Part shown: positions 1 through 64,000 of the stretch, piece after piece | How the letters are laid out: every line of letters starts with the position of its first letter | Position numbering within the stretch: position 1 is the stretch's first letter | From: Favolaschia claudopus | Taxonomy: Eukaryota > Basidiomycota > Agaricomycetes > Agaricales > Mycenaceae | Direction of reading: 5' to 3' | Length of the DNA stretch: 64,000 nt | Assembly: GCA_037176885.1 (NCBI GenBank) | Contig: JAWWNJ010000024.1 | Span: forward strand, 1,054,001-1,118,000 | Notes under the pieces: model-generated | What the model was told of the DNA's origin: nothing | Databases searched by the model: none | What the model saw: only the letters and a program-made list of their open reading frames with translations | Program-made: the position numbers and the translations under genes

Positions 1-2543
1 AATCCTCCTCCCCCACCAAAACAGACTCGCCACCAAACTTAACGCACCATTCGGACCAGGAAACCGTAGGGTCTTCCATTCCTCTTCCCCGCCCCCAGGA
101 TACGCGTCGCGGGCAAATCCAGTACTCGCTTCATTTGGTTTGCGCCACATCGGCTGCATCCCCCGCCACCACGCCCACCACGCTTCTCCAAACGCTCGCG
201 TATCGGACAGCGTCGGTCCCGCACCACCGGACATCACGCCTCGGGCCCCTCTCCCCGCCTGAATCCAAGCATGCACCTGCGACGGGCGATTCATCGTTCG
301 CAGGCCTTTCGCGACCCCACCTCTCTCCCAGTTCTTCCAATTGTACCCTTCCTCCAACTTGCTCAAGGATTCAAGCAAGGCGTCGAATGTATTCCCCAAC
401 CCCTCCGTCGAAACCTCCCCATACACCTGCGCAAAATACTCCGGAGCGGCAGCAGGACATGCGGGCGGCAATGGATGGTCTGACTGGGGGGGATCGGTTG
501 GCTCGGGGGGATCGTTGGGTGGTTCCGCCTCCCCACCCCGATCTCGCACTGGACCTTCGACCTCCTTTCCCCCCGCGCCATCGGGCCTCGCGGCACTTCC
601 AGCGCCTCCCGCCGCCTTGGGTTTCGCCACATGACTTCCCTCCGCATTCCCCGCACTTCCACCGCCTCCCGTCGCCTTGGGTTTCGCAACATGACCTCCC
701 TCCGCATTCCCCGCACTTCCAGCGCCTCCCGCCGCCTTGGGTTTCGCCACATGACTTCTCTCCGCATTCCCAGCGCCCTCACCGCGTGTTTTCTTCTTGG
801 CACGTTCCTCTGTCGTCTCTTCCCCTCCCCTCTTCTTCCCCCGCCCTCCCTCGTCGCCTCGTTTAGCGCTGTCCTCCTTCTTTTTACCTTTATCTTTCGC
901 CTTATCCTTCCCCCCCTCTCTGGACGCCTTCGATGTCGTCTTCGTCTTCGTAACCGCTTTTGTCGCCTTTCCCGCCTTTCCCGCCGTGCCCGCCTTCGCG
1001 GTCCTCGCCTTCTCCGCTGCCTTCGACCTCTCCTTTCGACTCGCCGCCTTGGACCGCTTTAGCTCTTTTAGCTTTGTCCCGCGCACATCTCGCTCTGCGT
1101 CTGTGTCAGCCTCGCTGTCGGAGCTTGACTCCGAGCTCGACTCGCTATCCGTCTCGCTCCCCGCGTCACTAGCGCTGTCGCTATCGCCGCTGTCGCTCTT
1201 ATCCCCCCAGTCGCCAACGGGGTCGATTGTGTACTTCGCCCGTGCCAAAGGATCATCCTCCTCGTCGTCGTCCCTCGGCAAGGCCGCCTCGGCGCATTGT
1301 GCTGGTGCTGCCAAGTCCTGGTGAGTCTTCATCTCGGCGCATACAATCACAATTACTCACTGTACGCTGTTTTAAGCCACTCTCTCATGAAATCGAGGAC
1401 GTCGCGCCCGAATCTAGCCTTGGCCCACTGGGGGAAATGACTAGGGTTAGCTTCCTGATTCCGTCCATACGCAACCCTTAAGATAAACGTCAGTTCTAAT
1501 TTTCATAGTACACCTTAGTCTCGATCTCACTCACGTCAAAGTACGCAGATCCCCTTCGTAAATTGGAATGGGTCCACCGAACACCGCGAAGCACGACAGC
1601 CCCGTGTACTCGTGCACGCCCCTCAAAACTTCCGTCATAAACGTGCCCAAGTTATCAATGCACCTAACCAACGGTGCTCGTCAGCTCGTATATCCACGTC
1701 GGCAGCATATCCTCACCTCTGTCTATCCTTCGGCGCTCGCGACGGAGGCCCCTTCATCAACTCCGCATACTCTCGGCGTTCCTCCGCGGCCTCCTCCTTC
1801 GCCCTCAGCACCAGCGCATTCTGCTCGTCCTCAGGCAATTCTCTGAACAACTCGCGCGCTACTTGCGCTCGAAATGGTGCGTTCGGTGCTTTCGCCGTCC
1901 TCAGGCTAGTACCATCGTCCTCCACCAACCTCGACTTCCACTTCGCGTCGACGACGGGCTTGATCTCAGCCTCGTACGACTCGTGCATGTATTGCTGAAA
2001 GCCCTGGCGGGCTTTCGGCGGCGACTTGATGCCCGCAAGTTTGGACAGCAACACTCCCCAAGCATCCTGCGCGCGGTCCCGTGTCGTGGGGCGGCGCATC
2101 TTTTTAGCTCTGTATTTGAGCCATCGGTTTATCCTCTGTCAAAATCAGTCTCCCATTCCCGCCAATGCACGAAATTCACTTACCGCGTTCAAGGTCTCCA
2201 TACGCTCTCTCTTCATCGTTGTCTCCTCCTCGTCGAGCTCCTCCGCTTCCGCCGGCGCCAAGGGATCGTACTCCGGCAGAGGCTCCTCCGGTTCTTCATC
2301 GTCTCCCAAGCGCCAGGAAACACGAGCGTGGAACTCGTTACACACCTCGCGAACGTAGTCGCGCTCAGCGCGCCAACCACGCTCCAGAGCATCCACGTAC
2401 CCTGCCAGATGCGGTCGCAATATAGTCTCCCGAGCGCCCTCAGCCCAAAGCCTCAGATTACGTCGATCTTTCTTCTCGATACGCGCCCAAGTCCTCTTTC
2501 GCTGCCTAGTTTGCTGTCTTTTGGGACCTTTACCTTTCGCCAT
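1..2543 (-). CDS. Agaricomycete lineage-expanded hypothetical protein (3' end outside window)
   Basis: I recognise this as a large uncharacterised Agaricomycete family, not a protein of known function. Start ATG at 2543 (MAKGKGPKRQ). Exons read cleanly as 2543-2184, 2135-1717, 1663-1535 and 1476-1361, all with GT-AG introns of 48-58 nt, giving a conserved W/R-rich N-terminal region (GARETILRPHLAGYVDALER) and a CFAVFGGPIP segment. After 1361 the reading frame needed to join the acidic, Ser/Asp- and Lys-rich linker (about 1318 down to 480) is not reached by an obvious GT-AG pair, so that junction is uncertain. The linker contains a 20-residue repeat three times. The C-terminal block (NRPSQVHAWIQAGRGARG, then PGPNGALSLVASLFWWGRR) runs off the left edge. 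No catalytic motif is visible; likely nuclear from its charge. Function unknown. Confidence 0.72.
593..775 (-). repeat. 60-bp tandem repeat, three copies, in frame
   Basis: Three near-perfect 60-bp units (about 593-652, 653-712, 713-772) inside the preceding gene. They encode a 20-residue unit reading GNAEGSHVAKPKAAGGAGSA with one or two changes per copy. The period is a multiple of three, so copy-number change would not break the frame. Confidence 0.9.
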
Positions 2544-2755
2544 CTACGAAATGATCCAGAGTTAGCGCAAGGTTGACAGGAATTGTGAGCCGTCGGCCCC
2601 CACCTCGTTGAGTCGATTCTCGATACGTCAAGTCAAGCTCAAGTCTCTTTCGGCCGGCGGAGCCACAGCCGCGACCCCCCGCGCTTACGCGCCAGCCATC
2701 ACATCAAACGCACTTGGGTGGTCTCACCATCTTATCCCATTCGGCACACGAACCT

Positions 2756-2762
2756 CTATATA
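2756..2762 (+). promoter_or_regulatory. TATA-like element upstream of the RNase H1-N-like gene
   Basis: TATATAG lies about 70 bp upstream of the ATG at 2832, at a spacing common for fungal TATA promoters. No other TATA-like string is closer to that start. Inferred from sequence and position only. Confidence 0.4.
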
Positions 2763-2831
2763 GATCCAATCTCTTGTCCAAAACAAGACGACACTTTACT
2801 TGCCTCAATTCTTTCCCCCCCTCCTCCTGCA

Positions 2832-3448
2832 ATGAACGCCTTCCCCTCTTTGACCGTCCTGCCTGGTGCTCGTAAGTATTCTACGCGCTCTCTACTCTGT
2901 CTTTCTGACCCACCTCAGCAGCCATCGCCTACGTCGTGCTCCCCGTCCCCGCGATCGTCGTCGCCGCGCCTCTCACCGGCGTGCCAGCTCTTTTCGCGTC
3001 GGCTGCTCCGGCATCTCCCGTCCCCCCCGCTGCGTCCAAGAAGGACAAGGAAGTCACCGCCAAGGAGGCACCGAAACCCGTCCCCGGCGCAGGCCTGCCC
3101 GCCGCTCTCGCCGCGCGCCTTCAGCAGGAGCCGCCCTTCCTGTCCAACCAGGTCTTCTCCGTCGTCCCCACCGAGCCGGTCGTCGCCATCGAAGAGGAAA
3201 GTCCGGCGCCGGAGTGGTATGCGATCATGCGCGGCCGCTTTGTCGGCGTTGTCGACGAGTAGTGAGTTGCTCTCTCTCATTTACCTCCACCTCAATCTGA
3301 AGATGTTCTTTCACCCCTCAATAGCTTGCTCTCCGACTTCGCCACCAGCGGCGTCGCGCGCGGCGCTCGCCGGGTCTACGACACCCAGGCCAACGCGCTG
3401 ATCGCCTTCAATAAGGCGCTCACCTGGGGCGGCGTGGAGATCGTGTAA
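2832..3448 (+). CDS. Small protein with one RNase H1 N-terminal-like domain
   Basis: Exons about 2832-2871, 2932-3261 and 3325-3448 join in frame (donors GTAAGT and GTGAGT, acceptors CAG and TAG). The protein starts MNAFPSLTVLPGA, has an Ala/Pro/Val-rich middle and ends with a single compact domain: WYAIMRGRFVGVV followed by GVARGARRVYDTQANA and a helix, ending WGGVEIV. The WYA-x2-RG-x-GV pattern and the later Tyr-x-Ala-x-Ala helix match the RNase H1 N-terminal (caulimovirus viroplasmin-like) fold, which in RNase H1 binds RNA-DNA hybrids. There is no RNase H catalytic domain, so the protein may only bind nucleic acid. A related two-domain gene lies at 4808-5995 on the same strand. The family is common in mushrooms and its cellular role is unknown. 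Confidence 0.72.
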
Positions 3449-4807
3449 ACGTGTTGTCCTTCAGCCTTGTCTCGCCGCTCGTCGTTGTACCTTCTTCCCT
3501 GCTTCACGACTTCTACAAAATCCCTCCTTCTCTATTACAAAACTCCAAAAAAAAACCCTTGCGACTTCGTTTTTGTGTTACTGCGTTACATTAGTGTCCG
3601 TTTGTCTTTGCGTCGTCTGAATCATTATCTGCGCTGGACCAAAACTTCCCCCCCCCCGCGAAAAAACAACGACCTCCACGAAACTTGTCGAATCTCTCAG
3701 ATTGAAACAATCGGCGGCGGCCACCGAATTTCTAGCTTGGCAACGACGCCATTCCATCCGAAGAAAGCTCCCGAACAATTGATCCTCAGCATCCCTGGAA
3801 CAGTTGATACGCTGCATCCGCTTGTGACGCATCCACGCGTTGCACCCCAATTCCCTTTTTCGATCTTCCCCCGCTCCGCGCCATCTTCGACTCCACTCCA
3901 CTTTCCACCCTCTCAACCTCATCCCTTCCGGTTTTCAAGTATTAACACCATTTCCTGTCGCCAGCGCTCCTCAGCTCCCCCTCCCGCTCTTCATTTGTGA
4001 AATTACAAACTGGACCATCATGATCTTTAAGAACTGGACTCCGATCTGTCAATCAGCGGGCTCTAACCTCCGTCCCACCAGTCGCATGACGACCACAATT
4101 CAGTTTTCCTCCTCCGTTCCGTGGAACCTTTACTCAGCCCAGCCGTGTGACCCTGCAAATCACCGGTGAACCACAAAAAACCCGCTCTATTCGCAAATCC
4201 CCCGTGCTAAGTACCGACAAAAAACAAATCGCCTCATAATTCCGTGTTGTGCAGATCCCTCACCGCTCGGCCTTCCTTCCCCGTCGCCTGTCTAAGGTCT
4301 CGACCGCCAGACGCTTCTTTTTGAGAACATCAGACCCAAGTCGGAAGGAAGGATTTGGGGCCGTTGCCACGCTACGAACTGACCCCCGACGCGAATCATC
4401 CGCATCACACCGAATCCTCCCGCCCAATACATTCCTGCCCCGCTTGCAAGACGAGCCACTGGTTCACCTCGCCGCGCGCCACGAAAACCCAGCTCGACTC
4501 ACCGAAATGACCTTTTTTTTGCTCACCGAACGGTGCCATAGCCTTCGCCAAGGCTCATTCTCGCTCCCTCCTTTTTTCCGGCCCCACTGCGCGCCCCGAA
4601 CGTCTCGTTTTCATACTGTTGTTTCTCCCACCCATTCAATTTCAGGTGTTCTTTCAGAACCGCAGAGATCCGATTCCCCGCCTCGCAGATTTCTGCAATC
4701 TTCCAATCACCTTACGCAGATCGTTATCGCGTCCTCCTCCTCTGTCAACTACTCCCAATCCCCAACACTGTCCTCGAACCACTGCCCCACCAAGCCAAGC
4801 CCTCATC
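3449..4807 (+). other. Intergenic, 1.36 kb
   Basis: Pyrimidine-rich on the plus strand, with several poly-C and poly-A runs (3648-3658, 3660-3666). Short overlapping open frames show no recognisable domain. It probably contains the 3' UTR of the upstream gene and the promoter and 5' UTR of the gene starting at 4808. I see no RNA gene or mobile element here. Confidence 0.5.
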
Positions 4808-5995
4808 ATGCCCACGACCTCCCCCGTTGATACTCGCGCCCTCGCCCAACAGTGTGCGCGAGACATCGCGGACGCTGTTCCGGACCTCACCGCCGCAGAC
4901 CTCGCTTCTCTCTTGAGGCACATCACCGACGCCCGGCTCAAGGAAGTTGTTCAGATCGTCGGCGTCGCGGCCCTCGGTGCTCAGCTTGATCCCAACTTCA
5001 GCAAGCTGATGCGTGCGACGAGCACCTCCTCCCCTCGCGCCACCGCATCGACGCAAGTCAAAGTCAAGGAGGAGTCGTCTGAGGTCAAAGTCAAAGAGGA
5101 GTCGTCTGGTACAGGCGTTCCCGCGCCCAAAGCTAAAAAGAAGGCGGCCTCCAAGAAGAAAGTTCCCGTTGTCGTGATCTCTGGTGGGTCAATTGCTTAC
5201 CCCCTCTTTATTTACTCTCTATCTTGTGCTAATTGTGTGCATCTGGGGTGAACAGACTCGGATTCGCCTCCCGCGACGCCTTCACGCTCCACTCCCGCGA
5301 GCCCGTCACCCTCCACCACGCCCTTCACCTTCCCACCTGTTCCTGTCCAGCCGTCTCGCACGACACCCGTTCAGGCGACCTCCTCATCTGCCGCTGCGGG
5401 TGACAACTCGGCGACCCCGTCGTCGCCCGCCCGCTATCATTACCACACTCCTCAGCAGAGTGGTTATACCGACGACTGGCTGGAAGCGGCGGCGATGAGG
5501 GCTCGCAATCCAGGGTCTTCGGTTTTCCGCACCGGCTCTTCGCACGACCGCAAAACATACCTCATCTTGATCGGAGCACCCGGCGTTGGCGTTTATGAAC
5601 ACTATAAAGCCGTCCAACGTGCGCTCGCGGGGTACCCCAAGGCCATCTGGTGCTCCTTCCTTACCCTTGAAGAGGCGAACGCCGCGTGGAGCCATGCCCG
5701 CGCCCTCGGCTGGACCGGCGACTCTAAGCCACTCAAACTTCCCGCCCCCCGCTCGCACGTTCCTCTGCCAGCCGCCCGCAACCACCCTCCCTCTCCCCTT
5801 GTCAACGGCACGGACTGGTATGTTGTCAGCGCGGGAGTGAACCCCGGCGTCTACTCGTCCTATCTTGAGGCAAAACTCAATTGCTGGAATGTGGTGGATG
5901 CGGCGATGAAGAAGTACGGGACGCGTGTGTTGGCTGAGGCGGCGTATCAGCGCGCGCTGGACAAGGGTTGGGCCGACGTCGTTTTGCGCAATTAA
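4808..5995 (+). CDS. Protein with two RNase H1 N-terminal-like domains
   Basis: Two exons, 4808-5183 and 5256-5995, joined by one GT-AG intron. The roughly 370-residue protein starts MPTTSPVDTRALAQQCARD with a short helical region. A lysine/glutamate-rich linker follows (VKVKEESSEVKVKEESS, then KAKKKAASKKK, a likely nuclear signal), then a Ser/Thr/Pro-rich spacer, then two tandem RNase H1-N-like modules. Module one has TYLILIGAPGVGVYEHY and a helix ending ALGW. Module two has DWYVVSAGVNPGVYSSY and a helix ending ALDKGW. Both show the Tyr-x-(V/I) strand, Gly-Val-Tyr turn and Ala-rich helix of the fold. No nuclease domain follows. It is probably a nucleic-acid-binding protein of the same expanded family as the gene at 2832, with an extra module. 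Confidence 0.8.
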
Positions 5996-6830
5996 GTAGC
6001 ATTCGTAGTTCGTTTCATTCGTAGTTCGTTTGTAGTCCGTTTGTAGTTCGTTGTTAAGTTTGAACACGCTACTTATCTGTCGGTATACACTCCAGTGCAA
6101 TTGAATTCCCTTCCTCTGCCCTCGAACACGTCTCTGACCATCGTAAGTGACGAGAAACGCGCTTTTTCAGACTTTAATTAGACCTGAAAGGGGACGAAAC
6201 GCGTCAGGTCACACTAGTCACAGACCGACATCACGCTTTTCGACGTCGTTTGCAGCGTCTTTCAGACGTTTTGAGATGTTTCTGAGTACGTGGTCCCCCC
6301 CAATGGCACATCTATATTCGATCTGCCTCCAAGATTTTTCACGCACTGAGTTTTGCCCAAATGACGAACACCGCCAGTCCCACTTAAGTTCGCAGTATGA
6401 AACTCTGCTCCCAACTTGCAATTATGCTTTCAACATCTCTACTTTACCACCTGACGTCCACCGCTCTCAAAACCTTCATAATACATTATAGCATCTATAA
6501 GTGAGTAATATAACTCGATTCCATGTGCAATAGCGGTCTCTGGAGGCAGCACAACGCCCACACCCCTATCTTCCAGATGACGAACTGTACACCTTCCATT
6601 TAGGGACTGTAACAGTTACCGCAGCGTCACACGCTGACACTTCCCGCACTTACCCTCCCATGTTTGTCGGCGCCACTAACTCAGACTCCCTTTCCGCGCC
6701 GCCGATTGCGCTCTGCATTCGCTCCTCTGCTATTGGGTGCTAACCCAGGTCTGCAAGACTCTTAGGGCGGGCACCTTTGACCGTCGGGCTCGGCTTTCGC
6801 ACAGCCACACCGCTCTTTCCTTAACAACAT
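5996..6830 (+). other. Intergenic with a short degenerate repeat
   Basis: Immediately after the stop, 6000-6056 contains a degenerate tandem array of the unit TCGTTTGTAG/ATTCGTAGT. The remainder has no convincing coding signal. Short frames at 6147-6491 on both strands lack domains and splice logic. Confidence 0.45.
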
Positions 6831-7387
6831 CATGTCCTACTTTAACGACGTTACCGACGGTCTCGAGGCCCGGCGGGCGGACGCCGCCCACTTGTACCGC
6901 GAGCGGTCAGCAACACCCAGACTTTTCGATCTAGCCTCTGATCCCGCCTTGCCGCCCACAGGCATAGAAAGCTGGTGAACGAGCAGGCTCGCCTCCGGAT
7001 GCGTCGGTGCGTCCGCGAAACGCTCCCCATCATTCCCGCCCTAACGACTTTTTTATCTTTGTTTTTGTCTCGCAGGAAACGCGAGGAAATACGACAGGGG
7101 TCCAGTGATTTGCAGCTGGAGCACCGCATTCGGGCGCGTCTCTACCGCCGCACATATCGAGCGTAAGCACGACCGCTTCACACCGCGTTCTCCCCTAAAT
7201 TCTTTTTCTCAGCCGCCGGAAACAACGTCAGAATAACTCGTCAGGCCCCCCCCGCCCCCCCGCGTCAGACAAATCCAGCGACAGCTCCGACGAAACGGAG
7301 CGGGAGACCAGGAAGGCTCTGGATTTTCACCGACTGAAGTTCGGTCCGCACATGGTTTTGATTTCGGGGAAACTTTTCTGCTTGTAA
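6831..7387 (+). CDS. Small basic spliced hypothetical protein
   Basis: Four short exons (6831-6905, 6962-7006, 7076-7162, 7213-7387) join in one frame through GT-AG introns. They give about 126 residues starting MSYFNDVTDGLEARRADAAH and ending ISGKLFCL. The centre is strongly basic and helical (RMRRKREEIRQG, RRTYRARRKQRQ), followed by a Ser/Asp/Glu stretch. The consistent phase across three introns argues for a real gene. I do not recognise a named domain. The layout (short N-terminal helix, Arg/Lys-rich helix, acidic tail) is like other small mushroom proteins found among transposon-rich clusters. Function unknown. Confidence 0.55.
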
Positions 7388-7804
7388 CAAACCCTCACGC
7401 CTGTACATACGTCGACCGAGAGGTCTTTGCTTTGCCGCTGCTTTTGAATACACGCTACCTTATTACTTGCTGTTTCAGACCTCGGAAACGAATTGAACGA
7501 ATTTCTTTTATACCACTTGTCGTTTATCTCGCAAGCTCACATTTTGTAATGAAAGCAACAAAGTCTTTGTGCATTAAGAGGGCGCGAGAGCTATCTAACA
7601 CCTACAGTAAAGTAAATGTGTAAGAAAGGTCGTATGTATAAGGATGTGAGTAGGAAAGTAAAGAACGAAAGGGAATGGGAACGGGTAGGCAATACGGATG
7701 TCGGCCGGTCTGGAATTAGGAGAGGAAGACGTATGGGAGGTATAAAGAAAAGTCGAGAACGGAATATGTGATGTGTCGAGAACGGAATATGTCGAGAAGG
7801 GTAG
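7388..7804. other. Intergenic between convergent genes
   Basis: 417 bp between the stop at 7387 and the 3' end of the minus-strand gene at 7805. A/G-rich, with a local duplication of the phrase GTCGAGAACGGAATATG at about 7752-7793. It probably holds both 3' UTRs. No gene seen. Confidence 0.5.
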
Positions 7805-9412
7805 CTAGTATAACGGGTTCATCCCACTGTATTTGAAGTCGAAGTCGCCGGTGCGTAGGCCGTCGGTACGAGGAAAAGCGCCAATGGACGCGACATGAGT
7901 CTCGCGACGCAGCTGCTCCCGAGCTACATGTTCCTCCTCCGTAGCCTTCATAGCAAAGGTAGTGTCGTCGCGCTCGCCGTTTTCAAAGAAACGACGGATA
8001 CCAGACCCCGCCCACTGGAGCATCGAGTACCTCGTCTCCCCCGGTTGGATCGCTACGAAAGAGTAGCGGATGAGGCCGGGGGGAATGAGGATCGAGTCGC
8101 CTGGAGCAAAGGTAAGGACCCACCCCAGATCCCACAAGATGATGTGACCGCCGCGGCTCGGGTCGTAGTTCCCAAAGGTGGTGAGTATTCCCCAGCTCGC
8201 CGGGTCGTAGGTATGAGGGAGTCCGCGGTGGTTGGTGCGACGGTGAGGGCCCCCAAGTTCGATGGTGATGGCGGAAAAGTCGCTCGTCTCGCACGGGAAG
8301 TACGCGAGGGGGTCGAGGTCGAGGAGTGTGGTCTTCTGCGCCTTAAGAAGGCGAGAGTACTTCTTGCAGTACGTTTTCATCATACCTGGGAGGGGAAGGG
8401 TTAGACAGCGGTGAGTGCGTGCGGACGGGAGCACCTACCGTTGCCGAATGACACCATCCGTTTCATCGGAATGGTAGAGAGGAGGCTCATGCCGGCCAGC
8501 GCGTCGAGAGCGCGGTCGCCTGTTTCCCGAGGCAGGCCGATCATTGGAGTTTCTGTGGACTAGAACGAGAACGAGTTAGCGAAGAGCGGAGCGTGGATCG
8601 AGGAATCAAAACTAACCTTCCGCTCGTTGAAGTAAGTGCCGACCCCGACACTTACGACGAGAGGTGACCCCGGCGCCTTGCGATGCTGCATATCATCCGC
8701 CGCCTCCTCCAGTTGCGCGTTGAGGGGGTGTACGACCTCCGTGAGCCAGTCGTGGGTGAGGGAACGGCCGACGAGGATAAGTGCAGCGCGGCGCTCTGAG
8801 CCGACAACACGGACGTCTCTGCAATGAAGAGCTTGAGATTCAAAAAAAAAACGAGAAAAATAAAGAAGTAATGACTTACTTCCCCGACCAGTGGACTTGG
8901 CGGAGGCGAAAGCGCGAGTCGGGTCCAATGACCTCGTTCAACTGATAGTCGCGGTCTTCGATGAGGCTGTAGTCGATGTGACCAGGTTCGGGAACGCGGA
9001 GTACGCCGGTAGGATTCAAAAGGTGGGCCTGCAGCCCCAGAATAGCTTCCAGAAGGCGAATATGGCGTTGTTTTCTGAGAGCGGCCATGCGGGCACGCTC
9101 CTTTTTCTTGGGGTTGACGGGGACCACCAGACGAACGGGTCTGTCGGTGCCGGGCGGGAGGTACTCGCCCTCGCGCGCCAAGGTCGGTTCGTCGGGAAGC
9201 GCCCGACCAGTAAAAGGCAGAGAGGGGTCGTTGAGGGCGAGCTGCTCGTGGAGACGCTCAAAGAGGTCGAACGAGAGATGTGCTGGCTCTGCGGTGACCC
9301 GAGGGTCGAGGCCGGCGACGTGAAAGCGAGGGATGAGCGGGGGCGGGGTAATCTCCGCCACACGGGCGAGGGTATACGACAGGGAGCGACGAGTTGGAGG
9401 AGCCGGGAACAT
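7805..9412 (-). CDS. TET/JBP-like 2-oxoglutarate dioxygenase family protein, apparently without the iron triad
   Basis: Exons 9412-8880, 8818-8617, 8559-8439 and 8385-7805 join in frame, giving about 478 residues. The N-terminal half holds a basic stretch (NPKKKERARMAALRKQRH). The C-terminal half has the core seen in the mushroom TET/JBP-related family: WGILTTFGNYDPSRGGH, then ILWDLGWVLTFAPGDSILIP, then PGETRYSM and a Gly-rich turn. In that family the double-stranded beta helix carries HxD, a distal His and an Arg. Here the Arg of GETRYS remains, but the distal His position reads LIRYSF (Tyr). The expected HxD region reads TNHRGLPHTYD with no clear HxD. TET/JBP enzymes oxidise methylpyrimidines in DNA; this copy may bind without catalysis or may be decaying. 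The reading frame itself is intact. Confidence 0.7.
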
Positions 9413-9882
9413 AGCAGAGAGAGGTTAACGATGTCGAGCAGTGGGTTGGTGGAGAAGGAGCGAACAAAAGTCGACAAAGTGGGGGTTTTTTTGGGGGAGA
9501 AAGGAAGTGGGGCTGAGGATTTGGTGTCGAGTGTGCTTAAGTGAAAACAAGACGGAAAAGCCGATGCCCCATTAAGGAAGCTGAATCGGGAAGGATATCG
9601 GGCGACATAGAAACTGACCCTGCTGTCGGTTTCGGTTAGGCGGTTGGCGAATTCCGGATTCTGATTTGGGATATCCCAGATTGGCCGCTGCGTTACGTGG
9701 TTGAGGCCTTGAGCCGGGTCAGCGCAAGCTGGGTCGTTTACTTCTTGCTGGGTCGTCTACATCTTTGAAAAAACTATAAGAGGGGGGTCAGACGTTGACG
9801 AATCTCAGCTCACTTGTTTTTTGTGGACTTCAATCGCTCGCATTCTTCCCCGCTTCGCTCGTCTACGTTTCTCAGCACCATC
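9413..9882. promoter_or_regulatory. Bidirectional promoter region
   Basis: 470 bp between two divergent starts (9412 minus and 9883 plus). A TATA-like CTATAAG at about 9773-9779 lies roughly 105 bp upstream of the plus start. The rest contains no open frame of note. Inferred from gene arrangement. Confidence 0.45.
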
Positions 9883-10827
9883 ATGACCGACACCACCATG
9901 TCCGACAGCTCCATGCTCGACGCCAACATGACCGACGCCGTCAAGACCGCCCAGGTCAAGACCGAAAATGTCGAGACCGCCAATGTCAAGAACGGCAAAG
10001 TCAAGACCGGCAATGGCCAGCCCGGCGACGGCGGTGACCCCGGCAACGGCGGTGAAGGTGAAGGTGAAGGGCCAGAGGAAGACCGTAGGTCACTTGCTTA
10101 TTTTGCGCTCCTTCCGTCTGACCGCGTCCCCTTCCCAGCTAATCTCAAAAAGGCCTTGAGTTATGAGGTCTATGGTACCAGCGTAATTTCTGGCCTCCCT
10201 CCGTACGTGGTCCCTTTGTTTTGAAGTCTCTTGTGCTGACGACGCGATATAGTGTCCAGAAGGAGCGGTTGGTTGGCGGCTGGCGTCGTAGGCACCTCGA
10301 GGAGGAGGGTCCGGAGCGAACGAACGCCGAGGACGATGAGGAGGTCCACGCTAGGACCAGAACCTCCTACGACATCTCCTGCCAGTACCTCAAGAACGCC
10401 CACGCCATGGCGCTTTACCAAGCGGAAGAGCGCGCTGAGGACTTGAATTTGTGAGTCTTCATCTAGTTTAAGGAACGACAATATGACTCACGACGCCTAG
10501 CGACACCGACTCGGACGACGACGGCAGCATCCACGCTCGCGAGGAGCTCAAACCAGAGGACATCATTATCTGGGACGGGACGAACCCGACCCAGACTGCC
10601 CACACCACGGACGCCGGTGCCGTCGCCGACAGGGCTGTCGCAAAGGACGTGGAGGTTGACAGCGACGACGACAGTCAGGCGGGCACCACAATGGCGATGC
10701 GGTCTGTGCTCAGGTAAGCGCGAATTTCCTGGCGTTCATGTTAAAGCTGACTTTGGACCTACCAGCAATAGCAACGCGGACAATGGGTTCTTCAACTTCG
10801 TCCCCGCGTCCATGCTCGCCGCCGCGG
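9883..10827 (+). pseudogene. 5' part of a host gene interrupted by the LTR retrotransposon
   Basis: Start ATG at 9883. Exons 9883-10084, 10139-10202, 10253-10450, 10501-10713 and 10766-10827 join in one frame through GT-AG introns, giving about 246 codons before the retrotransposon. The N-terminus is Thr/Asp/Lys-rich with repeats of (V)KT and NVxT, followed by a Gly/Glu stretch (GGEGEGEGPEED). A helical region around YDISCQYLKNAHAMAL follows, then an Asp-rich segment. The last exon reads NFVPASMLAAA and is cut at 10827, where the LTR begins and supplies an early stop. The frame resumes at 28818. I do not recognise the family. It was probably intact until this insertion, because both halves keep open frames and usable splice sites. 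Confidence 0.72.
10824..10827 (+). repeat. Target-site duplication GCGG, left copy
   Basis: GCGG directly before the left LTR (TGAAACG) equals GCGG directly after the right LTR at 28818-28821. The uninterrupted target would have read GCCGCCGCGGCTGAAG, so the element sits inside a CCGCGG hexamer. The duplication is 4 bp; the fifth base differs on each side. Confidence 0.85.
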
Positions 10828-12664
10828 TGAAACGCTGCACTTGAATATATCGATATGAGATGCAAAGTGCGCAATGGACTAATCCACTACAAAACACACA
10901 AACAACTCAACCAACACACACAACACTCCAACACTTATATATGTCTCAACAAGATACACCAAGTGCTTCCTATTGAGTTCGTGGGGTCCAATCCGAAATC
11001 CAGATGTAGTTCAACTTCGTCTACTGGTCTGAACTGACGCAAAACAAGTTCTTTACTGACTATAGTTTAGAGGAAATCCGTCCGCGGACTTTCCAATGAA
11101 CAAGGTATATCGGTTTTTAGGATACAAGACTGGGAGGAACTCCAACAGTCAGGGCGAATTGAATATATTAGACACCAGCCAATTGCTAGAAATGCCTCGT
11201 ACACACACTTCTTACAGTGCCACTGCTACTGTAGACCTGAACTTCCAAGCTCTCAGGTACGTTTGACACTCCTTTATATAGCACAAGCTCCAAGGCACTA
11301 ATCGTATCCCGTCAGGTTACGTGCAGGCAAGTCTGAACACGATGCGTCCGCGGATAGATCGTCTACTCTCTTCGACTTGGGGAGATACTAGTTCACTCTT
11401 AAGCACACTTTCACTTCAACTGATTCTGAGTAGTCCGCGGGTTAAGTGGACCAGTCAAACACAACACTGGTAAATGGGGGCGAGCAATGCTCAAACGGGC
11501 CAAGTCCTTGGAAGGTTACTGGGTTGGCTATGCCACGACAAAACTCCACAGTCCAAAGTTTCCGCGGGTGAACGCTTCTAGAAACTTAAGTCTTAATTCA
11601 CACTTGTCTGAACTTCAACAATTCGTTCCTAATGAAGACAAAAACTAGCAAGCAGATAACTCCAATTTAAATGCCTCTACGTCCCTGCCTGAGTACACCA
11701 ACGCCGTCAATGACCTGCGCGCGATGAACTACACAAACGACGAGAAATACATGGTCTTTTATACTAATGCCAAGAAAATACATGATGTAAACAAATCTGA
11801 GTCAAGATACAGAAACAATTGAGTTGGGATTGGGTATACGTAGATCTAGCAGCCGTCTGCCGCTCTGAATCGTCACGATCCGTCCAGGAAAAGTCATCTA
11901 TTCTGACCATCTCACGGTTGAATCACTATCTTGGTCATCCGCGGATGTGTATCACTGTTCCGCTCCGACGTGTCTCCCCGGCATCCATGTAGATCCTCTA
12001 AATCATATGGTTGCTCCACTCCGTCTAGACCGTTCTAGATCTCTAGTTCTGTTTCCAGACCATCAGATCACCGTCTAAGACATTCCTATGCTTCAGTGTC
12101 AAACTATCTCATCAGCGGCATACAGGAAAGTGCTTCCGTGATGTACATGCCGAGTCCGCGGAGTATGCTCCGTGACATGATGGATGTCCGCAATCACTGT
12201 TCCAGATCTGAGGCATCACCCTGCCATTGATCCAACGTCCGGCACCCTTATGTTCAAGGTACATTGGTGCGGCAACTTGTCTGTAAGTCTTCGGCAGGTC
12301 CGCGGCGTCTATGTATCTCATAGACCTTTCGTTTGGATACTCCGCGGGCCTTCCTCCGACATTCCGTCTTGCCTTACTACAAGTCCAGACTGCACTTCAA
12401 CTCAGTCTTCATCTGTTACTCTTGCAATACCCAAAACCTTGGGTTACTCCGTGTGCCGCGGGCCTCTATGATTATCTCCAGTAACGTTACGACCAGCAGC
12501 TCGGAGCTCACTCTGATCCTCCTTCAAGTCACCATGAACAGGAGTACTGACTTCCTATTGATAGTCGAGTAAAGCCCTTAGTGCCATGCGGCTAATATGG
12601 GTATTTGTGCCACAAGTCACTACAAAAGCTAGATAAATACGCGCAAAATTGACCACGCGTATCA
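10828..12664 (-). repeat. 3' LTR of the retrotransposon
   Basis: 1,837 bp, identical by eye to 26981-28817 (constant offset 16,153; the short open frames in each copy have the same translations). Unusually long for a fungal Ty3 LTR. It contains nine CCGCGG palindromes (11082, 11348, 11435, 11562, 11939, 12156, 12300, 12342, 12456). The ends are TG and CA. Its first bases provide the premature TGA that now ends the interrupted host gene. Confidence 0.95.
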
Positions 12665-12674
12665 TCTCCCCTTC
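12665..12674 (-). other. Polypurine tract of the retrotransposon
   Basis: On the minus strand GAAGGGGAGA sits immediately before the TG that begins the 3' LTR. This is the expected position for the primer of plus-strand DNA synthesis. Confidence 0.8.
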
Positions 12675-13504
12675 ACTAAATCTAGACCGTCCTCGGTCTA
12701 CCATTTGTAGCCCTCAGTGTACTAGATATTGAGTGGTCCGCGGACTGACTGCGTCCAGCTAGACGTTCTAATTTTATAGCGCCTACACACATGCACACTT
12801 TTTCACCGTCTACTGGTTTTGAATCCGCAAGCAGAATTCAACCAAGTCCGTTGGTCTCAACTTGCGCTCAGCAAAATCTATTTTTAGATAATTGCCTCCG
12901 CGGACGTCGATCATTACGTAATTGACACTTTCTGTCTGACTTTTATCAGGACAGGGGTGTACACTCTGTCTGCACTCCTCCGCTCATTTCTCGGTAGAGT
13001 CCCAATTTTTCTTTGGCTAACCCTAACCCTACGCTCGCGATTACTCGCTTGGACCACTCGCTGACCCTCAAAACCCTCAACCCTAGGTCTGGTCCTCCAT
13101 TTAATCGGTTTTTACCGACGCAATATAATTGATTTCTTCTATCAAAAACAAAGTTTTTCAAGGTTCACTGCGGAGAACCTCTTCTAAACCTTGCTAAAAA
13201 TAGCGGGCTTCTAGGTTCCCTTATCGAGACTCCGATAAGATCTCAATATATTCGTGGCCGCGGCGTCCAGGACTTCCAGGAAATTTTCCTAAGTCCGCTT
13301 CGTCATATATACCTGTGGGGTGCTCCTTGGCGCCCACTTGCTCTTTCCCTCTTACTACCACCACCCACATAAAGTGCTTTGCACTGTGTGGCCGTCTTCT
13401 TGGCTGCTTCTTGGTTTCTTGTGCTCCCGTTGTCCGACGCCCACGTCGTTCAACTCCCACCGTCTTCAACCAACTGCTCTCCCTGGCGCTCGTCGTCGGT
13501 GGAG
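12675..13504. other. Non-coding part of the element upstream of accessory gene A
   Basis: About 830 bp with three CCGCGG sites (12738, 12898, 13258) and a telomere-like CTAACCCTAACCCTA near 13018. It lies between the 3' LTR and the plus-strand gene starting at 13505, so it should contain that gene's promoter. No open frame with recognisable content. Confidence 0.5.
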
Positions 13505-15284
13505 ATGCCGCCGTCGTCTCCCAAGAAAACCGTTCGCAATCGCGCCGGACCGCCGCCGCCGTACTCATCTCCAGCACCCCAAGCGCCGCCACCAGCGCCG
13601 CCGCCAGCGCCGCCGCCCGCTCCAGTTCCGGTTGATACTCGCATGAATCCTCTTCTGTCACCGGCTGGTCTGCGCTTGGCTGCTATGCCTTCATCGTTAG
13701 CTGCCTCTGATCCCCGTGCTCCGTTCTGGGCACCATTTGACAACAAACGCTCTCGTGCCTTCCTCGAACTCGAGTACCTGGACCCGGAGCCTTCTCTCGA
13801 AATTCAGTTGAAGCGAGCCAAAAAGTTTGCTCCCATCTTGGTATGTTTCTTTCTGTTCTCATTTCCATATTTTGACTAACCGTGTTGTATTTCTACAGCA
13901 AGGTTACCGTGAACGCGAAGAAATCCCCGACGAGGTCGAACTCTTTCTTTGGACAACCGCTCGCCTCCTCAAGTGCCTTCACGAAGGGCTCGTCTCCTCC
14001 AAAATGGAAGCTCCTGAACTCCTCCTCGACGCTTACCGTGCCGGCCGCCCCGCCCTTGCCTTCCGTAAGAAGTACAATATCGACAAAGGCGCGGACATCG
14101 TTTCGCCGGACTTTCGCCTTCCCCACATTCTCAAGGCGCCCGCTCGTGCTAAATTCGTCGCGGACTCCGATGTCGAAGCTGACCTAGGCGCGTCAGTTTC
14201 CGTCGTCGAGCCGACGGTGCCCCAGAAACGTCGTCGCGTTGAGGTGGATTCCCCTCCGCGTGCCGACCCTGCTGCACCGGACCCGCGAATCATCGAGGTG
14301 TCGTCCCGCGGTGAAATCACCGATGCTTTGTTTTCCATTCCCGAGGCGGGCGCGCCGACTCCCGCGCTGATGCGCATCCCGCATCATTACGTCACAGACG
14401 CCCTTAACCCGCCACTGTATAATCCCGAGGCGCTTCCTTGCACCGAGTGTGCTTTCAACTTCATTACTTGTCCCGGCATCGACCGCTCTACTCGGTCTTC
14501 TTCTTGCATTCGCTGCGCGACTCGCAAGGAGAAGTGCTCGTTCAACTGGTCGCCCGCCGAACTGATGAAGTTCTTCGAGCATATTCGTCCCTATCACAAC
14601 GTTGCTCCGCATTCTTTGGCTTCCTTTTTGCAGCGCCTATACCAGACGACCGTGGATGCTGAGTACACCGCGCTCCTCCACGCCCGTTCTCTTAGTGCGC
14701 AACGTTTGGCTGCCCAAGACGTCGCTGTGACTATTCGCAACTCGGACTCCGCCATGGTCGCTGCTGCTTTCAACAGCGTTTTTGAAGACTCCTCGGACGG
14801 CGATCGCATGCGCGACATCGCGGAAAAGTACTTCAAGAACGTTTTGGAGCAGTCTGCTATTGACGACGCTATAGCGGACCATCCTACTTCAGCTGTGGTT
14901 CCTCCGCCTGATGACGCGCCGCCTGGTACTCGTGGGACATATGCTCCCTTGCTCTCCAATCGTATCGTACCTGCGCCATCGTTTGGCCGTGTTGACTCTT
15001 CCCTGGCTCCGGGCACCCTTCCTCGGCCTTTGGCAAATCCCGACTTTCAGCTGTCGTCGTCGGTCGATTTTTCAAAGGTTGGTCCTTCCAGCGTCCCCTT
15101 GTCGCAAGATACTGCCGCGATCTTTGCGTCTGCTCCGTCGGACAAACCTCCGTTTGGTCCAACTGGAGTGGCCATCGCGTCTGACAAGGGAAAGCGCCCG
15201 GAGTTCGAAGAGGGCTCCAGCACCGGTGGGATGCAGCTGCGCCGTTCCACGCGCCATCAAGAGTCGGACTCTGATTCGTCGTGA
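13505..15284 (+). CDS. Retrotransposon accessory gene A: proline-rich protein with a Zn2Cys6-like cluster
   Basis: Two exons, 13505-13840 and 13899-15284, give about 573 residues. It starts MPPSSPKKTVRNRAG with a Pro/Ala-rich segment (APPPAPPPAPPPAPVPV) and continues with a helical region. A basic patch QKRRR is followed, near residues 293-325, by CX2CX6CX11CX2CX6C (CTEC ... CIRC-ATRKEK-C). That spacing fits the fungal Zn2Cys6 binuclear cluster, although the usual basic loop follows the fourth and fifth Cys rather than the second. Long helical and Ser/Pro-rich C-terminal regions end in RRSTRHQESDSDSS. It is antisense to gag-pol and lies fully inside the element. Similar cysteine-cluster proteins recur in Agaricomycete genomes with no assigned role. 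DNA or RNA binding is inferred. Confidence 0.78.
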
Positions 15285-16327
15285 ACTATTGGACTATCTT
15301 TATTTACATACAATGATCTGCTCGTCATGCTGTAGGCTTCAGCGTTGAAACAAGCCAAAAATATTGTATATATAGTGGTCCCTGGTCGTTTACATAGTTT
15401 ACCCATCTTAGGTAGAATTTTCTGTAAACATGTAACGACCCATAAATGCATTAGCGCCCAAGGCGCCCCATTGTTGTACTTGATTCAACCGTGTGAACCT
15501 TTTTCCTTATGAGAGATGCCTTAGCGCCCATTTTCGCGCCAACGTTAGCGCCTATTTTAGCGCCTGGGTCTCTCGGACTCCGGTAACTCTTTCCTACCGG
15601 CCGATCAACGGATCCATCAAACATGATCCGATCACGGTGATTTCCGCTACTCAACTTTTTCAACCAAGTGCGAATTTCACCAAGTCCTAACCGCTCCTAT
15701 AATCCAAATTGAGTCATCATATGTCGATCTTCAATTCAAATTATTGGTTTCATAGCAGAAAGACTTCCACTTCTTAACTCTTTGCATGATTCTGCTCCGC
15801 GGAGATTCAACTTCAACATTTATTCAAGTGATGAAGTCTCATTGACTCCTCAATTTCCTGCTAGCTCTTGCTACTTTATTTTTCTGGTGAACTCCGGGGA
15901 CGTGCCGTCTGACGCGTCTCCGCGGCTCCCCATCAATCAGTGTCGCAAGTCACTGCATGTAGAAACCGATCATCAATATCCTCCCAATCAGGATTCCATG
16001 ACTTCCGATTTTGAAAACATCGGCCTCAATCGCCTATTCTTGGTGAAACAAATTTCTCCAAGCCTAGATATGGTAACAGACGCATGGACGCGCGGACGGC
16101 ACACCGCTCATTCCGTGTCTTGGCTCCCTCTCTCCCCCCAACTAAAATAAAACATGCGTCCTCGCATGCAGTTATATCAGCGAAAGAATTGAGTTGCCAT
16201 GCGTCTTGGCGTGTTCCAACGATTTGCGCCTTTGTAACCAAGTTATCGTAACTCCCCAGACCTTTTGCACATAAAAGCTAGAGGTCCGCTCCGCTAAACT
16301 TCGTCTCGTTCTGACCACTTCCATGCA
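15285..16327. other. Spacer between accessory genes A and B
   Basis: About 1.04 kb of AT-richer DNA with repeated short phrases such as TTAGCGCC (15449-15560). It has two CCGCGG sites (15797, 15920). It should carry the terminator of gene A and the promoter of gene B. The frame at 15782-16150 shows no domain. Confidence 0.45.
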
Positions 16328-18027
16328 ATGGCGCCTGACCGCCACCCTCCGCCTGCACTCCAGACAGCAATCCAAGGCATTCAAGCGGCTCACACTGAAT
16401 ATCGTGGTCTCCGAAAGGCGAAATTCTCGGATGCGATCTGCAACAGAGCGCTCGACACGGTGCTCGACCGCGTCGTACGTCCGCTATACTCTGCTACTCA
16501 CTACTATGCTGACCCGCGGGGTTTCTTCCAGACCGGATTTCTCCCAATGGCCTCCGCGCTCCAGCACCCCCAGAATGCTACCGTCACCCAGATCATTCTA
16601 GGACTCCCTGACCAGCTTCAACTTGCTGTCAACGAGCACGGCTTCCGCATTCCTAGCAGCCACAACGTTACGCTCAACCAGTTGATCAACCGCTACCACA
16701 ATGCTAAGAAGAAAAAGAAGAAGGACGAAAAGGCCAAGGTGTGCCCTCGTTAATTTATCCCTCTTTCTTAGCTTCTCTACTGACTTATCCCTTTCAGCAC
16801 AAGTCCAAGGAGGCTGCCGAGGATACCGACGGTGACGACTCCGCGGACGAGGCGTCTGTCGCTGACCAGGTATTCTCTAGGCGTTCTCCACCTTACGATT
16901 CACTTTAATCGTCTACAGATGGACATTGACAAGGAGGAAGGTATGAATATTACTCCCTACTTGCTTGCCGCGTACGGGGCCAATTACCGTGCAGGTTCTG
17001 GCGCGGTCCCCGGAGGTCTTTCGTTCAACAAGACCAACGGTGGCAAGAACAACAAGAAGAATAACTCCCGCGGAACGGTACGCTCCGCTTTATTCTCTCT
17101 TTCCTTGTCCGTCCATCTCATTTCTGGAGCAGATCAACGTGTGTGGGTCTTGCTCGTCGACTCAACACGGAATTGACGCCTGCCCCGTCAAACCCAAGGA
17201 CTCCAAAATCCCCGAGGGTAAGGCGCACAAGAAACGCGATGCGTCAGTTGAAATTGTTGACGATCCGATTCCAGAGGAGATGTTCCAAAACGTTTGTCGC
17301 ACAGTTGTACGCTCCCTCTCCATGCACCCTACTCACTGAAAATTTCTTTTCCTCAGCGCAAGCTCAGAGCTCAGGCCGCTCAAGAGGAACAAGCCTTTCT
17401 CGACCAGGACGACTCAATGGTACGTAATCAACTTCTCACGGTTGAATCCCTCTAATACGCAAGTCGTACTAGGTGGAACCTCCCGCGGGCCTTCAGGCGA
17501 GTCCTATTTTTCGTTATACGACTCCCTTTCACTGATTTCGTCCCCAGTCTCCCGCGGAGATCGCTGATCCTGATGATGCCGCTCGTGGTCGCAAGCGTAC
17601 TCGTCTGGCGGACGCGGCAGTCGATATGCTCCACGAACCCACTTTCCCGAGTACGTTTCAACGTCCTTTACTCCGTTATTCACCTCATTATTCAATAGAT
17701 CTTCATCATGATCTCATTGTCATCACAGACCCTGCGATCATGGACAAAGCGGTTCATAACGCCAATGTCCATGCTGAAGAAATGGATCCCCACGACTTTC
17801 GCTCTCAGTCGGAGTTTCTTCGCCACAGCATGCGCTCCGCGGCCTTCAAGTTTCGCTTCTGGTTGTCGGAATACAATAAGTACGACGACCATCTCGAGAA
17901 GCTCACACTGGACTTCTACCAGAAGTATCCTGATGACAGGCCTATCCGTCGTCCGCACAGCGCGCATGGTGTACGCAAATTCTTCTTTGCGCACTGGTCT
18001 CAGCTTAACGCGCCCTCGCAGCCTTAA
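16328..18027 (+). CDS. Retrotransposon accessory gene B: multi-exon protein with a CCHC zinc knuckle
   Basis: ATG at 16328 (MAPDRHPPPALQ). Nine exons read in frame: 16328-16738, 16798-16869, 16919-16940, 16995-17077, 17133-17306, 17357-17419, 17473-17496, 17548-17650 and 17729-18027. One donor is GC (17497). The N-terminal ~135 residues form a helical domain ending in a KKKKKKDEKAK tail. An acidic and Asn/Lys-rich linker leads to CGSCSSTQHGIDAC (CX2CX4HX4C), the retroviral-type zinc knuckle. The C-terminal domain (MDPHDFRSQSEFLRHSMRSA) is unknown. The helical domain plus knuckle resembles a Gag nucleocapsid arrangement. A nucleic-acid-binding role for the element is plausible but inferred. 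Each of the later small exons could be placed slightly differently. Confidence 0.7.
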
Positions 18028-18702
18028 ATCCCTTGCTAGGATTATATAGCTACAAGTTTCCGTTTTTATATTCGTGTCTTCAACAGACACATGTGTCTTC
18101 AACAGACACACTTCCGCTGCTCAACCAGCAACCACAGTCTCTATCAGCCCGGGCGTATCGTATTTCAGTAGTGCTCGCAATACAATTGTTTTGTCAAGCC
18201 ATCCCTGTGTGATTTCCCTTGCTTTCTTCAATTCTGAGAGTGAAACTCCGCTCCGCGGGGCGCCAAATCTACGTCTCTGACTTTGAACAACCTCTCATTT
18301 CTTCGTCAAAAGAGCCGCAGGAGCCTTAGCGTCTTAGCCTTCAGTTGCTTACGCTGGTTGATTCCCTACATACTCCAATTCGGAATTAATGATGGCCATA
18401 TCATCGACTTCAACTGACACTCCGTTCCAGGCTTATCTGTTTCCTTCTCCGCAACGCTTGTCGTTCGTAGTGAGGGGTCCGCGGGCCTCAATTTCTCTAC
18501 AAATTGGGTTTCTTTCCGCTGGATACCATTCAAATCGCTCCGACGGCACTGCGTTGAACCATTTAAGCTGTGATTGCTCAGTCAACCGATCGCAACTACA
18601 CTCCTGAGTGTCCAAAGTGCTGGGTAATGTCTCAGCAGCCCTGTCTGACTTAAAGACAGCTGCGCGGAGCTTCCAAATCCCAAATACCCCTTCCGCTCTT
18701 TT
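18028..18702. other. Spacer between accessory genes B and C
   Basis: 675 bp with a direct duplication of TTCAACAGACACA (18078-18110) and two CCGCGG sites (18253, 18479). No supported gene. It probably contains the promoter of gene C. Confidence 0.45.
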
Positions 18703-19559
18703 ATGTGCTGCGACCCATACGACGAGGAGAATTTACCACCTGACTACGGCGACTACTACTACTCCACTCCTTCGCCTCATCCTGAGTGGGACGCTCCTTT
18801 CTTCCCCATGGATGAGATAGGCGCTCTTCGTAGCGTTTTTGGCTACAATTACGATGCATCCACCACTAGGGAACCCAAGATTCTGGAGGTCCGTGAACGT
18901 CTCCGCTATACTCTTGCATTCCTTGCGGATAACAAGGTGCGTGTCTGTTCTTCTCCACATCTCGCTCCTTACTCAGGGGAATTCTTCCAGCCTACTGCTG
19001 CTTGTTCTTGCTGCGAAGCGGAGCACGGTTCTAGGACTTGTAATCCTCAGGCTTGGGGCGCTCCTTGCGATACTTGCCTCCGCAAGTTTCGCACTTGCCC
19101 TTTCACCGAGCAGAACAATATGTTCACCGTTTCCACGAGCGCGGTGGCCCTAGTACGTTTCCAAAAATCTCCGCGGGGTTTTATTCATTGCTGAATTCCC
19201 CCCCCAGTTATCATGTTTGGCAACGACAAGTTCCACTTTGGTGAGCTCGCAGAAGAGTTCGACCTCGCTTTCTACTTTCTTCAGCGGGGCATCCGGTATC
19301 GTAAGGAGGGCTTCGTTCAAGCTCTCTCTCAGATCTCAGATGTTCACGAACTCGCCTACCTCCGCAAAGAACTCGACATCAACATGTACGACGACTCTGC
19401 TAAAGAGCTCGTCTTAACTCGCATCACTGAACTCATTCCTCCGGGGATCCATCCCAAGTCCGTGGAATCTCCCGACAAGTACGTCTTCGTTCCATATTTT
19501 CCAAGAAATATACTCATGATTATTTGTTCGGTAGGGGCAAATATGGCCACAACCTTTAA
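18703..19559 (+). CDS. Retrotransposon accessory gene C: short protein with a Zn2Cys6-like cluster
   Basis: The first exon (18703 to about 19152) starts MCCDPYDEENLPPDYGDY and includes a cluster of six cysteines, CX2CX8CX8CX2CX6C (CSCC ... CDTCLRKFRTC). This spacing is close to the Zn2Cys6 range and related to that of gene A. A second exon (about 19208-19481) encodes an acidic helical region beginning MFGNDKFHFGELAEEFD, and a final short exon (about 19534-19559) ends KGKYGHNL. The second junction (GT at 19482, AG at about 19533) is clean. The first needs a weak donor to keep frame, so the model is provisional. Its TAA at 19557-19559 directly abuts the pol TGA at 19560-19562 on the other strand. 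Function inferred only as zinc-dependent binding. Confidence 0.6.
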
Positions 19560-22500
19560 TCACTTTCTATTTCGCCTGGACCTCCGCGGGCCCACTCGTT
19601 CCTGTTCATCATCTAGTCCAAACGACTCTTCCTCCTCGCTTTCAGATTCAGATTGTGAAGATTCTGTATCCTCGAAGTCTTGGGGCGATACCCTGATGTT
19701 GACTTTGTCGAAGGCAATATCATTTAACTTCTTAGACCTTTTATTCTTCTCTTCTGTACCCTCCGCGGGCTCGTCGTTTACTAGTTTTTCCAACGCCTCC
19801 GTAGAGATATCAATGAACTTTTGAATGTTCTTCGGAATTTGGATTCGTTCCCTCGCTAAGTAAGGGACTACCCTTCCTGCAGCGATTCTGTCTTGGAATA
19901 AAGACCCATCCATCTCCGCAAGGATATACGCTCCTCCCTTGGTGCGTCTTATCACAACCATAGGTCCGAGGTACCTTCCTTTCTTTTCCATTTTCGAGTT
20001 CAATGATTTTTCTACCTCCGTGTGTCGCACCAGAACTAAATCTCCCGGCTTAAAGTCATAGCCTTTGATCGCATGCTTATGGTTCCGTTCAAATTTCTGA
20101 ACTGCCAATCGTTTTGCATGGTCAACACGCTCTCTCATATATTCAACATGGGAGACATGCTTGGCTAGAGCTTGCGCACGGTACCCAATGAGCTCCGCGG
20201 TGGTCAACACTCGGTCTGGCAACTCCACTAACCACGTTGCTTCTTCAACATCCAATGGTAATATTGGATGCGCTCCTGTTACCACAAAATATGGTGAACA
20301 CCCCAGACCCTTTCTAACTGTGACTCTGTCGGACCAAAGCATCACGTGGAAGAACCAGAACCATTTGGCTGGGTTCCCTCCAGTCGCCTTGAACAACGCT
20401 TGTCTCATTTGAAAGTGTCCAGACTCAATTTTGCCATTAGCTTGCGAATTATAAGGCGAAATTTGAACATTGGCTATTCCATATTTCTGCCTCAACCACT
20501 CCACGGCTTTCTTGAACTGCCCCGCGTTGTCCGTTACAATCCGCTTTGGGCAACCCCAACGGCAGATAATATCTTCAAACAGGAACATTCCAATTGCCTG
20601 AGCGGAATCCCTTACTAATGGTCTTCCCTCTAACCAGGAACTCAACGAGTCCCTTGCATCAACCACAAGTCCGCATTTATTTGAGACTTGTCCCATCACC
20701 ATCACGTCGGTATGGATTACTTGGAAAAGACTTGGTGTATCCGTTACCACAGGCGGGACTTTGATCAAGGTGTGCTGCCTATTTTGGCAAGGTAGGCAAG
20801 TCGCCACATACCAATAAACGTCACACTCCAATCCTGGCCACCAGAATCTCAATGAAATTAACTCCGTAGTGGCATAACTTCCGCGATGACCTAGGCTATC
20901 ATGAGCAGCCTTCATCATAAACATACGGTGTTCCTTGTCAACTACTAATTGATGAGCCATTCCAATCGCTTTTTTATACATCCTCCCCCCTTTCAAAAAG
21001 AAATGTGAGGCAGAGCGGACAAAAGCTCGATATTCTTGGTCGTCATTCATCCCCGCGGGCCTTATTAAAGGGTCCGCTAACCATTCCTTAATCAATGGTA
21101 ACTTCGCGTCTCTCTTTTTCATCCACTCCGTGCGATGCTCTTCATCATACGGCTCACGCTTATCTTTGTTCCACTTCAACTCTAAGTCAGGAATTAATGG
21201 TTCCATCATTAGAATATACTCTGGAACTGATTTTCCATCCGTTTCATAGGCCGCTTGCCTTGCCTTTGCGATGTCTGCCTCCGCGGATGCAGCGAGCATA
21301 CACTCCTCCGCGAAATCTTCAACACTCAACGCTTCAGGCTCCATCAGAAGGTAACCACCCCTTTTATCAATAAGGTGCTTAAACTCTTCAAATTCCAAGG
21401 GCTGTTGCCCGTCTGTTACAACATCTTCATGGTCCTCGGGAGGCTCATTCTGATCATAGCCTTCCTCGGAGTTTTTGAACTGTTCATCCCCGGGAAAAGG
21501 ATCTCTCCTTGACAATCCATCGGGGGCGAACCTTTCGCCAGGAACATGCTTTAACTTAAAATGGAACATGAGAATTTTCTCAATCCAACGGTTTATTGTA
21601 GCATTTGGACCCATTCCAGGATTTTTCAACATGCCCTTGATGTACAACGCATCGGTTTCAACCACAAGCTTCCTTGCTCCGAAAATCCAGTAGTACATGG
21701 CTTCAAGAGCTCTCATCATCCCATACAATTCTCGTTTGGGTTGTGAGTAGTTTGCCTCGGTTTTCCCCAGCGTTATACTCGCAAACCGCGCATAGTACTT
21801 CTTCTTAGGGTCGTCTGGATCAAGCTGGTAGATAATTATACCAATAGCTCGCCAAGACGTATCCACTTGTAATACTATATCTGAAAGCCAATCGTATCTC
21901 AAAGGCTTGAGCGCGGGGCAATCCTTCAACCTCTGCCTAATCCTTGCCTGCGCTTCATCACACTCCGCGGACCACTTAAAGACGATGTCTTTCTTGGTAA
22001 GATCATTGATAGGTGCGACTATGTCTCCGTACCCTTCAATAAAACTCCGCAAGACTCCAACAGTACCCAAGTATGCCTTTACTTGCGTAAAAGTATCGCA
22101 GGGGCCCCAATTGTTTATCACATCAATCCTTTTGGGATCCGGCAGACGTCCGCGGTACGAACATAAATGTCCTACTACCTCAAACTCATCAGCGCAGAGC
22201 ACCAACTTCTTCCCTGAGAACGTTCCACCAGCATAATTCATGCGAGTAACAATACGGTTCAAATTTTGAACATGTTCCCACACAAATCGGCGAATGCCGG
22301 AGTTTTCTGGAATCCGTTCCCAATCTCCATCTCCCGTCTCATACCTCGTTAGACCTCCGCGGACCGGTACGTCGTCTATGTAAGGTATTGTAACATGCGG
22401 AATCTCATCTCTCAAGACATAGGTAACATCATCATGAAAGATAGGAACAGAATTTGTCCAACCCATGGGTAATTTAACTAGCCTCAGCGCACCAAAGGGC

Positions 22501-23713
22501 GTCTGGAACGTAGTATAATCCCTGGAGGATTCTGCGAGATCCCTGTTATCATATCCAACGAACATGTCCAATGCAGCACCACAAGCTCTGCCAGCAAAAT
22601 GCTCTGCTAGTTTCTCAGTACCCGGGGGCACTCCAGAGTGTTGAATGGTTACTTCATTGAGTCTCTCCAACGAATGTACAATCCGTAAAGATTTTCCATC
22701 CTTCTTGATGACAGCAAAAATCGGCGATCTGTAGGACGAGTTCGAAGGTTCATACACGCCGGCATCAATCTTAGCTTTAATGATGCGACAGAACTCATCG
22801 AAATGTCCGGGGGGAATTGGAATTTGTGAGCATACCCAAGGCGTATGAGGCGCCACAGGCATGTCCACGGGCGGAAAGAATTCATGTTTGAATTGTCCGC
22901 GCTCGTCTTCCTCCCAAGCAAAATGCTGATTATGCTCCATCATGAAGTGGTTCAACAATTTCATTTCTTCTGGCAATAAGAAGCCATTATCATGAGTCTT
23001 GTCGAACACTTCCTTCCGCTCCGCGGTATATCTCCCAGTAGGTGCAAACTCTGGAGGATGCGGACTGATCGTCGGCATGTCCTTCAGCGGATCACCAGTG
23101 ATATTCCGCACTATCCTAAACTTCTCATCAACTCGACCTAAAATGGGCCTCACTTTGTCTGCCACGGGCTTATACTTGTTAGCAAACACCCGCTCTGGTT
23201 CAGGCTTGGGGTCAAGCTGCTCCATTACGAACTGCTGCCTGGGCGTATCAGGTACAGGCAAATCTAAGTGAACCACATTCTTAGGCGGTAGTCCGCGGAC
23301 CGGATCAATCGGCTCCTCGGCACCACTTACTGCAACGTTCGTTGACTCCGCCGTCAGAAGAGCCGCCTCCGCGCGCTTAGCCTTACGTTTGGCATTCTTC
23401 TTCTTTCCACGGTTCAACTTTTTCGACCGCTTCTTCGGCTTACTCGGCGGACCGTCCTCTTTAAACAAGAAAATATCCATTCCCTTGTCTTTTTCCATTG
23501 TTCCAGCGTACTGGTTCAACAGAACGGAGGCGTCCTTATCTCCACTAAAACTCTGCTGAGAGGCCATCAAATACGCCATTTGACGGTCTGCCTGCGTCAC
23601 AACATCACCCGACTTAGGAAATCCATAACCAATGCAAATCAACTGCCCCTGCTCATCCAACTCAAACGCTACAGTGGCTTCTCCCCCCTCTACGAGTTCC
23701 TCGAAGACCTCTG
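19560..23713 (-). CDS. pol: Pol polyprotein: reverse transcriptase, RNase H, integrase
   Basis: An uninterrupted frame of about 1,384 codons. Reverse transcriptase has LDMF (motif A) and YIDDVPV (motif C). RNase H shows its acidic residues in QVDTSWRA, KRELYGMM and ETDALYIKG plus HVPGERFAPDGLSR. Integrase has the HHCC zinc domain (HDSLGH ... CLPCQNR) and the D, D, E core (IHTDVMVMG, IVTDNAGQF, NGKIESGHF). A GPY/F-like module follows (GRYLGPMVVIRRTKGGAY), then an acidic Ser/Glu tail ending GPRRSRRNRK. There is no chromodomain, which many fungal Ty3 integrases carry. The frame is -1 relative to pro and opens at the slippery site at 23714-23720. No stop or frameshift is seen, so the enzyme set looks functional. 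Confidence 0.95.
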
Positions 23714-25047
23714 AAAATCCTGTTTGGCTTTAGCAGGTTCAGGTGGTTCAGATTTTCCAGTGTCTCGATTAAATTTACGTCCGCGGGGCACTGTAGGAAA
23801 AGTACTAGTGCGTCCTGTATACGGATCTGTAATTGTAACCTCGACTTCGCCGGACTTTTTGCTTGCGAAAACTGTCTCCGCCAAAATTTCAAAAGGCCTC
23901 CCTAGAAGTACCTCATAGGGAACGCTTGGTAGTATGTGCACCTGAAGGTACATCACAATCCCATTGAAATTGAACGGCACATTTTTCGCCAACCCCATGG
24001 TTGTCTGAGTTTGGTTGTTGGCGGCCACCATATCACAAACGATTTTAGGATCCCATTTCAGACCAAGCTCTTCTGCAAGAGTGGCGTTCATGGACACAAT
24101 TTGTGACCCACTATCTGTAATGGCTTCCACATATTTTCCGTTTATGGTTGGGCGAACACACCGGAGTCCTCCAGAATTCACCGCGGAAGGCACTGAAGGA
24201 ACCTTCACCTTCCTAGGCTCTTTTCCAGCTGGTAACGACTCAAAGTACTGCAATACTGGGTCACCACAGATCACACTTCCTTGCGGAAGGTCCCCGTCCC
24301 CGGAGGTAACTAACTCTGGGTAGGTGTCAAAGTATAATACTGAGACAGTCGCTCCTGACTCGTCAACCGTCACACAAGACGTTTCTTCTTCCCGCACATT
24401 AACTTCTAGTCCTTCATCTTCGTCCGCGGAGCTCTCCTCAGATTCTTCAGAGACTCGTTGAACCATAAAATTCTGGACCCTAGCTGGAATAATCTCGCCT
24501 GAAGTTGTTTTCAAGAAGCGACTCCTATTTTTCCTCTTGCTACCACCTTCTAGTGTACGTCGAAGGTTGTCATTACTATCCAAGAGAGCCCCCAACTTCA
24601 CCGGAATTACAGTATCACGAATGCTCTTGACAATTTCTGCCGTAGCGGCGTCTTTACGCTGCGTGTCCCGCGGCGCTCGAGGCTTTCGCTCAACTGGTCC
24701 TGGCTTAACAGGTTGCTCATCATTGGGTTTCCTGGGTAGTGCAGGTCGAGGCGCGGGGTCAGATAGAGGCTTAACATCTTTGAAGGGAAGTTCCTTCTCT
24801 GTCGCCTTTTTCTTATCCGCTGGCTCGTCCTCGGAGTCGCTGACCTCTTCCACAGTAACTCTAGGTCTCCGCGGGGGATTCCTTCTCTCCATTACAACTT
24901 CAACTCGATTCTCGATCTCAGGCTTCTTGGACTTCTTTCCACTCGAGCGCTCGTCTGACTGTTTTTTTGTATTTTTATCATTTTCTTCACGGTCTTTCGT
25001 CTTTGGTTCCTCAGGAGCCTTCCGTGATCGGGTCTCCCTCACCGGGT
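23690..25047 (-). CDS. pro: Pro: retroviral-type aspartic protease with a long charged N-terminal extension
   Basis: About 450 residues. The first half is highly charged (Lys/Glu/Pro-rich, e.g. KKSKKPEIENRVEVV). The C-terminal part is the retropepsin fold: VEAITDSGSQIVSM carries the catalytic Asp (DSG rather than DTG), and PSVPYEVLLGRPFEIL is the usual later strand and loop. The protein ends QDFQRSSRNS just after the second slippery heptamer. It lies in the -1 frame relative to gag and is presumably made as a Gag-Pro fusion; no ATG at its start is needed. The protease would process the polyprotein in the virus-like particle. Confidence 0.88.
23714..23720 (-). promoter_or_regulatory. Probable -1 frameshift site at the pro/pol junction
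   Basis: Again G GAT TTT, read as Asp-Phe in the pro frame (KQDFQRSS) and leading in -1 into the open pol frame (SEVFEEL). It is the same heptamer as at the gag/pro junction. Confidence 0.6.
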
Positions 25048-26442
25048 AAAATCCCGTCCTCCTTGAAGAATTAGTTGCCTAAGTTCCCCAAGGTTGTTTT
25101 CGAGCCTAGCAATCTGTTCATCCTGCGCGGACTTTCCCGTGTTTCCAGGAGACTCCCGCGGAGTTGAACTTTGCTCTGCGTCTGCCGCGGTAGAACCAGC
25201 CGACGTAAAGAAAACAGCAAAATGATCCTCATGCAGGAAGCTATTATTTCGGTGACTGTAATAGTCGCGCGCTTTGGTCATCGGACTTTTATTGCGTGGT
25301 TCAATAGGAATATTTTTCCCATCGAAGGTCTGAAGTTTCCCATCCTTGGAGAGGGAAAGAATTCCACCCGCTAGGTCCGTCGCACGCTCCTTGCAGTTGC
25401 CAATATAATGATATAGCTCCCAACAGTAATAACACTCATCCCTTCTTGGACGCTTGTCACCAGTGTTATGACTTCTATAATCAGATCTGTCGCCAGACCT
25501 CCCCGGATTGTTGGACGTGCCTTTTTCCAAAGCCTCATGCATTTTGGACATAATCTGTTTCTGGTCCGCGGTGAACTTATCCAGATGTCCAGCAAGTGCT
25601 TGTTCGACATTGTCCTTCACATCCTTGGAGATGCGCTCTTGACTCGCCTGAGTCTCTTTCTCCAGTCTATCAAGACGAGCTTTCAACTTCTCGCCTTCAT
25701 CCTCTTCTGCGCCATACAACACTGTCGCTTTCCGTCTTCCGTCGGATGTGTCTCCAAAGAATATTGAGTCGTTGTTCTTCATAAGAGTCGTCAAAATATC
25801 CTCGAAGTCCGTCCACTCGTACAAATCATCCTGGTGCGTTTGTGGTGCTTTGAACACCTTGCCTGGATTTGCAGTCTCAAACTCCTTTTTGGCACGCTGA
25901 TAGGAACCCAACTCCGTCGGAGACTTGGTTATGATTATTGAACGGAGATCATCTCTGAACGTAGGGTGAATACCCTCAAGAAAATCCCTCGCCAACTCTC
26001 TCTGAGATAACCATTCCCTATCTTGGTTCATGGTTCCTGCGCGTCCGCGGAACTCGCGAATAAAAGTCGACAACTTATTTTCTTCGCCAAGTCTTACAGG
26101 ACGATTCCTCCAGCCTTTAAGCCAGGAGGCCCATCCCGCGCGGGAGCCTTTCTCAACTGCTCGTACTTCTGGATACGAATTAATCACATCCGTCTTCCAA
26201 TCTTCATAAGTTCCAGTTTTATAGGACGACAACGCAGTCCACTCTTTCTGGATCTTACTGTTCGCATAGTGTTGCGCTAGCCACTTTTTGGCTGTATCAC
26301 TAATGTTCCCCTGCTTTTCAAACAGATCCTCAATCCCCGACAAGTACTTGGGCAAATCCCCGGAGTCATCTTCAAACTTCAGGTTATGTCTCCCAAACAA
26401 GTCAGGAATCTTGGTTTTATCTAGTTCGACGTGCTGGGCCAT
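25039..26442 (-). CDS. gag: Gag nucleocapsid protein with a CCHC zinc knuckle
   Basis: I chose the ATG at 26442 (MAQHVELDKTKIPDLFG), the first in a frame that stays open upstream to about 26890 without another ATG. From there the protein is 467 residues. It contains a retrotransposon-gag-like helical region (WASWLKGWRNRPVRLGEE through FLEGIHPTFRDDLRSI), a coiled segment (DRLEKETQASQERISKDV) and a zinc knuckle CYYCWELYHYIGNC (CX2CX4HX4C). It ends GGRDFTR at the TGA at 25039-25041. It would form the particle shell and bind the RNA. If an upstream exon exists, a further ~110 residues of Ser/Arg-rich sequence could be added. Confidence 0.88.
   Translation of the reverse strand: MAQHVELDKTKIPDLFGRHNLKFEDDSGDLPKYLSGIEDLFEKQGNISDTAKKWLAQHYANSKIQKEWTALSSYKTGTYEDWKTDVINSYPEVRAVEKGSRAGWASWLKGWRNRPVRLGEENKLSTFIREFRGRAGTMNQDREWLSQRELARDFLEGIHPTFRDDLRSIIITKSPTELGSYQRAKKEFETANPGKVFKAPQTHQDDLYEWTDFEDILTTLMKNNDSIFFGDTSDGRRKATVLYGAEEDEGEKLKARLDRLEKETQASQERISKDVKDNVEQALAGHLDKFTADQKQIMSKMHEALEKGTSNNPGRSGDRSDYRSHNTGDKRPRRDECYYCWELYHYIGNCKERATDLAGGILSLSKDGKLQTFDGKNIPIEPRNKSPMTKARDYYSHRNNSFLHEDHFAVFFTSAGSTAADAEQSSTPRESPGNTGKSAQDEQIARLENNLGELRQLILQGGRDFTR
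25048..25054 (-). promoter_or_regulatory. Probable -1 frameshift site at the gag/pro junction
   Basis: On the minus strand the heptamer is G GAT TTT, read in the gag frame as Asp-Phe just before the gag stop. Slipping one base back continues in the open pro frame. It differs in one base from G GAU UUA, the known slippery site of the MMTV pro/pol junction. Confidence 0.6.
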
Positions 26443-26960
26443 AGTGTTTTGTTGTAGGGGGTTTTGATTGGCTACTGAGTTCGAAATAGCCTCAAGGTTC
26501 TGATCCAAATGATCAGACTGCTCGCCGTCCGAAGGGATAGCCTGTCCTTGGAAAGGAAACGCTTCTGTCAAGTCTAATTCCTCCGCGGAACTCGCTCTTC
26601 TTCTTCTGCGAACAGGAGATGAACTATACGACCGTCCGGTACTGGAGTTTTTGGTCGTACGGGGTTTTCTGCCAGACGCCGAGGATCCCCAATTTACTGT
26701 CTCTGGTATAAGACTGCTCCTTGAAGTCGACGCTTGAGCGGGTTCTTGTAATGCAACCCTGGCTTGCTCTAGCAAACTCCTTGAACCTGCTCCGGTATTT
26801 AATGGAGACGGGCTACGCTGGTGCTTGCTCTTCCCCGAACTCTTTCGTTTTCGAGGGGCGGAAATGTTGACTGGTTCAACTTTTCCCGGAAAGTCCTTCT
26901 TCTAGACTCTCCCAAACTATAGCAACTTGTTTTGCTTCAACAACCAAGAGACAAATGGAC
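26443..26960 (-). other. Retrotransposon leader between the primer-binding site and the gag start
   Basis: About 520 bp on the minus strand. The gag frame is open through most of it (Ser/Arg-rich) but has no ATG. It has one CCGCGG at 26583. It is expected to hold the 5' leader and packaging signal. No other feature seen. Confidence 0.5.
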
Positions 26961-26978
26961 CCCTCGCGGTGGGCTCCA
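26961..26978 (-). other. Primer-binding site
   Basis: Two bases after the 5' LTR, the minus strand reads TGGAGCCCACCGCGAGGG. Starting with TGG, it is complementary to a tRNA 3' end CCA. I cannot say which tRNA without a tRNA set. Confidence 0.65.
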
Positions 26979-26980
26979 GA

Positions 26981-28817
26981 TGAAACGCTGCACTTGAATA
27001 TATCGATATGAGATGCAAAGTGCGCAATGGACTAATCCACTACAAAACACACAAACAACTCAACCAACACACACAACACTCCAACACTTATATATGTCTC
27101 AACAAGATACACCAAGTGCTTCCTATTGAGTTCGTGGGGTCCAATCCGAAATCCAGATGTAGTTCAACTTCGTCTACTGGTCTGAACTGACGCAAAACAA
27201 GTTCTTTACTGACTATAGTTTAGAGGAAATCCGTCCGCGGACTTTCCAATGAACAAGGTATATCGGTTTTTAGGATACAAGACTGGGAGGAACTCCAACA
27301 GTCAGGGCGAATTGAATATATTAGACACCAGCCAATTGCTAGAAATGCCTCGTACACACACTTCTTACAGTGCCACTGCTACTGTAGACCTGAACTTCCA
27401 AGCTCTCAGGTACGTTTGACACTCCTTTATATAGCACAAGCTCCAAGGCACTAATCGTATCCCGTCAGGTTACGTGCAGGCAAGTCTGAACACGATGCGT
27501 CCGCGGATAGATCGTCTACTCTCTTCGACTTGGGGAGATACTAGTTCACTCTTAAGCACACTTTCACTTCAACTGATTCTGAGTAGTCCGCGGGTTAAGT
27601 GGACCAGTCAAACACAACACTGGTAAATGGGGGCGAGCAATGCTCAAACGGGCCAAGTCCTTGGAAGGTTACTGGGTTGGCTATGCCACGACAAAACTCC
27701 ACAGTCCAAAGTTTCCGCGGGTGAACGCTTCTAGAAACTTAAGTCTTAATTCACACTTGTCTGAACTTCAACAATTCGTTCCTAATGAAGACAAAAACTA
27801 GCAAGCAGATAACTCCAATTTAAATGCCTCTACGTCCCTGCCTGAGTACACCAACGCCGTCAATGACCTGCGCGCGATGAACTACACAAACGACGAGAAA
27901 TACATGGTCTTTTATACTAATGCCAAGAAAATACATGATGTAAACAAATCTGAGTCAAGATACAGAAACAATTGAGTTGGGATTGGGTATACGTAGATCT
28001 AGCAGCCGTCTGCCGCTCTGAATCGTCACGATCCGTCCAGGAAAAGTCATCTATTCTGACCATCTCACGGTTGAATCACTATCTTGGTCATCCGCGGATG
28101 TGTATCACTGTTCCGCTCCGACGTGTCTCCCCGGCATCCATGTAGATCCTCTAAATCATATGGTTGCTCCACTCCGTCTAGACCGTTCTAGATCTCTAGT
28201 TCTGTTTCCAGACCATCAGATCACCGTCTAAGACATTCCTATGCTTCAGTGTCAAACTATCTCATCAGCGGCATACAGGAAAGTGCTTCCGTGATGTACA
28301 TGCCGAGTCCGCGGAGTATGCTCCGTGACATGATGGATGTCCGCAATCACTGTTCCAGATCTGAGGCATCACCCTGCCATTGATCCAACGTCCGGCACCC
28401 TTATGTTCAAGGTACATTGGTGCGGCAACTTGTCTGTAAGTCTTCGGCAGGTCCGCGGCGTCTATGTATCTCATAGACCTTTCGTTTGGATACTCCGCGG
28501 GCCTTCCTCCGACATTCCGTCTTGCCTTACTACAAGTCCAGACTGCACTTCAACTCAGTCTTCATCTGTTACTCTTGCAATACCCAAAACCTTGGGTTAC
28601 TCCGTGTGCCGCGGGCCTCTATGATTATCTCCAGTAACGTTACGACCAGCAGCTCGGAGCTCACTCTGATCCTCCTTCAAGTCACCATGAACAGGAGTAC
28701 TGACTTCCTATTGATAGTCGAGTAAAGCCCTTAGTGCCATGCGGCTAATATGGGTATTTGTGCCACAAGTCACTACAAAAGCTAGATAAATACGCGCAAA
28801 ATTGACCACGCGTATCA
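26981..28817 (-). repeat. 5' LTR of the retrotransposon
   Basis: Right-hand copy of the 1,837-bp LTR. It drives gag-pro-pol toward lower coordinates. It holds the same nine CCGCGG sites shifted by 16,153. The end CACGCGTATCA is followed at once by the second GCGG target copy. Confidence 0.95.
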
Positions 28818-29210
28818 GCGGCTGAAGATCTCGGCTTGGATGACGCCGCCGACAGCGAGCGTAACCCCGAGCGGAGTCCCATCCCGAGCCTCATCTCGTG
28901 CCCACCTAGCCCCACTGGGGATGAGTATCCTGTTAAGGCGGAGGACGGCGAGGGAGCGCCAGCGGCGACTGCAGAGCAGGCGACTGCGCCGCCCGTCCAT
29001 CAAGTGCAGGTGTGTGGATATTGTGTTTTGTCTTCATCCTTGGTGACAGCATTTTAGCTCGTCAACATCTATGGGACGCGGATGGTCCAGTGCGGATGTG
29101 TCGATGGCAAGCACGGAGAGCTTCGTCGTCGTCAAACGTACGCGTTCGAGGCTAGTGACGGGACGGTGGTGATCAAGAAATTCAGGACGATGATTGTTGC
29201 GTTGAACTGA
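28818..29210 (+). pseudogene. 3' part of the interrupted host gene
   Basis: Begins with the second GCGG copy. The exon reads EDLGLDDAADSERNPER through PPVHQVQ to 29009, then an intron to 29057, then the last exon LVNIYGTRMVQCGCVDG to the stop at 29208-29210 (ending FRTMIVALN). Its frame matches the upstream half at 10827 if the element and one GCGG copy are discounted. The C-terminal strand-rich segment with Cys-Gly-Cys is not a domain I can name. Without its promoter this half is probably silent, unless transcribed from the LTR. Confidence 0.7.
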
Positions 29211-29581
29211 TAGCGGAGGGCATGAGATGGCGCGTAGACAGCTTGTCGGTAGACAGTCGGAGAGGTTTCGGCGGCGGTGAACGCGTCTTTGAGGGGAGAA
29301 GTGTAGATACGGAGGAGACCAAGCGGCGCGTTCCCACGTTTGGCAGCTTTACGTAACGGCAATATACACTTTTTCCTTCCAAGTCCTTTCACCTAAGTAC
29401 GCGTTTGCTCTGGGACCGCTTCCACCGCCTGGCTAGCGGTGTTTTTGTCTGGGAAGATGCTCCGTCAACCCTATGGGGCCGTGGGACACACACGCGTCAT
29501 TGTGGCCGCCTTTGCGATCTCTTTCTCTGCCGTTTGCTCGACGTCTTTGGGTCGCGAATTTGTGGATTCAGCACTGCGGCG
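29211..29581. other. Spacer between the interrupted gene and the KDZ gene
   Basis: 371 bp with no supported coding sequence. A minus-strand open frame at 29132-29392 overlaps the last exon of the host gene and has no domain. It should include the promoter of the KDZ gene. Confidence 0.45.
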
Positions 29582-32500
29582 ATGACCTCCTTGAATGTAT
29601 CTCCGAAACGACCTGGCATGCGCTCCGCCGGCGTGAACTCTTTTGTGGAGTTTGAATCTCACACCTCAGATACGACACACGATACAGAATTCAAGTCGTC
29701 GCAGGACGGAAGACGCGGTCATCGAATTGCTGTTAATATACAGGCAAAGCGGAGAAAACTACACCCTTCGCAGCTGGAGGACGCTTGGGGAGACTGGGTA
29801 CCGCTGCGTGAGGATGGGGAGGGTTTGGACGCGCACGGTGACGATGAGGACGGCGAGGAGGGGGCGATGGCCGGGGAGAAGAGAAAACGATATGATAGCT
29901 CGGTATGTCGGCGGGTGCTGGGAGGATTGGAGAGCTACTGATCGACGAGAGGCTAGGATGACCCCATGAAACTTTGGAGACCCATGATCCAGTTTTTCTT
30001 GGATGAGCTGCTTAGGCGTGAGGGATTGGGATGCAAGGACTCGGCGGTTGTATGTTCGTGCTGCGAGACACCCCTCGTCGGGAACGCCACAAGGGTTCGA
30101 TGCGAGGACTGCGGAGAGTTCATCCAGTGCGGTGCGTGCGCCGTGTCTAGGCACGAAGTCATGCCCCTCCATAGGGTGCAGGTGGGTTTGACGCAGATGT
30201 TGCCTTCTTGAGACTGACCGTCATGGTAGCGGTGGAACGGAAGGTTTTGGGCCACAGCGTCGTTGGCGGCGCTTGGATGCGTGTACCAGTTGGGCCACGG
30301 CGGCTTCCGCTGCCCTCATCCGGCGTCGAAGGAGCGTGATATGGTGGTGGTGAATTTTCCCAATATTCACTGCATCAAGATCCGTTACTGCGCTTGCGAC
30401 GTATCCGACACTGCGAATAACTTGCAACAGCTGTTGCGGAATGGGTGGTACCCTGCGACGACTGTGGATCCAGGGACATGCGCGACGCTTTCGACGCTCA
30501 AGACCTTCCGCTTGCTGAACGTCATAGGTAACCTTACCATCCATGACTTTGTCAAGACGCTGGAGCGCAGTACGGACGCCGCAGGCTTGCATTCCGTGCC
30601 GGTAAGTTGAGTAGAAATGGAGGTCGAAGTTGGGCTGAGGGCTGTTTCAGGACAGGTACAAATCGTTTGGGCTGATGTCGCGGCAGTTTTCGTTCCTCCA
30701 GCGGCTGAGGCGTGCCGGTCGGGGGCACGATGAGCGCGGAGTGGCGGAGACGCGTCAGGGTGAGTGTGCAGTGTTGTGCTGGGCTTGCCCGCACGACGCT
30801 ATCAACTTGCCTATCGGATGGAGGGAAGTCGCACCCGAATTTCAGTGAGCGATTGTTTCTCCCTTTTTTTGGAAGGCTTGTGGCTGAGGCGAGGGACTGC
30901 GTGAATTGCAGGTATCTGTTCATTCTGGTGGTAGCCATGGACGCAAATTACAGGATGAGGAATCGTTTACGGGCTAATGAGAAGGACGACCCTGCGCTGG
31001 GATCGGGTTGGGGGTATCTAGTGGAGGAAACGGAATATCACGAACATCTGCGTGGTTATGTGGGCGAGGAAGATGTGAGCATATCTTTTTGGTCCCGTAT
31101 GGAGGCGTAACTGATGAAGGTCGGAATTCGAATGTAGGTGAGTACCTGTGTGGCGTTTCAAGCGTTGTTACAGAAAGATACGCGCGTTACGACGGGCCTA
31201 CGCTGCTCGGGGATCGGGGGAGTGGTGTGTGCCCGGCATGAGGTGGTTCGGCCCGCAGGGATTGGGGGATCTTCAGAAGGGTGAGCGGTAAGTGAAAGAG
31301 AATCAGTGCGTGGAACGGTAGAGCTGATAGGCCTTTTCAGTTACGCAAATATGGATTATATCCTGCTTTCCGCACTGCTGGGGGTGACGGCGATGTATCT
31401 AGCGATATCGTACGATATCGCCTGTCAGTGGCGCATCAAATTTCCCCAGCGCTTGCGAGAAATGCCTGAACGGCTGAAGCTGGACTTGGCGAAAATCACG
31501 GTGCTGTTCGCGCTGCCTGTCTGGCATGCAGCGGCCCATGAACGGAACTGCCAGGTGCAGAATTCGTTGTCGTACACGGTGGGGGGTGGGGGCGAACCGA
31601 TGGTGAGGGCGTGGAACGGGTCTGGTCTCGGTTGAATCCGTTGGGTTGGGCTACAAGGGAGAAAGGCAAGGGGGGGAGAGCGGACGCTATCGAGGACGAA
31701 GTGGACCATTTGAATTTTGAGAAGAATGTTAATTTGGGTAAGGGGATTGGCTACAAACGTTTTATATTCCGCTAAAAAGCTCGTAGGTACAACCCTTCCG
31801 CGAAAGCTGGTGGTGGCAATTGACGAGCGCGATCGACAGATCGCCAGTTTTCAGCAGGTGGACGAAACGTTGGAGGAGGAGGTTCGGGAGGAGTGGCAGG
31901 AAGTCATTGATTCCTGGCAGCGGGATCGGACGAAGAAAAACCCGTACGCACCGGCAGAGGAGTCTCGCGGTGAGTCATTGGCTGGGACCGCGATTCAGAG
32001 GCGGATGGCTGACTGGCCGGCAGAATTTTCTGCGGCGGGTATACGGGCAAGGCTAGCGCAGGAGGAACTGGAGGAGGCGGCAACGGGGGAGGGAAGATTG
32101 CATGTCACAAGTATGAGTGCCTTTTTGGTCGCGGGGCTGCAGCTTGAAACGGATCAGTAAGTGTAGACGTGGTGGTGGGGTACGCAGAGGGTTGACGAAT
32201 GTCTTGCAGATTAAGAATACGACGCGAACTGAAGGGGAGACCACTGCTAGTCGCAGATCAGAGCGAGCGCGTCGCGCAGCTTCGACGGTCTTTCTTTGTC
32301 AAATTGGGGCGATTCCGGAAGGTCCAAGCCGTATACATGCCTAGTGCCGGCGAACAGTTGCTGGAGGATGAGGAAAAGCGAGATTCAGAGTCGAGCGCTC
32401 CGCTGGCGGAGGATGTCAAGGTGTATCTACCGTCCGAATTACCGCCGGGGAGGAGAAATGCGTGCGGGGAGAAGTTGCGGGCAAAGGAAGCGCGTTTGCG

Positions 32501-33310
32501 GCGCGGGGTGCTTTCGGATTGTGTGGCGAAACTGCGAAGATCATTGTTAGCGAAGCGTCATTTGGTGGATTGGCGGGAGGGAGCGGTGGGGCAGCGAGGG
32601 ACAACGAGAGCGGCAACGTTGGTGCAGCGGGTGGAGGAGAGGATAGACTCGGTTGCGAAGGCGTATAAGCGATCCCGGGACGCTCTGGTGGCGCTAGTAG
32701 GGGTGGGGCATTGCGATTGGAGGGAGTTGCTCGCGGACGACCTGCGTATTGACGAGGAGCTGGAGGACGATACTGGGGCGCGACGGAGACTGGGTTTGGT
32801 GGGATCGCGAACACGTGAACGTCGCATCTCAAAGGCAGCTGGAAAGAGGTCAAAAAAGGACGGGAAGAGTAAGGGGAAAATGTCGTGGATATGGACGAGC
32901 GGTGGAGGGCCGGGGGAAAATGAGGAGGAATTGAGAGATGGTAGGCGGGCTTTTTTCAGCTGATTAGCACTTACTAACAGTGTTCTTTAGCCGTACGAGT
33001 TGAATGGTCAAAAACGAAGGCGAGGAGGGATAGGTGGGTTGAGGAGGTGGAACTGCTGCGGGAGGAAATGCGGAGAGTTCTGCGATTTCTGGCATGGCGG
33101 GCTGGATGGTGGGAGGAACGGGCAGTCCTGGAGCGTGGAGTGAGGGAGGAGATAAATGCAGGTGTGAAAGCGTATGCTGCTCGTCAAGCCGCTATGGCAC
33201 GGCAAATTGCGCGCCGTTTCAAAAGCGCATGGGACACATCTGCGTCTGAAGCGGTCCGAGCAGCAGTAGAGGAGGACCGTCAGATGGAAGGGGTGGGCGA
33301 GGCCAGCTAG
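29582..33310 (+). CDS. KDZ transposase with CxC2-like cysteine cluster, one frameshift
   Basis: A KDZ (Kyakuja-Dileera-Zisupton) DNA transposase. The first exon is 29582-29902 (MTSLNVSPKRPGMRS). The second holds the CxC2-like cluster: CSCCETPLVGNATRVRCEDC and CGACAVSRHEVMPLH. The next (LGHGGFRCPHP, IRYCACD) is also typical of the CxC2 N-terminal region. The RNase H-like core shows Asp in VAMDANYRM, Asp in SYDIACQW and Glu in DGEGVERVWSRLNP. Introns are GT-AG throughout and keep phase. Between the second Asp and the Glu, a double G-run at 31581-31592 appears two bases too long, shifting the frame. The C-terminal coiled half then reads on cleanly to the stop at 33308. Either a very recent mutation or a sequencing error in the homopolymer. 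Confidence 0.8.
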
Positions 33311-33716
33311 ATGAACCTGTCCGTAGTGTAGTTTCGGAATGTGCCTTGGTTTGCGCTTTTAACTGAGAATTTGTGTTTTTAATGAAAAGTTGCCTTTCCG
33401 GGCACCATGGCGGAGTGCAACCGAATTGGGACAGACAGCTGTCAAGGGAGGCACCGTTGGCAGCTGATGGCCAGGTGCATTGATTTGAGATCAGACGAGG
33501 ATGATGCGCTGTGTTGGCCGGGAGGGGTGGGGGGATAGGTATAGGGGAGTGTTAGAGCCCGGCAGAGCCTGGCTAGAGCTTCACAATTACTGTAAATACT
33601 GACGTTTTTTGGTGCGCCTGGGGCCTGGGTGGCTCCACGCAAATAAACAATTTACGTTTAGGCTACAGCCTGGAGAACAGTCTAATTTGTACTTCTACTG
33701 TTGACCTTGGCTGCAG
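33311..33716. other. Gap after the KDZ gene
   Basis: About 400 bp. A short frame beginning ATG at about 33407 (MAECNRIGTDSCQGRH) could be a 5' exon of the next gene, but I cannot connect it with a clear splice. Nothing else identified. Confidence 0.35.
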
Positions 33717-34299
33717 GAGCAAACTATACAGCGCGGCAGGCATTTGTTGACGTTTTGAATGCAGAGGACAACTTGACTGACGTACTGCCCGCAATTCGAT
33801 TTGACGCTCAGCCAGACGGCGAACTTGACCTATCGGTTGCTGGTGAGTAAATCTAAACTTTATAAATCACCACTGATTCATCCGCGTAGTCAATCATGAG
33901 CCTGCGACGTTCAATGTAATGGCTGCACGCCCAGGAGGAGATCAGCGAGAAGACAACAATTTCACACAAGAGAATGATATTCAAGATACAAACACGCCCG
34001 CGATTACGGTGGTTACAACACCTCCCCTCGATACGACCGTTCCACCGCAGCAAGCCCAGCGACAAACCTTGTTGCCAGGTGCTCCCGCCCCCGCGCCAAC
34101 AAAGTGCCGATCACCGAAACGATGCGCTGTGTGCGTGAAAAACAAGTGCCGGAAGCGGCTTGTGTGTCCTGGAAGAGGGGGGAAGGCTCTATGTCGGTGC
34201 GGGCATCCGCCGATGAGGAAAGGGGAGCGGGTGCGATACAGTGAGGAAGACTTGGAACTTCACTGGGCAGAAGAGGAACGGGCGTTGAACATTGTGTAG
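33717..34299 (+). CDS. Small protein with a C-terminal cysteine cluster, companion of the KDZ gene (5' end uncertain)
   Basis: Two exons are clear: one starting at an AG at 33716 (ANYTARQAFVDVLNAEDN) to 33841, and one from about 33890 to the stop at 34297-34299. They join as ...LSVAVNHEPATFNV. The C-terminal part contains CRSPKRCAVCVKNKC, then CPGRGG and CRCGH: seven or more Cys plus His in about 45 residues. This looks like a zinc-binding cluster seen near KDZ elements in mushrooms. The upstream exon and the start codon are not resolved. It probably belongs to the same transposon as the KDZ gene; function unknown. Confidence 0.5.
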
Positions 34300-37200
34300 A
34301 TAGGTTTCTTTGAAAGAATTGGACTGTTTCTGAAGATTGTTACGGTCGTATGATAAGCACAAAGTAGCAGCGCACTCTGCGCACTGCTCGTATTCGAGCA
34401 CCGCGAAAAGCGCGCTGCTTCCAAGATGCGTCACACACGACCCACCTTCGCTAAGAAGCGACGAGGTCAGCGACAAACGATGGTAGTGCGGCCCAAGTTG
34501 GAGGAGATGCCGACGGAAACAAGAGCGGAGCTGCGCGACGGCGGGGTTGACGGAGAGTGGGAAAGACTGGTAACGGGCAATGAGACGAGAGTGGTGGAGC
34601 GCCGGATGAAGAGTGAGAGGGGGCGGTTGCGAGGGCAAGAGCGGCATGGGGGGGAACGAACGCGGGCATGCGAGATCGTTGAGCGACAGTGGTGAGGAGC
34701 CAGACAAGAGGCGGGCGGCGACGGGCGGGCGATGGGGTGAGTAGGCCGGGGCTGGCAGCACATGTGAGGATTCGTGCACGCGGAGACGTTGGTCTCCGCG
34801 CGCAGCTCGACGTTTGCGAAAGTAAACGTCGAGTCTCTACACGACGTTGTAAGTCAAAAGCCATCGCGTGCACGTACAACACGCACCTTGCACCAGCGAT
34901 ACATTTCCGAAAGTATTGCCAAATCAATATCTCTTAAAGTTTCCACAGTTTGACTTTGATCCTTGAGGCAGAGAATAGAGAAGAGAGATTCGGGGCAGAG
35001 AAAGGCCGCCAATAATAAGAATCCGGAGCTTTGCGTGAAGTCGAGACACAACAGCGAATGGGTGGAGAGTCACTTCGATTCGGAATCTTGATCCCGAGCC
35101 CAACCCAAGCCCCATAGATAGAAACGGGAGGAAGAAAGCAGATGATTTCGAAAGGTTTTGCTTTGAAGTGTCGCGTCGCGTCGAGGTCCAGGAGAACTCG
35201 AGGAGAATATCGCGAAGATTTGAGAGGTAAGCGAGTGCGCTGGCAGCATGTCGTCATTGCGCGAATTGCCGCGATTGACGTGAGATAAAGTAAGAATAGT
35301 TTGAAAACCATTGGTTGTGGCTCACCGCTGAGCTGGGTCAGGACATAGGATTGAAATCAACGGATTTTGACGGAACGTCCGGCATTCGATAGGATATCAA
35401 AACAAAAATTCATTCTTTTTCGCCCTACGAGACGTTCTCGGGTTGAGATTTCGGGTTCCGAGAGGTAAGATAAAATCTCTGAATCTCTCCCCTTTTTCTC
35501 CTTTTTCTCCCTTTTCTCATTTTGAAAAAACGCGATTTTTCCCCTATAACCACAGACATAGTACATGAGCCCGTAACTCCGATGTCATTATCGCACCGCC
35601 ACTCAATCCTACTACGGCATCAGAACCGCTGTTTGCTAGGTCACCGGTATGTAACTTGAAGGTTAGTTACTTCAGGTTACTTCGCAATGGTAATTTGGGA
35701 TGATAGTACAAGATTAGCCATATTTTTGCAATGTTTCGGTAACCACCATTTCTCTCTTTGGAAAACATATTTTCTTTACCGATCAGGCTTGAGTTCAGTT
35801 CCAGCAGGCAATGGTACGAATGCAAGTTAGGTCTATGACTGTATGAGAGCCGAGGTTTGAGCTGAGACCCGAGGGTATTCGACTCGGAGCATGACAACAA
35901 GTTCCGGGACATTGTCGTTGTCCCGCAAGTCGCCACCAACAAGCGATCAATTTGGTATACTGGGCGTGTGGGATTATATTGTGCGGAACTGGGTACAATA
36001 CCTCGGTGGATTGTTAGTCACATAGTAGCTACAAAACCAGAATCAGTATATTGTTTTTCCTGATTGAATGAAACTTGCCAAGACAAGAATGCACTCTCTC
36101 TGAGTTTCGACGACACAACAGCCGCCATTACACATTGTATAGAGTTACCGAGTGAGAGCCTGGGTAAGAGAATACCTATTATCAGCCAGTGGGGGAGGCG
36201 GCCCACGGACACCACCACGAGAAGACCCTATAGCAAGCCGGACTCCGGTTCTCTCCATCCCCCCGCATATGTTCCAAGTCGCCGAAACAAAAACGCCGGA
36301 ATGAGGGTGAGAGCTCAACCTTCTAAACGCGAACTCCACGAGGGTCTCCAGGAAAGAGGGTTCCACAAACAAGCCTCCTGAACATGTAGAGCACAAGTAT
36401 TAGCCGGCCTAAATTAGTTATCGGTCCCATCCATGAGAAACAGAGGTCCCGTCGGGCAAGGACAACGAGTCGCGGGAGAGCATCAGGTATTGTCCCACAT
36501 GCCTCGAGAAGACATATAAACCCCCCCTTGAATCGAAGGTTTGTTGTAATCTTTGGCAGCGGTTAATGGCATGGTTGCCGGTAATCAACACGAATCTTCC
36601 AGTCCCAGATAATTGCCAGTCGGAATTATCAAATCCGAGAAGATAGACATTATTAGACAACATGGGCAAGCCACCAACATGGAGGCAATTCTGTCTTGTT
36701 GCGCCAAGGGCCATCAAGAGCGGGACCGAAATTTCGATCGAGTTACCGGGATCATTCAATAATGGACCGTGGTGGCTCCATGTCGGCTCCGCGACCACGA
36801 ATATGTTGCAACGGTCGTAAATACTGAAATCCCAACGAACCACTGTGGCGAAGGAGTGGTGTACTTATAGGGGATCTAGTAGAGTTTGACCTGCACTGGA
36901 ATTGGGCGAGAGCAAAGAAACACAGCACCTCAAGAGAAAGGATTCAGCCTCTAATGATGGAGAGGGTGCAACAGCCCTAGCGTACCGTATACGCGAGCAT
37001 GCGAAGGTGAATAAACCAAGAGATGGCATGATCGGCGGTAGGTAGATTATCTTGAGCTGTCGCCGCGACTAGTAGGATTCGTATTTTCCACTCCTCTTGC
37101 GGAAAGAAAATGGCGACCACAGAGACACAAATCCGAAGAGAAAAGACAGAGAAAGGTATAGCTTTTCGTCGGTCGGACGCATTGACATTCTAGATAGAGT

Positions 37201-38385
37201 ACAAAGCTGAAGATTTCGAGAGAGGGCAGAGGGAACGCTAGCACATTCAGAGCAGTATGCACGTCAGCAACAGGTCCTTGCCGGCACTAGGCAGGAAAAG
37301 GCAAGAAACGAGTGGCAGTTTGCAAGTTCAGTCAAGAGTTCAGTTCAACCCGCCCAGCCAACGTCCGGTGACCTCCGGTGATTGACGATCAACCAATTGT
37401 CAACCCTAACCCTAATTGAAGTGATTGCCGATTCCGAAAATTTCGACTTGAATTTCTTCGCCCATTTCTTGCATGTTCTGCTCGTCAAGATGCGACTCTG
37501 GTGGCACAGTATATCTTACAAGCCCCTGCTTGATTGCTCGAATGCTCTGCGGTGCTCTGTACCTGTCTTCATCCGTCTGGATCCGTTGCAAATTGGATCT
37601 CAAGTTTTCAAGTTTTCTCACTTGCTCGAAGGTCTTGAAACAGTCGAAGGCTTCAGTTGGAGCTCTCACTGGTGATCTTGCTATCAATATATTTGTGATG
37701 CTGTGGAATGTGCATCCTTTTCAATGTTCTAATGTCTCCGTATCCTTTGAGAATCTCTATCCCGGGCCGTCGAAGTCTCCGCTGTTGTCCTTATTATCAC
37801 TTGTTCGGTGGTCTCGTACAACCCCATTCGCGCACGTTGATTGAAAGTCCTCATTCTGAACGCTTGCTGTCCCCACCTCGTGGTAGCTGCTGTCTTCAAG
37901 CCTCTTGTGGAGAAAACCACTCGTGTCTCTCCTGGAAATACGTACGCCGATTACTCAGCAAACCTTTCACTAGCCAGCATACCACATCTGTTTTGTGGTC
38001 TCGAGCAAGTAGGGATGGCTATGCCTCGATATACTTCATCAGACATTGGAGACGCTGTTGCCCGATTGGCCAATTATGCGAAAAGAAAATGCATCTATGT
38101 CGACACAGGCCTGGGACCTTATACCCAATAAGCCTGTTTCCTTCAGGAACACTTCTCAAGAAGCTTGTAGCATCAAGCTGCAGAGATTCCCCCACCAACG
38201 ACCTGTTTCAACAACTGAAGGCACGGCGCATCCCCCGCGCTTGCCCTCGATTGGTGATCTAGATTACACACCCAGGGAAGGGGTATGTAAGCCAGGAATG
38301 TGACTCTTTCCGCGGAAGCGACCTGCGGTTAAATACCCATGTATCGACAGAACCAGTTCTTCTCAAACCCTTATCTCCACCGCAC
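34300..38385. other. Long gene-poor stretch, 4.1 kb
   Basis: No gene I can support. The clearest open frame is 36418-36843 on the minus strand (141 codons, MVRWDFSIYDRCNIFV), without a known domain or splice context. A minus-strand frame at 37412-37687 with glutamate/arginine-rich helix (FKTFEQVRKLENLRSNLQ) could be an exon of an unidentified gene. Other items: a pyrimidine run near 35485-35520 and a CCCTAACCCTAA at about 37402. There may be old transposon debris, but I could not identify it. Confidence 0.4.
38309..38316 (+). promoter_or_regulatory. TCCGCGGA (PDRE-like) motif upstream of the epoxide hydrolase gene
   Basis: TTCCGCGGAA lies about 70 bp before the ATG at 38386. TCCGCGGA is the consensus bound by the Zn2Cys6 regulators Pdr1/Pdr3 in budding yeast. 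It is the only exact TCCGCGGA outside the retrotransposon in this window. A regulatory role is inferred. Confidence 0.4.
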
Positions 38386-39589
38386 ATGGAATCCACCCGC
38401 TTCAAACAACTGAAGACCCAACGCGGGTTCACATACTCCTACTTCTGGTCTGCATCATCGACGAGCGACAAGCCTGTCATCTTGTTCTCACATGGGTTCC
38501 CATCTGGCTCGTCCATGTGGCGCAAGCAAGTCCCCTTCTTTGAGCGCTTGGGCTACGGTCTCTTGGTTCCCGACCATCTCGGGTACGGTAATACGGACAA
38601 ACCCACGGATCCGAACATTTACACTGGGAGTGGCTTCGCCCAGGATATCGTCGACATTCTTGACACAGAGGGCGTCAAACACGTTGTCGCCGTCGACCAT
38701 GATTGGTAAGCACTCTACACCTCTTCCCAAATATCATCACTGACATATCGTAGGGGTGCGCTTCCCGTTTCCCGGCTAATCAATTATTACCCCCAGCGGG
38801 TATCTGCCTGTGTTTTTCTGGGTGGTGGATATATGGCGTCGTATGCGGAAGGCTCGCATTTTCTCGCCCACAGTGCAATGACGATCGAAAAATTTGGATA
38901 CGATGCGTACGCCTATATGAGGTTTTTTGTCCGGCCAGACGCAGCGGAGATCATTGAGAAAAATGTGGGTTAATTGCCATGTCCTGAATTTCTGAACGAC
39001 GTTTTGTTATCTGCTATAGATTGACGCTTTCATCGGTCTCACTCACCCGAAAACCAAACAGTTGCTGGAGGACCACCTTTGTGTCGAGGGTGGCGCCCGT
39101 GCTTATATTGAAAGTAATACCGTCACGGAGCTTCCAGCTTATATGTCGCAGGAGGTGGGTTGTCATCCATGCCTGACGGAGCACACTGACGGATCCTGAG
39201 CAGGACACGGAGCACCTCAGAACCGCCTTGCTCAGCGGAGGGATGTCCGCGCCCCTTTGTTGGTACAAGGCGATGGCAGAGCAAGTCTATGCTAAGGATG
39301 ACGCGAGTGAGCTTCTCTTCATTCGCATGCATTCGAGATCGACTCGACGTTTGATCTTTCCTTCAAAGAAATATCCGGTGCAGCCGCGTACATCCACCAG
39401 CCACTCCTATTTGTTGCGTTCCCGGATGACCTTCTCGCAGTCCCCTCCATGGGTGATGCCGTTCATGCCAAGTACGCGAAAGGGCCAGTGACTCGAAAAG
39501 AGCTCATTGGCGCAGCTCATTGCGGCGCTGAATCGCACCCGGATGAATTGAATGATATTCTCCTGGAGTGGCTCCGGAGTCTGGAGTAA
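38386..39589 (+). CDS. Epoxide hydrolase-like alpha/beta hydrolase
   Basis: Exons 38386-38705, 38754-38964, 39020-39154, 39204-39306 and 39369-39589 join in frame to about 329 residues with no signal peptide (MESTRFKQLKTQRGFTYSYF). The alpha/beta-hydrolase fold shows the oxyanion motif HGFP, the nucleophile elbow VDHDWGALPVSRL (Asp before Trp-Gly, as in soluble epoxide hydrolases and haloalkane dehalogenases), a lid region, the acid-bearing loop FPDDLL, and the C-terminal catalytic His in GAAHCGAESHPDELND. The fifth exon depends on a 62-nt intron with donor GTGAGC, which restores the family pattern DDAKISGAAAYIHQP. The enzyme would hydrolyse epoxides to diols in the cytosol. The substrate cannot be told from sequence. 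A PDRE-like site lies just upstream. Confidence 0.85.
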
Positions 39590-39825
39590 TCGTTGCGGCG
39601 TGGAGTAGTTTATCGGACACCACAGTATCGTGTACATATGAACAGCGCTTGGTGTATGAATATCCCAGTGTACATGCATTCACACATGCTGAATGTTTTT
39701 GAGATCTGAGAGATCTGAGATTCTGAGTGGACTCGCGTAGCTTCCTCAGCACAATCTCGTTCTTCGATGAAAAGATGATGGTCAAAGGTGCGACGCCGTG
39801 ACCGTGACTTCATCGAATCTCAACC

Positions 39826-40982
39826 ATGTCGGCCAACGTACCGACTCGAGAATTTCCTCCACTATACGCGCCTACAGGTCACCAGCGCAAAGACCGACTC
39901 GCGTTTTTCCATCTCCTCGAGAAATTAAAGGTACTGTAACTGCCATTAGCTTTTCCGGCAACCTGAGAGCTCCTTGGAGTGAAATCATATTTTGCCTTTG
40001 GTAGACTCAGAAACGGACAGGATGGATGGACAACAAAGTGTGCAACCTCGTCTCTGAATGACCATCGCGTCTGATGAGATGAAAGATTCCAAACCCCGAA
40101 AGGTCGGTGTTTGTTCAGTTGAGAGCAAGTGAATTGAATGTCAACGATCTTCAAGCATCTCAGACCATATGTACCGAATGGCCGTACTAGCGATGTGCTC
40201 TTCCGACCAAGGCCTTGACATATCCAAGTACTTTCCCCCCAATTTTTCTGCTGTATTCTCCCCGAGACCCATGATGCAGATGCGTCATGATGTGCTTAGT
40301 GCACGACCTCGCGGAGGCGCACGGTAGGTATCTCTCGAGCCTGAGAATCAAATTCGAGTTCACTTGACTGATCCCTTAAATGCAGTCGGCGACATCGCAC
40401 CTCGGGAAGGCATAACAGCCGCCGAAAAAAGTCGGAGAGAGGAGGTATCATAATTCGGGTTCCATCTACATCTAGACGACTCATCGGGAAATCTAGGAAG
40501 CCATACACAATGTAGTCCACGACATGCTGCACGACAGTCCCGCCGCTTTGCAGATCGAGGCTCTATGGAAGGTTGGTAGTCATCGTTGTGCCTTCAGCCC
40601 GAGTCAAAACGTTCTATGTACAACAGGAATACGAGGAACGGCAGACGCCCGAGGCTCGATTCGTCAAAGGTATACATACATACATCACAAGTTGACCGAC
40701 CGTTCGCCTTGAACTTAGTCTCCGCAGACCTCGATCGCTTCGAAATGGCTGCGCAGGGTAAGTAGTCTCCTCCGAAATCGGACACCACTAATTGTTCGAT
40801 CGATCCCGATAGCATTGGAATACGAGCGCGAGCACGACGCTTCACTGCAGCCTTTCTTCGATAGCAGTTTACCGAAGGTACAACATCCGGAGGTGCAGGA
40901 ATGGGGAAGGGATTTGCTGGATGAACGACAAGGGTTGCAGAGTACTCAGGCCGGGAATACAAAGCAAGCCACCACTATATAA
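39826..40982 (+). CDS. HD-domain 5'-deoxynucleotidase of the HDDC2/YGK1 type
   Basis: Spliced from small exons starting MSANVPTREFPPLYAPTGHQ. Readable pieces in order: KTQKRTGWMDNK; SISDHMYRMAVLAMCSSDQG with the first metal His; KCVMMCLVHDLAEAHVGDIA with the diagnostic HD pair; EKSRREE; HDMLHDSPAALQIEALWK; EYEERQTPEARFVKDLDRFE with the last Asp; then ALEYEREHDASLQPFFDSS to the stop at 40980-40982. These match human HDDC2 and its yeast homologues block by block. The family removes phosphate from deoxynucleoside 5'-monophosphates in a metal-dependent reaction. The junction before SISDH is not fully resolved; the others use GT-AG introns. It converges on the purine gene ADE16/17 with only 62 bp between stops. 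Confidence 0.82.
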
Positions 40983-41044
40983 TCATCCGGCACTTCTATG
41001 ATAGAGTACATATGTATACAAATTCGTTTTTATCCTCCCCTTCA

Positions 41045-43122
41045 TCAATGATGGAACAACCTCAACGTAGTATGCGCAAACACAATCCCATGCTCATCCG
41101 CAGCTTTCACGCACTCCTCGTCCATAACACTCCCGCTCGGTGCCGCAAGATACCTCACCCCACTCTTCCTCGCACGATGCACATTATCCGCAAACGGGAA
41201 AAACGCATCGCTTGAACACGACACCCCATCCAACTGCGCCGCCCACTCCGTCTTCTCCTGGGTACCAAGCGCCTCCACGGCGCCATCAAACATCCCCTCC
41301 CACTGTGCCTTCTCCCCGCCCTCGAGCACCTCCCCGCTCACGAACAGATCGATGGCGTTTGCTTTCTCCGCGCGCTTGACGCCTTTTTTGAACGGCAGGG
41401 CGAGGACGCGCGGGTGATGCCGCAACCACCATAGATCGGCTTTGCCGCCTGCGAGCCGCGTGCAGTGAATGCGCGATTGCTGACCGGCGCCGAGTCCGAT
41501 TATGGCGCCGTTCTTGGCATAGGCGACGCTGTTGGATTGGGTATATTTGAGAGCGAGCGTCGCGAGGATGAGGTCCGTTAGTGCCTCCTTGGGCAGCTGT
41601 GGATAAACAGTTGATAGACTGGTTGAGGAAGGCAATGATAGATAAATGGATGAGACGTACCCCTTTGCTCTGGGTGACGATATTGTTGAAGAGCGCAGCA
41701 TCGATCTTGGCGCTATTCCTGCGCTGCTGGAGATGAACTCCGTACACCTGTTTCGTCTCGACATCTTCGGGAACGTAGGCTGGGTCAATCTAGAAAACTG
41801 TTAGTAAACTGTCGGCGTGGAACAAGAAGAATGAATGTACCTCGAGAACGCAATACTTGCCGCCCTTCTTCTTGGATAGAACATCGAGCGCCTCTGGAGA
41901 GTACCCCGGGGCAATTATCCCATCAGACACCTCGCGCGAGATAATCTTAGCCGTGGCAAGATCGCAGGGAGCGGACAACCCAATGAAGTCCCCGAACGAG
42001 GACATCCGATCTGCGCCTCGCGCGCGAGCATAGGCACAGGCAAGCGGGGTCAAAGCCTCCTTGAGATCGTCGACGCCATACACCTTCTTCTCGGTCTCGT
42101 TGAGCTCGATGCCGACAGCCACGCCTGCGGGGGAGACGTGCTTGAAAGATGCGGCAGCAGGGAGGCCGAGAGCTTCTTCGAGTTCCTTGACGAGGGCGTA
42201 CGAGTTGAGGGCATCAAGAAGGTTGATGTATCCCGGGGAACCACAGAGTACTGTGACATTGAATTGGATTGGCGCTGGAACGAAGGAAGAGGACGACTAG
42301 CCTTTGAAAGGCAGTTCGCCTGAAGTGACAAACGCCTGCGCGGGCTTCTGGTGCGGGTTCGCGCCGTATCGTAGAGCAATGCGTTGTACCGCACCCGCAA
42401 GCTTGTCTTTGGGGAGCTCCGCTGACGCGTATTGTTCGCGGAAGTAGCCACTGATAGCTTCGTCATATTGTGCAGTCATCTCGAAAGCCTTCAGAGCAAG
42501 CTTGCTGCGGAGGTTTTGGCCAACATCGCCATTACCACTTTTCCAGGCGTCCAAGAACTCGGTGTAGTCGGCAGGATCAGAGATGACTGAGACGCGGGCG
42601 TGGTTTTTCGCGGCAGCGCGGAGAAGAGTGACGCCACCAATGTCAATTTCCTCGACGGCGTCAGCAAGAGTGCAATTTGGCTGGGAAATTGTCGAGGTAA
42701 ACGGATACAGATTGCATACGACGATTGAGATGGGTGCGATGCCTTGTGTTGCTAGATCCTGTTCATCTGAAGGGATTGAACGCGCAAGAATGCCACCGTG
42801 GACTGCTGGGTGAAGAGTCTTGACCCGTCCTCCGAGCATCTCTGGGGCTTTTGTTATGTCGGAGACATCTCTGAATTAAAATGAACGATGGTCCACAGGT
42901 CGACAGACGTTGGATGCGCACTCGATAGAGATTCCAGCCTCTCGGATCTTCTTAGCGGTGCCCCCAGAGCCTAACAATCGGACACCAGCAGAACTAAGAC
43001 CTTTTGCGAAATCAAGAAGGCCAGTTTTGTCGTAGACAGAGAGCAGTGCTTCATCGTTGGTAAATCCAGACAGTTCCCCCGTGTGCTATATGGCGAAGAG
43101 GCTCACCGATCGGCTGGCTCAT
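41045..43122 (-). CDS. ADE16/ADE17: Bifunctional AICAR transformylase / IMP cyclohydrolase (PurH)
   Basis: Catalyses the last two steps of purine synthesis: formylation of AICAR and ring closure to IMP. ATG at 43122 (MSQPI), with the first exon only 16 nt; the next continues [18 protein letters not shown]. The N-terminal cyclohydrolase shows [18 protein letters not shown] and VVCNLYPF. The transformylase half shows [24 protein letters not shown] and the C-terminal [19 protein letters not shown]. It ends in the usual HTTLRLFHH. Introns are at about 43106-43049, 42921-42871, 42297-42247, 41848-41791 and 41663-41597. The one near 42297 uses a GC donor. The protein is full length with no break. 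A housekeeping gene, so it helps calibrate the local gene space as nuclear and intact. Confidence 0.95.
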
Positions 43123-43328
43123 CCTGGTAGTTCGGAGCGCAGGAGCTGAGCGCTGAGCGGTGGTGGTAGAGGCAGGATTGAAAAAATTCAAATTCCATAT
43201 CCGGAAACCGTGACGCGATAACGTGCACTTGTTCTGACGCGTCGACCGTGCATTGCGGCCTGTAGGGGAATACATTGTGCGCGGACCAGGATATATATAT
43301 AACGAATAAATAGTACACGAGGGACGTC

Positions 43329-45419
43329 CTAACTCTGCCTCTTCCTGAAAAACACTTTCGCTGTCGCATGTGGCAAACAAGCCGACGCGACATACTGATT
43401 CGCAGGACGATCCTCACCATCTGCAAGCTTGATATCATAGTTCAGCACGATATGCGCTACAATAGCTTTCAATTCCTTCACACACGCGGAATCAGCGAAT
43501 TTAGACGTTGTTCTGTCACAGGCAAGCTCACCGTTGCAGCCATATGCCTCCCCGGACACGAATGGATTCCGTGCCCGAACGCGAGGTAATCAAGACTCGT
43601 GGTGACAGATTGGTATTTCGCGGCCCCCGTTTCTTCTGCTTGCCGTAGCTTATCGAACCGGAAGCCATCGAAGATGTGTGGGTCGGGGTAGAGCTCTGGT
43701 GCAAAGGTGAGCAGGCGGATACGTCGGACGAAAGGAAGGAGAGGACTGACCAGGATCGTGATGCAGACACCATGTCGTGGCATGCAAGTACGTGCCGCTT
43801 GGTAGCGTCGTCCCGTCGGAGAAAGTGAATCCATTGGGCTTGACTACCTTGCGGCCAAGAGATTCTGCGTGTTTGTGAGCAGCGAGAAAGATCGAGGATC
43901 GGCTGGAGCACGTACGTGTCCCGATACCATGCATCCTCTGCGACTCGCGCAAGAAGCTATCTATCTTGTGCATTTTTCCAACCGCCGTCTTGGTCCACCC
44001 TTCGGCGGTTACGACAGTTTCGACCTCCTCCCGCAGTGGTTGTATGTACGACGGATAGGCAGCGAGATCGAACAACAGATGCACGAAGGTCTATAGGAAT
44101 AAGATGGTAAGACCGAAAGTTCACACATAGATGGGCGGAAACGTATTACGTCAGTCGACGTCCGAATAGCAGCAAAGTTGACGAAGATGACCCTCTGTAC
44201 CAGAGCGTCGAGGGTGAGTTCGTCGCCTTGAGCAGCATCCATGAGCCAAGTGATCAAATCGTTCTGCATTTGCCGCTCAGTTGATTCCAATTAGGATCAT
44301 GGCCAAAAATTTTTACCGGCTTCCCAGGCCAATCCTTGCCCAGCTCCTCCATCTTCTTCAGTCGCTCGGCCACAAGCGGGGTCAAATGCTTTTGAGCGCG
44401 TCGCATGTTAGTGTTCAATGAGGCAATCCAAGGGCCAAACGTCCTATTAGCTTGGGTGAATCATAGTCGATAACGAGGCAAAGATGTAGGCACCTACGGT
44501 CGCAAAAAGGCTGGCAGAAAATTGATCAGCTGTGCTTTCACTACGACGTCCATTGCGACTGAGTTCATCAGGGCCAGATAATCAGGGTCCCGACCTAAGT
44601 GAGAATATTGAGAACAGCTGCTTCGGGATTTCAGACAAGTGACGCACAGAGCGGAAGTCCAACGAAAAATCGATTGGAGGTTCTGCATATGACTTGCAGC
44701 ATTGTATCGTAAGCGGCAACTGGTGTCCAATCTGCGACTCGCTGAGTTTGGTCTTCTCCAAAAGACAAAGGACGTACCATCGCTTTGAGGAATCAGATCC
44801 GCCAACGAGCAGACTATCTCGTCTCGCAGGTCGGGAAAGCGCTGGCCAACGTTTCGTGTCAGCGAGGTGCGAATTACGGCGGGGTGATATGGGTCTCTTT
44901 CGCACCCCCTTCCGAGGGTATAGCGCGTTTGAAGAAACTGCTTGGTCGTTGAGTAAAAGTCAAGACTGACGGAACCAAACACGCACTTCGTTGGTGGACT
45001 TGTGAAACGAGAGCTCTTCTTCGCGGGCATTGGCAATATCCTCAATGAGTTGCTTTCCGCTCACAAGTACGCTCCATCTGCATTGTGGTCAATACAAAGC
45101 AGAGACTGACTGCAGGTGCATACAGACCGGTCTACGATGGGAATGCGGAAGAATGTTGCAGGGTATTTCAGGTAGCCTTCTTGGAACATTTCTTTGGCGT
45201 GGAACACATAGCGAAATGCGCCAAAGTAAGACGCAAGGCTGCCTGACGAGCCAACTGCAGGGACAAAGTCGAGCTGAAGCGCTGTTAGCGATGTGTCGGA
45301 GTGAGTTCAGCCGCCCGCACATTAGGACCGGAATGAGTGTTGCGGATGAGGATATACAGCGCGGCCGCGACGCTGACTCCTATCGCAATGACCTTGAAGT
45401 CAGGATGTTGTTCTTCCAT
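43329..45419 (-). CDS. Cytochrome P450 monooxygenase, multi-exon
   Basis: ATG at 45419 (MEEQHPDFKVIAIGVSVAAA) with an N-terminal membrane anchor (IGVSVAAALYILI). Downstream exons carry the I-helix region (LITWLMDAAQGDELTLDALV, VNFAAI), the K-helix ExxR in FLRESQRMHG, the PERF-like region (YPDPHIFDGFRFDKLRQ) and the heme loop FGHGIHSCPGRHMAAT with the cysteine ligand. A last exon after an intron at about 43530-43475 gives ELKAIVAHIVLNYD and ends FFRKRQS. All key residues are present. The sequence resembles fungal P450s of the ent-kaurene oxidase/GA14-synthase-like group, which often act on terpenoids, but I cannot assign a CYP family. There are at least eight small introns, not all placed to the base. 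ER membrane enzyme. Confidence 0.85.
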
Positions 45420-46061
45420 GAATGAAGGAGCCAAGTGCAACGCGGACGCCGAGTGCCAGGCACGGCATTTTGCAAATATCTTTGCGGATCCATCAACCTT
45501 GATGAAAATACGAGAGTCGACAGAATTTTTCAAAGAGCTCAATGTTATACGCCCAGGGAGGTTCCCCACGCCCAGCGTCCCCCAGCTCACCCGTACTAGT
45601 AGCTCGTTACATTCTCGTGCGCACCACTTGCCCCAAACTCGCCCGCTTCACGAATGGCCACGGACTTGGAGGCGGTGCTCGCCCGCGTTCACAGGCGAAA
45701 GGTAAGCAATAGAAGCCACGTATTGCTTCAGGTAAAGATGGTTGAGAAATACATAGTTGAGAAGTCCAGGACTCATCCGACTCTGAGGCGCTGAGTGTCT
45801 CGTGGGAAGTTATCTGTCATCTTTGATCCGCTCTCGATTAGGTACGTAATGATTGATGAAATATACGTATTCATCACCGGTTACTTAGTAGAAACGCAAA
45901 TCACGGGCTACCAACAGCTTCCCACTTCCGCCCACTTTGAACGGAGGTAAGAGTAAAAAGATAAATCAGGCTCTATAAAGAACTTGGCATTCAACCCTCC
46001 GTCACGTTGGTATTTACCATCAAACAGCCTGTGCTTTAATTGCTCGCATTCTCCTTCCAAC
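45420..46061. promoter_or_regulatory. Divergent promoter region of the P450 and SDR genes
   Basis: 642 bp between starts on opposite strands. A TATAAAG at about 45974-45980 lies some 85 bp upstream of the SDR start at 46062. No gene is supported within it. The shared region suggests possible co-regulation (inference). Confidence 0.45.
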
Positions 46062-47079
46062 ATGAAAATGTAGGGTTCAACAGCTTGATTAACGGGAACT
46101 TTCTGATCAGGTTCAAAAGTGCTGGGCGTACTTTCATCGTATCTGGCGGGTCCGTAAATGCTGCTAGAAGCGGAATCTATGGCTTCTTGAAATCCTTCAA
46201 TCTCTTCGTGAAAATTGACGTGAAATTAGGTCTTCTGGGCTCGGACTGGCCACAGTACAAGATCTCATAGCTGCAGACGCGTACATCTCCATTGTGGACC
46301 GTGCACCACCTCCCCAAGCCCTTCCCACTTCCCAGATCAAGTACTTTGAAACCGACATAACAAACCTCAAACAAATCCAGCAAGCTGTGGACGGCACCGT
46401 GGAATGGGCAGCTGCTACGAACGCACCTTTAGGCGGCGTCATCAACTGTGCCGGTGTGGGTACTGCAGCCAAAATCATTGACGCGCACAATGAGCCGCAT
46501 TCTCTCGATCTATGGGACTTCACACTCGCCGTGAATGTAACTGGCACCTTCAATTTGACTAGACTTGCACTTCAGCATATGATCAAAGCGACGCCCGAGG
46601 ACGGCCCAGATGGTGAACGAGGTGTAATTGTAATGGTGTCCAGTGCAGCCGCAGTTCGTAACGGGACAAACTTCCATTCCCTGCCATCTTGTACTCATTT
46701 CATATCAGTTCGAGGGGCAGCCCGGCCAGACTGCGTACGCGGCTTCCAAGGGCGCCTTGCTGTCAATGACCCTTCCTCTCGCTCGTGACTTATCCCGCCA
46801 CGCTATACGCGTCGTAACGATCGCGCCCGGGGTTTTCGACAGCAACATGACCGCCAACTTTCCCGAAAAGACGCGTCGGAGTCTCTCGAATGAAGGTGTG
46901 GTGTATCCTCGTCGATTCGGTCAGCCGCATGAATTTGCTCAAACTATCCGATGGATTCTGTCTACACCGTATATGAACGGCGAAGTCATCCGACTGAGTG
47001 GGGTAAGCAACTAGCCTTGGCAGTATAAACTGCTTGTTCATATTGTTTTCAGGGTGGAAGGTTGCCTGGTAAATTGTAG
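46062..47079 (+). CDS. Short-chain dehydrogenase, type-II 3-hydroxyacyl-CoA dehydrogenase-like (copy 1)
   Basis: The short first exon ATGAAAAT splices to GTTCAAAAGT to give MKMFKSAGRTFIVSGGSSGLG, the NAD(P) nucleotide-binding turn. Further motifs: INCAGVG (NxxG-type), VNVTGTFNLTRLAL, VMVSSAAA, then after an intron FEGQPGQTAYAASKGA with the catalytic YxxxK, and RVVTIAPGVFDSNM. It ends GGRLPGKL at 47079. The block YPRRFGQPHEFA followed by YMNGEVIRLSG is characteristic of HSD17B10-type enzymes, which oxidise 3-hydroxyacyl-CoAs or related alcohols, often in mitochondria. About 260 residues, full length. A tandem relative starts at 47921. Confidence 0.85.
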
Positions 47080-47920
47080 AGTATGGGTTTTGATGTGCTA
47101 TCACTATTTCCCCAGAACCTAACAGCGCACTCCGCAGGTACTTGTAATGTCATAATGCATATGATTTTCTTAAAAAGTCAAATTTTTGGTCGGTAGTTCG
47201 TCCTGCTCCTTTCTTGCTTCTCTGCAGCTCGACCGGCTGGCTCGCGACGCTCCCTCGACCCGACCAGCGAAGGCCCTAACAAGACGAACGTAATGTTAAG
47301 ATATATGCGCTACCGTAATACTTTTAATTTCGCTCGCAGGTCCGCCATCTTCGGATACCCCAGGGATGCCAGTGTGCCCGCCATGCCGATTGATCATGCA
47401 AACCATGCAAACCACAGCTGAACAAAAATCCGTCCTTGTGACCTTCTGATAATTTTTCTCGTTTGGTCGCGACGAAGCGCGGATTCAATGTGACTTGTCA
47501 ATTGAACATGGCGCCGATCATGGTTGTCGGGGACTTTGTCCATATTTTTCGAATCGACTTCCGTCAACTCCACGTACGCCGCAATGTGCAAGAATCTGTC
47601 ACTGAATTTCGCCGACCAGTAGCGACGGAGTTGGTTGACCCCCCGGTAAAATCCAAGGTATTGCTTACACCATACTTGAATTCGTACTTCGTCAACTTGA
47701 GCACATCTCTGCAGGGATTCTTCAAAATCTCCACCACTAATTATACTTACCTCCTTCGGACCAAGGACCGAATCCGGTGTTTGTGTGTCCGACAAACCGT
47801 CGGTGGTAGTTTCGCCCCGACATCGACATCACGAGTATCACCTGCCTTGCTCTTCCCGTGAGAGCAACATGGCTTGAGGTAGCGCGCTTTAAAGGTCGTC
47901 CCTGTCTCTGAGTTGCCCCA
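47080..47920. other. Gap between the tandem SDR genes
   Basis: 841 bp. A minus-strand frame at 47394-47795 (MSDTQTPDSVLGPKE) and a plus-strand frame at 47463-47861 overlap each other and show no domain. I do not support either as a gene. It should hold the promoter of the second SDR. Confidence 0.4.
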
Positions 47921-48864
47921 ATGAAGGTGGCAAACAGGACGTTCGTTGTATCTGGCGGGTGTGTGGATTGCCTGTGTGCGACTCGTTGGCAGATACTTAT
48001 CCGAAGGCAGTGCGTCTGGGCTCGGACTCGCCACTGTCAACGATCTGGTGGAGGCGGATGCGAGAGTAGTCGTGCTGGACCGCGCTGACCCGCAGGAGGC
48101 ATTCGAGGGGGACCACATTCTCTTCATTAGGGTGGATATCACGCGTCTGGACGATCTCGAGCGTGCTGTCCAACAGACTGTGGCATGGACGGAGAAGACG
48201 GGGGCTTTATTGGGCGGAGTCATCAACTGTGCTGGCGTTGGGATACATGAGGCGGCGCGTGTTCTTCCACTACTTCTCCTCCGGCTAGAGGCTCACCTTG
48301 ATCCTCCGATACAGACCGTTGACGCGCGGGGGGAGCGCGTTCATTCGATATCGAATTGGCAACTGCATCTGGATGTCAACTTGACCGGGACGTTCAACCT
48401 GAGTCGACTGCTCCTGGAGCATCTCGTTCGCGTCCCACCAGAGGACGAAGATGGTGAACGCGGGGTGGTGATAATGGTGACGAGTACCGCTGCTGTACGC
48501 CCTGTCTCTATCATGTTTTATTGCTTTCACTTACTTTGATCAGTACGAGGGCATGCCCTCCACAATTGCATACGCGGCATCGAAAGGCGCCATACGGTCA
48601 CTCACCCTTCCGATGGCGCGCGACTGTGCCCGCTTCGGTGTGCGAGTAGTCACTCTCGCGCCAGGGCCGTTTGTCACACCGTTGACTGACCACTGGGCGC
48701 CCAGGGTGCATCGCGGGATATCAAAGAACGCGATACTGTTTCCTCGGCGGTTTGGGCTGCCGAAGGAGTTTGCCACGGCCGTGCGATTCGTGCTTGAATG
48801 TTCGTATGTGAATGGGGAGACGATCAAGCTGACTGGAGGGGGGCGGTTGCCAGCGCGTTTATGA
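47921..48864 (+). CDS. Short-chain dehydrogenase, type-II 3-hydroxyacyl-CoA dehydrogenase-like (copy 2)
   Basis: MKVANRTFVVSGG, then an intron, then SASGLGLATVNDLVEADARV give the Rossmann turn. INCAGVG, LDVNLTGTFNLSRLL, VVIMVTSTAAV and YEGMPSTIAYAASKGA (YxxxK) follow, with RVVTLAPGPFVTPL and a C-terminus GGGRLPARL. It is clearly a paralogue of the gene at 46062 in the same orientation. Between the NCAGVG turn and the following helix it carries an insertion of roughly 20-25 residues (around LPLLLLRLEAHLDPP) absent from copy 1, which would lie near the substrate pocket. Catalytic residues are intact. Likely arose by tandem duplication and diverged in specificity. Confidence 0.83.
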
Positions 48865-49253
48865 GCTTTCTTTTAGAATTAAATTATCATCTTCGCATTC
48901 CTGCCCGAACTGAACTGGTCGAAACAACCCCATCTTGGAGTTGAGCAGTGCAGGTTGTTGGTACCTATCATGTTAGACATTCACAGACATTTTCCACCAG
49001 CACTATGGACAAGACACCGAAGGATTCAACGACCATGACGTTCATGAAGGACCAGAACAAAAGAAGACAGACAGCCGGTCCGGCGGTCAAAGTTGAGATT
49101 GATGATGTTACGTAACATAGACGCCGGGTCAACGTCCGGTCACGGTTGCACCGTTTCCACCTCAAGTTTTTGCCTGGGAGGGCTGTTGTCCCCTACATGG
49201 CTGGCTAGAGAATTTTCGCGATCTCATATTTTCACTGGGGGCATTGAAACTGC
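48865..49253. other. Intergenic
   Basis: 389 bp between the SDR stop and the CCCH gene start. No domain or RNA feature seen. Probable promoter of the downstream gene. Confidence 0.4.
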
Positions 49254-51092
49254 TATGGAGGGCTCGCGGCCCGACGCTGACGCCACCATGCACCCTGTGT
49301 AAGTGCCACATTGGAAACTTCTGGCTTCATAGTGACTTTTCGCTGGATTTTGGTGTGCAGGGAGATCTGTTTGGATAATTTGAGGGGTATGCCCTAACTG
49401 GGATCCTAATTGGACGGCTGACCGACCTTCATCACAGACCAAGTGTTCAACGTCTTGCAGAACGAGGCTTCGTATCAAGAACAGATACAGAAGCTAGAAA
49501 CGGAGTTGTCTGTTTATAAAAGAGCATTCGTCGATGTCGACGCAGATCTTAAAAAGTCCCAAATTGCCCAAATGGAAACCGAAGCCATCAACAGACGGTT
49601 AGAGAAAGAGTGTCAAATCTTCAAAAAACAAGATCAGGTCGGGATGGAGTGTCGATCATCCAGTACATCTCACCTCATTCATTTCTAGGGACACCGAATT
49701 ATAACGCTCATTGATGGAGACGGCGCCATATTTTCTTCCCAGCTGATTGCGCAAGGGCAAAAAGGCGGACATGCTGCTGCGCAGCTTCTGTCGGATGGGA
49801 CTTATCAGCATATTGCTGCCAATCATGATCTCAGGGCACTTCAGCTCTGGGTATACGTGTTCTTTAACAAACGAGGCCTGATAGAGACCTTTCGGCGCAC
49901 TGGTCTGGCGGTTCTCATTAGCAAGGTGGACGACTTTGTCATTGGTTTGCATTCGTGCCCATTCTGCTGCCCTCACTCCATCTGTTCCCAGGATTCAACC
50001 AAGCCACCGAAAGATTTTTGATGGTCGACGTCGGGAGCACGAAAGAGGCTGCCGACGCTAAATTGAAGGGTTCGCGCTTCTCCTTCAAGTCTCGTACGGC
50101 TGACGCATCTGCAAACCGATAGTTTATCTGGAAGATGAAATCCGGCTGCCACAAACATACAAAGTTATTTTCGGCGGTGAATAGACCTCCTACCTTTACG
50201 CCCAGCGTCGAATGCTCAAGTGGGCCATCGCAGGCTGCCACGACAATGGCTACGTAACGAGCTTGCACTCGCAAATAACGGCCGGATTCAAGGAAAAACT
50301 TATTCTACTTAAGAGTTATACAGAGATGGCAGGTGGGATCGCGGCCTTGGCTCTTCCCTCCCTGACCATCCCGGATCTATTTATACCACATAAATTGGAC
50401 GACCTCCCTTCTTCACCTACCGGCACAAAGCTGCCGAAAGAATTCAATCCACCGTTGAGTGGCAATGTGAATCTGAGTTTCACACCTCCCCCAACCTCGC
50501 GAACCGTCAATCCGAGTATCGTGAGTGATACTGCGCGTTTTGACCTTCGAACTTACCGCTGTCTCACTGCAGCCGATACATAAACGTGACATTTATTCCC
50601 TTGCTTTCGTCGCGCGGCACACTCACCTCGCGTATCGTTTCAGAGAAACCAATGCTATGCACATTGTACTACTTGAAGAACTGTAGGTTCGGCGCTGGGT
50701 GCAGGTTCGCGCACGACTACGCTATAACCGAATCCCAGCGGGACGATCTTCTTAAAATAATCAAGAAAACACCGTGTCCTGCCGCACTGAATGGTCTGTC
50801 GTTCGATCAGTAGCTGCGTCTTCCGCAGTGGCTCAAACTTGTATCCTTCTAGGCACGCAATGTAAATTTGGGGACGGCTGTTGTTACGCCCATGTGTGTC
50901 CCCATGCGCCCAATTGTTCTTTTTTGAGTGAGTGTGCTATCATCGTCCTGGATAAATATGGCTGACGCACACAATTCAAAGAACAAGGAAAGTGCAAATT
51001 TCGACAAGGTCATTTGTCCTTCACCCTCGATTTTCTCTTGACGCTCATTACTTTCCGCAGCGAGCATGCACCCGGTCCCTGTGAGTGGTTGA
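49254..51092 (+). CDS. CCCH zinc-finger protein with DUF7923-like domain
   Basis: ATG at 49254 (MEGSRPDADATMHPV). Exons splice to an N-terminal coiled coil (YQEQIQKLETELSVYKRAF, QMETEAINRRLEKE). The large domain characteristic of this mushroom family follows: LIDGDGAIFSSQLIAQGQ, KGGHAAAQLL, LQLWVYVFFNKRGLIETF, FNQATERFLMVDVGSTKEA, and GCHDNGYVTSL. After a Pro/Ser linker come CCCH fingers: CTLYYLKNCRFGAGCRFAH, then CKFGDGCCYAH with CPHAPNCSF, then a last CKF...MH. CCCH fingers bind RNA or DNA; the DGDG-containing domain resembles a nuclease-like (NYN-type) fold in position of acidic residues, but that is my inference. Eleven or so short introns; some unusual donors (GTCGGG, GTTTGC). A full-length gene. 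Confidence 0.78.
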
Positions 51093-51709
51093 TTCGGGGA
51101 ATACGGGGGCATCCATATCAGTGCTTGACCTCCAATAATACACGAATTCGACTGGGATTGATCTATCGTTCACGATGGATGACTAGACACTATTTCTGGC
51201 CGCTATGTATTCTATATGCGGCTTGACTCTATTTTCATCACAAATGCCGCCTTTCATGTGGGCCACTGCTGTTGTTTAATGCGACCGAGATCCTTGCATC
51301 GTTCATATTTCTGGCCGTCAGTATATATATGCGGATTCCAGAGTGCTTGTCTAAAAGTGGGCTGCTTATTCTTGGGTATGTACAAGGCCGTGAACACCGT
51401 TAGGCGGAGGCTGGATGAAACTCGTGTTTACGAATCGTGCAGTTACATGGGATCAATGTGGAGCGCAGAGACCGTCGTCCTCTGGGTATCTGAGATTCGA
51501 AAAAAGCAGCGAGCGGGGTGATGAAGAGACAGATCCTGATCCTCCAGAGTCCAGAAAATATTGTTACAGTCATTTTTTTAAAGCCAATTCACCTGCACAG
51601 TGAAATTGGTCCTGGGATTGGTGTTCTATTCGATACATCAAGTTCAAGTAAGAAATGGGCTGGCTAATAAAGGTCCATATCCGATCCAAGGCCCATCGAT
51701 ATAATCTAT
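51093..51709. other. Intergenic between convergent genes
   Basis: 617 bp. Contains a loose duplication: TATTTCTGGCCG followed by TATATGCGG occurs at about 51191-51222 and 51306-51335. No gene supported. Confidence 0.4.
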
Positions 51710-52783
51710 TTAGAGAAGACGGTTGCGGAGAGCACGACGACCCTGTTGCTTCTTGGCGGACTTGGCGAGCTTGGAAAGAACTTCCTCGACGTCGGTGCTG
51801 TCAGTTGCAGCGCCAGCGGCGGCACCCTTAGCTGCGCCAGCACCCTCGGCGGCGCCAGACGCAGCAGTACCAGCGTCAGCGGCGCCCTCAGCAGCTCCAG
51901 CAGCAGCAGCACCCTCAGCAGCACCGGCGGCAGCACCCTCAGCGGCACCAGCATCAGCCTGGGATTGGTTAGTTAGACCTTATGCAATCCAGTCAACATG
52001 CTTACAGCTCCGGTTTCAGCAGCACCAGCGGCAGAGTCGGTGGAAGAGGCAGCAGCAGCGGCAGAGGAGGCAGCACCAGCCTGGCATGGCGAAGTCAGCG
52101 CGAATCCAACGAACACACAGAAAGAATCTTACGCCGGCGGCACCGTTGTTAGCCTTGCCTTTACCCTTGCCTTTGCCCTTGCCCTTGCCTTTACCCTTGC
52201 CCTTGCCTTTACCTTTGCCCTTGCCAGTAGCAGCAGCGGTGGCGGCCTAGCGGAAATTATGAGTCATGGCCCATGTTTCCTAGAGATGACACCGAAGACA
52301 CTTACAGCAGCATCGGTAACAGTGACAGTGACGGTAACAGTGCTGACAGTGCCGGCGCCGGTGTCAACAGCGGTGGAGTTGTCGGCGGTGCCAGTGCCAG
52401 TCTCAGTAGAGTTGTCGGCAGCGGTCTCAGTGCCGGTTTCGGTGCCAGTCTCGCCGGCGGTGCCAGTAGCAGTCTCGGTGGAGTTGTCTGCAGTCTCAGC
52501 ACCGGTGTCGACGGTGGTGGAGTTGGCTGCACCGGCGGCAGTTGCTTTGGTTGCTTTTTCACCGACAGCGGCGCCGGGGACGGCGACGGCACCAGCGGCA
52601 GAGTTGGACGAGGCAACACCGCCTGCCTTACGAGCCTGAATGAGGGACGAGGTCAGAATATGCTCTTAGAAGTGAATTGGGGGAGAAACATACCATCAAG
52701 GACGCATCCATACGGTGCGGAGCAGCGACGGCCGTGCTAGCGAGAGAGACGAGGAGGGGAACGACGGCAAAGTTGAACAACAT
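51710..52783 (-). CDS. Secreted low-complexity protein with Gly-Lys repeat
   Basis: ATG at 52783 opens a signal peptide (MLFNFAVVPLLVSLASTAVA, probable cleavage after AVA or VAA). The mature protein is Ala/Thr/Ser/Gly-rich: a segment with repeated (A/D)NSTETxTGT units, a run VTVTVTVT, then about twelve consecutive Gly-Lys pairs, then an Ala/Gly/Glu segment of repeated GAAEGAA units. It ends in a basic tail (KSAKKQQGRRALRNRLL). Five exons; each internal exon begins with an Ala codon and all introns are phase 0, so exons are interchangeable modules. Likely exported to the cell wall or outside and O-glycosylated on Thr/Ser. No enzyme domain. Similar repeat proteins include wall and effector-like proteins, but I cannot assign it. 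Confidence 0.72.
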
Positions 52784-53446
52784 CGTGGATCAATAAGGGA
52801 GAGTGGGTAGATTTAATATCGAAGAGGGATCGAAGAGGTTTGTGTCTTGCACAGAGTGTGGAAAGGACTAGCCAACGACAAAGCTTTGCTTAGAGAAAGA
52901 CGACCGCAGGTCGAAGGGAGTGTGATGAAAGGAACAGAACAAGCACAATAGGGACATCGGGTGCACTCGGTGAGGTTTATATACCCTCAATAAAAGTTGC
53001 GTCACCCCTATTCGGGGAACAAGAACGCATTGAAATATCATATCACGGAAAAGCACGATCATCATCAAAGATGCGCACCTATCATGACCCACGGCCTCCA
53101 CAATTTGACAGCACCCTCAAAATTATGCCGTCGCCTTGCCAATGCAACAACCGATGCAAATTCAGCACCACCACTGCACCACCCCTCACCACCCCCGCCG
53201 TAAGTAGAAGCCGTGACATGGAGCTCTTCAGCAAAATACGCGCACTGTAACCTGATAGATTCTCTTGCGACACGTCGAAGATCTCCACAATATCCACAGC
53301 TCACATAAGGGGCTATAAATAATAACGCGGAATCGGATGTTGCCAAGTTTGCGCGGCAGAAATCATTGGCGAGGAACAAACCAGAAGACGCAAGACAGGG
53401 TGATACTGTATGATATTTCTGAATGCACCGACATTAGCACGAACAG
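52784..53446. other. Intergenic, promoter of the secreted-protein gene
   Basis: 663 bp. On the minus strand TATATAAA at about 52977-52984 lies some 195 bp upstream of the ATG at 52783. The rest is without a supported gene. Confidence 0.4.
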
Positions 53447-55335
53447 TTACACCTCGTCGATCCGGCTATCTTCGTCGTCGGAAAGTGATGTACCGGCGGG
53501 TGTCTCTTGCATTTGCCCCTCGTCGACGTCGGATAATTCAGCGGACGGGTCGACTTCCGGCTCCTCCCCCTTGAGGAGCGTAACCAGGCGCTCAATGTGT
53601 TCGGATATCTTACGGAAAGACCAATGTCAGTTTTGTCCGAATACTGTATGATGACACCCTATCACCGACCTTCTCAACCGATTCATTCTCATGCGTAGCC
53701 CTCACGATCTCGTACGTGCCATGCTCACGCAGATACTCGCGACCCCACCGTGTATGGCACAACAGCAGCAGTGTCTCGACGTGAATGAGGCGAATCGCAG
53801 GGTCGGCTTCGCGTTTTTTCGTCAGAGGGAGAAACTGCAGCGTGTCCGGTAACTTTTCTTGATCTTCGAGATCCAACTCTTCCGGACCCGCTAGCGGGAG
53901 TAGGATGTATGGAAGTGCATCTATTCCTGGTGCTACAGACGTGGAAGGGGAGACTGAAACGCTATCAGAGTCTGGACTGAGGATCGCGCGATGGGCTTTC
54001 GCGTGAAAGGCGCAATTTCTAGATCGAATCACCATCAGACGAAGTCGCGACAGAAAAAGAGATCACCTACTTTATTGTAGATGCGACGCCGCCTCGGCGT
54101 ATAGTGTCCTTGTGTTCGGTAAACGGTACAAATTTCGCCAGAGGGTATTCTAGGACCGCATTCACTTGCAAAGGGTTGGACTGTTTCGGGTCAAGGAAGA
54201 AATTGCGGCCGGCGGGGGACTGTTAATAGCTTCGGGATAAACATAGACCGAAACAACACAAAATATCTACTTACCGTGCTCAAATTAGCGAATACGCTGG
54301 CCAGAAAATGGAGGTCCCCCTTTCGAACCCGTTTGGAGAGATCTCCTTGATCGTCGGTCTCAGCGCCTTGCACAAATGCGTCCACGAGCAACGGGAGGGC
54401 TGGAACGGATTGCGTTTCAGCTGCCGGGTATGGGGTTGGTGCGACAGCTGTGGCACAACGGGACTGTGAAGGATAAAATGCGTTGGGGAAACCAGGTTCC
54501 GGGATAATCTCGATGTTGAGCGAAAGCAGAGTAGAGCTGGCAGCGGAGGATGCGGTAAGATTGGATAATAGCATCGATGCAAGATCTGCGAGTATGGATT
54601 GTGGGTTCTGTGCTGGATTTAGCTGTATTCTTGGGGATTTAAATTGACTTACGATGATGTAGGATACGATGAATGTGAGGAATGCTGGTTCCGAAAGTGA
54701 TGTTACGAGCATTGGCGAGTCGGATAAGTTGACAAGTGCGCGGAATGCATCGTGAGCGACGCTCTGACATGCGGTCAAAACAATCGTAAGAAGGAGAAGA
54801 AATTAGGGAAAGTCAGAGTTGACAAGTCTACGTCGATTCTGGGATTCATTATGGTCTAATTTTGGGCGGAGAATCGCTCGGGCATGGATGTTTCGATGAG
54901 CATTGTCTCTCTCGGAGGAGGGACACGCTCAGAACCGACATTCTGGGCCCCTTTTGGTCGGCAAACGACCGAAATCGAACCAGAATCGAAGCATGAAGCG
55001 TCGTCAGAATCAACGTAGAGTCCTCGACTCTGGCTTCCACTACTATTCTCTTCACATACCAGCTGATCTCGGCACAAGAGTTTCAAATCGCGGATGATCT
55101 CGTTTTCCTTTTTCCCTTTCAATCCACCGCTTTGGATTCCACTGAAAAAGATGCTCCGATGAGGCGCATCGTTTACGGTTTGGGGGAGAAGATTTGAGAG
55201 GGCAAGTTGTCGGACTTGCGGATTTCGGTCACGGAGGAAGGGGATGAGCTGGACACTTGCAGGAGTTCTGTTAGTCGGTAGATAATTGAGCTAGGGTCGT
55301 CCCGACTGACTGACTTCACGCAGTTGAGCCTCCAT
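53447..55335 (-). CDS. HGH1: HGH1 homologue (eEF2-folding cochaperone family)
   Basis: ATG at 55335 (MEAQLREVSQ), with an armadillo-like N-terminus VQLIPFLRDRNPQVRQLALSNLLP. Later exons: VAHDAFRALVNLSDSP, DLASMLLSNLTAS, KGDLHFLASVFANLSTVSPA, FFLDPKQSNPLQV, RRGGVASTIKNCAFHAKAH, and near the C-terminus DPAIRLIHVETLLLLCHTRW with REYLREHGTYEIVRATHE. The conserved block order (F-L-x-S-V-F-x-N-L-S, RRGGVAxTIKNC, LLLLC-x-T-R-W-G) is that of HGH1/FAM203. In yeast, Hgh1 helps fold elongation factor 2 with TRiC. Here the C-terminus has an acidic Asp/Glu/Ser extension (PEVDPSADELSDVDEG). The first intron is short and its donor (GTCGGG) is weak. Single-copy housekeeping gene, intact. Confidence 0.88.
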
Positions 55336-56897
55336 GGTTTGGGCGGAAAATTAGACAGAGGTTAAGTAAGTCGTTTGGGGTAGGATTAGCTGAGATCCCT
55401 GAGTTTTAGATGGTGCGATAAAGCGCAGTGAAGTCCGAGGGAACCCAAGTCACAGAGCAAGCGCGAAACGAGTTAGATGCCTAGGCCGAAGATGGTGGTC
55501 GAGGTAAACTTAGAGAGTCACACAAAGTCACACTCTCTAAACTCTCTCCTTGCGCTTCGCGTCCACCATGTCCACCACAGAAATATGGATTCAAATATTC
55601 CCCCTTGCCATGAACAGTATATGGCCTCTCTGAGGCGGTAGCTTAACCTTTAGGTAGATGTTTCCCAGTTTCCTCTAGGGAAAGACAAGGGTTGAAAGAG
55701 GAACTCGATGTTTAGGATGATAGTCGGACCAGGTTGCCGTACGCGTGCCTTACCGGCCGACTCTGATAGCATCAGTGTTTGCGAGCATTCCGAACACTAC
55801 GTCTTCGCCTTGAGCTTGAACCAGTAATATACGCGGAGGTGGCAACCGGCTGATTTCCAGTGTTGATTGCCGGACTCCAACGCTGTCCGGCAAGGCGGCA
55901 TTGGATTCCGGTGGTCTTCCGTTACCTTTCGCGGGACTCCACTGGAATCTGCTGGTTTACATTGGAAGCCGCTCCCCACCAATTTCCATTGTAATCCAGT
56001 GGAATCCATTGAGTTTTTAGCCTGTTCTGGGCCTAACTAATTTAGAATCTAAATAGCTCAACATATTCGAACCATATCGGCGTGAGTCGAGATGGTTGAG
56101 TGCTGTTTTCTACGGAAAATTAAACATAGAAGGAAATACAGGAGGTATACATTTATAGAGCCGTTTACAAGAGAGCTAGATGTCTGTTCTCTTCGACTCT
56201 TTTCATGAAGCAAAGCAGAGGGAAGTTGAAGGGAAGACTTGTTCATTTTGACAATGGAAGGCGCCGAAAGAGGACTACGATGAAGTCCTACCAAGAGAAT
56301 ATAATCTCGGGCTCGTGTTAGTTAGTTTCCGATTTAAACAGTGAGTAAACATATGTACAGGGTCAAAACCATGCTGAACTTGAAGCAGACAGACAAAATC
56401 TAGCATCCCTCCAAGATGAGTCTAAAAGTTGCCATAAACTTGATATTTTCTGAATAAACTTGTATAAACCGGTGCTTTCCGCTGACTTCCAGCGATTTCC
56501 ACCAGAATCCAGTGCGGATATGCGCGTGGGTCAGTGGGGAACAGCGAGGATCAATGGCCTACGCTGCCGTCACTGGATCACATCATCCAGCAGCGTCCGC
56601 CAGTGTCCACTGGTGGCCAGTGGTGGCCGCCAACGAACTTTCCACCGGCGGGCATATTACTCGCTTGAACCACCACATTGGTCTTGCATCGGTCATCGAA
56701 ATGTTCGCCAGGCGTTCAGTTTCCGCCAGGGCAGCGCGCCGGATCTGCGAATCTGTCCGCGAGTGCGAGATATTAGCATTCTTGACTGTGAGTGTCGCAG
56801 ATTGAAATCTCGTGTTGTTGTGCTCACAGGATCTAGTGAGTTCAAGCTTTAGTTACCAACGTAGCCGTCAATAAATCTCAATAAATTCATGTCCGGT
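55336..56897. other. Intergenic, 1.56 kb, between HGH1 and the Helitron gene
   Basis: No gene supported. The segment 55850-56015 repeats the phrase CCAGTGGAATCC and variants in both orientations, and 56480-56640 has related CCAGTGG-rich sequence. A perfect 7-bp inverted repeat ATTTAGA-A-TCTAAAT lies at about 56039-56053. It should include the 3' end of the Helitron, but I could not fix the terminus. A CTAG at 56833 is one candidate. Confidence 0.4.
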
Positions 56898-59800
56898 CTA
56901 TCTCTTTGTTGGATTTACCGACATCGTATCCACGTTCAAGTCGGGAATTTCAAACCTCCCGTGAACAAAGTCTTTGATACATCCGTCCGGCACTAGATCA
57001 TAAAACCAAGAAAGCCTTTCTCGAGAGTAAATTTTTGTTCTTTGGGCCTTGATCTCGGTACGTGTAAGTTCATTGCGCAATTCCTCTGAGATGTGGTTTC
57101 GGATTCGATCGAGGGAGAAAGGGCGCAGGATACAAAGCCCTTCGAGTTTGCGTACCCTCGACAGCATAACGTACGCACTTTGAATCGTCGGACACGCAGC
57201 AAAATCAATACAACATACATCCAACGAACGCCCTTGTGCATTGTGAGATGTGAAAGCAAATGCTGGGATGAGAGGCAGCTGGGAGCGGGTCGCCGAGTAT
57301 GTTCTACTTGAATTCGGCAGTCCGAACTCAATCTTGTCGGTGATAGGCCTCAGTGTTACTCTGTTGGGGTGTGATGCATCTGGGGCCGTATTTCTGTAGG
57401 CTTTGAAGTCAACATCAGCGGAGATAGCATAGCGTCGGCCCTCAATCTCTTCGAACACTATGGATACAAGAATACCCGGGCTCCCATTTGATATACCAAG
57501 TTCGGTGGCGATATTCTCAGTGCAGAATACAGGCATTCCCGGCACATAGGGCACTCTCCCTCCGAGATCATTAGCTTCCTTTACTGGGATTGACCAGGCA
57601 ATTTCAGCAACCAGCCCGGTGAGTTGATATTTCTTCTTCCCTTGCCCGCGGGTATCTCTGGAATAATAGACGGGACTTTCTTGATTAGTAACTTGAGCAA
57701 ACGCATCAGCCATGTTCAAGTTGTGGGCGTCTCGAGCAACATTGGTGTACACGATCAACGGACATGCAGAGTCGGGGGCTTCTACCCATCGTCGAACATC
57801 GGTCAGTGCCTTGGTCTGGTCGCTGCATTCCTCGCTGGACAGCACGTACTTATCAAGTACGTCTTTGTCCTCGGCAGTGCAAACCCCTGTTCGTAGTCGT
57901 TTGAGAATGCTGAGCAGTACAGGGTCGTCCTTTTGACGCATTATCTCTTCCAAGACGACAACATGTTCAATTTGATGCCACACTTGCACACCCTTTACTT
58001 CTTGACGTGTTTGTTCATTCAAGTCGTTAAGATTATCATTCAAGTGACAACCGACCAATGCACGCGCGAATAGAGACCTTCCTCTAGGTGGTGGCAGCTG
58101 ACATGGATCTCCAGTCGCAGCCCAATTTAACCCGCCAACAATTCGGTGTGTGATTCCCTTTGCCATGCTAATATACTCTGATATTTTTGCCAGGTCTTTC
58201 GCATTCAAGAAATAGGTCTCGTCCAGGACAAATGTCTCGACAGGTGCAAAACGATCTTCAACATTTCTACGGGCGCTCGGCGATGACTTCATCTTAGCCG
58301 GAGGAATCCGTAGAGATGCCTCGGCATGAATAGTGCTGCCGCCAATATCGCTGGCAACGACTCCCGTCGGTGCTGTGAGTTTCAGTCGCTCGGGGAAGCC
58401 CAATATATCATAATATTCTTTCCAGGCTTTAAATATTATGGATTTACCGGTTCCTCCAGGCCCAGTGCAGAGCAAAGTCATGGGTGAGTCTTCACGCCCA
58501 AAATGTAGGTCATATCCTATTTTATCCGCGAGTAACAAGAATGCTCTTGCTTGTTCATCATTCAGGGTATGCTTGATTATCAATGTGATGCACAGCTGTT
58601 GGTAAGGCAGTAAAGGCATCCTTCCCGAATGTACATTTGACTCGTCAAGCTTGTTGATGTACTTTTGGGCATATTCCGCTTCTCTGGCTAGCGTCGTGGA
58701 CAGAGCCGCTGGTATGCTCTCAACATGATTCCTTCGGTAAGTCGCTTCTCCCCTACCTTTCTCTGCCACTTCTAATCGACGAGTAATCAGGTTCTTTCTC
58801 TCTGTCAACAAGGCGGTAGTTTTGCCAAGGTCAGCTACAAACTTATCATTCTCGTTACCTAACTTTGACAGTCCGTCATAGCGGCGGTGGAAACTTGAAC
58901 AGAGTGGTGCAATGGAATAAAATCCGTTATTACTAGCTTGCTCAACGATGCTGCGCGTATCACGCATTGCACGAGTATCTTTTTGTCCCATAGAAGAATC
59001 CAAATGATCAGCGTCTGTCGTAACCTGCATCGCATTTTCCCATACAGGATCAAATCCGTCACCGTCGTTGTCGTCGTGTTCAAATCCGCAATCTTTCGCA
59101 AGTACTGTCATTCTCTTTCGCCGCTTTGCAGCATAGTCGAATTTCGCGTCGTGAGTCTGATAAAGTAACTGCATGTTTTTCATCACTTGTGTGTGTTCAG
59201 GGGACAAGGTCGGCCTGAACTCAACAAAAGCATTTTCCCAGCTATCCTCTGGCGACTTGAGAGGGGATTCTTTGCTGGTGGACCAAGGCTTGAACAAAAC
59301 GAGCATTGCTACGGCGTACTTGACTCTTTCGGGATCGAAATCATTTCGCGGCACACGGTACCCCATTAAAACAGGGATCACAGATTCCTCAAGTTTTTTA
59401 AGGCAGTGTGTTGTGTACTCAGGATGGCCAGGTTTGAAATTGAGGTATGTATTACGTTGCGTCTTTGAAGTCGGCTTTTTCTCCTTGACGTAATTTCTCA
59501 TAATATCCCAAGCACAGATTGATTCGAGTTCGCGAGGCCTATAAAATATGTCGTCGAACATCTTTGAGAACCGCTTTTGGGAGATCGAACCCGGTGCTTC
59601 CTTCGATTCCAAATCCTCCTGAATTGCGTCCTGACACAGCACAATCAAAGGATCATCCTCGTCATCGCGAACTAGCAACTGTTGAGGTTCATCAAGGTCT
59701 TCCGTTTCATCAGCATTATCTAAGATGGTGTCCGGCTTTGCAAATATGTCTCTGGCAACATCGCGCAGAAGGGACGACCACCAGTATTCAGCATAGGTAT

Positions 59801-62800
59801 CCGAAACATAATTATTTTTGTACCCCAATAGGAGACTTGCTGTCTGCTGTCCGCTGAGTTCTCTCTTTCCCACTAGTGTGTTAGTCGCTTTAACCATCAT
59901 CAGACGACTCATCTCAGAGGTGTCAGTGTTTCCGTCTATATCCATTGGTGGACTTTCTCTTAGGGTCTTGATTGACGCGCATAGTGCGGAAAAAACAATT
60001 GAAGTATCAAGCTGCAATTTTATCGTATAGTTTAGCATATATTCAATCATAGCCATTGCAGTGGTCCCAGATGCGATCTGCTTCAAATCAGTGTTACATC
60101 CCAAGCACAGAGTTGTTGTCGGATTGTGACCGTTAAGATCCCCATTCTCACATCGTATTACTAGGTCGCCATCTTCATCAAAATGTGTCTCGGGAACCAG
60201 TGGACGTGGAAGTTCAAACCGGCAGTCTTTATCTGGATCAAGTAGGGATTTGATTCTTTGAGGTATGTGCTTGAAGCAAGTGGCATTGTGTTCATGTAGC
60301 AGTCCGGTGTTCTCACATAGATCTCGGTGGCGCTGGTCTCGGATCTGCGCATAATTAGATGACTTAGGGTCCAAAGGACGGCTCAAAACTGGGAATCGTT
60401 TCGGGGTACCGTCTGCGACCACATACGGAGTCGTGTTCTTGGGCAAGCTCTGACAAATTATATCATCATACCATTCGGTGAGCTTTCGCTTGAACTCGGG
60501 ATCGGCATTCATTCGATCTTTCATATCCAGGGGAGATGTCGCAGCCCATCGTAGCCAAATCAAGAGATGGAGATGTAGCGAGCCTCGTACTTGAGCCTCG
60601 ACAACAGCGTACCAGCCGGCAACCTCACCGAGAACACCGATTTTTGAGGCCCGTTTTGTACCAAGAATTATCTCGAGAAATTTCCTGACAATCAGATCGA
60701 AGAATTGCGCTCCCGCAACAGGATTCCCTGCCAAGAGGCGTGAACGAGTATTACCTTCCTCTTCAACACTATCCAGGGCACTGAAAACTTGATCCAAATC
60801 CACATCTCTCCCGGCAAGGACTTGAGCGATGGGATTATGGGACTCGGCTGGATTAACAGTCGCAAAGATATGGGGTAAACCGTGGCACATCACCCTGCTT
60901 TTTGCTTGCTGCTTCATGTTGTTGACGTCTCCGACAGATCCGGGAACATGGTCGGAGACATAATTCAGATACTTCATTAATTTAGCAGCTGCTTTCTCGC
61001 CCGCAGACTCAGGCTTTGCGAATGGATTATTCTCAAGTTTCGCTCGGTAAGTCTCCATGGACTGATCATCAAGCTTTTGAATCAGGTTCTGTACCAAAGG
61101 AAACCAAGACCGATTTACCGCTAATCGGGCCTTGAAAGAAGACTGCCGTCGCTGGATGATGTTATTCATCACAAATATGAAGGACTTGTGCAGTTGAAAT
61201 CGTCGATCGGCAAGACTGAGCAAATGTTGAACATGGGGGACGGTGTCAACACGACGGAAACCATGGTCATCGGAGGTCCTTACGTCGTTGTTATCAATCA
61301 TTCCAACTCCGTATGGAAACAATGTTGGCCAGAGACAGCCAAACACACGGGGATTTCTCGATGTATGCAACGGTATACTCGCGGAGGGAAATTTAACAAA
61401 TTCTACTTGCCCATTTTTCAATCGTCTCAGTGCTTCCAGTTTCCGTTGCTTATACGTTGACTGAAGATTATCTGCATCGACCAGAGTGGTCGAAGTAAGT
61501 TCAAATGAATTTGTTGTGTTGAAGAGCTCAGCATCTGCTTGTTCACAATATGTTGTATAGGAAGAGCCTTGATTGCTCGCGGAGTTCGTACGGAGGAAGT
61601 CCTTGATTGCGAGTGGGCAATCGCAAATAGGGTATGCTTCAAGATTCTTCGCAACTGTCTCTTTGCTAAGATCTGCATATAAAGGATTATTTTGAATGAG
61701 CCAGAATAAAGCCTTGCGAATTTTCTCCCGCCGTACAAGCAGTGGTGATTTTCTGAGCATGTCAAGAGTTACCTGGGTTTCCGGGGAGCCAACCAATATG
61801 ACACAAATCTCGTCTCTAATCGTGAACAAAGGAACAGGCATTTCACTTACAAATGAACTCGTGTCCTGTGGCAATATGCAAACATTTCCGCGAGCAGCAA
61901 GTTGACCACTTGGACCAAGTTTGATTTTGTACATGCACCTCGTAGCCCGAGCGCGTGCGATACATTGCTCTTCCAACAATGTCAAGTCCTGGAGCTCCGG
62001 CGGTACTTCCCCAATCCAAAGCCCATTGGCATAGCTGCGTAAAGGTATTGTTTTGAAATTTGTTTCTGCTCACCGATAGTGCGCAAACGTGGACAAAGTA
62101 CATAATTCGAGCCATCCATCAAAGAAGATGCTTTGAAAGGTTCTATGCGAGGCTGAGATGAGCTGACCCTCATGCGTCGACTGCACGCTCCAATATGGAA
62201 ATGTCAAGATTTTGTACGGATCTCATTTTGACGTCCGTTGCAAGCTCGAGCTTACCGCAGAATGAACACTCATATCTTTTGAGCGTAGCGTTGGATGTGC
62301 TGTCACGGAATTCGCAAATAATCTTGTCCTTTTCACTTTGCGGTAATATGTATGGAACCCTGCATTTGAGGTTGACTCTTCAAGGGAATGACGAGCTTTC
62401 TTCGGAGAACTTGGATGATGACCCACAGAATCGGCCTTTCTCTTCTTGGTATTTGAAAGAACATTGAGAACGAGACGGCATTCTTGCAGTTCGGTAGAAT
62501 TTAAAGCCTCTTTCCCAGTGAGACCAGCTCGGACAGCTTCCGATTCCAGAATCAGACAAGAATTGGTGCAAGCATGAGATGTGAATTCAGCTCGGAGGCT
62601 CGCTGCATCCTTCCGCTTACCGTCCGATGTGCGAATAGCAATACCTTGATGTCGAGGGACCATATTTCTCAGGATATCAGCACTGACTTTTAAGATGACA
62701 ACCAGAAAATTAATTACTGCATTTTTTTCTTGCAATGAGAGCTTGGCGAACAAGTCGGGGGACTCGGGGCCATTGTTTCTTTGCTCTGGGGTTTTCTTTG

Positions 62801-62900
62801 CATGGACATTGGACGGTTTCTTTGCATGGACATTGGACGGTTTCTTCGCATGAACATTGGACGTTGAACGTTGAACGTTGAACTGCGGGCCGTATCAACG
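56898..62900 (-). CDS. Helitron Rep/helicase (N-terminal exons not fully resolved)
   Basis: A continuous frame runs from about 62040 to 56898 (at least 1,695 codons), preceded by N-terminal exons up to about 62900. The replication initiator shows the HUH motif in RGSLHLHLLIWL and the two tyrosines in EYMLNY (YxxxY). The Pif1-type helicase has Walker A GPGGTGKS, Walker B VLDETYF, and late motifs FTSHNAQGRSLDV and YVMLSRVRKLEGL. Upstream, SYANGLWIGEVPPELQDL is the conserved entry to the Rep region. YECSFCGKLELAT is a zinc-ribbon-like pair of Cys, and GPESPDLFAKLSLQEK marks the N-terminal domain. Between the last two I need a frame change that no clean intron explains, so a real frameshift is possible. 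Helitrons transpose by rolling-circle replication. The catalytic part is intact. Confidence 0.88.
62791..62880 (-). repeat. 24-bp tandem repeat (three units) followed by a 7-bp repeat
   Basis: Three copies of a 24-bp unit (plus strand TTTCTTTGCATGGACATTGG plus four bases) encode KKPSNVHA repeats in the Helitron N-terminal frame. They are followed by TTGAACG repeated four times. Copy number likely varies between elements. Confidence 0.8.
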
Positions 62901-62929
62901 GATCCGCGATACAATATGTGCTATGATTT

Positions 62930-63545
62930 GTATCTACAGTTGCAATCTGCGCTACTGGCGACTCGGTCTGCATTGGAGACCAATCTACCGGGATAGCGGA
63001 CGGGCGTCACAGATGAACCCGTTGACTGCATAGGAGCGGACGTTAAAGACGACATCTCTGCCACGGCAGGGATCAGGCCTGTGGGGTTTATTATGAGCAT
63101 TTAGTCAAAAAATCAAGAGCACATCAGAAGCGGATCGGGAAGGAAGAACGAAGGCGGCGCAGGCGCGCGAAAGTTGAATTGAAGGGAACGTACCAGGTGT
63201 GATATTGAAGACAACTTCATAAGTGTCCGCAGCGAACACCACACCACTGGTGTAGGCAGCAGCGCGACAGATCGAAGCCCAGTCGCTTCCCAGTACGATA
63301 TCCGAAGGTAAGCTCTCCACCACACGGATTCCAAAGGGGTAATGGGTGAAGAAGGTAGTGTGTCCCATTTGAACCGGTGGCGACAGCTTTCACTGATACT
63401 GAGACGAAGAGGCTCAGAGAACCGGAAGCGATGACGATTCCCAAACGACGCGCAAAGTTGGCAGTGATGTGCGAGTGGATTTCGGGGGAGTGAAGAGCGA
63501 CGGCGGCTTGGCCATTGACGAGATGTGTTGGCGTTGCCTGCATTG
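62930..63545 (-). CDS. Retropepsin-like small protein upstream of the Helitron gene
   Basis: Starts MQATPTHLVNGQAAVALHSP at about 63545. A middle exon has VQMGHTTFFTHYPFGIRVVE and SLPSDIVLGSDWASICRAAA. A last exon reads GLIPAVAEMSSLTSAPMQST to a stop near 62930. The order (NGQ-x-A strand, Ala-Arg-Arg-Leu helix, and S-D-x-V-L-G-x-D-W) recalls small mushroom proteins with a retropepsin-like fold. The catalytic Asp-Ser/Thr-Gly is absent: the matching place reads VALHSPE. The first intron is not cleanly placed. It lies head-to-tail with the Helitron and may be carried by it or be an old 5' exon of the Helitron protein. Function unknown. Confidence 0.4.
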
Positions 63546-64000
63546 AGAGGAAGTTCAAGATGACCAAGGTAAGCTTTGAGCGGCAGACGACGGTCAAGAA
63601 CAGGAAGAGAGACGCCGACTCAGTGGATGATATGTATATCATCGCGAGGCAGTGCGCGGAGACAGTTCCGCGATCCTGTCACCCATCTTAGTCAGAAGCC
63701 GTGATTGCCGTTGCGGCACATCACCGTGACAGTGTTTGTCTCGTATTTGGTTTGATGGACAAAACCCAAGCCCGTCTAAGTAGCTTAACCTAAAGGTTAA
63801 GCAATCAGCGCCCCTTACACCCCTCAATTATACGAGACTCAGTACCATCCATCTCGAGGATTCCCTCAGAACCATGAGCCTCGCGCCGCAGACCGCACAA
63901 AATTAGCGCTTAGTCTTGTCTGCCGGCGCTGAGACGTCTGGGCAATACCGCTCTTTTATGAGGCAGTCTGTCGCGTGCTGTACATCAATGTCTGCGTCGT
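63546..64000. other. Right edge, no gene supported
   Basis: 455 bp. Contains the palindrome at 63783-63802 and short open frames without domains. Confidence 0.4.
63783..63802. repeat. 20-bp inverted repeat (9-bp arms, 2-bp loop)
   Basis: GCTTAACCTAAAGGTTAAGC: arms GCTTAACCT and AGGTTAAGC around AA. The 12-bp phrase GTAGCTTAACCT at its left is also found at about 55638-55649, on the far side of the Helitron. Confidence 0.7.

Follow-up and report, generated by a model that had tools for sequence, protein, structure and literature searches.

A Ty3/gypsy-type retrotransposon of Favolaschia claudopus saturated with CCGCGG palindromes and carrying antisense genes with Zn2Cys6-like cysteine clusters

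The 64-kb stretch of Favolaschia claudopus DNA that was analysed (the window) contains an LTR retrotransposon at positions 10828-28817, with gag-pol on the minus strand. In element orientation the 5' LTR lies at 26981-28817 and the 3' LTR at 10828-12664 (both minus strand); the two are 100% alike across 1837 bp, and the latter has TG...CA ends and nine CCGCGG inside. The target-site duplication GCGG is found at 10824-10827, within a host CCGCGG at 10822-10827, and on the other side at 28818-28821. A putative primer-binding site, TCTGGAGCCCACCGCGAGGGG, adjoins the 5' LTR at 26960-26980 (minus strand); no tRNA was matched to it, and the identical 21 letters stand at the equivalent place in two further families of this genome, the C1 family and family b. 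The gag ORF (25039-26775, minus strand, 578 aa) has a C-x2-C-x4-H-x4-C knuckle, the pro ORF (23690-25042, minus strand) encodes an aspartic protease (PF13975), and the pol ORF (19560-23660, minus strand) encodes RT, RNase H and integrase (PF17917, PF17919 and PF17921). All four profiles were over the Pfam cut-off, and PF00078 was under threshold (23.1 bits versus a cut-off of 29.6). The domain order RT-RH-INT is characteristic of Ty3/gypsy elements, and this element, with its LTRs, aspartic protease, RT, RNase H and then integrase in that order, is of the Ty3/gypsy type.

Three genes were placed on the plus strand. Gene A, antisense to gag-pol, has exon 1 at approximately 13505-13840, the ATG being placed from the homologue P0002, and exon 2 with the stop at 13899-15284 (acceptor approximate; P0001 is 100% identical). 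Together with its upstream region it forms an exchangeable cassette at 12930-15690 (plus strand), whose bounds are approximate and come from 460-base bins. Gene B (16328-18024), derived from reading frames, probably has several exons with approximate boundaries and contains a CCHC motif, CGSCSSTQHGIDAC, at 17142-17183. Gene C (18703-19482) has two exons, at about 18703-19191 and 19213-19482. The original prediction had ascribed clusters with Zn2Cys6 spacing to two accessory genes, and six-cysteine clusters are indeed present in gene A (14439-14537, plus strand; C-x2-C-x6-C-x11-C-x2-C-x6-C) and in exon 1 of gene C (19003-19098, plus strand; C-x2-C-x8-C-x8-C-x2-C-x6-C). Zn2Cys6 proteins obey a spacing rule for their cysteines; the spacing found here agrees with that of Zn_clus (PF00172), and the six cysteines are invariant across seven gene A alignment rows.

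None of the 15 proteins scanned reached the Zn_clus gathering cut-off of 21 bits. The best score was that of the family b exon (15.9 bits), followed by P0127-P0132 (13.1-14.1) and P0003 (10.2), and P0001, P0002, P0004, P0005, P0133, gene C and the C1-family gene gave no Zn_clus match. P0002 and P0127-P0132 are labelled as having a Zn(2)-C6 fungal-type domain by their database sources. In Zn2Cys6 proteins the loop between the second and third cysteines carries basic residues and normally touches DNA, and a dimerisation helix follows the cluster. The corresponding loop of the window gene A, AFNFIT, has no basic residue, that of family b, MIRNRK, is basic, and in other gene A alleles two or three of the loop residues are H or R, for example VSHLRR. 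AlphaFold predicted, at low confidence, a helix at residues 303-359 after the cluster (247-279); the two models were poor (mean pLDDT 47.3 and 44.5) and insufficient for a fold search, and sequence searches of the PDB gave no match up to E 10. A profile comparison suggested that the window gene A may be homologous to the antisense gene of family b (hhalign E 0.0075, probability 5%). The sole part of gene C exon 1 that could be aligned in the C1 family contains the cluster (44% over 48 residues).

The palindrome CCGCGG occurs 59 times in the window, 53 times within 10828-28817 and six times in the other 46 kb, and the octamer TCCGCGGA occurs 19 times within the element and once outside, so that our recount agrees exactly with the earlier figures. 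When the LTR was counted once (10828-26980), 44 CCGCGG were found against a mean of 3.2 in 300 dinucleotide shuffles (maximum 8), and 15 TCCGCGGA against a mean of 0.3 (maximum 3 in 300). Composition is thus insufficient to account for the saturation. In synonymous-codon shuffles (500 per ORF of the window element), pol, with 10 CCGCGG, was compared with a shuffled mean of 0.79 (maximum 4), pro, with five, with 0.51 (maximum 3), and gag, with five, with 0.65 (maximum 3); gene A exon 2 showed no enrichment (1 versus 0.90). The coding hexamers of gag, pro and pol occupy all three frames, as had been claimed, and the shuffles exclude the protein sequence as their main cause. Long repeats were excluded as well, the LTR being the only direct repeat of at least 60 bp in 8000-32000; the sites are single and scattered, also inside gag, pro and pol, with spacings of 29-1491.

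The arrangement of the half-sites is strict. CCG abuts CGG 44 times, and each gap of 1-15 bases between them occurs at most six times; T or C precedes 73 of the 88 half-sites, and the one-mismatch neighbours of CCGCGG occur at most 16 times each with both strands pooled. The remainder of the window has fewer CCGCGG than expected (6 versus 15.2). Genome-wide, TCCGCGGA was counted 4423 times in 264.6 Mb, versus 2551 for the pattern read backwards. CpG is undepleted, with observed/expected ratios of 1.06 for the host sequence of the window and 1.01 for the element.

Each of ten sister copies contains 50-54 CCGCGG. These copies are mostly 95-99% identical outside the gene A cassette, which in eight of the ten is 65-85% identical or unalignable and which itself contains just two or three of the sites; the bins covering gene C are 95-100% identical. 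Gene A alleles differ at about half of their residues, and palindrome numbers are nearly equal between copies. Read from these alignments, old alleles of gene A have been swapped as a cassette, with no accompanying change in the palindromes. Five divergent alleles whose exon 2 is open gave a dN/dS of 0.18-0.25, a rough estimate with dS near saturation, from which we infer that purifying selection acts on gene A; these do not include C28a (90% aa identity, dN/dS 0.08) or C43 (identical), and C105a, C192 and C42, with a broken or partly matched gene A, gave no usable comparison.

Comparison of the sister copies gave weak signs of selection on the CCGCGG sites. The hexamer was lost in 17 of 510 cells, versus 179 of 2050 for other hexamers with two CpGs, these cells not being independent since the copies share kinship; the counts were 5 of 180 versus 7 of 340 in the LTRs alone and 5 of 40 versus 10 of 80 in spacers. 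Of 306 site columns 9 were variable, as were 778 of the 14917 other columns (one-sided P 0.04), and, by column, site CpGs were variable in 9 of 204 cases versus 109 of 1450 (P 0.11). There was no sign of local protection, because CpGs within 25 bases of the sites were not less mutated (3.4%) than those farther away (1.5-2.4%); the data therefore gave no support to a shielding of neighbouring CpGs from deamination by a bound protein.

Enrichment in related elements had been named as a check on the prediction, and it was seen, as CCGCGG, in the sister copies and the C1 family, and not in family b, which has TCGCGA instead. The C1 family has 42 CCGCGG in 16.2 kb (2.96 expected) and just two across 15.5 kb of flanks. 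Of the 44 window sites, 24 fall outside the segments that can be aligned to the C1 family; in the aligned parts 11 of 20 CCGCGG are kept, versus 45 of 146 other two-CpG hexamers (one-sided P 0.03). The third and more distant family, family b, has 31 TCGCGA in 12.7 kb (3.54 in shuffles), nine of them in pol (1.19 in synonymous shuffles), and its CCGCGG are at chance (2 versus 1.92). ACGCGT is also above expectation in family b (10 versus 2). Every saturated family therefore has a single palindrome with a CGCG core, and the outer bases differ between families; the range so far is two palindromes in three families. In families a, c and d, no saturating palindrome was detected in samples of 5, 5 and 2.4 kb, that of family c being a decayed copy. 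Locus L036 (C78, family e) was dropped from the comparison, as its broken RT is followed by a local GCCACC cluster in other sequence.

An antisense gene encoding a Zn2Cys6-like cysteine cluster is present in all three saturated families and went undetected in three families without saturation. When RT places were sorted into families by our own grouping (a, b, b2, c, d and e), a homologue of the antisense gene was found within 12 kb downstream of RT at 18 of 19 places in family b and 9 of 10 in b2, and at 0/26, 0/13, 0/10 and 0/5 places in a, c, d and e, respectively. One b2 example has RT at C8:407738 and the antisense homologue at C8:414219. This count took 60 of 83 and 70 of 86 matches from two lists, the rest being further fragments of those same loci. 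Another count (34 of 36 RT places) was set aside since its places had been chosen for nearness to the matches. In addition, all 13 pairs of family b LTR starts spaced 9.25-9.46 kb apart enclose the antisense gene and, judged by eye, no listed RT motif. Relatives of the window pol carry the names Mycena, Armillaria and Lentinula. Scanning confirmed no relatives among viral contigs, and we found no paper pairing Favolaschia claudopus with "transposable elements" and "genome".

The insertion sites follow a simple rule. Internal LTR ends and repeated or nearly repeated flanks were left out beforehand, some flank sets are restricted to flanks whose 20th base outward is G or C, and one set comprises 100 of 109 places. 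In the three families together, 126 of 136 distinct left flanks have the 4-bp duplication NCGN (29/32, 51/55 and, for family b, 46/49 among the flanks listed), as do 19 of the 20 right flanks listed for the window family; for C30 and C264, duplicate loci whose target differs, the left flank was counted once, in its non-NCGN form, and both right flanks were counted. We conclude that the three families insert at CpG irrespective of their palindrome. Tethering of integration to CCGCGG had been among the proposed functions, and it is not the main rule, as only 3/32, 1/55 and 0/49 distinct left flanks end in CCGCGG (the last counted from the list). CCGCGG does stand immediately before 10 LTR ends. 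By their coordinates, four of these (C11, C101, C109 and C115) are 392 bases from an RT motif, and the insertion point is the CCGCGG of a sister pol equivalent to that at window position 21965; C266, with the same coordinate as C115, probably lies in a sister-pol CCGCGG as well.

The reading that we favour, to which we would give an even chance, is that the palindromes are sites of a dimeric, sequence-specific reader of this lineage, most likely the product of an antisense Zn2Cys6-like gene. One subunit would contact each half-site, and the reader, bound at some 50 sites, would coat the whole provirus and mark it as self. The likeliest benefit would be that the element resists host silencing by CpG methylation, or that its activation is coordinated, in the manner of VANDAL transposons and their VANC protein. 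The switch from CCGCGG to TCGCGA between families is the trace that a coevolving, dedicated reader would leave, and supports this reading. The earlier proposal of element-coded binders is partly supported, in that palindrome and gene occur together across families; the sub-cut-off cluster, the loop devoid of basic residues and the divergence of alleles beside constant palindromes count against gene A as the reader. Gene C, constant between copies, may be as good a candidate in the window family. More tentatively, we consider it possible that the families address themselves: each would write its own CGCG palindrome along the entire element, coding sequence included, and carry the matching antisense reader, both would change together, non-autonomous elements would keep the reader, and swapping of the cassette would involve deeply diverged alleles, a pattern to be expected were copies to compete with, or exclude, one another according to type.

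The VANDALs of Arabidopsis, which encode the anti-silencing protein VANC, belong to the Mutator-like DNA transposons. Their VANC motifs are dense in their own copies, rare elsewhere and different in related families, according to the portion of PMC5735166 available to us, in which both binding and hypomethylation are demonstrated. The present element is similar in having accessory genes and a short, family-specific motif concentrated in its own copies, but it is an LTR retrotransposon of a mushroom, and its palindromes stand singly across coding sequence and LTRs, whereas the VANC motifs are described in that source mainly as noncoding tandem repeats in one orientation. In the present element the accessory proteins are candidate binders. 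In the plant Ty3/gypsy element Retand, too, a long region separates pol from the 3' LTR; it contains antisense TRP28 genes, for which DNA binding is predicted, and there are non-autonomous members. Tandem repeats occur in this region in about half of the Retand elements examined; an element-wide palindrome is absent from the Retand description that we could consult (PMC11963269). Domain searches of our element's proteins gave no match to TRP28 (PF04195).

The most serious competitor, which we nevertheless consider unlikely, is a host factor, of the Zn2Cys6 type or otherwise CGCG-binding, that the element exploits, for example for activation, its accessory genes serving other ends. The zinc cluster of Pdr1/Pdr3 is of the Zn2Cys6 type. 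The octamer TCCGCGGA is given in the part of PMC5539612 available to us as the consensus PDRE bound by these yeast zinc-cluster proteins, and a host reader would also suit a gene A that diverges while site number stays fixed and that, in the window, has no canonical DNA-contacting loop. However, the Pdr1/Pdr3 sites described there lie in the promoter of a host drug-pump gene, and promoter sites would suffice for transcription, yet 20 sites lie in gag, pro and pol here. The host sequence of the window has, moreover, fewer CCGCGG than expected, and the palindrome differs between families that share a host, which would call for two host factors or more.

It is improbable that the palindromes serve integration, with an integrase or its partner preferring CGCG palindromes and the element bodies offering safe landing sites to sister copies. 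The prevalence of NCGN in all three families, the window copy in a host CCGCGG and the four insertions at the sister-pol site would fit, and the Drosophila LTR element ZAM inserts at a CG-rich palindrome, CGCGCG, which its integrase binds and targets (PMC2527525, seen in part). Unlike the ZAM site as given there, only the central CpG of the 4-bp duplication is required here, the palindrome varies under one target rule, and CCGCGG is scarce among the flanks; likewise, just one of 49 family b left flanks could hold the first four bases of TCGCGA in phase. CCGCGG-specific integration is therefore out as a general rule.

Less probable still is a role in RNA, in which the palindromes would promote genome dimerisation, condensation or packaging. 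Both palindromes are self-complementary, and such a hexamer could pair any two sites of two RNAs, but the predicted accessibility of CCGCGG in the sense RNA did not differ from that obtained after shuffling the flanks (0.293 versus 0.287; 44 sites, P 0.80), and a pyrimidine is preferred before half-sites even where pairing could not be extended, which is what a DNA site for a dimer would show. That the palindromes arose without function through composition, mutation bias or the spread of repeats is hardly credible: undepleted CpG and the ACGCGT excess of family b would agree with it, but both kinds of shuffle, the rarity of one-mismatch neighbours and the lack of direct repeats other than the LTR contradict it.

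We know of no earlier LTR retrotransposon, in literature searched at the level of titles and abstracts, that carries a family-specific palindrome as a mark along its full length and also within coding sequence; should the reader be encoded by the element, this would be, to our knowledge, the first such case. Short probes could then be used to test self-recognition by a transposon protein without harm to the host, and two families in one genome yield two predicted specificities. Whatever the reader, a clear rule for insertion follows from the CpG-centred target duplication, and deep allelic diversity has been retained at the gene A cassette within a young, almost uniform element family.

The hexamer CCGCGG was found 53 times inside the stretch at 10828-28817 and 6 times in the remaining 46 kb, the same counts as in the original prediction. 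This stretch is a single LTR retrotransposon (the window element) with gag-pro-pol on the minus strand and identical LTRs of 1837 bp each, which indicates a young insertion. When the LTR was counted once, 44 copies of CCGCGG were present versus 3.2 in dinucleotide shuffles (maximum 8 in 300 shuffles), and the full palindrome TCCGCGGA, which has one further base on each side, was present 15 times versus 0.3. Protein sequence had been held not to explain the hexamer, and synonymous-codon shuffles bear this out: gag, pro and pol contain 5, 5 and 10 copies, whereas the shuffles gave means of 0.65, 0.51 and 0.79, respectively. Only the abutting arrangement of half-sites, CCG-CGG, was raised, and the base before the half-site was T or C in 73 of 88 cases, a pattern to be expected if a dimer reads two abutting half-sites. 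The preference for outer bases was more marked on one side: of the 44 sites (11082-26583), 32 have T to the left and 19 have A to the right. The host part of the window (1-10827 and 28818-64000) has fewer CCGCGG than expected (6 versus 15.2 in shuffles).

The analysis covered one genome (264.6 Mb, 460 contigs); the window is C24:1054001-1118000 of it. In this genome 100 places matched a pattern for the start of the LTR; 16 other pairs at full-length spacing were noted, and ten sister copies were read. Each contained 50-54 CCGCGG and, the gene A stretch apart, identity with the window copy was mostly 95-99%; the 4-base duplications matched in 8 of 11 copies, the window copy included. Of 306 columns in site hexamers 9 were variable, compared with 778 of the 14917 other columns (one-sided P 0.04). 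This signal of site retention goes in the direction expected; the youth and relatedness of the copies make it weak, and the spacers showed no retention. A second saturated family (the C1 family) is represented at C1:23121-54574 by two copies of a related element with one LTR in common, and its aligning stretches are 72-86% identical to the window element. One LTR plus the internal part (16.2 kb) contained 42 CCGCGG versus 2.96 in dinucleotide shuffles, and the 15.5 kb of flanks contained 2. From the window element to the C1 family, 11 of 20 CCGCGG were kept in alignable parts, whereas of the other two-CpG hexamers 45 of 146 were (one-sided P 0.03). The C1 family is saturated even though 24 of the 44 sites of the window element fall in sequence without alignment to it; saturation thus outlives sequence identity.

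An RT pattern search (83 places) brought up further families of this pol lineage, which were sorted by their codon strings and named a, b, b2, c, d and e. The CCGCGG count proposed for related elements shows enrichment in the sister copies and the C1 family but not in family b, where CCGCGG is at chance (2 versus 1.92) and TCGCGA is abundant instead. A family b copy at C24:1014480-1028539, with identical LTRs of 1329 bp and a GCGC duplication, has 31 TCGCGA in its unique 12.7 kb versus 3.54 (maximum 10 in 200 shuffles), and 9 in pol versus 1.19 in synonymous shuffles (maximum 5 in 500). Among all palindromic hexamers in a 5-kb pol stretch of this family, the maximum z was 9.9, against 4.2 for the 95% null. 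In families a, d and c (the last a decayed copy), samples of 5, 2.4 and 5 kb, respectively, were all below their null maxima for palindromic hexamers, and stretches of window element pol of equal 5 and 2.4 kb exceeded theirs. In the RT tree (support 100/99; it does not include c and the C1 family), b clusters with a and d, away from the window element, which implies either two separate gains of saturation or an intervening loss. Three saturated families with two palindromes are known, families a, c and d having been read over part of their length. At the family e locus L036 (C78:124149-124664), which was dropped from the family comparison, a dense local GCCACC/GGTGGC cluster lies downstream of a broken RT and is possibly made up of subterminal repeats of another transposon.

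The symmetry of the sites, the preference at their half-sites and the change of palindrome from family to family are best read as pointing to a dedicated dimeric reader, which would bind the family palindrome all over the element. A host factor could be that reader; we favour one encoded by the element itself as a Zn2Cys6-like antisense gene, because of the presence of such genes and their distribution. The region between pol and the 3' LTR (12665-19560) carries three genes on the plus strand, opposite to gag-pro-pol: genes A (about 13505-15284) and C (18703 to about 19482), each with a six-cysteine cluster, and gene B (about 16328-18024), which contains a CCHC knuckle. The Zn2Cys6 spacing originally ascribed to two accessory genes stands as regards these clusters, but Pfam Zn_clus fell below cut-off in all 15 proteins scanned. 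Six F. claudopus protein records are identical or related to window gene A, and the six cysteines do not vary among six proteins of gene A and the gene of the C1 family. The family b antisense gene encodes the cluster CGNCMIRNRKCRRQNGHTRCDACVQSGMSRC with a basic loop, and six of its seven relatives found are named Zn(2)-C6 by the source. Its alignment with window gene A spans the cluster and beyond (E 0.0075) with a probability of only 5%, so common descent is not established. Two queries, limited to best-scoring candidates, were used to look for an antisense homologue up to 12 kb downstream of the RT places; they detected one at 18 of 19 places in family b and 9 of 10 in b2, and at 0 of 26 in a, 0 of 13 in c, 0 of 10 in d and 0 of 5 in e. 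Among the matches listed, 13 shorter elements with LTR starts of family b at a distance of 9.25-9.46 kb (for example C28:322669 and 332067; C154:121416 and 130872) were seen by eye to enclose an antisense Zn2Cys6-like gene 77-86% identical to that of family b and none of the listed RT motifs; they are apparently non-autonomous elements that kept the antisense gene.

Within the window family, the stretch at about 12930-15690 (gene A and its upstream region) is 65-85% identical or unalignable in 8 of the ten sister copies. In the five divergent alleles whose exon 2 is open (C12, C28b, C69, C105b and C227), synonymous divergence was 1.7-2.5, versus 0.05-0.08 in pol, and dN/dS was 0.18-0.25, rough values with synonymous sites near saturation. 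Judged from these sequences, gene A is an exchangeable cassette, old alleles that are under purifying selection having been transferred into a young backbone. The palindrome number is equal regardless of the allele, the cassette itself having only 2-3, and this constancy speaks more strongly than anything else against gene A being the window-family reader. The other candidate is gene C, which is constant among copies and in whose exon 1 only the cysteine-cluster part aligns in the C1 family.

Marking by the putative element-encoded reader could serve anti-silencing, activation or self-recognition, by analogy with VANC (PMC5735166); no sign of protection was found at CpGs beside the sites. VANC/VANDAL is the closest system by working principle, but the window element falls outside it by element class and by the lack of tandem non-coding motifs. 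Retand, as presented in PMC11963269, likewise has antisense genes and predicted DNA binding, but its TRP28 was not found here (for antisense genes, see also PMC7264820). The window element has an octamer in common with Pdr1/Pdr3, as given in PMC5539612. By title and start of abstract, no such element was described in the literature covered, most subscription journals lying outside it.

The sites might alternatively serve integration, and tethering had been suggested. All three saturated families have a four-base target duplication, NCGN, seen in 29 of 32 distinct left flanks of the window family, 51 of 55 of the C1 family and 46 of 49 of family b, and, for the window family, in 19 of the 20 right flanks listed; in the window's host part, CG occupies 7.3% of positions. 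Four of the ten left-flank exceptions (three NCAN, one NTGN) are compatible with deaminated CpG and could have arisen that way. The duplication of the window element (10824-10827 and 28818-28821) lies inside a host CCGCGG. Window-family NCGN flanks ended in CCGCGG in 3 of 29 cases versus 0.05 expected from the host part, but insertions into saturated elements would raise this expectation, and in the C1 family and family b the distinct left flanks that did so were 1 of 55 and 0 of 49. We take insertion to be targeted to CpG, with no more than a slight preference for CCGCGG; tethering at CCGCGG is not the prevailing rule. Integration at a CG palindrome is shared with ZAM, as reported in PMC2527525. 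Pairing of the palindromes in RNA would draw on their symmetry and is an unlikely alternative to a reader.

CCGCGG directly preceded 10 LTR ends, of which at least four apparently represent one nested insertion, copied, at a site equivalent to window 21965, as reckoned from coordinates. A window-family LTR lies at CCGCGG within a sister pol at C11:2936523, C101:347543, C109:867303 and C115:20432, and probably at C266:20432.
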